DNA of 64,000 nt, taken from assembly GCA_015345905.1 (NCBI GenBank), contig JADDTR010000023.1, forward strand, positions 310,001-374,000. The letters run 5' to 3'. A program made the position numbers and the translations under genes. This stretch comes from Aotearoamyces nothofagi (Eukaryota > Ascomycota > Leotiomycetes > Leotiales > Tympanidaceae). Every line of letters begins with the position of its first letter. Within the stretch, counting starts at the first letter, position 1. The notes below the pieces were generated by a model. It was not told where the DNA came from, did no database searches, and worked only from the letters and a program-made list of their open reading frames with translations. Shown in pieces: positions 1 to 64,000 of this stretch.

Positions 1-239
1 AGCCGACTCAACGCACACGTCCATACAGACGCTGGTTGACGGTGAATTCAGATTAAGAGCAAACATTCTAAGCCTTCCCTAATAAATGCCAAAGAAGCAT
101 GGATATTTAGAAGTAGAGCATTCCGCCCCTACCTCCTCAATCCAATTTGCCAATAAATCTATGCACCCTGTTTTCAAGCCCACAAATATGCAGCGCCATC
201 CCTTGTTGCTCCCAAGACAACAAATCATTGCGTCGTAGC
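1..239. other. left-edge noncoding segment
   Basis: No coding signal was seen. It lies immediately downstream of the stop codon of the dehydratase gene on the minus strand and probably contains its 3' UTR. Confidence 0.5.
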
Positions 240-1721
240 TCAAGCCAGTCCATTGACAGGAGTATCAAGCTTCCTCTTCTTGAGGGTCAAGTCGTCCTGG
301 GAATTGACAACCATATCCTCCGACATTTCTGTAACTGGGACATCTGGTCCAGCAGTGACAACTTCATTTCCAGAGACTTCGGGGAATGGTGTCAGAACTT
401 TGGTAATATCACCCCACCATTGCTCGCCGAACTCCTTGTACCATTTGACAGTGGTAGCAAGACCAGTCTCGAAGGGAGTCTTCTGTTCCCAGCCGAGCCT
501 TCTCAGCTTGCTACCATCAACAGCATAACGCCTGTCGTTGAAAGGACGGTCGTGGGTGTGCTTGATCCACTTATGGAGCTCCTCTTGGGTTGCATGGGGG
601 ATTTCAAGGTATGTGAGCAACTTGGAGCAAAGGTTTAGGTTGGCAATCTCGTCGTATGACCCGACATTGTAGATTTGCCCGATTTGTCCCTTGTGGAGGA
701 TAGTATCAAATGCATCTGCTGCATCACCGGCATACAGATAACGTCTAGTAGGGGAACCGTCACCATGGAGAACCAGAGGTTGTCCACGGTTCAGCAGGCA
801 GGTGAATTTGGGGATGACCTCTTTTATCCAAGTCAGTAAACTCTCAATGTAAAAACCGAGCTAGACTTACTCTCAGGGAATTGATGGGGACCGTAGACAT
901 TGTTGCTTCGCACAATAATGACTGGGAGCTTGAAACTCTTCTGGTATGAGTGAACCAGCATCTCAGCGGCGGCCTTGGATGCAGCATATGGGTTGGTTGG
1001 TGCCAGAATACTGGTCTCGAGCAAGTCATCTTCGTCATCCTCAACCTCTCCGTAGACCTCATCAGTGGAGATGTGGATAAATCTCTTGATTTGGACCTTC
1101 TTGGCGCTCTCCAACAGAACGTGGGTACCATAGACGTTTGTGTGGGTGAAGCCGTAAGAGTTGCCGAAACTCAAATCGACGTGGGATTGAGCAGCGAAAT
1201 GGAAAATAGTATCGATATTGTAGCGCTCAAGGCAGTCCATCACCTCGGCGGGGTTGGTAATGTCACCATGGTAGAAGCTGAAATTCCGCTTCTCATTCAG
1301 GGCTCTCGTGTTGTTCAGAGACGCACAGTAGTCCAACTTGTCAAAAGAAACAATGTTGTACGCGTCAGGGTAAGTGACAGTCAAGTGTCGTACAAGCCAG
1401 CACGCACTGTTTGCCCAAGAAGCCGTCAGTTGCGAACTTTTGCCAGGCCCTGAGGCTAAAATTGCACAGGGAGACGTACATAAAACCAGCACCACCAGTA
1501 ATCATGATATTATTCACATCAGGCAATGGCTCGAACTTTGTTGACCCGGTCAAAATGGGGGCCTTCTTCCAGATACCGAAATCCTCGAAGAATTTGGTAT
1601 GGTCGCCATTCTGAGCAGCTACACCGACAATGTCGTGTCAGCAAACAAACTGAAAGATTCGCAGGGCGTGGTGGAGAGAGGGAGGGTACGTACCAGCGGG
1701 GGTTCTTGTGTAGGTAGTCAT
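240..1721 (-). CDS. UDP-glucose 4,6-dehydratase (UDP-rhamnose pathway)
   Basis: Short-chain dehydratase predicted to convert UDP-glucose to UDP-4-keto-6-deoxyglucose, the first step of UDP-rhamnose synthesis in fungi and plants; probably cytosolic. I read four exons: 1721-1694, 1618-1480, 1406-871 and 820-240, with introns of 75, 73 and 50 nt. They give 427 aa, a normal size for a single-domain fungal dehydratase. The Rossmann motif GGAGFI (about residues 51-56) is only restored by splicing intron 2. Further on are STDEVYG (the Asp-Glu pair typical of 4,6-dehydratases), the catalytic YAASK and the NNVYGPHQFPEK block. The C-terminus carries the RRYAVDGSKLRRLGW segment usual in the dTDP-/UDP-glucose dehydratases. 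The partner 3,5-epimerase/4-reductase is not in this window. Neighbouring genes to the right are a sugar-transporter-like protein and putative glycosyltransferases, which fits nucleotide-sugar supply. The family is clear; the exact sugar product is inferred. Confidence 0.93.
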
Positions 1722-2083
1722 CTTGAAGGGATTCTACAGCGCGATTGACTGAAAATTTGGGAAACAGGAACAATTTCAATCTGATGGGATTGTCGTGATA
1801 GATAAGTAGAAATGAACACGGGTTAGGAGGGGTGGTTCCCAATAGCTTGGATTTTCGTAATTAAATCGAGCGCGCCGCAGATTACGCGGTACGAAATTGG
1901 GGTTAGGGGGTTACGAGACGGGCTCACCAGGCACGCCAATGCGAATGCTGGGCAAGCCAAGAAACCTATTAGGCACTCGACCAGTGGTTACAGTACTTGG
2001 GCGTCCTGTACACTACAGTACACAGGATCTCCCTCGTACAGACTTAGTGTACATGGGCGGCAAGTCCGACTTGGTATCATTGG

Positions 2084-2147
2084 CATTGGCATTAACATTA
2101 GCCCATTAACATTAACATATTAACATTAACCCATTAACCCATTAACC
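2084..2147. repeat. CATTAAC-type minisatellite
   Basis: Degenerate tandem copies of CATTAAC / CCATTAAC with a 6-9 nt period. The unit differs from the fungal telomere repeat TTAGGG, so this is not called an interstitial telomere. Confidence 0.7.
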
Positions 2148-4129
2148 TGCTACTCCCGTATATTATTCCCATCCCCTCTATCCCGCACTCCAGAGGCTGA
2201 AGCAAGGCTTGACTCCCTGGATTACTGCAGTCGTCACCGTTCCTCGCCTCGCACCCTCTGCCATGCGCTCCTTGGCCTCCTCCACAGGGCGCCTAACGGC
2301 GGACCTGGCGCCGTCAAGTCTATTATTACGAGGGCATTTGGACTATATTCGCTGCACTCGGGCAACCCCTCCCAGGACTGAGGCGTCTGCAAGGTGCGAG
2401 GTACAGTACAGCACATGCCGTACGGGGCATGGCAGACGGCGCCGGTACAGGTCTGTGAGGGAGGACATGAGTGAGACGAGGGGGCTCCAGGAGGGAAAAA
2501 GCCAGATTTTTAGGAGACAGAGTTGCCTAATTAGGCAACGCCGTATCACGGGACCACCGCGCCCGATCCTCATCTACCGGATCGGAATGCGAATGCTTGT
2601 AGGAGGGGCGATAGTGCCCATCGACTGCTTGGTTGTGGCCCCTGAGCGAGTCGTCTCGTCGGCCTCTGTCTCCCTACAGTAAGTCAGTAACTCGTAACTC
2701 GCAAATCCCCAAATAACACCCCTACCTTAGCCAAACGCAAGGGAAGCTAAGGGAGGGAGGAAGCTATTGTGCCCTAGGTGGATGGGCAATAGTGGGCAGT
2801 AGTGGGCAGTAGCGGGCGCTGGCGGGCGCTGGCGGGCGTGCCTCGGGTGAGCCACAGCGATCAAGCGCCCAGCTGGCGTGTCCGGTACTGCAGCGTAGTG
2901 TGCTGTAGGGCGCTGTAGGGCATTGTCGGGCGCTGGGCTACTACTGGGGGCTGCTGTAGGGTACTGTGGTCTGCCTACCGCAGTACCACAGAAGGCCCAG
3001 AGGCCGTGTGGAGTCTACGGACTGAAAAACGCACCAAAGATCGCTATGCTGCTAGGTATTGCTGCTACTACTGCTAGTACTGCTACTGCCACGCTGCCAG
3101 CTTGCTGTCGAGGGTTCTCCAAAGGCCCAGTCCAGTCCAGTCCAGTCCATCACAGCACAGCACATTACATGCAGTGTTGTAGTATGGGTGCGAGCGCTGG
3201 GAGCTGCGTATGCACTGTACAGTGCATCGCGGTACTACAGCTTGGTACAGACAGGCCACTTCTGGGAATTCACGGGTTCTCTCTCGGCGACGGGTCGCCG
3301 CACGGTACTGCCCTGCAAGTACCCATTCAAACTCAATCGAGCCGTTGAATAATCTGATTAATTCTCGAAGATCAAACAATCCATGGCCGGTGCCACCAAT
3401 TGCCATGTCGGATATGATGACATAATGGACTGTACAGCATGTTTGAAATATAGGGGGCGATGCATCACCAAGACGTCCTTTGGAGCGCGTCATCTCTGCC
3501 CTCCCTAGGTAATGCTGGGGGTCCTCAGATGCGCCAAGAATGAAACCGGACAGCCGTTATGGGCTCTGTTCAGGGCCGTCGAGGCCATCATCCTGGCGCG
3601 GGTAGGCACAGACATACACTACCGCGTACAGCCGCGTACAGCCTACAGCGTGCATCCTGCATCCTGCAGCGTTCAGTGTCCAGCGTGTCAGGATGCCAGT
3701 GTGTCCGCTGTCCAGCGCCCGCGTTCAGTGCTGTAGGGCGCTGGTGAAGTGAAGGTGGCCGGCCATGCCCCGCCCGCACCACGCTGCCGTAAGCGTCAGC
3801 CTGCAAATCCCCCCTCCCATCCGCGTCCACACCCATATCCGCATCCGCATCCACATCCACATCCACACCCGCCCCCCCGTTCCCCTGCCTTCCTCTTCTG
3901 CCCTGTCGGTCGCTCGCATTGCACTTCCACTTGCTGCAGATCCAAATATTACGCTACACCCGCTGCTGACTAGTCTCGCCCTTTTATCGTCATCCAATCA
4001 CCACTGGCCATCCCTCCTTCCAAGACCCCAATATTATTTCCGAACGCGCGACGCAGCACAAGGCGATCGATCGCTCAACGCAATCCCTTAACATTGAATC
4101 CAAGCTCGCGACTCTCCCTCCACGCCAGA

Positions 4130-4245
4130 TCGTGGAATGCTCTAACCCCAGTCCTTCTCGACCATCAAGGCGTCTCTTCTTCCTTCTTTCTTCATTCCTG
4201 GCCCTGGCCTTTTGAACGTTCGTGTATATTACCTAAATCAACAAG
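4130..4245 (+). promoter_or_regulatory. pyrimidine-rich promoter/5' leader of the DMT transporter
   Basis: A CT-rich stretch (CTTCTTCCTTCTTTCTTC and similar, about 4168-4193) directly precedes the start codon at 4246, and a CCAAT pentamer lies near 3994. CT-rich leaders are common in filamentous ascomycete promoters. The exact transcription start is not visible. Confidence 0.4.
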
Positions 4246-5652
4246 ATGGCGGACCGCGGAGACCATGCTGCTAAGTCCAGCTCTGAAGCCGAAAGCTACG
4301 ACCTGGAGAAGATGTCGCCCGCCTTGAGCTCTCACGATGGCAGGAAGACTCCCGAGGAGATGGATATTGGTGATGATGTCGAGAGAGCTGAGTTGTTACC
4401 AGCTATTGCCGCTGAGAAGCCTGCGGAACCTGCAAAGGCAACAGTCAGAGCGGCAGTGATTTGGATGGTGGTGAACACCTTAGCAACAATTGGCATTGTA
4501 TGTACCTTCACTCCATTGCGCATCTATTCGTCTTGGTATCCGACTGACTTGCTCTTTCTCAGGTCTTCACCAACAAGGCCATCTTCTCGGACCCTTCTCT
4601 CAAGCTCGCCCAGCTCAGCTTTGCGTCCTTCCACTTCTTCGTAACATGGCTCACGCTCTTTACGCTTTCGCGACCAAGATTTGCGATGTTCGTACCTCGC
4701 CGTGTCGCTATCAAGGAGATTCTCCCTCTTGCAGTTGCGATGTCGTTGAACGTCATCCTACCCAATCTTTCGCTTGCCTTCTCTTCCGTTACCTTTTACC
4801 AAGTTGCACGAATTCTCCTCACTCCTGTTGTGGCGCTCATGAACTACTTTCTCTACAAGGCTACCCTTCCTCGAAAGGCGATATACGCTCTTATCCCAGC
4901 ATGTGCTGGTGTCGGCATTGTCTCATACTACGACAGTCTACCAGTCGCTGATGCCACTGTCAAGACCACAAGTGGACTGGGTGTCTTCTTTGCATTCTCC
5001 GGAATTTTCGCAAGCTCTCTATACACTGTCTGGATTTCTAGCTACCATAAGAAGCTACAGATGAACAGCATGCAACTTCTCTTCAACCAAGCCCCAGTCA
5101 GCGCATTTATGCTACTTTACGTTATTCCATTTGTGGACACATTCCCAGTCTGGTCGGAAGTACCACTCAACAGATGGCTCATGATAATGATGGTATGTAA
5201 ATTCTGTCCCCTTGTTTTTTCTCTATATTCTCGTATTATGACTTGTCGTGATCGTGATGGCGGCGCCACACCTAAATTCGTAATACGAGCGTAAATTTAG
5301 AATTGCAGGAAGGCTGACATAATTATTGCAGAGTGGATGTTTCGCCTGCCTAATCAACATGTCACAATTTTTCATCATTGCACAAACTGGTCCCGTATCA
5401 AGTACGGTTGTTGGTCATCTAAAGACTTGCTCAATTGTTGCCCTTGGATGGTTGACTAGTGGAAGAGCTGTTGGTGACAAGAGTGTTATTGGTGTCATAA
5501 TTGCCATTGGAGGAATCATCTCGTAAGTTTAATCCATTCACATGATATTATGTTTAGCCTCTGCTCTCTATAACACCAACTAACTAATTCATAGATACTC
5601 CATCGTTATGCTGAAGCACAAAGCTGCTCAAGCAGCCGGTATCAAGCCATAA
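4246..5652 (+). CDS. DMT-superfamily TPT/SLC35E-like nucleotide-sugar or phosphate-sugar transporter
   Basis: Multi-pass membrane protein of the triose-phosphate/nucleotide-sugar translocator branch of the drug/metabolite transporters, probably in Golgi or ER membrane. Exons 4246-4497, 4563-5192, 5332-5522 and 5595-5652 give 376 aa, typical for the family. A hydrophilic N-terminal tail of about 65 residues is followed by roughly ten hydrophobic segments. The TPT-type features SLAFSSVTFYQVARILLTPVVA (middle) and a late GPVSSTVVGHLKTCSIV segment (about residues 310-326) are present. The C-terminus is a short lysine-containing tail (KHKAAQAAGIKP) facing the cytosol by analogy. It sits between a nucleotide-sugar enzyme and four glycosyltransferase-like genes, which suggests, but does not show, a nucleotide-sugar substrate. 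Introns have canonical GT/AG ends; intron 2 contains a CTGAC branch-like site. Confidence 0.88.
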
Positions 5653-7069
5653 GCATGCCATTCTCTTCCTCCTTACTTGATCGCTCTTTTAGCCATGTCT
5701 TGGAACCGGATAGGCAACAAGGAGATTTTATAGCTAGGGTTCCCTTCACATACTGAACTCTCCAACGCATCCCTCCCTCATTTACGAGTAACAATACCGC
5801 ACGCGCGACCGTTAGCTTTAGCGATACCTACCATGTTTTTCAAAAGCCCGGCAGGGCCCCCTAGATCCTTGGTATTTAAGTATGAATCAAACAAGTTCAG
5901 CCTATTCGGTCTTGATCGTATCTGCCTGCTCATTTTGATTCTTGATTTATTCCCCCACTTTTTGTGGTTTGTGGTGGTCGGGTGGCATTCCTGGCGTTGG
6001 TGGAGAAGGCCGTTTCTTTTGTGCTCTTTTTTTGTGGTTTTTGTAACTGAAGAAAAAATTTGCACGGGATGGGATGAGATGGGATGTCTTTTTTGGACTG
6101 TATTTTAGAAGAATAGAGAATCTACTACCTTTTGAGATTTTTCTTTCCTAGTGTTTGAGGACGGGAATGTTCCAGTTGATTTAGCTCGAGTGATTGCTGT
6201 GCTTTTATTCAAACCTTTCTTCATTGGTTGTTTGGTTCTGTGTATATAGTTGAGACAGAGACAGATACAGAGAGAGAGAGGGGGGGGGGAGAGAGAGAGA
6301 GAGAGAGAGAGAGTGTGTGTGTGTGGATCGGCAGAAAGGGAAACAGAAACAGAAACAAGTTACAACAGAAACAAGTTACAACAGAAATCGGACTTCTGCA
6401 GAGTCTCCTTGTGGCATTTCAGTTCGAGATGACAAGGGAAAGGAAGGAAGCTACACAAACATGCCCGAGCATAGACGATATTCAATATTTAATATTCAAT
6501 ACCATACCATACCATACCTTACTCGAGACCTCAGGCGAAGAAGTACGGGATATATCACGTTCCCTCTAAAGAGACAAAAGAGAGAACGTCTCTGGTTTAA
6601 TTCACTTCAGCTCACTTCAGTCAAGATCCAGTTGAACAAACATGACTATAAATTTCATATACCAAGGCCTGCTTTTGCCCAGAAAGAACAAAAACTCCCC
6701 TGCCAAAACGCCTAGCCGGCAAAGCGACCGCTGTCCTCGGCTTGGGAACCGTTTGGATGCGGGACTGAACAAGTACAATACATTGAAACAAAAGGTCATC
6801 GAGAGAAAACAAAGCCCCTCTTCTCTTCATGAGTCTCGTTCTCGCATAACGCTGAGTAGCGCCTGAAAAGGTCAACCATGTTATTATATCATGTCATGCC
6901 ATACCATTCTAAGCCACTGTCATAACCCCCGTCTGGATACCCCGCTCCGGTGCTCTTAAGAGTGCGCGCACGGATAGCGTAAGAAGGACGCAAGAATGAA
7001 AGAAATGCAAGAATGCAAGATTCTACCGAGTCGTTCTTTTAACAAATAGATAGATGGATGAACTATGCA
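5653..7069. other. convergent intergenic region with GA/GT microsatellite
   Basis: Lies between two converging genes and should hold both 3' UTRs. It is AT- to purine-rich, with a compound microsatellite and a 17-nt ACAAGTTACAACAGAAA duplication near 6353-6387. No coding signal was seen. Confidence 0.55.
6270..6325. repeat. compound (GA)n-G9-(GA)n-(GT)n microsatellite
   Basis: Uninterrupted GA dinucleotides, a run of nine or so Gs, more GA, then GT repeats. Confidence 0.9.
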
Positions 7070-8404
7070 TCACCAAGGAGCGAGATTTGAAGGAAGGTAT
7101 GGATACCCATTCTCATCAACAACATCCTCATCCCAGCCCATAGCAACGCCATAACTGGGTCCACCGACAATCTCCTCCTCTCCGATTCCGCGTTTCCAAT
7201 GAGTGTTACACGTCCCCGGGACATATTCCGCCGCGTCCATTGCAAACGTCATCTTGACTTCAGGGCAGTAATCCCAGATGTGTTTGCGCATCTCCGGAGT
7301 GCCCCAGATGCCGCTGTGGAGGGTTGTACCACTGCCACCCGTGTGGTAGCCCATGGGCTCGTAGAAACCGTCGCGCCAATTATCGATGCCTTTGACGTAG
7401 GCGTTGTCTGTTGCGATTGAATCAATGCCGCCTCCTGCGGGTTTCTTCGTTTTCTCACCTGAGCCTTTCTTATCTGATTTAATCTTTTCCGCCTTGCCAC
7501 TATACATCTCTCCAGAAAAGGTCAGTGATGCCGTGCCGTTGGCCAGTTTGGCGTTGGGGCGGTGACCCAGACGTTCTGTGAGCCAGACATCTTCTGGCTC
7601 GGTATTATCGATACGCTGTTGGTTCCGTAGTACGTCCAGAATAGCTGACACTCGGCGCAGAGAGAGTCCACCATTACCGCCGAACCGCCCAATTGGGTTC
7701 CACGGTGCGCCGACCCAGTCATATTCGAGCCACTCGTTGATACTCTGCCGTGAGTTGGCGCATAAGATGCTGTCCGTTTGGAAAACCAGTAGCCATTCCG
7801 CTGGTTGTAAAACCTGCTCGTAGAGCCATAAGTTTGTAAGAAATCTACTAATCATTTCTTGCCCAGCAGTAGACATATTGGAAGGAATATAAGTCAAGTC
7901 AAGCTTGCCTATCTCGACCTGATTTCGGATCGCCAGGGAGGAGTTGATAGATTTGACTGATTCGGCACTACCCATGAATCGGAAACGCCAATCTGGAGGA
8001 ACAACCCCCATGAAATGTAAGAGAAGAGGTGCGAGGATAGGATTCGGCCTATTTTCGATGAGGAGGGCGACTTTCGACTGGTTAAAGGGAGAGGTATGGA
8101 CTCCGTAGTCGAGGTAGAGTTTAGGTAATTCGGATTGTTGAGGTTGCCATAACGAAATGACAACAAGACTGCAAATGAATATATCAGTATTGCCTCTTAC
8201 AAAGCGGTCCAACGAATTGAATACGCACGTGAATATTATCATGCCGCCAGCGGCGCGCATGCGTCGACTCGTCTTCCCCCAGATAACCAGGGCGGCGGTT
8301 TTGGTCCAAATGAAGACATCTCCTATGACGGTTTTCGTCTGCTCAAAGGCATCTTCGACACTCCAGTCGCCCGCCGCAGCGGCGTCCTTCGCTGGCGATG
8401 ACAT
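7070..8404 (-). CDS. DUF5672 type II membrane glycosyltransferase-like protein (paralogue A)
   Basis: Putative Golgi glycosyltransferase of the DUF5672 family; donor and acceptor are unknown. Two exons, 8404-8229 and 8168-7070, give 424 aa. The 60-nt intron has GTGCGT...TTTGCAG borders, contains no stop and keeps frame, so an unspliced reading also stays open. Removing it joins GGMIIFT to LVVISLW and creates one continuous membrane helix at about residues 54-66, the expected signal anchor. The lumenal domain has VALLIENRP, VVPPDWRFRFMGS, a DxD-like FQTDSILCANS and EYDWVGAPW followed by GGNGGLSLRRVSAI. It ends with FYEPMGYHTGG and WDYCPEVKM. A lysine/glycine-rich insert lies between GEMYSG and DNAYVKG. 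It resembles paralogue C more than B. No other gene lies within 1.4 kb downstream or 3.6 kb upstream. Confidence 0.85.
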   Translation of the reverse strand: MSSPAKDAAAAGDWSVEDAFEQTKTVIGDVFIWTKTAALVIWGKTSRRMRAAGGMIIFTCVFNSLDRFVRGNTDIFICSLVVISLWQPQQSELPKLYLDYGVHTSPFNQSKVALLIENRPNPILAPLLLHFMGVVPPDWRFRFMGSAESVKSINSSLAIRNQVEIGKLDLTYIPSNMSTAGQEMISRFLTNLWLYEQVLQPAEWLLVFQTDSILCANSRQSINEWLEYDWVGAPWNPIGRFGGNGGLSLRRVSAILDVLRNQQRIDNTEPEDVWLTERLGHRPNAKLANGTASLTFSGEMYSGKAEKIKSDKKGSGEKTKKPAGGGIDSIATDNAYVKGIDNWRDGFYEPMGYHTGGSGTTLHSGIWGTPEMRKHIWDYCPEVKMTFAMDAAEYVPGTCNTHWKRGIGEEEIVGGPSYGVAMGWDEDVVDENGYPYLPSNLAPW

Positions 8405-11400
8405 TGCGTTGATCTATCACAGCGACGTTGAGAGGTGAGATTTCTTGGAATACATGCTAAGGGAGCAGCTGGGCTAAGTTGGCCTGAGGCATATTATCTG
8501 AACAAGCGGCTAGAAGGCTGCGAGGTATAAACGAGGGCAAAAGCAAATGCGGCACATGTAGTACCTGATTAAGCAGTAATTGGAGAGAATATCAGGCATA
8601 GCGCTGTCACTGAGCAGGTTTCTTCCGGTGTCCACGTGTGCGGGTTCGATTTCTGCTGGCGGCTCAACATGACTGAGGTTGGGGGCATAGACTTTTCCGT
8701 ATTTGAACACTGGGACATAAACTAAGCATAAAAGCTCTCCTAGATAGAATGCCTCGTTGACAAATGGGGCAATAAAGTGGTTTTAAGGTTGGCGTCAGGG
8801 ATAATATAATAATCCACGAGGCCGGGCTAGGATGCAGACAGAACTTCGGGGAGAGGGGAGGGGGTTGGAAGCCTGGAACAAGACGTCTGGCTGCAGGCTG
8901 CAGGCCGCAAGGACTCCGAGAGGAGTGCCTGCAATGTGTTGCAACCCTTAAGGAAAGGGTTAAGGAAAGGGGGGGTTATCTGGCTACACTTCTGACTACC
9001 GGAGATTCGCAGCGGTGCAAGGAGCAATCGTTAAGCTTTGTTCCATTGTGGATACCGCGACAGGCGCTGTGTAGCCTACCGGGCCTACTAGCTGGCAACG
9101 GATTAATAGCAAGTCAAGGTGGAAATTGTCCGCAAGGCAAGGCATTGATTGTTCTTGATGTGGCGAGTAAGGAGTCCTCAAACAGTGTCGTGTCTACATT
9201 TCGTCGGTTCATATTACCTTGGGACAGAGGATATGGTGAAATACCTTTGCATCCTCTGCCCGCCAGATACCGAGCTCCCTTAGCTGTACGTACTGACTGT
9301 ACTGTATCTAGATGGGTGGTATTGCTGGTCTTGCTTTCTTTCTTGCGACTTAGCACGATCGATGTCTCTGACGCCGGAAGGCTACCCTCGAATACTGAAT
9401 ATCCCAGAGAGGATGTGTGGATGTGTTTACCGTGGTGATAAATTCCCGATCGGCTCTGTAAGGGGCCGCTATCAGTATCTGTGCCCCGGAAGGTCCTGTA
9501 CAGTACTGTACTGTGCACGTTTCTTAGACCCTAGTCCGAGGATGGGTCCTTTATGGAATTGCTCTGTCGCCCGGCCAAGACGCGTAGAGTCCGTTTCACA
9601 TTTAGGCGCGGAGATCGTTCGTTTGCCTTGTACAGTACCGTACAGTATGTATTGTGAAGGGAGAGGCCTGGGCGAGAGATCCACTGTCGGTCAACCACCA
9701 CGTCACTGTCTCCTCGCTACAGTGCTTAGATCCCATCAGCAAATGAAACGGAGCTGATTCTGCATATCAATTCCTCCAATTCTTCTCCACAGTGCTAAGT
9801 GTCAGAACATCCTGACGATCACATTCATAGATTTGACAGCATTCTTTGATTCGAAAGTCCGGAGTCCTCGTTGTCTTGCGTGGACAACGCGTCCGTCTCA
9901 GGGGGGTGAGGGGTTTGAGACGACAAAATATGCGCCTGTGCTGTAGAGTGTAGTAGCACCTTAATTATTTATACGTACAGTACAGAATATTACTGTCTAG
10001 AATAGGGAGGAGGAAGGTGCTTGACTGCATACGCGGACATCCATCCAGTGGAATGAGGAGAGGCGGATGCAGAATCCAGGCCATGGGAATCCCTCTAACG
10101 TAGGCCATTGTCGCAGCTAGAACATGTTCCAGCCACAAATGCCCTCTCGGGCCAGCAAACATCAAATACATCAAAATACTAACCCTGAAGCCATGAGACA
10201 GAATACAGTAAATGAGTAAATTCCTCGTGCTTCCTCCTAATGGCGAGTTTTACAGGCCTTTAGCCCTGCCATTTCGCTCCCAGGTTTGGGCCGCCTCGGG
10301 ACTGACAGGGCCCCGAAGACGCAGAGGGCATTGGTAACATGATTGCTTGGTAGATCGACAAATAGAGTCGGCAGTGGCTTGTGGGTGGCAGGAGAAAGCT
10401 GGTAGCGACCCGAAATGCCTTGAACCCGACTACTCTACTTTCCGATTGCGCAGGTACGTACAATAGGTGATTCGAGATTTGATGGCTACCGACATAGCTG
10501 CCAACAGGGTTCTAGCATGCTGCTACCGCTACTGCCAGGGTAGTCTGTACGCCGGGCTCGCCACTGAGCGTTACTTATCAGCTTACGACGATGTAGCTAG
10601 CGGAGATACTACCATCCCTAACGAAGAATGCAGTCCCATGACAGGTAGTAAACAAGCACCGTTGCCAGCCAGAGAGAAATGCTGTGGTGTGAAAAGTCGG
10701 CAATGCAATCATTGCAGTCGGTGCAAACCATGGGCATTTGAGCCCTGCTTTCGTCCACTGAGAATGGTATGTTAGCGGAGATCAGACCTGACAATGTCGC
10801 GGATTCCAGTGTGTGCTTCCAGCGCCATAGCGGGAAGTATCTAGGATGGTATAGACTGCTAGGAATAGCAAGTAGCTAGCCGCTGTGCCTCGGGTATGTA
10901 TGTTCTCTGTACTGTACTATACACGCGCGTCCCATGCGTGGACGTCGGAACGAACAGGATCGAAGCTGTACTAACTAGTGATCATTCGACGCCTCGAACT
11001 GAAGCTGAAGCACGAAATAATCAGTAGCCACTCCTCAGACATGGGTAGAAGTAAAGATATCGACAGCATACCTTGCGTTATTATACATATATCTATACTG
11101 TAGCACTGTGGCTCAGATTGCATGTCGTTGCCGGCCGCCAGCCGTCAGCCGTCAGCCGTCAGCCGCTCAGTGACGAGTAAGTGCATGCCTCAATTATAGT
11201 ACAGCGGTCCTGCGCAGCGAACGGTATGGAGATGTGATGTTGCCGGGAGGCGCAACTCGCGAGCCTGGCGTCAATGGCACTTCGCCTGTGCAGGGCCTGC
11301 TCGCCTCCACAGCCCGAAACTCAGCCGGACCCCCGACGCCGTCATTTTCCTAACCCTCTTTCTCTCTCTTACCGTCATATCAAAAACACGAAAGACAAGA

Positions 11401-12036
11401 AGAGACTGCCTAGGCGCAGGTATCGAACAATAGCGTATTTGCGTACGCCTCTCTCCTCCCCTCGCCTCGGGGCCATGGGCTGGCCATACTGCAATCCTCC
11501 TCTCCGGTGACTGTCAGCGTCCCATTCCCACATCAATACGTGCTATCTCAAGCTATGTACGGTACACCTATATGTACATCCGGTACAGCTCCCATCCTGC
11601 ATCCTAGTCGCTGATCTTGATGAACTACATTCCAATCCAGGGATGGCCCCTTCTATACCAGCCAAGCTCGAAAAGGGTATGTATATTCCGTTTTCAGTTT
11701 ACCCTCCGGCCGGATGGAGTGATCCACTTCTACTAAAAGGACGGTAAGTGCGTGATATGTCCGATCAATATGATCGTCCATGTCTATCCATCCCATCCCA
11801 GCTGTGAACCATCCTTGTTCGTTTGTGCACTTGCGATCTGGTACATCTGGATTCTTGGAGTAACAAACACCTGTTCTTCTTTGCCGACCTTGTTATTGTC
11901 GTCGTCAACGTAGTAGAAGGGAAGCAGAGTAAACTATCGTAGGGAGATCTTTAAGGATATCATTTCTTAGGATCGAGATCGAGGTTCGGGTAGGTCTATC
12001 TTATATATCTTTTCGAGAGGAGAGATACAGGTAGCC
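8405..12036. other. 3.6-kb intergenic region between divergent DUF5672 genes
   Basis: No convincing gene. Small open frames lack splice-consistent extensions or known motifs. The stretch is marked by many short palindromes built from GTAC (GTACAG, CTGTAC, GTACTGTAC) near 9490, 9630, 9975, 10905 and 11560, and by a GCCGTCA minisatellite near 11138-11165. The right end (about 11940-12036) should contain the promoter of paralogue B. Confidence 0.55.
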
Positions 12037-13121
12037 ATGCCTCCAGGGAAACCTGACGATCGCAAATCGCGCAACATCGTCTTTGCCGCCCTCCTCGTCC
12101 TAATCCTCATCTATGTCGTGAAATTCAGCTTCCCGCAACACACTGTGCAAAGCGCCATCTCGAATCAGATCCATAGCAGCAAAAACGCCCCAGCAGAAGC
12201 CGCGCTCGTAGGAGAGGCATTGGCAGCAACTACGACAGCCTCACCTACAACGACTTCGGTGGCTGTTCAACATGCACAACCGACGGCACCGCTGAACCAG
12301 GATGGGCCATGGAATGGCACAATCTATGACAAAGTCGCCGTCATTATTGAGGATCGCCCACGGACGAATCTCATCCCATTGATCCTTCATTTCAGCTCCG
12401 TTCTTGGCCCAAGCTGGCCCATAGTCGTCTATACATCCTCCGAAAATGTCGGCGTCTTCGCAACCTCAGCAGCCCTCGGGCGATATCTAAAAGCCGGGAT
12501 CGTCTCGATCCGCATCCTGCCTTCGACGGTGCTTTTCACGAATTCCGATTCAGTGTCAGCGTTCTTAACGAAGCCGTGGCTATGGGAGAATTTGGCGCCT
12601 GCAACCCATATTCTAATGTTTCAGTCGGATAGCATGCTGTGCTCGAATGCGGCGCGGAGCGTCGAGGATTTTTTCGAATATGATTTTGTGGGTGCCCCGA
12701 TTGCGTCACATTTAGGCGCAGGGATGAATGGCGGGTTGAGTTTGAGGAAGAGGGAGAGGTTCTTAAGTATTACGAATGAGTGGGATTGGGAAACTGATAA
12801 GGGGAGTAGATTTGAGGATAGGTGGTTTTTTGATCGGTAAGTCATGATTGTCTTCTTCTATCCTACGAATACCTTGCTGATACCTCGTTCTCTAGATTAT
12901 GGGAGATTGTCGAGCGCGAAAAAACAGCTGGAATCGAAGACGGTGTCAAGATGCCCTCTCTAGAAGTCGCCCGCACGTTCTCAGTTGAAACGATCGATTT
13001 CCCTCATCCGCTCGGTGTACACCAGGTCCATCGCTGGCTCGGCGAGCAGATGGTTAGTTTGGATGAATGGTGTCCGGAGTGGAAGCTATGCTCTGGAGAG
13101 TTTGTGCAGGACACGCAATGA
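12037..13121 (+). CDS. DUF5672 type II membrane glycosyltransferase-like protein (paralogue B)
   Basis: Second DUF5672 member, 341 aa from exons 12037-12836 and 12896-13121. The 59-nt intron (GTAAGT...CTCTAG) removes a TAA that directly follows the first open frame. The protein starts MPPGKPDD, then has a signal anchor at about residues 14-31 and a Ser/Thr/Ala-rich stem to about residue 90. The domain begins at VAVIIEDRPRTNLIPLILHF and carries the DxD-like FQSDSMLCSNA, EYDFVGAPI and GMNGGLSLRKRERFL. The tail FPHPLGVHQVHRWL corresponds to the MGYH region of the other copies. It is clearly more diverged from A and C than they are from each other: the strict GNGG is MNGG and the intron position differs. 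Likely a Golgi enzyme acting on an unknown glycan. The context of other glycan genes supports this. Confidence 0.85.
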
Positions 13122-14163
13122 TTGCTTTGAGCGCTTAAATGAGACCCTTTTTCTGTTGAGAAGGATGACGATTACTGAGGGACCAAAAGTCGAAAAGAAG
13201 AAAAGAAAAAGCAAAGCGTGCCCGGCGAATGAATTGTTTAGCATAGAAGGAAAGGGAGGTTAAACAGGATTTTTGAAATTCCTGTCATTGAACTGCTCTC
13301 CTGGGCTGTTATAGGAGTTTATGCGTTTATCCAGGGTTGGCTGCATAGCTTGTTGGAAGTTTTTTTTATATACATATCGTGGCGCGCTGGTGATGGGAGC
13401 TAATGAGGGGAGTTGATGGTGGTGATGGATCTTTTTGGGGCGATTACTGAGAGGGGTGTGAGTGAGGAAGAGCAAGTTGAGCTGAGTAAGCTAGATGGAG
13501 TTGAGCAAGAGAAAGAGATATCCATGAATTGAATCAAATCAAATGAAACCCCAGGTGTCTCTATCTGACAAAGCGATACGATACATCTTTAAAAAAAAAT
13601 TTGACGAGGCGTAGTAATGCCTTGGCGGGAGACGCGAAATAGGCCATGGCTATGATGACGAAATAAGAGTCGGAAGACAATAGCTGTATGTATAAACAAT
13701 ATTTCATAAATTTAAAATTCAATGGAGTTTTGCTTGTAGCGCGATATAGTACAGGGCACAGCATATTACATACAGTATAGTATCACAATTGTTCGTCCAA
13801 GCTTGAGCTTGGGCTTTATGGCTTACAGCTTAGAGGACGGCCCGTCTTTTAATGACATCTATACTTGTTGTAAATGCTACGCTATGGTATATACACTACG
13901 CTGTGTCGTACAGCGCCAGGAAACGCCTTGGATTCCGAGTAGAAAGTCAAAATATCGCCACAAAAAAGCCAGCCAGCCGAAAAATAAAAAGGCTGAGGAT
14001 AGAAATTGAAATGCTGACATCGACACCGACACCGTTACTGACGCCGCTGGCTCCGCTGATATGCTGGGATTGAAAAAAGAGACAGGGGAAAAAAAGGAAA
14101 TCTCTAGTCATGCTATGCAAATGGGGTCGAAAGTATCTCAAGCAACCAAGTAACTGAGCATGC
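13122..14163. other. convergent intergenic region
   Basis: About 1 kb between converging genes, AT-leaning, with no coding signal. It should contain the 3' UTRs of paralogue B and of the RgpF-like gene. Confidence 0.5.
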
Positions 14164-15751
14164 TCATCCACAGACGTCATAACTATCATAACCCATCCCA
14201 TCATGCCATTCCGTCAACCGATCAAGCACCGTATCCTCAATATGTCTATGGCTTTTCATAAACAGATTCTCGTACGGATGAACAAAGCTCCCGAAATAGC
14301 TGCCGGGTCCAAGCCAGTCCTCCTCATGACAATGTTTCCAGAAATCGCCGGGTACGTCGTGGACGGCTTCTGTGCTTGCTGATGAGGAAGAGGGGTTTTC
14401 GGTTTCTCTGGTTTCAGCGCCCTTCTCGTCGCCTTCGTTGGCAAACTCTCCCTTCATTGCTGCGCGGCGTGCTTGTCTTGTAGCTTTATCTTGGCTATGA
14501 TAGACAGTCAAAAAGACATCAACATCATACCCAGCTTTTCTGATAACCCGAGTTGTTCTAATCTCCCCTCTCTGAGCCAATGGCATATCATCGAAGCATT
14601 CTGAGATGCCTTCAGGGGTAAGGATATGTGAAAGGCCGATGGCATCGGTTGCCCAGATCATGGATTGGACGTGGCCGAGGCCTGAATGGCAGTTGTAGGA
14701 CATGCCGACGAGTTTGACCTTAGGGGATACTTTGTCGAGGTAGGCATCGCTCCAGCAGGTTTTACTCCAGGTAGGGACGAAGGGACCGCGGATGGAGGCA
14801 TTCATGAGGATATAGCGCTTGTAGCGGTCTTTGAGAGGTTTGGCACTGTTCTTGACTTCATTGTTGTCTCGCTTTCTCTCGGGCTCTTTGGTCGTCTCCT
14901 TTTCTACGTCTCTAGTGTCGGCATCGGACCCTGAGTCGCCGGATTCTTGCGGAACGCCTTCTGGCGCAGGGACGGCTCCATTGATATCAAACCAGCCTTC
15001 GCCTCCAACGATACTGTTTAGAACTTCGGCGTGAGCTCCGAGATCAAAGCAGGTGTTGTTACGCCTTTTAATCAGGATATTGGTCTTGTTGCGTCGAGGT
15101 TTCAGGTCGTCGTCCTCGTCTGCTTCTTTAAAGATAATCGTGCTATCAACGTCCGTCTCGCCATTGAGAATGAAGATGAAATCGGCTGCGTCATGAAGAC
15201 CATGGTCGACGAAAAATTGAAGATTGGGCCGTGCAAATTCGGACTCGTAATACACGTATGTGATCAGTGGGCGGTCTTTGGTTGGTTTTTCTAACTTAGT
15301 TTCTGAAACTGCTTCAGGTTCCGCTACTAGGCATTGTGGACATTCGGGAGCTGTGATGCCAAGGTTTGCGCACGCCGAGGTGAGATCAAGTTCATTGACA
15401 GGCTTAATTGGTGTATCAGGCCCGGCTTCATAGAGCTCATTGCTGGGATTGCCGACTAAAGAAGAGGGGTCATCGTGGTCCCATGCTGAAGCTGGAATGA
15501 TATCACCCGGGAGGAAAGTCGTTGCTACTGCTAGAGCAGGTTGCACTGCTGTTACTTTGTCGGTGCTTTGAGTTAGTTGTTCTGATATAGTTTTGGTGAT
15601 GGCTGAAGCTGATATATCCTGCGTCTATTAGATCAAGCCATCGAAGTGTGGAGCGGCAACATACGGATGTATGAAAGAGGGTCCACAAAACAATTATAGC
15701 CACAATAGTGCTGAGGCAGATTGACCTCGAGGATGTGGTGGAAAGAACCAT
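14164..15751 (-). CDS. type II membrane glycosyltransferase-like protein, RgpF-like motif order
   Basis: Exons 15751-15665 and 15618-14164 give 513 aa; the intron is only 46 nt (GTATGT...ACGCAG). The start is chosen because it gives a short basic tail and a signal anchor (about residues 9-27, LSTIVAIIVLWTLFHTS). The lumenal core begins at LITYVYYES (about residue 145). Its motif order is FFVDHGLHDAADFIFILNGE, RRNNTCFDLGAHAEVL, YKRYILMNASIRGPFVP, CWSDAYL, VKLVGMSYNC, HVQSMIWATD and HPYENLFMKS. This matches, from memory, the order in bacterial rhamnan synthesis protein F domains: R-N-x-G-x-D-G, then N-x-S-x-x-G-P, then HxQS. The family is widespread in fungi but uncharacterised as far as I know. 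Two acidic or Ser-rich low-complexity inserts interrupt the core, one before the RYKRYILMN motif and one after QDKATRQARR. Function is inferred. Confidence 0.75.
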
Positions 15752-17567
15752 GATTCGCTTTATCTCAAACTCACTGCAGGACAAGACGGAAACAGTCAAG
15801 CAGAAGAAACCAGAGAGGTGAAGATGGAAAAAGAAATCGAGTGATGATGATGAAATATAGGTAGATAGTGATCGTCTACTCTCAAACTTCAGCGCCCCAC
15901 TCCAGGAAGAGCGTAGCAAGACAAGCAAGACAAGCAATAAACTGGATCCAGATCCAAGGGCTATAGGAGCACGGCCATTTCGAGGCATGAGAGCAGCCTT
16001 CATAAGTCAAACAATGGCAATCATAAGACCCACCGGCAGATGAGGGCAGTCAGCCAGTTAAAAGGCGACGGTGTACGAAAGCCTGCGACAACGGACAGCG
16101 TCTCCATAGGGAGAATGGGGATGGGAATTGAAAATCCGAGATATATCTCGAACAGGCGCGCCATGGCATGGACGAGAGAGGAATAGCCGACGTGGAAAAC
16201 CGGGGAATAGCAGGTGAGAAGCCTTCGTGGAGGCCCGGACTTACGTACCCAAGCACCACCAAGGTCGCCAACCACGGGCAGCTCGGCGTCCCTGACGACA
16301 CACCTGCACAGGCTTGAGGGCAGCGTGGGAAGGACTGCGTGCCGACACTGCCATTTCTGAATATTTCTGAGAGCACGGAATCGGGCCCTTACGTGGGTTG
16401 TCTTGCATGAAGCTCGGACTCGACGTGGATGCCCTGAATCATGTTTGATCATGATAGTCATGTTGCACAGCCAGCATCCATGTTGTACAGTAGAGTAGAG
16501 AACACGTACGCACGCAGACAGGGTTGAGGCATGGGGAGATACTGTGTGTGCGAGGTGGAGGTATCAGATCGACGAGGAAGATTGCTGCAGCCTCGATGCT
16601 GAGGCGCGCAGACACACGCCGAAAGGGTAACACCACAAGTACTACTGTATTTAGCTAGCTGTGTATTTAGCTTGAGCGGGTATTTATGTCCAGCGCAGGG
16701 TATTTCGCAAGGAATGACGGGCTCCGGGCGAGGGCCCGGAGGATTTGCGCCCAGGCGCCGCAGGGAGGGCCGGGGAGGGCCAGGGAGTGCGTACTGCCTG
16801 GTACAGCACAGTACGTGGCCGTGGCGGTGGCCGTGGCGGGCAGCGCGGGCAGCGCTGCACAGGATTCGTAAGCCCTACAGGCTTCAGGCTACAGCGCAGG
16901 CTACAGGCTACAGGCGGCCTTAGCACAGGGTCCACGGCTACTGGAGGTAGGCGCTGGGGCTCGCCGCGGCTCTTCTTCCCTTCCTGCGCTGGCGGGCGGG
17001 CGGACTGGCTGGCACGCTGGCTCCCTAGCCACCGGAGCGCTACAGGCACTTACTGCCTGTGGTTAACGTGCTACAGTCAGGTAGGTGCACTGTCCTGTGC
17101 TGTGCTGTGCTGTGCTGTGCTGTGCTGTGCTGTGCGGTACATACGTACTGTAGCCAGCCACCTGTAGCCACTGTGGCCACCCTACCTTCTCGTTTCCTAG
17201 GTACAAGCCTTCCTAGCCCCGGCCCCCGTTAATCAGTTCAACGAGCCGTTCTGCGTAGCGCTCTAATCTCACTACCAGCCTGTGCCTCTCTTCGCCCTGC
17301 TGCTGCTACACCTCCTACGGCCCAGACTCCCTCACTCTTGGTCGCCGACGCCATGAAAGATAATTATCACCTCTTCCCAGCCTCATATCAGCCGACCCTT
17401 CAACCACAACTCTACTCTGCTCGCGACAGTCAATCCCCCGCCGCGCTGTTCTCATGCTTTCTTGACAGCATCTCCGGCCTTCATCGTCCCTATCACTTTG
17501 GCGCATGGGCTACTGATCGCCCTCTGACCTGGGATTAAGAAGGGCAAGCATCGCATCGTCTTGCGAA
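15752..17567. other. divergent intergenic region
   Basis: About 1.8 kb containing the promoters of the RgpF-like gene and of paralogue C. GC-rich open frames near 16670-17170 are overlapping on both strands and repeat-driven, so no gene is called. GTAC palindromes occur near 16480 and 16800. Confidence 0.5.
17095..17136. repeat. (TGTGC)n pentanucleotide microsatellite
   Basis: About eight uninterrupted copies of TGTGC. Confidence 0.95.
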
Positions 17568-18736
17568 ATGGTGTCCTTCAACTCCGACCCGCTTGGTGCT
17601 GTGAGCGCACTCTTTGTGCTCAATCGCATCAAGGTCTTCATCGTGATCTCTCTCATTGCAACGTGAGTGCGCACTTCTATCGTGCCGCCTTCTCCGGTCG
17701 CGTGGGCGTGAATGCCGGACTAACAGATGATCCCAGATGGTCGGTTGCACACATAATACCTCGATATCAATCCGATATCCAAGACCGACTGGCATCACAG
17801 CTGGCAAGGACGCGGGAAAAGATCCCTAAAATCAAGATCGATTTCCATCCCAACAAAGATCCGCGAACAGCATATAATTCTACTAAGCTCGCTCTCCTCG
17901 TCGAGGGACGGCCGATTCCACATCTCGTTCCGCAGATCTTACATATGATGACAGTGGTGCCACCCGACTGGCGATTTCTGTTCATCGGTTCAAACGAGAG
18001 CGTGGTCTCCGTGGGTACAAGCTTTGGTATAAAATACCAGCAGGCCGCAGGAAAGCTGGATTTGATGATAGCGCCAAAACCATGGGGCATCGATGATAAA
18101 GAACACGTATGGCGGATGTTGACTGACAGGAGATTCTACAATGAGCTTCTGCCAGGTGTGGAGTGGTTACTGAAGTATGAATCGGATAGTATTATGTGTG
18201 CAAATTCTGGTGATAGCCTGAATGATTGGCTAGACTACGATTGGGCTGGAGCACCAAGGTAACTAATCAGCGTGCTTGATGGAATATTACTATGTATTTT
18301 TAGACGATATACTGATTCGTTCTGCAGATCGCCAAACGATAGATTTGCCGGTAATGGTGGTCTCTCATTAAGACGAGTTTCCGCCATCCAAAGGGTTCTA
18401 TCATTTCAAGAACGCTATAATAACACCATGCCCGAAGACGAATGGTTTGGGAAACGTATAACATCCATGACCGGTCTCAAAATCGCCAACGGTGACCAAG
18501 AAAATCACTTCTCCGTAGAAGAAGTCTGGCACGAAAAGCCAATGGGATACCACGTACGAGAAGGCCAAGGCCACCTTCCTGTGGACGTATGGAAGAACCG
18601 CGAGCAACGCAAGAAGATCTTTGCATACTGTCCCGAGATCACCATGATCATGGACATGAAGCTCGAACGTGAGCGGTGTAACGGAGATGATGGTGAGGGC
18701 AATCTTGTACCACTTCCCGGAGAGAAGATTCCCTGA
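17568..18736 (+). CDS. DUF5672 type II membrane glycosyltransferase-like protein (paralogue C)
   Basis: Third DUF5672 member. Exons 17568-17662, 17737-18258 and 18328-18736 give 341 aa. Intron 1 (74 nt) has a CTAAC branch site near 17720. Splicing to the CCCAG acceptor joins VFIVISLIAT to WSVAHIIP, making one signal anchor at about residues 22-38. This intron is phase 2 and sits inside the anchor helix, as in paralogue A, good evidence of common descent. The domain has LALLVEGRP, VVPPDWRFLFIGS, the DxD-like YESDSIMCANS, DYDWAGAPR and GNGGLSLRRVSAI, then EKPMGYHV and FAYCPEITM. Intron 2 removes a stop immediately after GAPR. It is the last glycan-type gene of the left block; the next gene is the ABCC transporter 1.2 kb away. 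Substrate unknown. Confidence 0.87.
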
Positions 18737-19920
18737 TTCTTTGATTTTACGTAGGCGAAGGCAATATTATTCAACCGGAACCGGAGGACCAAGAGGGGAA
18801 CGGAATTGGCAGATAGAAACGATGTGCGCCTTTTATGTGAGGGCATGATGAGACGATACCCCTTGTGCCTGTATACCACCACATTACTTTTTTACGCTCC
18901 ACTGGTTACTGCTACGTTTTATAAATGTACCTTTGATCTCGACAACTACAGTACCAGTACCGTGGAAATTGATATGAATCTGCTTCGACCTCTGCTCTGG
19001 TGCAGATCGACGCTGGGATGAGAGATTGAGGAAAGGGTATTTTTGTGGGGAAGCAGAAGCCGAAAATGGAGAGGATCGCCAGTCGTTAAGGATTACTGAT
19101 CTGCAGGCGAGACAAGGGGGCGTCATATGCCAAGGAGTTTTGGGGCAACTTTGGGATTTGGGATGTTTTGGTTCACTGATTGATTGTATGACATATGATT
19201 GCTATGTTTTATAAAGAAATAAAAAGTTACGAAACGGAGAGCGGAATGATGTTGAAATTCGTTTCGGTGTTGGGAGGACGAGCGGAGCAGACCATCTCGT
19301 CATCCACGAGTACTGGCCAGTATTCCCGGTAGCCTGTAGGTAAAGCGCCGAGCTTAGAAGACTTTCATGAAAGATTTCATAACCAGCATATAAAAACGCT
19401 TCTCTGTTTTTAACTCCCCAGCACATCAAACAGCCTAGGCTTTCGGAGGAGATGAAGATACAAGACGCGTCCCGGATGCAGATACACACCCACGTCGTGG
19501 CCGAAGGTCTTTGTGATCTCGGATCTCTGCTTGGACGGCTCCTTCCTCGTCGCCGTGAAGTATGTCACCGTGAATCACCCCGTCGGCGACGAGAGCCAGC
19601 ACGGTAGCAGGGTTCACTAGCGTCAAGACGATTCTTGTCGTTTCACAGCGTCTGTCGGACTGTGATTCTGTCTGTATTGCTAGACAAACGGACGGACTGG
19701 TGGTGGTAAGAAATAATATAACAAGACTCCATTCAAGACATCATTATTACGTTTCGCTGTCTTAGGTCTGCCAGATGCGTTACACATTGTTGTAGAAACT
19801 CAAATCTAACTTGCAAGATCGTTGTATTAACTTTTTATATACATAACGACCCTCTTCAACCTTTACTCCAAACATTTATATATACACTGAAATAAGACAT
19901 CGTTCACTCTTTGTCATCAA
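18737..19920. other. convergent intergenic region
   Basis: 1.2 kb of AT-rich DNA between the 3' ends of paralogue C and the ABC transporter. A short minus-strand frame at 19435-19626 was looked at and not accepted. No other signal was seen. Confidence 0.5.
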
Positions 19921-22900
19921 CTACTCAACGTCAACCAGTCTGCTTGCTTCATATGCCTTTTTCGCAGCCTTTTGCAGCCCGTCAAAATCTCCGCTCATCT
20001 CACACATTCCTCTGAATATAGCTCCGTCGTCTTCCTTTTTGAGCAATTCATACGGGTGTCCGTACTCCACAACCTCACCTTTGTCCAAAACCAGCACTTT
20101 GTCATAATCGACAATGGTTTGAAGACGATGAGCAATTGTGATGATCGTGCTCTTTAGCTCGCGAATCGTCTCCTGTATCTTATTGTCGGTATTGTAGTCA
20201 ATGGATGCCGTGGCTTCGTCCATCATCAGTACCTTGGGGTTCTTAAGGAGTGCTCTTGCAAGACACAGAAGTTGGCACTGTCCTTGTGATAGGTTGTTGC
20301 CCGATTCTGCAACGGGAGATGATAGGTTGAGGAAGATGTTCTTGTTCGAGGATGTATGTGTAGGTGTCCCAGGCATTGATTCATCGACTGGAGTGGATGG
20401 AACGGTTGTGGAGGTAGCGCCTCCAATCAGTTGCACGCGACGAAGGGCTGTGAAAATATCTTCATCGGTGAACAAGTTGAACGGGTCTAGGTTGCTGCGA
20501 ATAGTACCAGTGAAGAGTGTAGGGTCCTGAGGAACAATAGTGATAGACTCCCGAAGATCTTGAAGACCAATAAGTCCAATATCGACACCATCTATCAAAA
20601 TTTTGCCTTCCTCTGCTTCTAGGCCTCGGAAAAGTGCAAGAGCCAAAGAACTCTTACCAGCACCGGTCCTTCCAACAATACCCACCTTCTCAAGAGAGTT
20701 GATTTTGAAGCTGATTTGCTTCAACACGGGTTGCAGATCACTCCTATAACGTGTCGTGTACCCAATGAACTCGACCGATCCCTGGCTTGGCCAGTTCGCT
20801 GGCGGTCTAGTGTCTTCGATAACTGCTTCAGCTTCTTGCTCAACGTCAAGGTACTCCTTGATACGCTCAACAGAGTTCATGTTTTGCTCATACATTGCGT
20901 AAAGTCGGACTAGCCACAATACGTTTTCTGTGAAACTGATGGCATAACTGAGTGAGAGACCTGCAGATCCTGCGTCGATCTTTCCAATGCCTAGGATAAC
21001 AAACATGCCTGCAAAGAATGCAACTAAGTCTCCGATAAGATCTACACGGAAAGAAAGCCATCTGTTTGCAGCCCAAAGGTAGATGAAAGGCCGATTGTGT
21101 GTGTTGACTCGAAGCATGTTGTCTCTAATAAATCGCTTCTCATCACCATAAGCACGGATCGTGGTAATACCAGTAAGAGTCTCTCCGAACTGCTGGAACA
21201 ATGGACTTCTTTGGACAGATTCCAATCTCTTGAGATCTCTTGAGGATCGGAGATAGAAGCTTCCTACAAAGAAGTACATAACGCTGATTACCATACCGGC
21301 AATAAGGAATCCAGGAGTGATCGAAACGATAAGGACGAGTGTGACAAGGATAGCCAAAGCACAGCCCATTAGACCGATCGCGGCTGGCGCAACTTCTTGA
21401 TCAACCGATTCAAGATCCTTAGAGAATCGATTCATGAGTTGACCGAGCGGTGTTACATCGAAGAACTTAAACTTGGCGCGAGTGACTGCCTTCATGAGTT
21501 TGTTGTGAATAACCCAAGACGCAGTAAGTGATCCATAAAACATCCACATATCTCTGAAAAGAGCCGTAATCATTCCTGCTAGGCCGATTAATGCATATAT
21601 AGTTAGGTAATATCCAACATTAACATCGGGCGAGAAAGTTGCAAGTAGAGACGTTTTGGTAGGATTGAAGTAAGGTGTTAATTTGGCCAATCGTGGACCC
21701 ATTGTAACAAAGGATGTTGACGCCGCGTGAAGTGAGCTGACGGGTGCAATATACGATTCTCTCTCAATATTGTACTGGTTAGCCCACTGTCGAATCCAGA
21801 TGTTGGCACCAAGACCGGATAGTTGTTGGATGGCGAAAACCCCTAGAGCGAGGAACCAGAACCACCACGGGCCCATTGCATTGAGATATAGTGACATGAC
21901 TGATAGCTTAACACCACCAGTGGCCTTGGTCTCGCCCAAGGCATCCTTTTCAGCGCCCGTGTTGGGATCTTTAGGTTTAGTATCCTTGCCACTCGCTGCG
22001 CCGTTCAGTTTACCATTACCAGCCTTGGTTACTCCATTCTGTACAAGGGCAGCTGTGCTTTCATCGCCAATATCTATTGGGACTTGGGAAGGGGTTCGTG
22101 AGACCTTGCCTGAGGCAGTTCCAGATCTAGAAATATCCTCACCAAGCTTGCCAGATGCCATGACTTTCTCTGCTGGACCTTGGATGTCAACCCTACCATT
22201 ATCCAGCACAACAACGTACTGAGAAAATGGCACACATAGAGCAATGTTGTGTGTAACAAGGATACATGTACGGTTAGCCATTAACGGACCCGTTATACAG
22301 TTGTCGAAGATCCATTTGGCAGTGTGTGAGTCGACGGCGCTCAAACAATCGTCAAGAAGAACGTGGCGCGAGTTAGAATAAAGAGCTCTAGCCAACGAGA
22401 TTCGCTGTTTCTGTCCACCAGACAGCGTTATGCCCTTCTCGCCTACGAGGGTCTGATCACCATTATCGAGGATCTCGAGATCACGCTCAAGAGCGCAGGC
22501 GATAATAACGTCCTTATACCGCTTCTCATCCATACGATTTGCGAATAAAATATTCTCCCTGATATTAGCGTTAACAAGCCAAGCCTGTTGTGCACAGTAA
22601 GCCACAGTTTCTGTAAGGCCTGTGTCTGGGTCCGGTTGCACATCTTCACGGCTATAACCTCCAGGTAGATAGACCTCGCCTTTGATCCTTGTCATCTCTC
22701 CCAAAAGAGCCATAAGCAAGGATGTCTTGCCAGATCCGGTTGGTCCTGCAATAATGCTGAGTTTGCCGATGGGAAACTCGATATCAATATCCATTAAACG
22801 GAAAGCTGTCGAGCCTCCGTCTGTAGTGACTTCTTCTCTGCTGCCCCACGAAAATGTTCCCTTTTTGAAACCGATCAACTCATTGCCATCTTCGTCTACG

Positions 22901-25043
22901 TTCTCATGGCACAGTTGTTCGTACTTCTCTGTCTCTTCTTCATTCAGAAACTCTTCAACTCGATTGACAGATACAGTGGACTCCTGTACGTGCGCAATCA
23001 TATCGCCTAGCTGGTCAAGGGGGACCCTTAGGATGGTGAAAAGCGAAATTGCTGTAAAGGCTACGGAAGGATAAAGCTCCTTCTTTTCGATAAGAGTGTA
23101 TACCAGGAAGGAGAAAAATGTGATTAAAACAGGTACTGTATTCCACACAGCTACTGCAAAGGACCAAATGATATACTTGCCGCGTGTAGCTTTAAGTTCT
23201 GCTGCTCTCTTCTCGTTGACAATCGCCCCGAAGCGTTGTTCCCAGGCAAAGAACTTTATTATACGAATATTTTGAAGAACTTCATTCGTAGTGTGTATTC
23301 GTTTGTCAGTTGCAGCCATAATCTTCTTCTGAGCGGTGTTAAATCCCTTTGCGAAAGCAAAGTTTACTGGAAGGAGTAAAACCATGACAATTAAGCCAGG
23401 AATGGAGCTTAAGCCTAAAATTCGCCATAACAGTATGATACATACGATCAACTGTGTCGGGGCCGAAGAAAGAAGGTAGTGCAAATAACCACTGATTTCA
23501 GCAACTTTGAATGAATCGACAGACATCAGGTTGATGATGGTTCCGACGTTAACCTGCGCATCAGATGCCCCTTTCTCCAAGCCAGGTGCAACGGGACTTG
23601 TCGGATCTGTTGTGACACTACTAGCTTCTGAATTTTGAGGATCATTCTTCTTCTTGTCGTTCTTATCCAAACCGAAGAGTTTCTTAAGCTTGCTAGGTTT
23701 TACTGAACCTTCCTTGTCCTTCTTGTCCTTCTTTGCGCCGAGTACGGTATCATTGCTTGTGGCTGCCTTGCGACGAAGAGCCTTAGCATAGATCTCACCA
23801 ATGATGATTGCTCGCAGTTGAAGAGAAAGTTTTCGACCAATCCATAAAGCCTGCTGATCAAGGAGGGATCGGATGATGTCAGAAGTCGCCAGTAATATGA
23901 CATAGAGCCAGATTACATTGCGCGGTTTTCCTTGTGGTTCCTCTATATATTCAAGAATAGCCTTGAGGAGGAGTGTCGGAGCAAAAGTGAACCAAGCTGA
24001 GAGAAAGGCGTAGGTGCATTGGGTAGTAAGTTTGACGCGGAAGTAGTGGAGCAGATGCCATGTCAGCATTGTAGTTTTCTTTATCTGACGATAATCTGAA
24101 AGAACAGCGGCAGCCTTATCCCTTGGTGATAGATTCCACACATCTGGCATTTCAACCGGCCTTTGATAACCTTTCCACACAATCGGGTCAACCCAAGAGA
24201 AGGTTGCGATGGAAAACAAACTTGCTAGGGGCTCTCTTGAGGGCTCGATATCTCCCTCATATTCCACCACAACAGCCTTATTTCCCTTGCGAGTCGTAAT
24301 GGCAATTACGAATAGCAGTGTTGATAATATGAACTCAACGATAATCAAGACTTGAGTCAATCTGGATCGCGGGTGGATGATTACAGACCGAAGCGTAATG
24401 GTTTCTAAGAGCCATAGAGAAGTATAGATGATAGCTGTATGATTCCAAAGATGAGGTACCCTCCAACGAGTATCCGGGGGAAATAGTCGAAAGCCCGTAA
24501 GGGTGAGAACGTATAACCAGACAAATAGGCCCGTTAATGCGGCTGGAGTCCCATGAGATCCATATGCACGTTTAGCCAAAGCAATGATATTGACCACGAC
24601 AATCCCAACGATTGCCAGAACCTCGAGGATGACGATCAAATATTGGCCTGCCGGGCGATCAAGTTTCCGGAGTGAGTCACTAGTTGCTGTTTTCGCAAGT
24701 GCCAGTCTACCTCCATGGATGGACCAATCCTCTTCCTCGTCGGAATCTGTCTCATCTGCTGCTTCGTCGTTTGGATGGTGTCCAGGCACCCCGAAGACAT
24801 TGCTCCCATTCGCGAGTGGTTCATAGTTGTCGCGCCTCGATTTTATGGTTCGCTGAACTGCTTGGCTTAAGAGGAGCAACGCTGAAAGACCAACGACGAC
24901 AGCAGGAAATAGAACTTTTAGGAAGCTAGAATACGGTCAGAAGGAAGTCGGTTTCCGGGATCGAGGAAGACTTACTCGCGCTGGAAACAGTTTGTGAAAT
25001 CGTCGACCTGCCATATCGGGCCTTTGCAATGGCCGGGCGCCAT
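19921..25043 (-). CDS. full-length ABCC (MRP-type) transporter, Ybt1/Vmr1-like
   Basis: ATP-driven exporter of the multidrug-resistance-associated family, probably in the vacuolar or plasma membrane. Exon 1 (25043-24976) encodes MAPGHCKGPIWQVDDF; a 50-nt intron follows, then exon 2 (24925-19921), giving 1690 aa. The start is chosen because splicing restores the continuous N-terminal helix FQRDFLKVLFPAVVVGLSAL. Layout: an N-terminal membrane region (TMD0-like), TMD1, NBD1 with Walker A GPTGSGKTS (about residue 750), signature LSGGQKQR and Walker B HVLLDDCLSAVD. Then come a charged linker, TMD2, and NBD2 with Walker A GRTGAGKSS (about 1440), a degenerate signature LSQGQCQ and Walker B VLMMDEATASID. 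The NBD1 Walker B ends in D-D instead of D-E, as usual for ABCC site 1. A lysine-rich insert (LKKLFGLDKNDKKKN) interrupts TMD1. Substrates cannot be read from sequence. Confidence 0.95.
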
Positions 25044-25961
25044 GGCGCAGATAAGGGAAGACAGAAGAAAAGGCTACACAGCCAGCGGCACTCTGCGGCT
25101 GCCCTCAAAACTCTGCGGAATCCAAGAATTGGACGCCAGATGGATATTATACAGAAGATATCGCCTGGTTCTAAGGGGAGGAAAGTTTCTACAACCAAGG
25201 CGGGATGGAATGGTGCGAAATTCGAGGCGATACTCGTTACGTCGACCGTCGTCCGCCCTCTAGCTCGCAGCTACGTCTCTTCCGTCCGCCGGCGGTCTTT
25301 TATCGCGAGACGAGAGATTAACGTTGCGCGGGCCAGGGCAGTCAAGATAACAACATACATTTGACAAGCTCTACCGCAATACCGTCAATGCCGTAAGATG
25401 GCACAAAGATGGTGTCTTATCGAATAAGAGCAGGTGCCACGCACATGGGGAGCAACTGCCTTAAACCCAGGGCTGCTCGAAAGCCAGAAGCCAAAGCCAG
25501 AAGCCAAAAGTAGAAGCCAGGAGCCATGGCCTGGAAGGCGGTCTCGACGGCCACGGCGGGTCTTGTTATCGAGATGCAGACATGCAGACTGCAGCTGTAG
25601 ACCTGCAGACTCACTTGCAGGCTCGCAGCACGCGATACAGCACCCGGTATCACCCACCACTCACCGCATCCTCCCCACTCTTCTCCAGACAGCGCTGAAC
25701 GCTCAGATACCTCAATCACAAGGCACTGATTATACAGCCAGACCGACAGACTTACGGATTCCGATTTTCCTGAGTCATCCGCCGTCATCCGCCGTCGCCC
25801 ACGCACTCACTGCCCGTGCCCACGCCGCCTCGCAATTACCACCTACCACTTCCGGTAGCTCGACACGGGCCGGCGGCTCGAGTAACCGTGCTTCGGGCGG
25901 GCTGATAAGCAAGCAGCATAAGCACGGCTAAGCACAAACAGCGCCCGACGTGCTCCCGACG
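25044..25961. other. divergent intergenic region
   Basis: About 0.9 kb holding the promoters of the ABC transporter and of the cysteine-rich hypothetical gene. It contains AGCCAGAAGCCA-type duplications near 25480-25530 and a direct duplication CCGCCGTC(A/G)(T/C)C near 25780-25800. No gene called. Confidence 0.5.
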
Positions 25962-27186
25962 ATGAAGTATTCGGATTCGAAGGGACATAATAAACAGAGT
26001 CATAAGGGGCCACGGTATCACCCCTACTCCCCAAGAATCGAAGGCCTTTATGAGCAGGTAGACTGGGCTCGGACCCGTAAAGCGTACCAGCAAACGTCTT
26101 GGGCCGATCCGGCATGTGCCCTGCAACATGAACACAGAAGAGCGTGCCAGGAAGCCACTCGTCCGTGTTTTGTTCACGAATTTTATGCCTGCCCGTACAT
26201 GACTAAAAACAAGGCGAAGGAGTCACTGTGGCCGGGCCGTGCACATTACCAGAACGTCGATGAATTTAATGCAGTGACTATCACGGAAAACTTTATGCAT
26301 ATGGACATCCGCGACAAGGAGGAGGCCGTCAAAATCGCCCGCAGTTTTCTACCTGAGGAAACCGAGCAAGATGAGCAAGATGAGCAAGATGAGCGCGACA
26401 AATTGCCAGAGAATAATACAATGATAGATAATGAGAATCGTACGTGTACGGCTATGAGTCAGGAGGCCGCGGCCATCACACTCGCTACCAATACTCTTCC
26501 CAGTGGAACTCAGAAGAGGATCAAGAAACGGGTTAAGAATATTGCTACCATCTATAAAGATGCTAGAGCCGGAATACTTGCCGTTCCTCCCGCGGAACCA
26601 CTAAAAGTACGAAAGAGCCCTAACGAACCATTGGAGAAGAACATAACGACACATGTTGAGGAGATCGGAGGCTCATGGGGCCTGGAATTATACGTACGTG
26701 ATAACTATTGTCACCACAAAATCAGGAAATCTAGCGATCCACGTGCCTGCGACAATATTTTAGATCTCCTTCTCGTCAAGTGGAGGACAATTCCATGGCA
26801 AACGAAGTCGGTAAGGAGAGCGCCTGAAGGCAGAAAGAAGTTCCACAGCGAGACTTTTCTTATCTAACTTGCATCTATAGTATTACATAGCTAGAGGCAA
26901 CCTTGAGATGGAGAGGCGGAAGGGACTCATCGCGGCGGAGCGTTACAGATATCCTATACCGAGAGACCCTATTCAATTTTGTAGAGATGGCAATCTCGTT
27001 CCGGAATACCAGGATCGTGAAAGTGAAGCTCTCTCTCGTCAGACGCTGTCACTCGAGCAGAGACAAGACAGGAAATTATCCTTTTGCAAATGCATGTGTA
27101 AGTTTTGCAGTCGGACTAAAGGAGCACTACCTCCAATGTCGCATCTCTTCGATATTTGTCACGGCTGCAAATATCCTTTAATATAA
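25962..27186 (+). CDS. unrecognised cysteine/histidine-rich basic protein
   Basis: I do not recognise this family. Exons 25962-26810 and 26881-27186 give 384 aa; the 70-nt intron (GTAAGG...CTATAG) has a clear TCTAACT branch site. The N-terminus is basic and His/Tyr-rich. A Cys/His cluster follows (CALQHEH, RACQ, RPCFVHEFYACPYM, about residues 50-80), then a short conserved-looking stretch NENFMHMD-like (TENFMHMDIRDKEEAVKIAR). A run of DEQ repeats (EQDEQDEQDERD) marks a disordered centre, followed by a basic region QKRIKKRVKNIA. The C-terminus has a possible zinc-binding module FCKCMCKFCSRTKG...CHGCKYPLI (six cysteines and one histidine). This could be nucleic-acid or zinc binding, but no function is claimed. 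The splice-restored C-terminal cysteine cluster argues that the gene is real. An earlier start (non-ATG) upstream cannot be excluded. Confidence 0.6.
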
Positions 27187-28056
27187 TCCACCCAATGATC
27201 AAGCACAGCAGAAGCAAGCAACTTCGGAGAAAGCTGAATAGATATTGTGGCCCCACCACAGAAGCCCTTACTCAGCGTACGACTATTCATGATTCTAAGC
27301 GTGGTGAGTCAAAAGCATGGCATTATTGTATAGTATTGCTATAAACATTCATGCGACTGATTGGATATCACATTTGTGGTTTGCTACAAAAAATTATATC
27401 ATAGGCAAAGCAGCACACTCGTTCCAAAGAATGTTGTAAACGTGTCTTCCTTCGTAAGGCGTCACATGTCTCTCCGGTAGGTAGACATATAGGCTAAGCA
27501 TCCTTTTAGATTAGGTAGGATACATAGATGTCTAGTCCACAGCCAATACATAATTATGTAACATCATTCTACTAAATCCTCTTATACTATCGTTCCTTGC
27601 CGATATTGAGGGAACCGCAAGAGACCGCGAAATCATGTTATTCGGCACTATGATTCTCATACAGTTGCAATAAATGTTTCTCCGCCTCAATCCAAAACCC
27701 TTTCCACTTATTTGGATGGCAGATTAGAGTCGATTCAAATGGCCATCAGTGTACGAGAGACTAATGGTCCATTCAAGTATGAACTGCCACATAAACGCAA
27801 GAAATGCACTACACAGTGTTCATTTAAGACATGGCTAACATTTTCTTTTGATATTTATCCTTACAATGCCACCTTTAATAGATAGCTACATAGGTTAGAC
27901 ATTATTCTAGTCTAGAATAGACAGATGTCTACCCCAAATGCATACTATTTCCACTAGCTTTTTCACCGCTGAACCCCTATATGTCATGATTGTACACAAG
28001 TTCAAGGAACCTTCGGGGCAGAGTTCCACTGCCCCATAATGATAAGGGACTACACA
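27187..28056. other. convergent AT-rich intergenic region
   Basis: 870 nt between converging genes, AT-rich, with no open frame of note. Two related stretches, CTAGAATAGACAGATGTCTA near 27911 and TTAGGTAGGATACATAGATGTCTAG-like near 27512, share a GATGTCTA core. Confidence 0.45.
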
Positions 28057-29630
28057 TTAGCCCATAACAAGACCCTTTAAGCCATTGCCCATATCTCCTT
28101 CCTTCGCTGCGATTTCAAAATATCCGTAGATGATACTATGTATTGTGTTAGTAAAGGGCCAAAGTATATAGGATGGGATTCAACATACGTGACAGCCAAT
28201 AGAATACCTGTGCCAGATCCAAGGGCTCCCATTAAGTCACTGGCGACGGAAAGCGCGCCAATGCACGCACCACCGAAAGCAGCTGCGGTAGGGATAATCC
28301 TCTTCAACTCTTTGTACATGCTCTGCTCACGGTGGCCAGCCATGACAAGACCTTGATCCTTAAGTTGTTTCGCAACATCCCTTGGGCTCGAACCGGAAAC
28401 CTCAATCCATGTTTTTGAGAAAACAGCGCAGGCAATAAGCATATATGAGATATAGACAGCAGTGTGGATAGGGTCCAAAAGAGCATCGGTGAAATTCAAA
28501 GGGGGAGACATGTAATACGCGATACCAGAGACTGCGAAAAGCTGGGCTGAGCCCTCCTTCGGCTCCCAAACACCGAAGAGACGGACCAGGAGGTTCTCGG
28601 AGAAACGTGAGTATAACATCTGGCTGATCAAGAAGACGTTTGATGACAGTGCTGATTGAAGCATGATAGGCATGTTTGAGGTGTAGAAAAGGCGGACTGG
28701 GTATGAGCCCCGAGCGCCACGTTGACGGGAAGACTTGACTGGGATCTCAACGCGGAAGCCCTGTAGGTAGATGACGGCTGCGAAGACAATGAGAGTGGCC
28801 AAAAGGTTCATGATGTTGGGGAGATTTTGTCTATAAAATGCTTCCTGGAGAGCGCGTTGCTTGTTTGGCCATGTGAACAACAAGTGGAATAGGGCAATGA
28901 CCGCACCCTCAAACTCAGGCCCACGTCCAGTGTTGACAGTGGTTGGAGAGAATGCTTTCCAGACAATAGACTCGCAGATGTTTGTCGCAATGAAGAGAGA
29001 GATACCGCTTCCAAGGCCATATCCCTTCTGGAGAAGCTCATCAAGAAGAATAACGATAAGACCAGCGACAACCAATTGGAGAATCAAGAGGAAGACAACA
29101 CCGGCGCCGAGATCCGAAGGCTGGCCATAAAGACCAGTGAAGACGTATACGGTAGCTTGACCCATAGATAGGATGATGGCGAAAAGTTTCTGTGCAGTTT
29201 GGTACAGCTCGCGGTCCGACTTCAAGTCCAAATTTACGTCAATCAAATGCGTTCCAGCAAGGAGCTGGAAGACCATTCCTGATGAGATGATAGGCGTAAT
29301 ACCAAGCTCCATCAGAGTTCCTCTGTTACTTGCCAGCATCATTCGTAGCCAGTATAATGGATCTGAGGTGTCTGAAGACACAATGCCGTACAATGGCATT
29401 TGACTCATAACCAAGAAGATCAATAATGTCAAGCCCGTCCACATCAATTTCTGGTTAAAAGGGACCTTTGTCTCGGGTTGCTGGACCTCAGGGAGGAACG
29501 GCGTAAAGGGCTTGATGAGGTCGAGGAATCGGACTGCGTATGCCACGTCAGTTAATGGTCTTGATTGAGACCTCGCACATGGCCGAAGCTGGGTAGAATA
29601 TTTGAAGAAAGGTTACTTACGGCCACTCAT
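28057..29630 (-). CDS. sec61: SEC61 alpha, ER protein-translocation channel
   Basis: Pore-forming subunit of the ER translocon (SecY family), ten membrane spans. Three exons: 29630-29621 (only ten nt, Met-Ser-Gly plus one base), 29533-28189 and 28135-28057, giving 477 aa, the usual family length. The start is fixed by the conserved N-terminus [13 protein letters not shown], which appears only after splicing the 87-nt first intron. The end is fixed by [16 protein letters not shown], restored by splicing the 53-nt last intron; the unspliced frame runs into an unrelated tail and a later stop. Visible signatures include [27 protein letters not shown], the plug region [21 protein letters not shown] and [19 protein letters not shown]. 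Neighbour: PGS1 on the same strand 0.4 kb upstream. Confidence 0.97.
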
Positions 29631-30019
29631 CTTGGCGGTTCTCTTGAGAAAAAAACCTCACTGACGTGGAGCTGAAGAAAACAATGCTTAAGGAGCGACA
29701 AGACAAAGCACACCAGTGTGAAGGTATCGACGTCGCAAAGTCGATGTATATTCGCGTGATGATCTGTTCAGAAGGGAGTTCGCAGCAGCCTGGAGAGCTT
29801 AAGTTTGTGTGGGGCGTGCGGCTTTAAATTCGTGTCCTCTAACACAAGCTTAGATTCGCGAACTAGATATGCACGTGATTGGAAATCGCCGCTACAAGAT
29901 CCGTTGGGGAGATCAAGGTATCACTACAACATGTTTTGCTTCGGTTTACATTTAATGATGCTAATTATGTCTAAGTTCTATGAAGTACAAAACAGTTACT
30001 TGGAGGCTGGTTAATATAT
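29631..30019. other. SEC61 promoter region / PGS1 3' side
   Basis: 389 nt between the PGS1 stop and the SEC61 start, both on the minus strand. It should hold the SEC61 promoter and 5' UTR. GCACGTGATT near 29870 is an E-box-like element. Nothing else was seen. Confidence 0.45.
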
Positions 30020-31738
30020 TCATAATGCTCCTCCGACTACACTGACAATCCACATGCCAACCCTCACTCTCAGGCCTGCTCTTCGGTCTATCTTCGCAAA
30101 GTCATCAATGCCTACTTCTTTGGCATGCTCCTGCAGCCAGGCCTTCTCTTCTTCGAGTCTCCTCTTCAGTCCTTCATTTCTTGTGACTATCAATGCGTTT
30201 GCCTCTAAATCCAAAGAGTAAGATCGTTTCGTGTAATTTGACGAGCCTATGAGTGAAATACTCGGCGCCTTCTCATTCGGCATGGCAATCCAAAGGCCCT
30301 TGGCATGGTATGTCCAGCCACCAGGCTGTCCAGACGTACCTAAGCGCCATTCTTTGAGGGTTATAGCTTTACTCCGCCCTGCGCGTTGCACGCCTTCCAG
30401 GAATCGCCGTGCTAGAAGTGTATATGCAGGTGGCAGAAGTCCAGAAACCCCTTTGGAACCGTAAAATCCATTTGCCCAAGGCGAAGCTGTGACGACGGTG
30501 CCTTGATATGATTTTGTATTGATAAGGAGACGCGTGAGCGACGGGTCGGGGTTAAAGTAACCGGCTGTAAATGTCCAGCTAGACTTGGAGAAGGCATCAA
30601 GAGCCAAAGTCTGCAGAATGGACGTGATTGCTGGTAATTCTGTCGAGACATCTGGTGTCAGGAGCTGAGTAAGCTGTGATAGTGGATATACCGAAGTATC
30701 AGACGATTCCGAGGGTTGTTTGGAAACCGTCTTGATGATGGGGGTGAGCAATTTTGTGGCACGTGAAATATATGCTAAGGAGTCATCTAATGGGGATGGT
30801 GCTTCGTTCGTCGATGGCCATGTCATCAAATAGCCAGACTCGTCATTAGGATCCGGTACTACTAGAAAGCTTAGCTTTGCAACTGCACTTTGGATCTTCC
30901 AAAAGTATTCTGTAATTTCTTTCGAGGAAAAAACATGATACCGATCTTGGCGATTGGTGAAGTAGTCATTGGAAAGATTAGCTCTATCATTGAAGTCAGT
31001 GCCCGATAATCTATAAACCGGGAACAGCATTGTACCCTGAAATGATAATTTCATCGTCCACTCCATATAATTTCATATGTTGCAACCCCCAGCCTTCATT
31101 GATGCGTTTAGGGATATGTCTTTTCCGCAGGCCTGTCAAATTTGGTGTGTGGTACATCCGTATTTCAACTCTTTCTGGCCCGAATTCGGCAACCAACGGT
31201 GCAAGAAGTGATGCACATGAAGCATTCGGAGATTCCCGTGTTCCCCTCAAGGCATCGGTGAGAATGCTAAGTTTCAGCAATGGCTTAGAACGTAGAGCAC
31301 TCTGAAGTGTGGAGATCTATGGATTGTCAATACGAGCTCAAAATAGGCAAAATGGTATTATACTAACAAGCTCATGTTCCGCTTTCCCAATATACAAAGT
31401 GGAAAGAAAGATCCGACTTTCTGCATTCCGGATCTTAGTCTATTGCTATCAGCTTCAGACTCCAAACAGATTCCGTAAATGGTTTTGACCTTCAAGGTAT
31501 TGTAGAAGTCGGCCGGAGATTGTAGAATCTGAACTTGAGAGCCTTGTATGTCGAATCGGGGGGCAAGTTTGTCCAGGTCGTTTGTAAAAGCACCCAGCAT
31601 TGAGACCGAAGAAGGTCCATTTGTAGTTGGTGGTGGTGAAGCCGTCGAGTATTTGCGGTTCTTAACCCGGAGAAGCCATGGCTTACAGCTATTCAGCCTT
31701 CGAGTAGCAGAGCATCGCACTATACCCCTAGCTATCAT
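30020..31738 (-). CDS. pgs1: CDP-diacylglycerol-glycerol-3-phosphate 3-phosphatidyltransferase (PGP synthase)
   Basis: Mitochondrial phospholipase-D-superfamily enzyme making phosphatidylglycerophosphate, the committed step to cardiolipin. Exons 31738-31490, 31433-31368, 31316-31036 and 30983-30020 give 519 aa. HKD motif 1 is HMKLYGVDD followed by IISGANLSND, the latter restored by splicing. HKD motif 2 is HAKGLWIAM with GSSNYTKRS. RIFLSTLYIGKAEHELI is the conserved N-terminal block. I prefer the start at 31738: it gives an Arg-rich presequence MIARGIVRCSATRRLNS...NRKYSTASPP, as expected for mitochondrial import. An upstream in-frame ATG at 31900 would add 54 residues (573 aa) and leave only 15 nt to the divergent neighbour. 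Intron 1 has an unusual donor, GTCAAA, but keeps the frame and joins conserved blocks. Confidence 0.93.
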
Positions 31739-31915
31739 AACCGCTGCTCTCAATCGACCGGACTGAAAGGCGTAATTGCGAGAATACGAAAGACAACCTT
31801 CAAGCTTTAAGCTCTCTGCCCGCGATTGAACTAGCGTGGTTTCGCGAAGCCGAGGACCGTCACTTTCAACAACCTCACTACTACGGGACGCCACTGCCAT
31901 TGCAACAGCGCCAGG
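31739..31915. promoter_or_regulatory. shared divergent promoter PGS1 / NDUFA12
   Basis: Only 177 nt separate the preferred PGS1 start (minus) from the NDUFA12 start (plus), so the two mitochondrial genes must share one compact promoter. The segment also reads as an open extension of PGS1. Confidence 0.55.
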
Positions 31916-32680
31916 ATGTCAACCATATTAAGAACACTGCGCAATCTGCGCCAGATTGGCCTGAAGGTATTCATCTTATTATATGCTTTCTGGGACCCTG
32001 CTAATCAATATACGTTATATAGGATTACGGTCACCAGTTACATGTACGCTCCCCCATGACGAAAAGTTGCCAATACGAAAGATGAAGCTGACATTGGATC
32101 CTTTACCTGTAGTATATTGGTAGGTTTTGAATAGGTGGTCGATTACACGGAGTATGCTAAGCAACTATGCAGGTGATACCAAAGCCGGCACATTGATTGC
32201 CACTGACCGTTGGGGTAACAAATATTTCGAGAACCTAGCAGACGAGCTGCCATGTAAGCTACGACTTAATTTTCGGTCTCCTACCCATATATTGACGGTA
32301 TACAGTGAGAACGAGATGGGTGGACTACAAGGATGATGAGCTTGATGCGTATGAGGCCCCAAAAGCGTCAGGATGCAAAGCCCCAAGCCGATATACTAAC
32401 AAGCTGCAGATCACACATTGAGCCAGGATGGCATGCATGGATATCATATATGGTTGACAAGCCACCGACTGAGGATCCGATTCTTCGGACACAAGTGCGT
32501 TCTTGGGAATTGCCAGAGCACCGAGCAAACCCAACATTCAGTAGAGCGGCTTTCCGAACATATTCAACGTGAGTCCCCGCTATGGGTATCTTTCCTATAG
32601 TGTTTGCAAGCTGACATCCCTTATGCAGCGTCAAACCAAAGATCAACGCATGGCAGCCAACAGTAGCATCCAGAATATGA
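31916..32680 (+). CDS. NADH:ubiquinone oxidoreductase subunit NDUFA12 (complex I B17.2 type)
   Basis: Accessory subunit of mitochondrial complex I. I read seven exons: 31916-31966, 32023-32043, 32113-32119, 32173-32253, 32306-32348, 32410-32568 and 32629-32680, giving 137 aa, the family length. The third exon is a 7-nt microexon (TATATTG) flanked by CTGTAG and GTAGGT. It supplies Tyr-Ile-Gly in the conserved HYIGDTKAGTLI and without it the frame breaks. Other family landmarks: GTLIATDRWGNKYFEN, RTRWVDYKDDELDAS, EPGWHAWISYMVDKPP and the C-terminal KPKINAWQP. Six introns in a 414-nt coding sequence is high for a filamentous ascomycete. It is divergent from, and probably co-regulated with, PGS1. 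Confidence 0.93.
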
Positions 32681-33037
32681 GTGCTTGTACTCTATTGTAC
32701 ATAAATTATACACAGCGAATCCTTATTATTTGTGTGCTCGTGATTCATGCTATGATGTGTTTAATACTACACTTGTGTTTACTGCCTCCACCATATGCAG
32801 TTTGAGAAACCTGCATATTTGATGCAGTTCTAATTTAGCTATTTAACGACGATATGTCGAAGAATTTTCCATACCATGATCCCATGTATCCTTAGACTAT
32901 GTAAACTCCAGAGAGCAGTAATAACGGAGAAAGCTCGTATCATCGTAAAGGGCCCATTAAAGTGGTACATTGACCATTCTATTAGAAGGGTTGCAATATG
33001 GTTAGCAAACCTTGGCCTACAGTCATACATTTTGTTC
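32681..33037. other. convergent intergenic region
   Basis: 357 nt of AT-rich DNA between the NDUFA12 and PFKFB 3' ends. No signal apart from presumed 3' UTRs. Confidence 0.45.
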
Positions 33038-35038
33038 TCAGTCGTCATCACTCGTGTTGGGGTTTGCTGGCTCAGCAGGAGAAGCTAGGCCAGATATAGG
33101 AGAGACCATGCCACTCGGTGGGACAGGAATCTTGATATCCTCAGGAGAGCCCGGAATAGTTTCAATAGGGACATTGGGGATGGTGATCCGCCTTGCCTCG
33201 TTCTGGTAGCTTGCTGGGATGATCTATTATTTTTTAGTATTAACAAGCTTCTCTATCTATTGGCTCATTTAGTTAGAAACACTTACCTCAATGATCTCAT
33301 TGCGAGGAAATTTCAGTTTAGGAATTGCCATTGCGTCACAAGCCATGAGATATCCGTAGAGCACACGAAGAACAGACTCGTGAGCGACTATTAGGAGATC
33401 ATTCTGCTCTCGCTCGAGCTCAAGAATGATAGGTTCGAGGCGGACGGCCAAGTCATGATACGACTACATCTATTTTAGCGCATTATCTAATTCCGCAATG
33501 TTAAATTACTTACCTCACCTCTTGGGTATCGATGATGATAAGGATCAAGTTCGTGTTTCTCGACCTCATCTGGATACTCGGCTCGAATACGTCTCTCCGA
33601 CATCTTCTCGCAGACACCCGGATTGAGCTGGCTCATCTGCGATCGCTGACGAACTACGTATCCGAGACCACCGAGATATGCAGATGTCTGAACGGTTCTC
33701 TTGCGAATCGAAGTCCAGACTGTGAGGGGCTTTAATGGAGTATCCGGGCCACCTCTAGAGATAAGTGCTGCTCTCTCCTCTTCACGGTGGCGGATCAATG
33801 TGTCTCCCATCATTTTGGAATATGCTTCGCCCTCTTCAGAAAGAGATGCATCGGCCTGGAAAGAGTCTTTCTGGCTAGATGTACCAGCTCTGGCGAAGAA
33901 GGTGTGACGAGACTTGATGTGTAAGTTCATCAAATAGAATACAATCCTATGGGAGATATAACCGAAGCTGACGTTGTTAAGGCGCAAGCGTTCCCCAGCA
34001 TTGATCATCTTAACGTAGTTAAGATCATTTTCATCCATAGTCTCAAAATCTGGCATCTTGACATTGATTCGTTGAAGGTAGAGCTTGGCGGCTTCGTCCG
34101 GATCCATACCCACGAACTATCATAGAGTTTAGTATTTTTTTCCTAGTATCTCGAGATGGCAACATACATCTGGCGAAGAGATCTTGACACTCCGTGCATT
34201 TTCTTGCAGAATGCGTTCATCAGTGACATAAGACTCAAGAAACAAAGTCTATGATAATTTGTTAATATCGGGAAGTAAATCAAACCAACTAGAGTAGAGT
34301 CTGGTTTTGCATAGTAAGCTTACCTGGACATCATGCTTTGCAAACTCCTTTGCTAAGGACCTACGGCCACGGGCCAGAGGATTGACAGCATCATATATTG
34401 CTACCTGACCATTCTCGTGGTTAAGCCAGCCATAAATATCTTCGCGGCACTTCTTCAAGATCTTTTGACGCAGCATGACTGACGTAGCCGAGGCATTGAC
34501 AAAGAAGTAATCTGCGGGGATTTCCTTGTCATTGCCCATGGTTGCACGACGGTAGTCACCCAAGTGAAAGATTCTAGTCTTTACACCAAGCCTATAGTAG
34601 TGGGTTTAGCAGGATCAGAGAATGGAAGTACAGTAGAATATTTACCATCTAAGGTATCTTGCCAACGAAACCGATATGTGACTAAAGCAAAGTTAGTCGT
34701 CGGTATGAGAAGAAAATAAGAGCTGGGACTTACGTCTTGCCTCGAGCAGGTGGGCCAACGAGCACAATGGCAATTCTACCAGAGTGGAAGAGACGACCAG
34801 ACATAGTACTATACAACTGGGCAGGGGCCATCTGGTGCCTCCCTTCGGGAAGGTCGTGGACGCCATCGATGAAGGTGCTGGATCTCCTCCGATATCTAGG
34901 AGAATTTGCAGCTATTTCTGCAGTGCTGATATGGTCAAACTCGTCAGCTAATTCAGGGCGAATTGTAGGAGAAACAGATAGTCCTGCATCTGGAGTTAAC
35001 TCCGGAAGATGGCTGGGTTCTCTCTCGTCACTCGCCAT
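33038..35038 (-). CDS. 6-phosphofructo-2-kinase with degenerate fructose-2,6-bisphosphatase domain (Pfk26-like)
   Basis: Makes fructose 2,6-bisphosphate, a regulator of glycolysis; cytosolic. Seven exons (35038-34734, 34681-34646, 34591-34324, 34248-34168, 34116-33514, 33463-33287, 33223-33038) give 551 aa. The kinase domain has the P-loop GPPARGKT, the HISVSLARYLRWLG helix, FHLGDYRR and YDAVNPLARGRR. The phosphatase-like domain follows HIKSRHTFFARAGTSS: the catalytic RHG of active bisphosphatases is RAG here, so the phosphohistidine cannot form. The later IVAHESVLRVL histidine is kept. Yeast Pfk26 is a known kinase whose phosphatase histidine is replaced by serine; this protein looks like the same type. 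The Ser-rich N-terminus (residues 1-80, with RYRRRSSTF, a PKA-like site) and the Ser/Pro tail could be phosphorylated. An in-frame ATG six codons upstream (35056) is possible. Confidence 0.92.
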
Positions 35039-35841
35039 CTTGCTTCTCATGTACAAAATAAGGTGAAAGACTTTCTCAAGTAGGATGGATATGAGTGAAG
35101 AGAGATGTTGAAGTAAAGTTTGTTTGTTAAGAAGTGAAGACTCACAGAAGCGTGTCCATGATTGATAGACCCCCGCAAAACGTTGCTACGATATTCCCGG
35201 CAAGCTGCAAAGTGGACACCCACGCACACGAACCACTCAAATAGAGACTAGATCAAACAGCCGGAGCTTTGTAAAAGAAGATCCTGATTTGTAGTAACTG
35301 TCTCTTTAATCACTGCAATGGGTAGCACTTGCCAGCCAGAGGAACCAGGTCCTTAAGAGTAGCTGAACGAATTCCCGTCGTCAGGTGAGAGCAGTGCCTA
35401 AGCAAATAACCTTCCTAGCGTATTCTATAGTAAATACTTGTTGAACGGCCCAGCAATAGTATTCTGGCCAACAGCCACAAGTGATTTAAGACACCTTATG
35501 TTTTAATTCGACTTTGAGTTTTGAAGCAGAAGCAGTATCCACGACAGGTTACAATAGGCACCACGCGCTTAATTAGTTTGAGGTCATCAAGACGAGACCC
35601 AGCTGGTCGGTGAAAATTCGGCAATCGAGCCTCTATCTGACTGCCTGATAGATTCAGGCGTCAACAACCAAGACCTCCTAAGAGACGAGCAAAAAGTTCA
35701 TTGAGCATCATAATTGGCGATCGACGAGCTCAAGTGCCCAAATACAGCTCCAACTCTTGTTCCTTCCAACCATCCTGACCCTTCGGACCATTTCTTCGCC
35801 CCGTCTTCTTGCAATACTTCAGCTGCACACAATAATAAGCT
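35039..35841. other. divergent promoter region PFKFB / TOM40
   Basis: 0.8 kb between two divergent genes. A CT-rich leader (about 35755-35815) precedes TOM40. No coding signal was seen. Confidence 0.5.
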
Positions 35842-37070
35842 ATGTCTTCGATTGCGCTGGGAAAGGATTCGCCTTTGGCCTTCCTATATTCGAACTCCGT
35901 CACCACAGCTTTATTAGACACCTACCAGACGCTCTCAGAGAAACGGGAAGCTCTAGGCTTGTCCAATCCTGGTACGGTCGATAACATTGCACGAGAAGTT
36001 CAACGAGATGTGTTCCTCACCAACTATACCTTCACCGGTCTACGGGCAGACCTCACCAAGGCCTTCAGCATGGCGCCTTTATTCCAAGTTTCCCATGCAT
36101 TCTCCATGGGCTCGCAAGGCCTACCTCCATACACTTTTGCAGCACTGTATGGAACAAACAAGGTGTGTAATCCGGTTCAATTGAATCGATAATTGGCTGC
36201 AGGAGCCTCAACTCCGATGATCAAAATATTGATTCCGATTATAGATCTTCATGCAAGGAAATGTCGACAACGAGGGACAGCTTATGACACGATTCAACTA
36301 CCGATGGACGCCATCTCTAGTGACAAAGACTCAAATCCAAATTGCTCCAGGTCCTGGGCAGGCTATGGCACAATTTGATAACGAATATACTGGCAAAGAC
36401 TTTACAGCGTCCCTCAAGACTGTAAACCCCTCTATAATCGATGGTGGTCTCACCGGTATCTTCATTGGGAGTTACCTACAGGCTATAACACCAAGCCTTG
36501 CTCTCGGTCTTGAGGCAGTCTGGCAACGTGCAGCTCTCAACCAAGGCCCCGAAACCGCAGTCTCGTACTGTGCCAAGTACAAAGGCAGTGACTGGATTGC
36601 AAGCGCTCAACTACAAGGACAAGGTACTATCAGCACATCTTACTGGCGAAAATTGACAGATAAAGTCGAAGCTGGGGTTGATTTGAACCTTGCTTTTGCT
36701 GGACTGTCAGGCGCTGGGGGGCTTATGGGGCCGGGTGTCAGGAAGGAGGGTATTACAACAGTTGGTGCCAAGTATGATTTCCGCATGTCAACTTTCAGGG
36801 CGCAAGTTGATTCCACCGGAAAGCTAAGCTGCTTGTTGGAGAAGAGAGTTGCACCCCCTGTACAGCTCACTTTCGCTGCAGAAGTAGACCACTTCAAGGT
36901 TAGTCAAATCAGCTTCATATTTTGCCCAAGACTATGCGGGAACTGACGACATTGTTTCATAGCAACAAGCCAAGATCGGTCTCTCTGTCTCCATTGAGGC
37001 TAGTAATGAAGAGCTACAAGAACAAGTTGAACTCAGTGGTGGACAACCTGCCGTGCAGATCCCTTTCTAA
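35842..37070 (+). CDS. tom40: TOM40, mitochondrial outer-membrane import channel
   Basis: Beta-barrel pore of the TOM complex, the entry gate for nuclear-encoded mitochondrial proteins. Exons 35842-36162, 36245-36898 and 36963-37070 give 360 aa, typical for fungal Tom40 (about 350). There is no cleavable presequence, as expected. Family features: an N-terminal [20 protein letters not shown] segment, [25 protein letters not shown] and [12 protein letters not shown] across the first splice. Later come [33 protein letters not shown] and [20 protein letters not shown]. The C-terminus is [18 protein letters not shown]. Introns are canonical. It is convergent with mitoribosomal uL5m, which imports through this channel. 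Confidence 0.96.
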
Positions 37071-37720
37071 ACAAACAAAATCACCTCTCCCCACTCAAGC
37101 ATCACTCATATATAATTGGTTATGCCACGAAGTGCTATCTGGGCATATTTATGGCTGCCATAAAGTCTCTTATGCTCTCACATTATTCTCTCCTTTTCCA
37201 ACGCCTGTTTTACTACAACTCGATGAATCCTGCTAGATTCTTGCGCTACAGCGCGGCAGTATTTCCGAGAACTATTTTCTATCTTTGGGTCTCTGCACGG
37301 GTGATGAACGAATGGCTTGACTTCATAGAATTTCTAGCATCTCAACCATGTTCAGGCTGGCTGGATGGATTGTCAGTCTGGACTGGAAGAAATCGGTGTA
37401 TACTGCATGATAGCGTTTTGTGTCCCGTTTTGGTCGAGCACTCATCTGCTGCTGTATGTACCCGTGTATAAAATGATACATTATATTGCATTGTCTGTGT
37501 AAACTCATATTAATACGCTCGCTATCCGCCAGCATTTGCATAGCATTTATATCCGCCATCTTAGCAGGTACATAGATTGCAAAGGTAAATGAAGCAGAGC
37601 CTCCATATTTATACGTCTACGAAGTTGAAGTATAGACTTTGGTTGGGAACAGCACTTAAATAGGTATACATATTCTACACTAGTCCTCTTATGCAATCGT
37701 ACACTTTATGTCTCCAAAAT
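37071..37720. other. convergent intergenic region
   Basis: 650 nt between TOM40 and uL5m 3' ends, AT-rich, with no coding signal; presumed 3' UTRs. Confidence 0.5.
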
Positions 37721-38893
37721 CTAATCCACAAATTTTCCATAAAATGGTACACCCAAGGCTGACAGTAGAAGTCTGGCATGGCGATCGGATGTTGCTGTTG
37801 TCTTGCACATGACGTGGAATCCAGGTATCATCTTCGGAGGGTACATCTAGATATCATTAGTAACTATTCGCATAACGGCACGAGTAAAATTGTAGTCTTA
37901 CATCGTAGTTAACCTCAACTTCTGGGAAAAGTATCGCTGCCTCTCGATCGAAGCCCCAAGCAATGTTGCCACTACTATCACCGGAAGTACCCTTTACACC
38001 GGGCCAATCCTTGATTCTTGGAAATACCAAGTTTACACACTTGTCCACAAAGGCCCATGCCTCATCTCCTCTCAATGTACATGTAAGAGAAATGGGTTGA
38101 GTAGCTCGTATTCCAAATTGAGCCACGCTATGTTTTGCTCTGTGCACTACCGGCCGAACCCCTGTAACTGCCTGGAGCATGAGTCCAGCAACATGGAGGT
38201 GCGCTGAATCATCGATTGCGCCTTTGATCATGCTGTGTACAGTTATTTCCTCAATTCTAGGAATGTTGTGCCAATTGATGTCCTTTTCGATTAGTCGTAG
38301 TACATCCCCACCTCTCGGTCCACGCTTGGGGCGGTTCTTGTGATATGGAGATGATCCATCCCATGTTCGCAAGCGCGGTGGTTTCGGTGGTGTCACAGTT
38401 CCCGGCGGCTTGTGGGCATATGTAAGGGTCATGAGATCAGAGGCAATGGTGGATAGATATGTCTGCTCTAAACGGGGGGCTGTAAATGGGCCGGGAACAA
38501 ATAGTCTTGAGGAGGGATCGGACGGAGGTGGCGGTTGATGAGGATGCAGAGGTCCACGATAGTACCGTGGAGATCGATACTGATATCTAAAAATAATTTA
38601 GTATTTTCTCATGAGAAACCTTTGCTCGTTCCATACCGACTGGGGGGCAATTCTCTTCTCCGTGCCTGCGCTCTTTTGACTGGGTCATATGCTCCAATTG
38701 CGTCCGCTGACGGGCCATTGGACGAGAAAGAGGATTGTGATTCGAGGTCCTGGACGTCTGATGATAGTTCCAGCTTCGACGAAGCTGCACTAGAAGCATG
38801 CCGTCCATGGTTGCGCGCAGTTGACTGCAATGACGGCCGTACACTCCATCCTACCAATCGACCAAATGTCGACGGCACCTCTTTTAAAGCCAT
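37721..38893 (-). CDS. mitochondrial large-subunit ribosomal protein uL5m (MRPL7-like)
   Basis: Component of the mitoribosomal large subunit. Exons 38893-38637, 38586-37902 and 37846-37721 give 355 aa. Residues 1-35 (MALKEVPSTFGRLVGWSVRP...NHGRHASS) form a basic mitochondrial presequence, followed by a Ser-rich fungal extension and a Pro-rich linker. The uL5 core starts near IPRIEEITVHSMIKGA. It contains LMLQAVTGVRPVVHRAKHSVAQFGIR, the exposed TCTLRGDEAWAFVDKCVNLVFPRIKDWPGV and FGI/EFPE-like AAILFPEVEVNYD. The end, MYPPKMIPGFHVMCKTTA, is restored by the last splice. An in-frame ATG at 38947 would add 18 residues, but the 38893 start gives the better presequence. Head-to-head with the ubiquitin protease gene. 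Confidence 0.9.
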
Positions 38894-38947
38894 TGAGCAA
38901 TATGATGATCTTCCACCTCTCCTGACGCTGGTTCTTGAGGTATCCAA

Positions 38948-39400
38948 ATTATTGCCGGCTAGCAGACCATAAGGATAAGGCGGAACGAGAAGCGAGCGAG
39001 CAAGCCTTCCCCCATAAGCTCTAACTCGCTAATAAATCAGCGACAGGCTAAGCTTATCGGCTGCGCCTTGCTGGGAGTTCTTTTGAGAAGGCTAAAAGCG
39101 CCATTGTTCAACATTGCACAACGAGGACGGTATTCATTGCTTCCGACCCAACAACATTACGCTGAGCTCCAACAGTCTGGCTTCCATAGCTCCCAACTCC
39201 TCTAGCTAACGGCTATATTATTGCCATCATCAAACACCAGACGATTAAAGGCATCGAAGATGGGTTCATTCGCTCATAGCCTCGAGTTTTAGTGTGTATA
39301 GCTATAGACCCCCTCGGAGGATTCCTCCGTCAAAACAGGAATCCTCTGGTGTGGGAAAACAAATAAGCAAGATACTTGTACAAGCAATTAGCTATTAGCT
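38948..39400. promoter_or_regulatory. divergent promoter region uL5m / ubiquitin protease
   Basis: About 450 nt between the two divergent genes. It includes an imperfect inverted-repeat block near 39318-39352 (CGGAGGATTCCTCCG palindrome, then AGGAATCCTC). No other feature was seen. Confidence 0.45.
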
Positions 39401-42160
39401 ATGATGCCGAACACGATGAGCCGGCTTTTGACCAAACGAGACAGGAATGGGGTGCACAAACGGAGTAAATCGTCCGAGGGGGGCAGTAAGGTAATGTACC
39501 CTTCACGCATCGCTCAGTCTTGTTACTTCAGATGAATTGCGGCAGGTTTTTAATCACATCACACAACCTGTGGAATATTTTCAGAGCTCCACGCTTTTCC
39601 AGTTACAGCATGCATACCTTGTGTATAATAAGACTGACTCGAGATCTGGTTCCATTCTATAGTCTCGCACACTTCCAAGCAGTGGTATATTTTCTCTGTT
39701 CAAGCCAGAACCGAAGCTATTCGACAACACAGATGCAAAGAAGGTAAAGTTCCTTCATTGACAGTCCCTAGGAACTCATAATCTAACATAAAAAGCTCCA
39801 AACTATTAAGCAACAACTTCGAGATCAAGGCCTCAGTAACGTCGATGACCCACAGATCGAATATGCTCTACAGACGAAATTTGCAGAAGGTGATCCGGAA
39901 AAGGCTTTTGAACTTTTGGTTCTCTTCCAGGAATCTTTAGAGGGCATCGTGAGGCCATATAACCCAAGGGTCCACATGCTAGGAGCGGAGAACCGACAGA
40001 GTGTGACTTGTTGGTTGGACGCACTTCTTTTCTCTATGTTTGCAAGGCTAGGTGGATTTGAACCGATTCTATACACCAAATTCGGTGATGAGCCTAGGAG
40101 GCGCCTGTCAACACTTATTCGATTATGGGTCAATATGCTCAGGACTGGGAAGCTCATACAGACAGACATTGTATGTATGCATGTTTTCCCACGCAATTAT
40201 ATTACTAAGATTTGTAATTTAGACCCAACACCTTCAGGAGGCACTTGCGGCATGCGGATGGGAAGAAGCTTCTGAAATGAGTCAACAGGACACATCCGAG
40301 GCGTTTTCTTTCATTACGGAGAAATTGGAGCTTCCATTGCTTACAATGAAGGTGGATCTGTATCATGAGGGCAAAAAAGATGATGCAGATGATCATAAAA
40401 TTGTCCATGAGCGACTCCTTGAAGTCGCGGTTCCCCAGAGCACAGATGGTCGAGTTTTGCGGCTAGAAGACTGTCTAGAAGATCATTTCAACACCCGAGT
40501 TGAAGTTTCTAGGCACTTGGAACGTAGAAACACCATACAGAGTAACGATACGAAAGCATCCACATCCTCAGATTTATCTTCGCTGGACAAAAGCCGTGGA
40601 TCAGTAGAACATGTCGAGGAAATATTTGGGTCTACGGTTTCGACGCCTACCCCGCAGAGTCCTATCTCGCCTGCGCTCGAACGAATATCAACATCCACGA
40701 GTCGAAACCGTGCTAATAGCATCATACGACACATAACAATCCCAGACGAAACAGGAGAGCCGTCAACCAATTCCGACGACTCGAATTCTCATACCCATAA
40801 AAGGAAAAGGAGTATACGCAAAGAAGTTTTAATGCCTGCTTGGCAATTCTTCAACCTAATCCGTCCGCCACCCCTTTATTTTTCTCCATCTAAATTTAAA
40901 TCTAATTCTACTTATTTGGATAACGTACTAATTGGAAACATAGCTTGGTATACCCAAAACGTTCCTACGAACGACGCTCAGGTTGCGGCACACTTCGCAT
41001 CAACACGTCCGCTTCTAGGAATCTGCTTGAAAAGATACGAAATGAATGATAGGAATGAAGCAATACGAAAGAACACTGCCATTGATATACCTCTGCAGAT
41101 TGCGTTGCCACATTTTATTCAAGACGACCAAGCCACAGAGAACGGTCCTCTATTCGGAAACTTTAAACTCGTTCTTCAGTCGATGGTATGCCATAGAGGA
41201 GAATCTGTTCATTCTGGACATTATATCTCGATCATTAGGGGGACGCCAGACCCAAAAACTGAGGATTCAACATTACCCCGTCGACCAAGTCTTGACGGCC
41301 GACCTCCGGCTTACACAGAGGATAGGTGGATCAAGTTTGATGATCTAGCCGAGGACAGAGTATCTTATGTAGACATCGAGCGAGCTTTGGTAGAAGAGAT
41401 GCCATATTTGCTTTTCTATCAAGTACGCCCTCTGATTGACGAGGAGGAATCGCTTGTCAAGCCTCCATCATACGAAGATTCAGGCATAGGTATGACATTT
41501 CAAGAGGCGAGTCCCGGGGTCTTAGGGAACACGAACAGTCTTCCCAAAAGCAGCTATTTTGAGGGCACCCCGGAGCCCGCAAAGGCCCGAATTAGCTTTT
41601 CGGATGATGTCGACCGACCGCGGAAGAGCTTGACTCTTGCTAATTCTGACACAAGTGGCAGCTTAACATTTACAGAGGCAAGATCTGGCAGTGTAGCTGG
41701 CAGTGCATCGGGCAGTGTGACTTGTCCATCCGTACCTGTCACCCCAATTGAAGAAGATACGCGAATAGGTCGACTCTCACGAGCGACTTCCCGCTTTGGC
41801 AGATCCAGCAAAAGTAAAAGTCGGCCAACGAGCCATGTTGATGAGAATCGGAACAGCATTAGCGCGACCTTCTCGCGGTTGAACCTTATGCGAAGCAAGG
41901 AAACTTTAAACAAATTGGTCGACAGTTCTATAACGGACTCAAATACCAGTTTCAATTTAAGCACATCGGACGTCGGGACAGACTTTAATGATGGGGTCGC
42001 AACAGAGATCGGGACGGAAGCTCAGAGCAAAGCTGCTAAAGGTACGGAGAAGGGTAACGGTGCGGAACCGCATGGTCATCACCACCATCATCTGCATAAA
42101 GGGAAAGGAAAGGAGAGGGATCTTGGAGAAGGGCCTGATCGAGAATGCGGCATAATGTGA
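39401..42160 (+). CDS. ubiquitin-specific protease (USP/UCH family) with CaaX-like C-terminus
   Basis: Deubiquitinating cysteine protease. Exons 39401-39490, 39705-39743, 39796-40170 and 40223-42160 give 813 aa; intron 1 is long (214 nt) and exon 2 only 39 nt. The Cys box is degenerate, ENRQSVTCWLDALLFSMF with Cys115 as the likely nucleophile; most USPs read GNTCYMNS there. The helix EMSQQDTSEAFSFITEKL is the usual QQDAxEF region. The His box is HSGHYISIIRG (His501), followed by RWIKFDDL and MPYLLFYQ. The last 200 residues are Ser/Thr-rich, then a HGHHHHHLH run and a charged tail ending in CGIM. A cysteine fourth from the end, followed by Gly-Ile-Met, resembles a farnesylation CaaX box, suggesting membrane attachment (inference). 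Substrate unknown. Confidence 0.88.
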
Positions 42161-42637
42161 ATACGGCTATTAAAACGGTACTTTCCTAAGGCGTGTATAT
42201 TTTTGGAAAGGGCGGTGTTGGATTAGATGATATGTTTTGTTTATGTTAACGTGGCGTTCTGGTCTAGCATCACCGGAAATGTAGACGGCATGAAAGGTGC
42301 ATATTGGTTAAGCATACACATAAGTGAAGCATCGGTCAAAAGGATTATAATAGAACAACACTGTATCCTTAATATTCATGAGATAACGTTACACGAATTA
42401 CAATGTACCGGATAAGACTTTTGCATTATGAATGTGACTTAACGCAAAATAAACTTAGCACCTTACTGGCATTGAAATCTATCTGTAGCTTTCGCCACTC
42501 ACGCGGTCCTACTAGCAGCCCCCAGCGATCCTGTCCCCTCTGTGATAGTAATAAATATAAAATGCTGCTAAACGTCAAACTCCAGTCTCCGATGTCGCCA
42601 TGATCATCCCTCCTCGCTCCAGCGGTAACAGTGCACC
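42161..42637. other. convergent intergenic region
   Basis: About 480 nt between the protease and the 2EXR gene 3' ends. No coding signal was seen. Confidence 0.45.
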
Positions 42638-43684
42638 TCACATATAAGTCCTTACGCCATCTCTAGTCAATCCCCGAACACTAATAATGGGTCTTTTATA
42701 ACCCGGGTGCCTCTCCTCCATCGCGTCTAACTCCTTCCGGGTATCTCTTAACAGCCTTGCATTGTGATCTAGATTCTTCTTTGGTTCCCAAGGCACCACA
42801 AATCCAACATCTCCCAGCACCTCGGGCCGCTCAAGGTCAATACAACAGCTGCAGCTCCCACTAGGATGCGGTTCCGTGATCACGAGTGTTAGGTCTTCGA
42901 GGTCCGGAAACTCCAGCGGATAGATTTGGCAATTGATGTTGTCAGCATCGAATTCTGACGAGTACCAGCTGTCAACCTCGAAAGCCACGTTCCGGATCCC
43001 ACGAAGATCCTGGGGAGACACCGCACGTGTAAGCTCTTGAGTGCCGTCTCCGAAAGACCATTTGGGAAAGAAGAGCGTATCGAGATCACTATTGAAGTAG
43101 ACACGAGCAGGAGATAGAAGAGTACCGAACCGCAACTTGTAGTTCTCTAGAGCTATCTGACGGGACTCTCTGCATACCTGAAGGATGATTGGGAGTAGGC
43201 ATTGCGACGTGAAAATGTGCTGTGCTAGCTCTCGTTCTACTCCTCGAACTTCACTGCCAAGTTCCGAATCAAGCTCTGGCTCGCTGTTTGTTTCTGAAGA
43301 ATAATCACTATCCTCATCCTCATCAGATAGACCAGTCTCGGAAGCGGGTGAGACGGTTCCACTCTCGTGGTGGGGTATTTCCATTTCACCCTCATATAGA
43401 GAGCTGTTAGTATGGCTTTGAGGGACTTGGTCATCTTCATCATCAGAATCGATATAGCGGAAAGGGGGTTCGGCTTCAACCAGAGGCAAAGCAATTTTTG
43501 GCTCAGGCGGGATTGCACTGGTTGCTGGGATGTTCATCAGATGTCCGAGAATGAAGACCTCCACGATGCGCGGACCCGGGAGAGCATGCTTCCAGATCTT
43601 GAGGCGGATCTCTGTAGGTAGCTCTTGGAAGATTGTAAACATGGAAAGGCCTTCCGGCATCAAGGGGGCTGAATTATCTGTCAT
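42638..43684 (-). CDS. 2EXR-domain protein
   Basis: Single-exon gene, 348 aa. The N-terminus FTIFQELPTEIRLKIWKHALPGPRIVEV is the 2EXR signature, an F-box-like fungal motif (LPxEIRxxIW...PR). A long acidic Ser-rich insert (about residues 75-145) separates it from a second half with LLPIILQVCRESRQIALENYKLRF, usual in this expanded fungal family, and YFNSDLDTLFF. A CSCC cysteine group occurs near residue 275. The biochemical role of 2EXR proteins is unknown; F-box-like adaptor function is only a suggestion. It is divergent from the tRNA isopentenyltransferase gene, 348 nt apart. Confidence 0.85.
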   Translation of the reverse strand: MTDNSAPLMPEGLSMFTIFQELPTEIRLKIWKHALPGPRIVEVFILGHLMNIPATSAIPPEPKIALPLVEAEPPFRYIDSDDEDDQVPQSHTNSSLYEGEMEIPHHESGTVSPASETGLSDEDEDSDYSSETNSEPELDSELGSEVRGVERELAQHIFTSQCLLPIILQVCRESRQIALENYKLRFGTLLSPARVYFNSDLDTLFFPKWSFGDGTQELTRAVSPQDLRGIRNVAFEVDSWYSSEFDADNINCQIYPLEFPDLEDLTLVITEPHPSGSCSCCIDLERPEVLGDVGFVVPWEPKKNLDHNARLLRDTRKELDAMEERHPGYKRPIISVRGLTRDGVRTYM

Positions 43685-44032
43685 CGGGAAATGGCGGTCT
43701 CGATCCTCTTGATACCTGATAATGTAGAGACACGATGGGCCCCTGACTTGGTATTATATGGCAGTAGATGGTAACGAAGAGCTGAGTTGGCCTACCATCA
43801 TGGACTGAGCAGGTGAAATTAGGACTTACTCATACGACAGTAATGTTGTCGTGCTCCGACATGGGCTACCAAGCTACCCAAAAGTCGTGCCGACTCGCAC
43901 GTGAAAAGTGCCGATAAGATAAGAGATGAAAGCGTCGAGTCGCGACAACAAATTTCACCTCGGAATGGGCGAACTACGACATCCTGTCTATACCCTGGCT
44001 CAAGTCGAGATCTCAAATGCTAATGGAGATCC
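43685..44032. promoter_or_regulatory. divergent promoter region 2EXR / tRNA isopentenyltransferase
   Basis: 348 nt between start codons. A short upstream reading frame beginning ATGCTAATGGAG (about 44017) overlaps the isopentenyltransferase start in another frame and ends 15 codons later, so it could reduce initiation at the first ATG. Confidence 0.4.
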
Positions 44033-45556
44033 ATGCTGCATCAATTTTCAAGATTCCTTAGAAATGTAGTCATGGCTCCAAAGCCACCCACTGACCCGCT
44101 CATTGTAGTCATTGGAGCGACAGGTACGGGCAAGTCGCAAGTATAATCTCCTTCTTGGAAGCTGATAATTCGATACTGACCTTCACAGCTTGCGGTCGAC
44201 TTGGCGACTCGGTTTAATGGCGAAATAATCAATGGTGATGCCATGCAAATGTACGATGGCCTGCCTATAATCACGAACAAGATCACGAAGGAAGAGCAAC
44301 AGGGAATTCCGCACCATTTACTTGGCATCGTGGGATTAGCAGAGGAGCCATGGAGGGTGGGAATATTCAAAAAGAAGGCCGGGCAGGTCATTAAGGAGAT
44401 CCGGTCGAGAGGCAGACTGCCCATACTGGTTGGAGGCACACATTACTATACACAGTCGCTATTGTTCGAAGACACTCTGGTATCTGACAAGTCGGAAGAT
44501 GATGCAGCTGATAGTGAGGTGCCTCGAGAGGAGATCGATAAGAAATATCCGATACTCACAAAGTCTACGGAAGAGGTATTGGAGAAGCTGAGGGAGGTGG
44601 ATCCAATAATGGCAGATCGCTGGCATCCAAATGACAGGCGCAAGATCCAGCGGTCACTGGAGATATATCTGATGACTGGCAAAAAGGCCTCTGAGGTATA
44701 CCAAGAGCAGCAAGAACGGAAAGCCGCCATCCAAGATGTTGAATCGACGGATGATGACCCGAACAAGCAAGAGCAGCCCTCGCTGCAATCAACTCTCATA
44801 TTCTGGGTCCACGCCGACGGCTCGGTCCTGAAGAGCAGGCTCGATTCCCGCGTGGACAAAATGATCCAAGCCGGCCTGGAGGGCGAGATCAGCCTCCTCG
44901 CCGCCTTCCTCGACTCCGAGGCAGGCTCCGGGAAGGACACCGACCGCACGCGTGGCATCTGGGTCTCCATCGGCTTCAAGGAATTCGAGCGCTACGCCTC
45001 GGCGCTCCAACTCGGCGATACGCCCGCGAGGGAGCTCGCCGCCCTCCGCGCGGAAGCCATCGAGCAGACCAAGGCGGCCACGCGCCAGTACGCGAAGCGG
45101 CAGGTCCGCTGGATCAGACTCAAGCTCGTCACCGCCCTCTCCGACGCGCGGGCGCTGCGGAACCTCTACCTCCTCGACGGCACCGACATGTCGGAATGGA
45201 GCACCGGCGTCTCCGGCCCCGCCACCGCCATCGCCGGCTCGTTCCTCTCCGGCAGCCCCCTCCCTGCCCCAGCCAGCCTATCGCCCGCCGCCCGCTCGCA
45301 CCTCGCGCCCCCGCGCGCCCTCGACCCCGAGGACCGCCCCGACCCGTGGATCCGCCAGGTCTGCGAGCCGTGCGGCGTCACGGCCGTCGCCGAGCCGCAG
45401 TGGCAGGCGCACCTGAAGAGCCGCGGCCACAGGCGCGCGCTCAAGAAGAGGGACCGCCCGCCGCGCCTTCGGCGCGACGACGCCCCGCACGGCGAGGAGG
45501 ACCTGGCCGGCATAGACGCAGGCGCCGCCGATGGAGAAGGCAGCATCGGACGGTAG
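44033..45556 (+). CDS. mod5: tRNA dimethylallyltransferase (isopentenyltransferase, Mod5-like)
   Basis: Adds an isopentenyl group to A37 of UNN-decoding tRNAs. Exons 44033-44140 and 44189-45556 give 491 aa. The P-loop GATGTGKS is at residues 28-35. Next come NGDAMQMYDGLPIITNKIT with its catalytic Asp and Gln, PHHLLG, LVGGTHYYTQSLLF and RRKIQRSLEIY. The central HADGSVLKSRLDSRVDKMIQAGL and the C-terminal RQYAKRQVRWIR belong to the family. A C2H2-type zinc finger (CEPCGVTAVAEPQWQAH...GH, about 428-449) ends the protein, as in eukaryotic members. Two in-frame starts, Met1 and Met14, bracket a basic segment MLHQFSRFLRNVV, as in yeast Mod5, where they give mitochondrial and nucleo-cytosolic forms. 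From about 44800 codons become strongly G/C-ending. An acidic or polar insert (SDKSEDDAADSEV, VESTDDDPNKQEQ) interrupts the core twice. Confidence 0.94.
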
Positions 45557-45654
45557 CTCGCTCGCTCGCTGGCTGCAGATATATATAGCATACAGCAACT
45601 ATCATATAGATAAAGCAGCCCTTTAATAGCCAGCCGCGCACATCCAATCCCCCT

Positions 45655-45702
45655 CTCCGTCTCTCCGTCTCTCCGTCTCTCTCTCTCTCTCTCTCTCTTC
45701 CT
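45655..45702. repeat. (TCTCCG)n-(CT)n microsatellite
   Basis: TCTCCG units grading into CT dinucleotides. Confidence 0.9.
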
Positions 45703-45927
45703 CAGCAGGCCGCCAGGGGATAGATAGATAGATCGATCGGTACCGACACCGACACCCTGCCAGACTGGCTGCAGCGCACCGATATCCCCTCGCCTCGCCG
45801 GGATCACAGAGCACGGAACGCGGGAACCAGAAACGCCAGCACGCGTACGAAGATGTGTGTGCACGTTCCAAGCACCCAGCACGTGTAGTTTAATTTAATA
45901 TTAGCAGCTTGGCTCATGCGTTCAATG

Positions 45928-45928
<1 letters not shown>

Positions 45929-45962
<34 letters not shown>
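45929..45962. repeat. (AT)n microsatellite
   Basis: About 16 uninterrupted AT dinucleotides. Confidence 0.95.
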
Positions 45963-45965
<3 letters not shown>

Positions 45966-46146
45966 AATATCATATCATCTGATATAATATAATATAATAT
46001 CCAACACCCATCCCAAAACCAATTTCCAATATCCAATATCCAGCAGCGAACAGCTTACAGTTAAAATCTCATACTCGTAACTCGTCACTCGTCTAGTATA
46101 ATGTTAATATCAATATGAATATCAATAGCAGTAACTATCCGTTTTA

Positions 46147-46208
46147 ATTCCTGATCCATTTCAGTTCCTGATCCATTTCAGTTCCTGATCCATTTCAGTT
46201 CCTGATCC
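46147..46208. repeat. 17-nt tandem repeat
   Basis: About three and a half near-perfect copies of TTCCTGATCCATTTCAG. Confidence 0.9.
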
Positions 46209-46719
46209 CGAGTCCTGCTTCTCAACCCTGTTGGGGCCCGAGGCGGGCAGGTGTCTGTTCTGTTTATCGATATCTGAAGATGGTCGAGTCTTTAAATAGC
46301 AGCGGTAGCCTGCCTGGGATTAGGAGCCCGACCACTCTAAACCTGTGACTCGCAACTCGCGGCAAAACAGAGAGGGAAGGGGCCAAAACATCACGTGACT
46401 TACATTCCGCCCAGCGTCTCCGCGTACAATCATGGTTGATCACTCAGAAATCGTCACTTCACATCAGGACCAACTTTGTATAAAGTCTTTATTTATAGAG
46501 TGGGTAAATCTGGTATTTTGAGACTCCGAAGGTATCTAGTACACAGAAGAGCGAGTCTAAAGCTAAGGTCTCTCTGCTCCAAATCCTGCCATACAATGCC
46601 GCCAAGCAAACTCTTAGCCCGTCCATGAAGAGGTATATTCAGAACAGACAATCTTGCGTTGATGCCGTAGTCAGAAGAAGAAGAAGGGAAATGAAAGCTA
46701 AACTACAATTGAAGGTTGA

Positions 46720-48717
46720 TCAGGCAAAATCCTGGTCCCAGCCTACAACCCACTCCAAATCAAAGACACCGAGATCACTTGATTCCTTCTCTTTGCGAAG
46801 TTGTTGACGAACAGGCGAGGCCTGATGATCTCGGTCCTTAACCCATGGACATCCCATTGTGCCCTTATTGCCGTGCGCCTTAATTTCCCAGTGAACTCCG
46901 GCTCCGAAACCCCTGGAGCTATTTCCCGCACCTCGCCGACCGGCCCATATGTCTGGAGACTTCTCCGAGTCTGATGATGTACTGTTGTATGCCCGACGAC
47001 GATCCCCCAGCGCAGCCCACTTGTCAAAATTGCTACGCTTGGATGGTGGTGAGTAGCGAGGTGGTGAATATTGACGAGATTCCGACGTATCCTGGAAGAA
47101 GAAACCATCATTTACATGGTCGCTATCAATATCGTTGACCTTTGCCTTGCCAGCCTCCGAGTTCCTTGACATAATATTTACAAAAGATGAATTCTCGGGC
47201 GCGGAAAGACCCTCGCGATGATCAGTAACATCGTTCTTGCTCTCGTGACTCCAGGTCCTAGCATTCTGTGCCTGTCTCTCCCTAAGCTCAGTCTCATGAG
47301 CCTCTTCTTCAATCTCCTCATCCCACAAGTCACTCCAGCTCTTGGAGACAAAGTCGGTCTTCCTACCAAAGACGGATGCCATGGAGGGTAGAGGCTTCGC
47401 CTTACTCATACTGATGGGCAAGGACCCCGAAATGGGAGTGAGATCCGCGCGCTGGATTACCGTCTTCCTCGTCGGAAGCCTAATAGCAAGTGAATTCATC
47501 GAGGCGCCCAGTGACGAATCAAGGATAGATGCCATCGATGGTGTCTGGCCACCAACTGAGAACCAATCCCTGTTGCTCTCTTCAGAACTCGGGAAGAGGT
47601 CTTCGGTGTAGCTCTCGTTGTCAGGAATGGCTGAGAGTTGCCTGACGTGCTGTTGTGGGCTAGCCTGCAACGCCTTAGCCCAAGGGAACGAGCCATTGTC
47701 GACCTGTGGTGTTTGAATTGAAGGTGTCCGCAATGGCTCGCGGTTGGCACTAGCAAGAGGCTGTCTAGCGACATTACAGAAGTCATCGAGTGACTCATCG
47801 AATGTGGTGAAGCTGACGACACGTAGAAGGGCCTCCCGGGCACCAGCCAGAGATCGCTTCGTTGGGTCCAGGCTCATACAACTCGCGATAACCTCAAAGG
47901 CGTCTTGGGACATTGTAGGGAAGACGTCGAACAATGACTGGCTATCCCTGGAAAAGTCCAGGAATAACGGGTCAGACTCCGTTGGTGTTGTGAAAGGATT
48001 GCGCGAGAAGAGGATGTTGAGGAGGCAGATTCCAACGGCCCAGATATCTGCTTGAGCCGGAGAGTATCCGGCGCCCGCAGAATCATATTGCTCGGGCGAC
48101 ATGTAACGATCGCTGCCAACAGCTGTCTCGTATGACCATGTGTCTTTAGTCGCGAGGCCAAAGTCACCAAGCTTCAATGCACCAGTTTGTGTGAGGAAGA
48201 TGTTCTCGGGCTTGATATCGCGATGATACATGCCCTTTGCGTGGATGTAGGCAACAGCGTCGACAAGTTGAAGCATAAATTCGCGGACATGTTCCGTCTC
48301 CAGGGGTCCGCAACCAGTGCGAATGGCTTCGTATAAATCACCCCTAGAGCAGAACTCGAGAACCAGGTAGATATGGGCATCCGTCTCGAAAGAGTGGATG
48401 AGGTTGACGATGTTCGGATGTGAGCCAAGTCGGGCATGGCATGCCAATTCCTCGGACTTCTCGTCGACGGCGAAGGACGACAGAATGTCGTTCGTGACGG
48501 ATTTCTTTGTCAGACACTTGATAGCAACATGATCGTTCGTAGTGAGATCTCTAGCCATGAAGACCATGCCAAACGAGCCATGGTTCATGGGCGATATTGT
48601 CTCGAAGCGTCCATCAAGGACGACACCGTCGTAGAACTTGTCCCTCATGCATTCCATCTCAAAGGTATTGATAGCTGATGATGATAGATGATTTTGTGAA
48701 GGCCAATTGAAACTCAC
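46720..48717 (-). CDS. Ran1/Ksp1-like serine/threonine protein kinase
   Basis: Single exon, 665 aa as drawn. The kinase domain (about residues 35-310) has the Gly loop MNHGSFGMVF, AIKCLTKK (VAIK lysine), EFCSRGDLYEAIR, catalytic YHRDIKPEN (about residues 163-171), LGDFGLAT and MSPEQ in place of APE. This arrangement, with GSDRYMSPEQ, is typical of the fungal Ran1/Pat1-Ksp1 group, which acts in nutrient, meiosis and filamentation signalling in yeasts. The remaining 350 residues are Ser/Pro-rich and low in order, ending in conserved-looking GAGVHWEIKAHGNKGTMG. The start is uncertain: Met21 (48657) or Met24 (48648) fits MECMRDKFYDGVVLDGRF better, and GTGAGT near 48711 could be the donor of a leader intron. 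The upstream 1.7 kb is pyrimidine-rich on the coding strand and free of family matches. Confidence 0.87.
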   Translation of the reverse strand: MSFNWPSQNHLSSSAINTFEMECMRDKFYDGVVLDGRFETISPMNHGSFGMVFMARDLTTNDHVAIKCLTKKSVTNDILSSFAVDEKSEELACHARLGSHPNIVNLIHSFETDAHIYLVLEFCSRGDLYEAIRTGCGPLETEHVREFMLQLVDAVAYIHAKGMYHRDIKPENIFLTQTGALKLGDFGLATKDTWSYETAVGSDRYMSPEQYDSAGAGYSPAQADIWAVGICLLNILFSRNPFTTPTESDPLFLDFSRDSQSLFDVFPTMSQDAFEVIASCMSLDPTKRSLAGAREALLRVVSFTTFDESLDDFCNVARQPLASANREPLRTPSIQTPQVDNGSFPWAKALQASPQQHVRQLSAIPDNESYTEDLFPSSEESNRDWFSVGGQTPSMASILDSSLGASMNSLAIRLPTRKTVIQRADLTPISGSLPISMSKAKPLPSMASVFGRKTDFVSKSWSDLWDEEIEEEAHETELRERQAQNARTWSHESKNDVTDHREGLSAPENSSFVNIMSRNSEAGKAKVNDIDSDHVNDGFFFQDTSESRQYSPPRYSPPSKRSNFDKWAALGDRRRAYNSTSSDSEKSPDIWAGRRGAGNSSRGFGAGVHWEIKAHGNKGTMGCPWVKDRDHQASPVRQQLRKEKESSDLGVFDLEWVVGWDQDFA

Positions 48718-50400
48718 ACGAGTGAACGCGTGCGTTGTCGTCTGAGGAGGAAGGTGGTTTTGGCCGACAAGTTGCGAGTGGCAAGGAGGAAAGAAGCGTG
48801 CAAGAACTGAGAGCTAATTAATTGTACACCGGAATCCTTTTGAGGCTCGAGAGCCAGTATCCTCAATGTAGAGGCGAACGCTTTTGTCTTATACAAATAG
48901 ATGGACGCAAAAGGTGCAGGAAGTCGGGCGGTAGGTGGTCTAAGAGACCAAAAAATGTCGAAGAGAGCAGTGAATCGAAGGCAACGCTGTAAGAATATCG
49001 GAAGAAAGGTAGGACAGGTAGGAAGCCAGAAACTCCGTTTCGTTTTATGTGTCAGAGGCTCATAGAAAAGAGTATTGGAATCGCTAGTAACAAAGGAGAA
49101 TTGAGTGGCCGATCGTAATAGTAATGGACGGAAGTCCGCAAGGAAAGATATGAAGTCGTTATAGTAACATGGAAACCGGTTGTGATATATGGAACGAGTG
49201 ATAGACGGGTGCAGATGCACACTGATAGTGGATGAGGATGTTGTGATATGGCGTGCTTCTTGACGTAGAGACCTCAACAGGAATCTAGTGAGTCGATTTT
49301 AACAGACCACAGATTGAAAGATGCCGAGGGCGTTGGAGGACATAAATGTTCGAGACTTGTTGATCGTCGGGTTCCCAGGTTGGTTGTCAATGGCAGGTCA
49401 CCGGCTCCAGCAGATATAGAATGAACGATTCTGCGAGCAATGGTTCGAATGTGACCGTGGAAGGGCAATTCTGAACTGGTTGGGAGAAGCAAGCTTCAGA
49501 GATGATGGGAGAGTGGGTACAATATCATGGATTGACGGTTGAGGCTCGACAGGACAGGTAGTCGAAGAGAGAACACTCCTCGCCTGCCTCGCTCGATTGA
49601 TAATGTTGGGAGAGGGAGGAGACGGAACCGGGAGGGTTTTGAGAGATTTAGCTGAAGGGAGGTTCCGGCAAGTTTGATTGAGGGAGTATGAAAGCGTATA
49701 AGCGTTGTTGCGTGGCCCGAGGAATCGTGGGAGCCGTGGAATGCTGTTGCTGACGGCAACGTTTCGTGTTGACGTTGAACGATGAGAGATGGCGAGTCAG
49801 AGGCGGAATGACGAGGGACGAGGAATGGATTATCAGGCAGAGAGTGGGTACGGAGGCGAACAGAGACGATGACGAGGTGAGGAGGAAGGAGAGGGAGGAG
49901 GAGGGAGGGAAAGCAACTGCGAACGACGATCGATGTGACCAGTCCTAGATCATACACAGTCTCGATGATGGGAAGTGAGAGATGAAGGGTGGTGATGGAA
50001 GGTCGGAGCAGCAGGAGCAGTAGTAGCAGTGGTACGGCGAGTAGCAGGGCCACCGGCGGTGCTTGACGCCAGCAAGGTGCCGCCCCGGGTCTAGCGAGTG
50101 ACTCGCAAGAGGGATAAGGAAACGCCTGGCGGGCAGGCGGGCTGGTGGGCTGGCGGTGGCAGGCAGGCAGGCAGGCTGGCTGGCTGGCAGGACGGAGAGC
50201 GGTGGGAGGGGAGCAGTGCCGCGGGTGCAGTGCAGTGCACACTGTGTACTCGTACACACACCCACCTGTAGCTACCGCCCCCCTACGAGACCCTCCAGCG
50301 CCCGTCGCCAGTAAACACGGTGTGCTGGCCTGCCGGGCCTGCTGGGCCCCTCGAGCACCAAGCAACAAGCACACCACATCAACAGCTCACGCCGGCCCTG
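48718..50400 (-). promoter_or_regulatory. long pyrimidine-rich upstream region of the kinase
   Basis: About 1.7 kb upstream of the kinase start, markedly C/T-rich on the minus strand. Open frames of up to 293 codons occur on that strand (49496-50377 and 48714-49277) but consist of low-complexity Leu/Ser/Pro/Arg and match no family. Best read as an extended promoter and probably a long 5' leader. Confidence 0.4.
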
Positions 50401-51736
50401 ACCGCTAAAACTGCCTGCCCAGCCTGCCCAGCCTGCCCTTCAGGGTGCTGTGCCAGCCCACTGCCCGCGGCCCTGGCTGCCCTCCTGCCACGCCTGCTCT
50501 GCTCTGCTCAGCTATCCACAGGCCGCTGGCCGCTGGCCACTGGCGCCCCTGGCTGGCAAATAAGGCCAGTCCTGCAGAAGCCAGTCGCCGTCGAGTCACG
50601 GGGCGGCCCCCTGTCTGCCGTCCAGGCAGCACCCGCCGTCATGCCGCATGCGGCTAGCGGGCCAGCTGTCAACAGACGGCAGCCAGTGGCAGCGCGCTGC
50701 GGGCGTCAGGCATGGCGCAACCGCGTCGCCGCTTTGGCAGATTCTACCGGTTTCCATCGGCTGCGGCGGCGCTGATTGGCTGTGGCCCTCGGCGGGGATG
50801 GGGCGTTCGGCTCCGAGTGGTAATCTCAGGCAGTGCCTTGCAGACGGGCAGGCGCGCATTACTGGATGCATCGCCTGCCATCGCCTGCCTCGCCTCCACA
50901 CCCACTCCTGACCGGTGCAGCATGCACCTTTCCGCTTTCGGCGCGGTGGAGGGGGGGCGCACACAAGCTTAGCTTTGTTCGTTCGCCTTGGGGAGGGGGG
51001 CAGGTTCTGGCTACTCTGTACTGTACACGTCCTCTGTCCGCACTGCCGGCACTGTACGCTGCACTGCACGGCGCCGACCACTGGCCTGTACGGAGTCTGG
51101 TATCTACGGCACTCGCTGTCCTCCGGCCGCCAGGTGGCTGTCTGCTCTGCCGCATGCAAAGGGCGGGCGGGTACGTAAGATAGGCAGTATGCTGTTTCGT
51201 CGCGGAATGGCCAATGGCCCATCGGTCGCATACGGACCGCGGTGCGTCAGGTTGGCGCGTGCCTCTGGCGCCTTTGTCCGCTGTTGGACGCCGCCTAGTA
51301 CGGCAGCAGGTGCTTACAGCGTACTGTGTACAGTACCGTAGTGCTGTACGGTACAGGACAGGGCAGGGCAGGGCAGGGCAGGATGGGACGTAGGGGACGC
51401 TGCGCCAGTCCTCCCAGGCTGCCCAGGCTCCCAGGCGCCCACGACCCTCCCGGCGTGTTCGGAAAATAGCTTTCTTAGCAGTACTAGTATTAGCAGTATT
51501 GTATTAGCAGTATTAGCATCCGTCTTAGCATGCCTCCCAGCGCATCCAGCCTGCAGCCAGGCCTCTCGATGGGCCTCTGCGGACCTGGCGTAACCGCACC
51601 AGGAAGCTTCGTGAAGGCCACATGGCCAATATTGCCCACCGCCCAACGGAAGTTCACGAATGGCGAGCGCAGCGCCCGCCGGGCCACCGTACCCGAGCGC
51701 AGCCACTGTACTGTGCGCTACGGCACGCCGCAGCAC

Positions 51737-51788
51737 ACTGCTCTGCACTGCACTGCACTGCACTGCACTGCTCTGCTCTGCTCTGCGC
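51737..51788. repeat. (CTGCA)n / (CTGCT)n pentanucleotide repeat
   Basis: Tandem CTGCA units followed by CTGCT units. Confidence 0.9.
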
Positions 51789-52483
51789 AGCCAGGAAGAG
51801 TCGGGCTATCGAGCATGCTAACCTCGAACATCCTCACTCTCGAGCCCATGGAGCCCATGATGCCACCAGAAGCCCGAATCGTCAGGACCCCTAAGGTCGA
51901 GACAAAGAAAGCCCGTCGGGTGACGCATGGCATCATGGCTCCAGCGCAGATAGGAGGCCGTCTCCCCCTTCCACCGGCTTCCATCCCGCCGATCTGCTAT
52001 CGCAATCGTCGACAGGTCGTCAGATCATGGTGTTGTTATTGTTGCTGGCGGTGCTCGCCGACCCCGCAGGACCGTCCATCCTGTCGTGCTGAAACCCCCG
52101 TTTGCAGAGGGTGACGAGTGAGCTATCAACCCTCTGCCGCTGCATGCGCCTCCGAGACCTGCCTGCCACGACGCAGGGCCTGAGGCAGCATCAGCTGTGC
52201 GCTTCCTAGCTGTGCGCTGCCTGGCTGCCTCAGGCCACGATTATTACTGCACTGACGTACGGCACCTTGGATACGCAGGACAAGCAAGGTGGTCTGTACC
52301 GTCTGTACCGTACTGTACTGTACCTTGGGAGATACGGTCACTAGGGAGAGACGGTACTGTACAGTGGCATCATCTACCTCCCTGCCCGACCCTACCCTAT
52401 GAATTGCGATCCACATTCTGGGAGCGTGTACGCAGTCGAGATGCCGCGTACTGTAGATAATATAATACGGCACAGCACAGTAG

Positions 52484-52485
<2 letters not shown>

Positions 52486-52512
<27 letters not shown>
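52486..52512. repeat. (CAG)9 microsatellite
   Basis: Nine uninterrupted CAG triplets; it is not inside a supported gene. Confidence 0.95.
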
Positions 52513-52516
<4 letters not shown>

Positions 52517-53068
52517 TCGCGATAACGCTCACCGCAGCGTCAGGACCGCAGCGTATCACCGCCACGCGCCCTACACCCTCCATTCCCGCCCCTGCGCTTC
52601 CAACAAGAACTCCGGAAACGATGGCGCCCTCGTCCCTCGCCTGGCGGGCTAATGGCACGTGTTCACGCCGGGTGCCACGAACGCGTCCATACAGCACCAC
52701 TCGCGCAGTGCTTGGCAGAGCAGACGGCGACTGGGCGGGCTTGCGTAGGCTCGTTTCTGATTGCAGGACCCTCCACAGCCGTCGGCAGTGTGTGATCGTC
52801 GCTGTACCGTGGTTTCTCACTGGCCCTGAATGCTAAACGTCGTCACCCACGACATCCGTCAGATATCTGTTCTGTCGGTGGAGCACTCGGGTGATGGCTG
52901 TGGCCTGTGTCTCGTCTCGGGGCGAGGAGATACGGTAGGGAACTCACTGTCCGTCTCAGGCAGCATGCTGTGCCCCTCCCCCAACAAACTCAGGCCCTCT
53001 GCCTGCTACATCTGGCCTTTCAGCGCCCCAACTTTCAACCCTTTTGCTTCGCCCTCGGTGTCCTCGCC

Positions 53069-53113
53069 GAGGACAGAGGACGGAGGACAGAGGACAGAAG
53101 ACAGAGGACAGAG
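53069..53113. repeat. GAGGACA-type minisatellite
   Basis: Tandem, slightly diverged GAGGACA / GAGGACG / GAAGACA heptamers. Confidence 0.9.
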
Positions 53114-53900
53114 TGGGCGCCTGTTCCTGCACTGACGCTCCCGTACCACCTGCGTACAGCACTGTGCTAGCTGTCGCTTAGCATCTGCAGTATCTACTGG
53201 CAAGCAGGAGGCCGTAGACGTTCGAGGACACGCCCGGAGATGCTGAGCCTGATGCTGTGCCACCCGTCTCCTCCATCTCCGCACTGCAGTGCTACAACCA
53301 TCGAGGCGGCATTGAGATATCCATCATGCCATCCTCTCCTGCCATGCTTCCCAACGTCGTGCAGCGCATAGTGCACGAGGGTTGCAGGGTCTTGTCTCCG
53401 TCCGCCACGCATTGTGAGCGCGCTGATGCCAGCATTGCCGCTCCGCCTGCCTCGTGCATCGTTCGTACGGTAAGTCCACACCACACATGAATAACAAGAG
53501 CACACTGTTATGTGCATACCCATACACACACTGTACATACATGCTACCGCGGACCAATATGATGGATCTCCTGCATTGCCAGAGGGTGCATCCAATCACC
53601 GAACAGCCAAACCAAGAAGCAAGAGCGGTGAACGTGAAAACGCCCCCCCACATTCAGCAATACCAGCCATGCTATAGTCGATAGTCGGTATCTATAGTCA
53701 GTGCCTGCGAGCCCATGAGGATTTAAGAAACACGGTACATGCAGCGTGCATGGCTTGACGCTCTGGACTTGCCTGTTCGGAGTCGCCACGATCGACTCGC
53801 ATGCAGCTACCGGGCGAGTTACTGCAGCACTGAGGATCGTGGCCAGCATGCTACAGTCGTCGGAGACTTTCTTCCCACCGGCCGGTATGGAGCATGCAGC

Positions 53901-53971
53901 GTGTGCAGTAAAGTGTATGGTATGCAGTATAGTGTGTGCAGTAAAGTGTATGGTATGCAGTATAGTGTGTA
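53901..53971. repeat. 33-nt tandem duplication
   Basis: Two almost identical 33-nt units beginning CAGTAAAGTGTATGGTATGC. Confidence 0.9.
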
Positions 53972-54903
53972 CAATGCGTGCAGCAATGCAGTCCAGGATG
54001 CAAAAATGCAGTATGCAGTACAGGATGCAGACACGGCACGCGCCCCCGTCCACTGCCCTCGCTGGAACGGCCCCATGCGCGCTGGACAGTACGGGTGCTG
54101 GTCTGTAGTAGATTCGTCTGCTCCCGATCCCGCTGTGGAGTCCTCGGCAAGAAAGCTTGGCGATGCCCACACCCACACCCTTCCCTCATGCTTTCGTCGT
54201 TCGTGCCTGAGGAGCACCGGCCGACCCGACCCATCCATGCACGCCGGCAGTGGACCGATCAGTGGGAAGACTTTTAGCACGCACACGGTACAGTGCAGTA
54301 CTGCAGTACTTAGCAGCAGCAGCAGTAGTACTAGTAGCCTGCTCACCGCCGTCCGTCTCAACCAACCTCACCATCCAGACCGGGCCAGGATTGGCCGCCG
54401 AGGCCCAGAGCGAGCGAGGGCGACTTTCAGACCCCGAACACCTGTCTAGCACGGCTGGGTGCGCGCCTTATCGATAACAGCAGCCTTCTCTCCCTCCCAA
54501 GTCCCGCAGCCGGTAGCCCGTCCGAGAAGCTGCCGGGCGGCGCAGAAAGCCAGCCGAGAGAGGGGCCCAGTCCAAGAAATTCCCCAAATCCAAACAAACC
54601 ACACACCTGGGGGAGGGGGCCAAGCTCTGCGACATCTCTCATCTCTCGCGCATCGTGTGCTCCGCGTGCACGTCTCCCGCAGCCTCTGCCCTGCCCTGCC
54701 CTGCCCTGCGCTTCCCTTCCCTTCACGCCCGCTTAGCTAGCTCGTGCTTCGAATCACGGTGCGCGCTCTGCTCGGCCCCCCCCCCGAAGAGTCGATCTTT
54801 TCTTGCGACTGGGCGGGCGATAGACGGTGTTGGCGATCGACGATAGCAGAGAGAGAAAGCTCTGCCCTTCACCGCGCGACGGACCGAGCGGTGAGGAGGG
54901 GAG

Positions 54904-56001
54904 ATGGACCCGGCAGATTGTGCCGTGAGGACGCTTCTTCTGGATATTGGTGAGACTTGCAAATTCTTTTCTCTTTCTCTGGAGATGCGTAACGACGTGG
55001 ATGCTTGCTTGTGCCTGGACAGCTGGCTGGTCGAGAGAGCTGCGGTGGTGTTCCTCGAGGACGGCGACTCTGGATAGGGAACTTCACGTGACTACAGGCT
55101 GACCGTGGTTGAATAGAGGGGACTGTTTGTCCGATCTCCTTCGTGAATGATGTTCTGGTAGGTGCTGTGTTTACCACTGTACATGTCACTCTGCCATTAT
55201 CAGGCACTCGCCACTCCCCTGTCTCTGCCATTATCTCGTAGATAAGAGTTGCGATTCTTTTACGCCATGTTGCGTTACGACATGGCTCGTTAACAGAGCA
55301 ACCTCATTCCCAAGATGGCCAGAAGAGGCGGCAAGCCATCTTCGATATTTCATAGTTGGCTGACCTCTTTAAAGTTTCCCTACGCCATCGACGCCCTGCC
55401 ACCGGTGCTGGCTACCAAATGGGACGATCAAGGCTTCCGTCCATACAGAGATGCATTCCCGGAAGAGTATCGCTCGTCGCCAGCTGCCTTTGAGGCACAT
55501 GTCCACGATCTGATGTCTAGAGATATCAAGATCGCATATCTGAAGAGCCTGCAGGGCTACCTGTGGTTAAACGGCTACGAGTCTGGCGCCATCCGATGCC
55601 CGTTGTTTCCAGACGTCGCACCTTCCATGGAGGCCTGGACCCAAGCCTCTATTCCTGTCATCATCTACTCGTCCGGTTCCGTAGCCGCCCAGAAGCTGCT
55701 ATTCCAGCATACGGACCACACCCCGGCGAACCTGAGGCCGCTGATATCAGACTACTTTGATACCATCAACGCGGGCCCCAAAACAGAGAGCGGCAGCTAT
55801 AGGAGGATTGCAGAGGCGCGCCCCGACACGCACCCTCGCCATTGGCTGTTCCTCAGCGACAATGTCAAGGAGGTCGATGCGGCGCTCGGGGCAGGGATGC
55901 AGGCAGCTGTGGTGGTTAGGCCGGGAAACGCAGGGCTGTCGAGGGAAGACATGGCAAGGCATCGTGTAGTGAGTAGCTTCTCGCAGGTAGGACTGGCCTA
56001 G
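54904..56001 (+). CDS. enolase-phosphatase E1 (methionine salvage)
   Basis: HAD-superfamily enzyme (Utr4/MtnC type) that enolises and dephosphorylates 2,3-diketo-5-methylthiopentyl-1-phosphate in the methionine salvage pathway. Exons 54904-54949, 55117-55157 and 55375-56001 give 237 aa, the family length. Introns are long for this window (167 and 217 nt). Splicing restores the nucleophile motif LLLDIEGTVCPISFVNDVL (Asp14, Glu16) joined directly to FPYAIDALP. HAD motif 2 is IIYSSGSVAAQKLLF and motif 4 is LFLSDNVKEVDAA. Further landmarks: KSLQGYLWLNGYESGAI, FPDVAPSMEAW and YFDT.NAGPKTESGSYRRIA. Cytosolic and nuclear in yeast. Intron 2 could be read through to a frame starting MARRGGKPSS at 55315, but that form would lose the catalytic aspartate. 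Confidence 0.95.
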
Positions 56002-56510
56002 TTCCAAGAATAGAATGCTGTTGATCATCGCCACCCTGCTCGGTTGACATGTTTCTTGCCGGTTGCCTAGACGTCCCTGCGGTCCCTGCGGCTTCGGACG
56101 AACCCCTCCGTGCTGCCACGGAACTGCGCCCCTCCCTCCGTTGCCACGGGCACGAGACAACCTGTGAAGACCAGAAGCCTCTCGCCCTGAAACAACCCTA
56201 GCACTTGCCGACCGCACCTGAAGACAGACTACAATGGAGGTGCATTCGCCCGACCACCCATGCTTTGCTTGCGCACTCCGCGGCACTCTTGCAAGGTCCT
56301 GCCCAGTAGACGTCTCGCACCGGAATGCGGGTGTTGTACCGCACCGTACGGGCGGAGGGCAGCGGCACAAGTCACGGGACCCCGCGCACCCAGGCCCCGG
56401 GGCTCCAGCGTCGCTGCCGTGTGTGTGGTGCCGCTCGCTCGCTCGCTCGCTCGCGCACCTTGCTGTCTCCGTTGGCGACGCGACGACCGACGGGGGCAGC
56501 CGTGTCCCCA

Positions 56511-56566
56511 GACGAGGGCCAAGACGAGGGCCAAGGCGAGGGCCAAGACGAGGGCCAAGGCGAGGC
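56511..56566. repeat. 12-nt GC-rich minisatellite
   Basis: Four to five copies of GACGAGGGCCAA, alternating with GGCGAGGGCCAA. Confidence 0.9.
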
Positions 56567-56974
56567 TGAGGCACCCGCGACATCTCTCTGTCAACGCGCA
56601 GAATGAAGGCTGAACGAGTCGAGTGGCCATGCAGCAGCAGCCGCAGCAGCGCAGCCAGCCAGCAGCCAACCCCCCCATTCCTGGGGGCCGATCGGTCGCC
56701 CAGGCGCCCTCCCCCCTCCCCCTTCCCTTCCCTTGCGCCTGGATACGCCGTGCGGCTCTGGAATGCACGGCGCGCGCGCGCGCGCCGGAATGCGCGCCTA
56801 GCCGCTTTCCCCCCTCGCTCCCGCCCCGGCGCCGCGCTTGCTGATAGGGCCCGTGGCCCGTGTGCCCGTGTGCCTGAGCTGGCCGCCCGGGATCCGACGG
56901 CGCTACTCCCACACGGGCACACGATACGTGGACTCCCCACCAAAGATCTTATATATCGCGGTGGGATATCGGGG

Positions 56975-57025
56975 ACTGTAGAGTGTAGAGTGTAGAGTGT
57001 AGACTGTAGAGTGTAGAGTGTAGAC
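56975..57025. repeat. (GTAGAGT)n heptanucleotide repeat
   Basis: Seven or so GTAGAGT units, two of them GTAGACT. Confidence 0.9.
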
Positions 57026-57207
57026 TGGGCCAGAGTGCACGCTGCGGCTCGCGTTCGACGACAGAGCCTGATGCCCTGCGCGGCACAGTTCGCGCCTGAG
57101 GCTGGTTCGGGTCCGTACAGTCCTCACGGTCCCCAAGGTCCTCAATATCCAGGCTCGAACTCGCCCGCCTGCTCGCCCGCCGCGACCACGGAAAGACATG
57201 GCTGCAC

Positions 57208-57243
57208 TTCTCCTCCTCCTCCTCCTCCTCCTCCTCCTCCTCT
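57208..57243. repeat. (TCC)n microsatellite
   Basis: About twelve uninterrupted TCC/CTC triplets. Confidence 0.95.
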
Positions 57244-58065
57244 CCCCCATCCCCCGCCAGCACTGCTTCTCTGCTGGAAGAGGAGCAGGCTGCGACGGCC
57301 AGCTTCTGCCCCCCCCGCCTCACCCTGAGAAATGGGGTTTGGACCCAAGGCCGCCGCAGCCTGCCTTTGCGCGCGCACCGAACTCAAATAGAGCTCGAGC
57401 TGGCCCGTTTCGCTTAGTGCCCCCAGAGCCCACAGGCGCTCACAGCGACCACGGAAATTGCAGAACGTGCCGGCCGACGCCAAAACATTGGCCGCTTCGC
57501 TCGTCAGTCACCCCGCGAGAGCTGCGTGCTGTGTGCTGTGCTTGGCCAGCAGTGGACTCGAGGGAACGTGCTTGCGCGGCTGCGCTGCTGTCTTTTCTAC
57601 AGGCGCGGAGGGCGGTTTGCCCTGCTGTATCCCATTGTCCTCTGCTCCATCCCACTGTGCCCCGGGGCCCGTCGCCGAGGCCGAATGGGGCATGGCTGTT
57701 GTTGTGGTAGCGTTCGTATCTCGAGAGCAACGCGCGATTCAGTGGAGCGATGCTTTTCCCCAAGTGGCTCAGGCAGATTCATCATGCTCCAGCGTTGACG
57801 CTGTGGAATGCCCCGAGCATTTCGTGCCCCGGCGATGTTTACGCCTTGGGAGTAGGTTTCTCCTCTCGGCCTTAGCCTCTGGCTGCTCCAGGCACTTTCT
57901 TATATAGGTGCTTCTGGGCCGCTCCGTGTCGTCGTCCCCCACTGCCCGTGTCGACCCTCGTTCTCTTGCGCCATGCAGATTGTATAGTCCCTACTCGACA
58001 ACGACAACCCAGGTCATATACCACACATTCGTTTCTTGAGCCCGCCGGCTCGTCCTATCTTCGTC

Positions 58066-60121
58066 ATGAAGCTCCTTTTCGTCCTGTCCATATTCGCATT
58101 TTCTAGCTTCTGCAATGCTGCAGTAGGTGCCCTCCCAAGCATGGCAGTAGGGGGCCTTTTCTGATATCTGTAGACCACAATCGCTTTCACCACCGCAGCC
58201 ACGTATGGCTTCATTGCATCTACCGCGGGCGCTACAAACACCGGCGCCACGAGGGTTACGGGCAACGTAGCTGCGATCTTACCTGGTGTTATCACGGGCT
58301 TCGAACCGTCCATCAATGGCGACCTAGGCGAGGCCACCGGCACACAGACCAATCCAACCGTAGACAACCAGGCCTTTGCGGAAGCTCAAGCTGCTTATAC
58401 CTCAGCTGTGGCCTTCCCGTCGACAGCTGACCTGACTGGGGAGGACCTCGGCGGCCAGACGCTCGTAGCCGGAACGTACACCTTTTCTTCCAGTGCACAA
58501 TTAACTGGCACCCTGACACTCAGCGGATCGTCATCAGACTTGTTTGTTTTCCAGATCGGTTCTACACTGACTACAGCTCCTGGTGCCGCGGTTGCCCTCA
58601 TAGGCACGGTTCAGGCTTGCAACGTCTTCTGGTTGATTGGGAGTTCAGCAACGATTGATACGACCACGGCGTTTATCGGGAATGTTCTTGCCCAAGAAGC
58701 AATCACTGTCAATACCCAGGCGAGCGTCGAAGGCGGACTGTTTGCCTTTAACGCGGCTGTAACCCTGGATGATAATATTATTGATGCTGCCATATGTGCC
58801 AGCTCGACCTCGTCATCGACTACTGCAGCTGCTACAACGGCAGCTGCAACAAGTGCAGCAAGCTGTATGTACTTTCCCTTGATAATCTATGAATACTGCT
58901 AACATTGTTCAAGCAACTACAACAACTGTAACGGCGGTAAGCTACGTCTGAAACCTGTTTATGTTTACAATTCTAACTGCTACAGACAACTACCCCAGCT
59001 TCGGGCGTAACTGTAAGTTAATTTTCGGCCTTGCATCGTTTTTAATTATGCTGCTCTCCACTATGGTGACCTATGGCTCCTCGGGCATACCTCCCCTAGG
59101 ATGAGTCTGTATTGCGGCCAACGTCACATTCTGGGCATGGCTATACTCCCTGTTCATATGAAATCCTCATAGGGCGCGCTAGTCCCCTTTTCTTCACATC
59201 TTCATTTGGGCAACCTTTTTCACTACCGCGCAATTGATAGCCCCACTGGATCATTTTACTAATGAGACCTTACAGAGCGCTACTACTGCTCCTGCAGGAA
59301 CAGGAACAACCGCAGGAACAGGAACAGGAACAGGAGCAGGAACGGGAGCAGCAGGAACAGGAACAGCAGGAACTGGAATAGCTCCAACAGGAACCACTGC
59401 CGGCGCCGTAGTCACTGGAGCAGTAGTCCCGGGTGGAGGAACCGGCGCTGGATCAGGAACCTCGCCCGCATCATCAGTTGGAGCTCTTGTCTCTGCCATC
59501 AACGCCTTGTCTCCAGCAGCCAGCACATCCCTAGCAAGCTCGATCGCAGGCAGCGGAAGCCAGAGCACCCTCGCCCAAGCCCTCGCCGCACTCTTCAACA
59601 ACAACAACAACGCTAACATGAACACGATGTTATTCGAACTTCAAACCAACGCCAACCAGAACGCAATCACCGCCGCCCTCCTCGCCATCATCGGCGTGAA
59701 TAATGAGAGCAACCTTGCTGCCCTCGTCGCTGCCCTCGGCGGCTCTGCCCTCGTCTACACGACCGTCATGTCCACCGTCATCGTCACCTCCTGTGCGACA
59801 TCTACTACCTCAACCTACAACGCCAAATGCTCCTGTCTCGAGGAAGGAGTCACTACCATAACGGAACTTGTAACCACCACGACGGAATGCTCGAATCTCG
59901 TAGCGGCGACCACGACTAGCTGCGAGAGCGGCAAGGTCATCACGTTCACGACGTATACGACAGAGCAGGCGAAGGCTACTGCGACAGCGTCGGCGGCCAC
60001 GGCGGCCTCGACCGCCACCGTTTCACAGGCGGTATTTACGGGTGCGGCGCGGAGCGGGGGCGGGACATGGTCCGGAGTGGCAGGCGTAGCTGCAGTGGGT
60101 GCAATGGTCTTATTACGCTGA
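58066..60121 (+). CDS. secreted DUF3494 ice-binding-like protein, predicted GPI-anchored
   Basis: Exons 58066-58122, 58174-58864, 58914-58936, 58986-59012 and 59276-60121 give 547 aa. Residues 1-18 (MKLLFVLSIFAFSSFCNA) are a signal peptide. The DUF3494 beta-solenoid domain (about 20-245) shows ILPGVITGFEPS, DLGGQTLVAGTYTFSSSAQLTG, FVFQIGSTLTTAPGA, ACNVFWLIGSSATIDTTT, FIGNVLA and the NTQASVEGGLFAFNAAVTLDDN close. This is the fold of fungal and bacterial ice-binding/antifreeze proteins. Two tiny Thr-rich exons lead to a Thr/Gly/Ala repeat stalk (GTGTGTGAGTG-like), then a second unit rich in Thr with six cysteines (CSCLEEG...CSN...CESG). The C-terminus TWSGVAGVAAVGAMVLLR is a GPI-anchor signal, so it should sit in the cell wall or membrane. 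DUF3494 is also found in non-cold fungi, so ice binding is not certain. Confidence 0.9.
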
Positions 60122-60217
60122 TTTAATCTCGTCTGCGCGTGCCTGTCTTTTTATTGCATCTGACGTTTGGATGCCGGATGCTCGATGCTCGATGTCGTTC
60201 TTAGACCACATCTGGAG

Positions 60218-60242
60218 CTCTCTCTCTCTCTCTCTCTCTCTC
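60218..60242. repeat. (CT)n microsatellite
   Basis: Twelve uninterrupted CT dinucleotides. Confidence 0.95.
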
Positions 60243-60390
60243 AGCTGTACACACATATAATCCCTTTTATGAATATGAAATCTTTCTCACACGGACGAGG
60301 CAACGACGCGTGCTGCCCGGTCTGGTTTGCTGGCCTGGGGAGCATTTGTTATGGGTATGGACGTGTGTATATGTATGTGTGTGTGTGTGT

Positions 60391-60462
60391 ATCACCTAGG
60401 AACGAAAAAATGTGTATCACCTAGGAACGAAAAAATGTATATCACCTAGGAACGAAAAAATG
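60391..60462. repeat. 25-nt tandem repeat
   Basis: Three near-identical units beginning ATCACCTAGGAACGAAAAAA at 60391, 60416 and 60441; the unit contains the AvrII-type palindrome CCTAGG. Confidence 0.95.
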
Positions 60463-61176
60463 AAACAATGTCCCTTTTTTTTTTCCAGCCCTCCACGAGC
60501 GTGCCTACCCGTGATTGACCAGTCCCCCCAGACGTGCGATTCAGCTGCTGCAATTGTACCATCGCCGGCTTCAAAGCGGAGATATATCGCATGGCTGGTT
60601 TGGTCGGTGGAGAGCTAAAATGATGGGACGACATATCTATAGCGGAGAGGGAGGGAGAGAGGGAGGGAGAGAGAGATAGGTCAATGTAAACTCTGCTATC
60701 AGCCTTGCATTTCATTTTGAAGAGGATGGGATGGAGAGAGGAGAAGAAGAAGAAGGAGAAGGAGGAGGAGAAGGAGAATAACAATTGTAGCAATTGTAGC
60801 AATTTGGCACAAAGTTGTATAGGGGCTGTGCTGTTTCGTATATCGATGTTGCTTTGCTTTTCTTACGGTCCAAAGTATAAGGCACAGTCTGTACAGCCAG
60901 CCAGGTTTTAGTAGGAAATACCTCCCTCCCCACCGAGTGTCATCTCCCGGCCCCTATTGCCTGAGGCATGCATGCATTCATTCATTCCTTCCCTCCCTCC
61001 CTCTACCCGACCTGTACTTGTACATCTCTCTCTCTTATCTACATTTTAAGCGAGGCATATTGCGCGCGCGCCCGGCGAGAGGGGATCATCATTTCTTGGT
61101 ATGCTTTGTTATGCTTTGTTATGCTTTGTTATTTATCCCGCACCACGATTCTCTGCCCGACTCTTTGAAACTCGCA

Positions 61177-61178
<2 letters not shown>

Positions 61179-61212
<34 letters not shown>

Positions 61213-61267
61213 CATATACGCTGCTCAAGTCGTGCCGCCGCCCCTCCTCCTCCTCCTCCTCCTCCTC
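61179..61267. repeat. (CT)n and (CCT)n tracts upstream of URM1
   Basis: A CT dinucleotide run (61179-61209) and a CCT run (61244-61267) just before the start codon at 61289; likely part of a pyrimidine-rich promoter/leader. Confidence 0.85.
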
Positions 61268-61288
61268 AGAGAAAAAAGAAAAAAGGCG

Positions 61289-62128
61289 ATGCCGGCCTCA
61301 ACCCTCCCCATCACGGTGGAGTTCACGTAACGTCCCCCTCCCTCTCTCTCCTCTACTCCCAATCAATCTCCCAATCTAACCCGCCAGCAGCGGCGGGCTC
61401 GAGCTCCTCTTCTCCAACCAGCGCACGCACGCCCTCGCCCTCGCCGCCGCCGACGCGCTCGGCCGGCCGGCCACGGTGGCCTCCCTGATCCGCCACCTGT
61501 GCGCGCACGTCCTGCGCGACGGGCGCGAGGAGTTGTTCGTGCTGGACGGGCATGTGTGAGTCTGGCTGTTTCTTCTTCTTCTTTCTTTCTTTCTTTTTCC
61601 TCCTTCCTTTCTTCTCCTTCTTCTTTCTTTCTTTCTTCTTCTTCTTCTTGGCGCCCCCCCCCCCCCCGCGCGGGGTTGGCGGTGGCTCTGGTCCGTTTTC
61701 TCTCTCGCTTTCTGCGGAGGTATTATATCAGACGCGCGAATCTCGTCCCCGTCCCCGTCTCGCGGCTCTCATTCTTTGCATCCTTTCTTCTTCTTCCTGC
61801 CCCAGCCCCGCATCACATCGCGCATCGCGCCCTCTGTCCTAGGGACATCCCCATGGGGTTTCCCAACGGGGGAGGGTTCCGCTCCTCAACTCCAGCGCAG
61901 CACATCCCCAACCGCGCCTCTTCCCCCCCGTCACGTCTTCCCCCGCACCCAACCCAGCCAGCCAGGCCTGTCCAGAGATATCTCTCCCGCTGACCCACGC
62001 GATGATGCAGCCGGCCGGGCATCCTCGTCCTGATCAACGACGCCGACTGGGAGCTCGAGGGCGAGGAGAGCTACGAGATCCAGCCGGGAGACAGCATCCT
62101 GTTCGTGTCCACCCTGCACGGCGGCTGA
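61289..62128 (+). CDS. urm1: URM1, ubiquitin-related modifier / sulfur carrier
   Basis: Ubiquitin-fold protein that carries sulfur as a C-terminal thiocarboxylate for thiolation of wobble uridine in tRNAs, and can be conjugated to proteins. Exons 61289-61326, 61388-61555 and 62011-62128 give 107 aa. Landmarks: [16 protein letters not shown] across the first splice, [35 protein letters not shown] across the second splice, and the functional C-terminus FVSTLHGG with its Gly-Gly end. Intron 2 is 455 nt, by far the longest in the window. It consists largely of T/C tracts (TTCTTCTTCTTTC) and a run of about 14 Cs. Codons are strongly G/C-ending, like its surroundings. Confidence 0.94.
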
Positions 62129-63088
62129 GCCCGCCCCGCCCGCCCGCCCGCTCATCCCTCTCCTCCTCCTCCTCCTCTGGCCCCCCTCGCCCGGGACAGA
62201 GCCGGTGCCGGGGATGGAGGTTCTGGAGAGAGAAACCCTCTCCGGACGGGCTGGGCTATCCCTGGCCCCCGCTCCGCCCTGGGAACGCCCGCGGACCCGA
62301 CGAAACCAGGCCCGGCGCGCCATGTCAGGGGGAGCAGGAAACCGCGGCGCCGTCCCGACGAGACTCGACTCCCGCGGACACGAAGAGCCTTGTGCAGTAT
62401 ACGTCGAAGCTGCGCTTTGCGCTCTCGCGGACCCCCGCGGCCTCAGCTGGGCATACGACATATACCCCTCCGTTCCTCTCTGGTGGCAGGCTCGTATTTC
62501 GAGACCAGGCACGGGCACGGCCGGGACGCGCGCGCCCGGCGCCGTCTCGTCTCGGCACCGCACCGCCGTGGCCGGATAGGATCCTAATCCACTCTTACGT
62601 AGAACCAGGCAGAAGAATATACTCAAATCCGACATACACACACATGTCCACCAGCCGTGCCGGTTATCAACAGTCACTGCTCGCGCGCTCTCTCCCTCTC
62701 CCTCTCTTGGCCTTGCATACATCACGAACACAAGATCAGTCACTCAAAATCAGCCGACGGATCAGATCAACCGGGTTTTAAGAATTAGTGCCCACGAGGC
62801 GTGCCTACTATGCCCACTATGCCCGCGTCCCTCCTTCGCCTATGCCCATCGAAGATGAAAATCCCGCGCTTGCCCAAGTATGCATGCATGTATGTGTATG
62901 TGTATGTGTATCTATGCCATTATCGCCATGTCGCTGATCTTCTATCCCAGTTCAATCCGATCCGATCCCATCCCATCCCATCCCATGCTCATCAGGTCGC
63001 ACCTGGCCTCGCTATCCTGCCACTCCCAACCCCAATCGCTCATCCCCCACACTTGGAAGAAAACAGCACCTCCTCTCGTCAATAAATA
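62129..63088. other. convergent intergenic region
   Basis: Nearly 1 kb between URM1 and the zinc-finger gene. A 259-codon frame reading through URM1 (62002-62781) is in a different frame and not accepted. Contains TGTATG (62885-62912) and ATCCC (62961-62985) short repeats. Confidence 0.5.
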
Positions 63089-64000
63089 TCAATAAATCCG
63101 CTCCGCGAATGTCAACTCTCCGCTCCTACCCTCGTTCTCATACCCTTCCTGCACATCCGATGGCGCACCATATAAGCTGCCCGCCGACGAGCTCGCACAC
63201 CCCTGCGAGCTCACCGTCCCATCAAGCTCGACATCAATCTCTCCATCATCGTCGTCGTCATCGAAGACCTCGTAGTCCTGCCGTGGTATCCGTCTTCTCT
63301 CTCCCGCTGTACCCACTGCAGCCATCGCTGCTGGCATTCCACGCATTGTGCCTCCGAGAGCAGTGTTAATCAGTTCTATCCCATTCATCCCGCTCATCAA
63401 CCCCGCAACCGGCGTGCTGTGCATTCCCGTCGTATCCATGCCGTTCGGGCTACTCGCGGGAAAAGATCCTGCTCCGGAGATGGAAAAGGACCCGCTCCCA
63501 ACCTTCCGATCCTTCCCTCGTCCCTTGATCCCCTTGTTCGAATTCTTGTACAGGTCGGCGAAATACTCCCACAGCTCCTTATCGGCCGCTGTGACTGTGT
63601 CGCCGTCGCCGACCGAGGCGAATCTGGCCGTTAGAGAACGGATCGCTGGAGCGTGGAATTTGTTTTGGTGTGACTGAGAGAGAGGTTAGTCTTGTTGTGA
63701 TATTTTCTTTCTTTCAAGGGAGCTTTTGGAACGTCTTAAGGTTGGAGAGGAGGGGATGTAGGAGATGGGAGATAGGGAATGGTTGGAGGGATGGATGAGA
63801 TAGCATGAGAAGCGTAGATGGCTAAAGGAACTCATCATGGAAATACCTTCAGATTTCCTAACTGCGTAAACATCTTCCCACACTCATCAAGCTTACACGT
63901 GAACGGTTTCGCCTGCTCATGCACGATCCTATGCGCCCTGACGTTTCCCCGTTGGGCAAATCTTTTCCCGCAAATCTCGCATTGGTATGGCCGTTCACCC
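63089..64000 (-). CDS. C2H2 zinc-finger transcription factor, Azf1-like (partial, runs off the right edge)
   Basis: The 3' part of a gene whose N-terminal part lies beyond the window. Exons >64000-63847 and 63673-63089 with a 173-nt intron (GTATTT...CTCTCAG). The visible protein begins [20 protein letters not shown]: one complete finger C-x2-C-x12-H-x3-H. A second finger follows, [19 protein letters not shown], whose histidines are restored by the splice (SHQNKFH). The two-finger block [11 protein letters not shown]...QLGNLKSHQNKFH is very similar to yeast Azf1, a regulator of carbon and energy metabolism and cell-wall genes. The C-terminal 180 residues contain an acidic patch ([13 protein letters not shown]) and Gly/Ser/Met-rich disorder. 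The start and any further fingers cannot be seen. Confidence 0.88.

Follow-up and report, generated by a model that had tools for sequence, protein, structure and literature searches.

A candidate Golgi glycan-assembly locus with a nucleotide-sugar 4,6-dehydratase, a carrier and three DUF5672 genes in Aotearoamyces nothofagi

Introduction

The available text of a study on Botrytis and Verticillium describes a two-gene pathway for UDP-rhamnose (PMC5698552), which, in the accessible part of a further report, occurs throughout the Ascomycota, with losses (PMC8092308). For the transfer step, the accessible text of a 2026 study in Sporothrix describes Rht1 and Rht2, which place rhamnose onto fungal glycans or a glycolipid and whose silencing lowers rhamnosyltransferase activity, and states there that the addition of rhamnose to glycans of the fungal surface 'remain[s] poorly understood' (PMC13429783); the available portion of another source describes both enzymes as GT-B, with motifs other than those met below (PMC12295706). 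Here we analyse a stretch of 64,000 nucleotides of Aotearoamyces nothofagi DNA (the window), in which a 4,6-dehydratase gene stands beside a nucleotide-sugar-transporter-type gene and four transferase-like genes. Three of these four belong to DUF5672, which has no function assigned in Pfam and is mentioned once, by a single paper, in the literature searched.

Results

Six genes lie intact and uninterrupted at window positions 240-18736, with strands alternating in the order -,+,-,+,-,+ (Table 1), and spliced models place them in the position, order and orientation given by the first-pass annotation. The introns of these models were placed by eye; all ten have GT..AG ends and, 11-23 nt upstream of the acceptor, a YTRAY site, in keeping with fungal splicing and branch points. 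This agreement is a consistency check and no blind test, since the introns were so chosen. That annotation had also held that no unrelated gene interrupts the six, and scans of the gaps gave no hidden gene: none of ten long open reading frames in three of the five inner gaps matched Pfam at E 0.1, and a codon-bias scan of all five inner gaps and the right gap reached at best 0.022 against 0.029-0.176 in the six genes, the weakest of which, D2, is barely above the gap maximum. The spacers are long; that between dehydratase and carrier measures 2.5 kb and is GC-rich, with short repeats.

Table 1. Gene models of the block and its right boundary, in window coordinates
Feature	Position	Strand	Model and evidence
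4,6-dehydratase	240..1721	-	4 exons 1721-1694, 1618-1480, 1406-871, 820-240; 427 aa
TPT/DMT nucleotide-sugar-transporter-type gene (carrier)	4246..5652	+	4 exons 4246-4497, 4563-5192, 5332-5522, 5595-5652; 376 aa
DUF5672 D1	7070..8404	-	single exon; 444 aa; PF18922 109 bits; predicted core has GT-A fold
DUF5672 D2	12037..13121	+	exons 12037-12836, 12896-13121; 341 aa; PF18922 114 bits; N-terminal hydrophobic anchor
Fourth protein (RGF)	14164..15751	-	exons 15751-15665, 15618-14164; 513 aa; N-terminal hydrophobic anchor
DUF5672 D3	17568..18736	+	exons 17568-17662, 17737-18258, 18328-18736; 341 aa; PF18922 101 bits; N-terminal hydrophobic anchor
ABC transporter	19921..24879	-	PF00664/PF00005; right boundary of the block, as far as known no member

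Nucleotide-sugar 4,6-dehydratases of the RHM/RmlB type are defined by a glycine-rich NAD site, a TDE motif and a YxxxK motif. The first gene had been annotated as a 4,6-dehydratase from three such motifs, and all three are present in the spliced protein (GGAGFI at 51, STDEV at 169, YAASK at 196), which matches GDP_Man_Dehyd (PF16363) at 233 bits, motifs and profile alike placing it in this group; it is also the top scorer for the dehydratase profile genome-wide. Its best PDB chain is 6vlo (275.5 bits), from an entry named putative dTDP-D-glucose 4,6-dehydratase, and its nearest NCBIfam model is TIGR01181, dTDP-glucose 4,6-dehydratase, at 335.6 bits, below the cut-off of 365.1. A UDP-glucose rather than a dTDP-glucose substrate is favoured by the NRS/ER gene found in the genome, not by the dehydratase itself.

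That gene, a 3,5-epimerase/4-reductase, was one that the first-pass annotation had proposed to look for just left of the window; a genome search, with one candidate scored, found it on contig C7 only, and the two genes are not adjacent, the dehydratase being on C23. The C7 reductase is 52-62% identical to provisional plant NRS/ER reference sequences, one of its two pieces containing two internal stops that we took for an intron. In the 10 kb left of the window, five of whose many open reading frames were read by eye or with Pfam, no reductase was seen; the genes encoded there include a lactate/malate dehydrogenase and a methyltransferase. The best RmlD-profile match, on contig C21, was set aside as a candidate reductase: by eye it looks like a different RmlD-family protein, which we take to resemble MAT2B. 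With a 3,5-epimerase/4-reductase encoded elsewhere in the genome, the fungus can probably make UDP-rhamnose, by a pathway that appears complete yet is unclustered, its reductase being on another contig.

The second gene, read earlier as a DMT/TPT nucleotide-sugar-transporter-like protein, groups with the TPT/nucleotide-sugar transporters by both profile and membrane segments, exceeding the TPT (PF03151) cut-off of 30 bits by a thin margin (33 bits) and showing five hydrophobic peaks. It is the best match in the genome to a provisional URGT1 sequence. Among three provisional references it is nearer to SLC35E3 (33%, 133 bits) than to URGT1 (27%, 107 bits) or UXT1 (27%, 104 bits), so its assignment as a URGT (UDP-rhamnose/galactose) was rejected and the claim of UDP-rhamnose as its substrate dropped. 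SLC35E3 is, to our knowledge, an orphan without known cargo. A genome search with the carrier's own sequence, two candidates being scored, found no second copy; a TPT profile search listed other genes of the family on C4, C39, C2 and C12, and overlooks intron-split genes, as the window carrier is absent from its list.

All three genes annotated as DUF5672 belong to that family, scoring well above the PF18922 cut-off of 24.4 bits. The family profile had no significant match among PDB sequences (one at E 1.6). Structure prediction covered one of the three proteins, D1, and agrees with their annotation as glycosyltransferase-like: 50 of the 50 PDB rows listed for the predicted D1 core in a VIA-align comparison are GT-A glycosyltransferases, and on this predicted fold a role for DUF5672 as a GT-A glycosyltransferase is likely. 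Ligands in the titles of the closest structures are UDP-glucose, UDP-glucuronate, a UDP-galactose analogue and UDP-GalNAc. The description of these proteins and the fourth as type II membrane proteins fits the anchored D2, D3 and fourth protein, and is doubtful for D1, whose best 19-residue hydropathy value is just 1.41.

The genome contains at least six DUF5672 genes, three of them inside the block, and at least four loci of the fourth family (the window gene and three paralogous loci), both counts being lower bounds. None of the six other loci, three of each family, has a dehydratase or a carrier within about 10 kb, so neither family needs that company. In the DUF5672 tree, D1, D3 and a copy on C10 fall together (100/99), the D1-D3 pair itself being weak (86/40), and D2 lies in another subfamily (98/97); at least two separate DUF5672 lines have therefore met at the locus, and the block, its DUF5672 genes representing two old subfamilies, does not form a plain tandem array. 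When six genes were placed uniformly on a 25.5 Mb genome, three of them shared a stretch of 11.7 kb in 1e-5 of 200,000 draws; with D1 and D3 merged into a single locus, leaving five, two lay as close as that in 0.9%. These probabilities are rough because gene placement in genomes is not uniform. By this rough measure, the clustering of DUF5672 in the block exceeds chance.

Beyond the fungus, viral DUF5672 genes, here from 22 loci, have other glycan genes among their neighbours. The neighbour set comprised 74 proteins of at least 110 aa, at most two on each side, and covered 19 of these loci (near-duplicates L069 and L075 and the incomplete L079 were left out), and the alignment of viral DUF5672 proteins, A3, held 20 of the 22, leaving out L078 and L079. 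One neighbour is called GT2-like from matches below cut-off, in two members scanned singly, and a DxDE motif; profile comparison of DUF5672 with it, on small alignments, gave no similarity. Two neighbours match 'Rhamnosyl O-methyltransferase/CmcI', a name from which we draw nothing, as in one case the general methyltransferase match is stronger. Phage structural genes also occur among the neighbours. A phage search gave one weak DUF5672 match (E 1e-3), and a plasmid search with one viral query gave none. A peptide-pattern scan of genome contigs confirmed none; it is insensitive, since the DUF5672 profile does match in Bacteroides ihuae.

The fourth protein had been called RgpF-like, and we take its motif order to resemble that of RgpF; profile searches do not support the name. 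No Pfam (E up to 1) or NCBIfam family matched it above chance level, the RgpF family (PF05045) matched neither its three fungal paralogues (E up to 10) nor the two bacterial relatives scanned (E up to 1), and an NCBIfam scan of two proteins of the family gave nothing above chance. The bacterial relatives lie on Paracoccus marcusii plasmids, two records having been found by direct search and the third through one of these, and adjoin a GT2 gene in two of the records; none was found in viral contigs or genome contigs. Profile comparisons of the fourth family with DUF5672 and with the viral GT2-like neighbour, again on small alignments, gave no similarity. Judged by its sequence matches, the protein is a member of an unnamed family with bacterial relatives.

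Discussion

The block is likely a Golgi glycan-building neighbourhood. Of the one glycan pathway proposed by the first-pass annotation, the dehydratase, the nucleotide-sugar-type carrier and the candidate transferases are supported, together with the predicted GT-A fold of D1; a reductase just left of the window and an RgpF-type protein are not supported. We tentatively favour, with somewhat less than even confidence, a Golgi glycan-assembly block in which at least one step uses rhamnose. The dehydratase would make UDP-4-keto-6-deoxyglucose in the cytosol, the C7 epimerase/reductase would convert it to UDP-rhamnose, and the carrier would bring a UDP-sugar, perhaps UDP-rhamnose, into the Golgi, where sugars would be added to a wall or secreted glycan by the DUF5672 enzymes and, probably, by the fourth protein, with rhamnose used in at least one of the transfers; that rhamnose is a sugar these candidate transferases handle is something we infer. 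Against this reading stand the unlinked reductase, alternating strands and long spacers, a carrier nearer to SLC35E3 than to a UDP-rhamnose carrier among the provisional references, and the other DUF5672 and fourth-family loci that have neither dehydratase nor carrier nearby, as well as the known fungal rhamnosyltransferases Rht1 and Rht2, GT-B and not GT-A in the available text (PMC12295706). The fourth family's lack of profile similarity to DUF5672 or to the GT2-like neighbour also weighs against the favoured reading.

The DUF5672 and fourth-family genes may instead make up a separate glycan cluster with a different donor, such as UDP-galactose or UDP-glucose, with the dehydratase and perhaps the carrier as chance neighbours. 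The separate contigs of dehydratase and reductase, the GC-rich, repeat-bearing spacer of 2.5 kb between dehydratase and carrier, the ligands named in the titles of the closest D1 structures and the DUF5672 loci elsewhere without a nearby dehydratase all fit this account, which we regard as only slightly less probable than the favoured one. Against it, the genome's top-scoring dehydratase and a carrier with no similar second gene both adjoin the transferases. Chance would reach further if the block had arisen by accident, through local duplication and drift, with D1 and D3 as tandem copies and the rest unrelated neighbours with separate jobs. The grouping of D1 and D3 with the C10 copy would agree, though their pairing is weak, but the placement of D2 in another subfamily, and hence at least two DUF5672 lines, and a chance of about 0.9% under uniform placement, the fourth gene not yet counted, make such an accident unlikely. 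If, on the other hand, the fourth protein were a true RgpF-type rhamnosyltransferase, the block would make a rhamnan-like polymer; a presumed resemblance in motif order and the GT2 gene beside the Paracoccus relatives point that way, but with PF05045 unmatched in all four fungal paralogues and both bacterial relatives, and two proteins of the family giving no better than chance scores in NCBIfam, we consider this very improbable.

The boldest form of the rhamnose reading, in which DUF5672 proteins would be GT-A fungal Golgi rhamnosyltransferases and the locus would unite the first UDP-rhamnose step, an SLC35E3-like carrier and the transferases, strikes us as quite unlikely; were it true, the orphan SLC35E3 group would gain a cargo. 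The predicted GT-A core and the glycan-gene company in viral contigs suggest a testable job for DUF5672, and, should UDP-rhamnose prove to be the donor, the block supplies a ready candidate set of carrier and transferases.

Among described systems, RgpF of rhamnan synthesis would be alike in motif order, whereas a profile match to the fourth protein is absent. LARGE1, glycogenin, GlyE and LgtC are GT-A enzymes with 6-12% identity to DUF5672, which forms a separate Pfam family, and the GT-B Sporothrix Rht1 and Rht2, with their other motifs, contrast with the predicted GT-A fold of D1. Plant URGT/UXT and animal SLC35E3 share a superfamily with the carrier, at 27-33% identity to the provisional references, SLC35E3 being nearer than URGT1 or UXT1. 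The dehydratase family and the reductase gene are common to this genome and that of Botrytis; set against the fungal UDP-rhamnose pathway, the two genes here lie on different contigs, and the dehydratase adjoins a carrier and four transferase-like genes.

Results

The window corresponds to positions 310001-374000 of contig C23, in a source genome of 25.48 Mb on 55 contigs. Introns were set by eye and the six block genes translated, and the resulting reading frames all close. Every one of the 10 introns begins with GT, ends with AG and carries a branch-like YTRAY site 11-23 nt upstream of its end. The first-pass annotation had read the six genes accurately from raw sequence. The structure and content of the genes are compatible with a fungus as their source. 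D1, the first of the three DUF5672 (PF18922) genes, is without a strong N-terminal membrane segment (best 19-residue hydropathy 1.41), unlike the other two, D2 and D3; its start may be mis-set, or the protein may be anchored otherwise.

Locations and predicted lengths of features in the window, the genome and related plasmids
Feature	Location	Strand	Length
Six-gene block	window 240-18736		
Dehydratase			427 aa
Carrier			376 aa
D1 (DUF5672)	window 7070-8404		444 aa
D2 (DUF5672)			341 aa
RGF (unnamed family)			513 aa
D3 (DUF5672)			341 aa
GC-rich segment, mostly spacer	window 2001-4000		
GC-rich segment, mostly spacer	window 16001-18000		
Ice-binding-like protein	window 58174-58902	+	242 aa
NRS/ER match	contig C7, 588310-589149		
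RGF relative, Paracoccus marcusii plasmid	L082:5785-6774		
RGF relative, Paracoccus marcusii plasmid	L083:5785-6774		

The block is bordered by genes of other kinds. Lactate/malate dehydrogenase and methyltransferase genes lie within 10 kb of the window's left edge, and to the right of the block an ABC transporter is followed by genes for Sec61-type SecY, porin, deubiquitinase, IPP transferase and kinase proteins. Ten long open reading frames were drawn from three of the five gaps inside the block and none matched Pfam, and codon bias in the gaps was lower than in every one of the six genes, by a very small margin in the case of D2; the claim that no unrelated gene interrupts the block therefore stands within the scope of these Pfam and codon-bias tests. 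The two GC-rich segments have a GC content of 0.57, against about 0.47-0.51 nearby, and contain short tandem repeats. Farther along the window, an open frame matches PF11999 (164.7 bits) and encodes an ice-binding-like protein, which may hint at a cold habitat.

Pfam, PDB and motif evidence agree that the first gene encodes a nucleotide-sugar 4,6-dehydratase, and a profile search gave it the top PF16363 score in the genome, though sequence alone does not settle whether its substrate is UDP- or dTDP-linked. Using an Arabidopsis NRS/ER sequence as the query for the pathway partner, we obtained a match on another contig, C7, in two pieces (62% and 52% identity) that include the sequence ...VYLIWGGEGWVAGHLK...; no second NRS/ER locus was reported in the search with this query. 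With the dehydratase in the block and this match on C7, UDP-rhamnose synthesis looks complete in the genome, and it is not clustered, the epimerase/reductase being encoded on a different contig from the block.

The carrier scored 33 bits against PF03151, barely above the cut-off of 30, and among three reference sequences its nearest was SLC35E3 (33%, 133 bits), followed by URGT1 (27%, 107 bits) and UXT1 (27%, 104 bits). A search with its own sequence found no second gene in the genome, in which more distant TPT-family genes are present.

The initial description of RGF as RgpF-like found no support by profile: four fungal members of its family had no Pfam match above chance level, and the window protein had no NCBIfam match at that level. 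Its three paralogues, on contigs C8 and C16 and at 39k on the window's own contig, share 89 invariant columns with it. Relatives also occur in Paracoccus marcusii plasmids, where they are annotated as hypothetical in two records and adjoin a GT2-type gene in both, and Y-Y-E, R-NL, D-G, N-S-RGPF, HVQ and P-E--F-K--R are kept in fungal and bacterial members alike. Two further unnamed genes lie beside this plasmid pair. From the membrane anchor, the gene company and the conserved polar residues, we infer a transferase role for RGF.

Beyond the block, three DUF5672 loci and three RGF loci were found in the genome; when we searched 20 kb around each with the window's six proteins (tblastn, E 1e-3), every locus matched its own family alone. 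Among the loci found, the two families therefore meet solely in this block.

Outside the fungi, we collected 74 proteins adjoining DUF5672 genes, from 19 of 22 loci on viral contigs. PF13524 was matched by 12 of these neighbours, hexapeptide transferases by six, Methyltransf_24 by four and PF00535 by two, with pyruvyl transferase, polysaccharide deacetylase and GT25 matched once each; phage structural genes were also present. At 14 of the 19 loci, one neighbour came from a single homologous family that carries a DxDE motif and weakly resembles GT2. The company of DUF5672 with glycan genes is thus not confined to fungi.

Discussion

Our findings indicate that the block is likely a glycan-assembly neighbourhood, with rhamnose as a plausible donor. 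That DUF5672 and RGF meet only here speaks for a special function of the block, and the six other loci, with neither the dehydratase nor the carrier alongside, show that each family also works independently of that company. The literature searched, which comprised titles and abstract openings with most subscription papers outside it, yielded no report of such a cluster.

Parts of this arrangement can be set beside known fungal systems. In Magnaporthe, two TPT-type carriers are important for wall integrity (PMC10013753). The apparently complete UDP-rhamnose synthesis of this genome resembles that of many Ascomycota, in which the pathway is also complete (PMC8092308). The known fungal rhamnosyltransferases Rht1 and Rht2 differ, in that PMC12295706 describes them as GT-B, so DUF5672 would be a second solution, unrelated to them.
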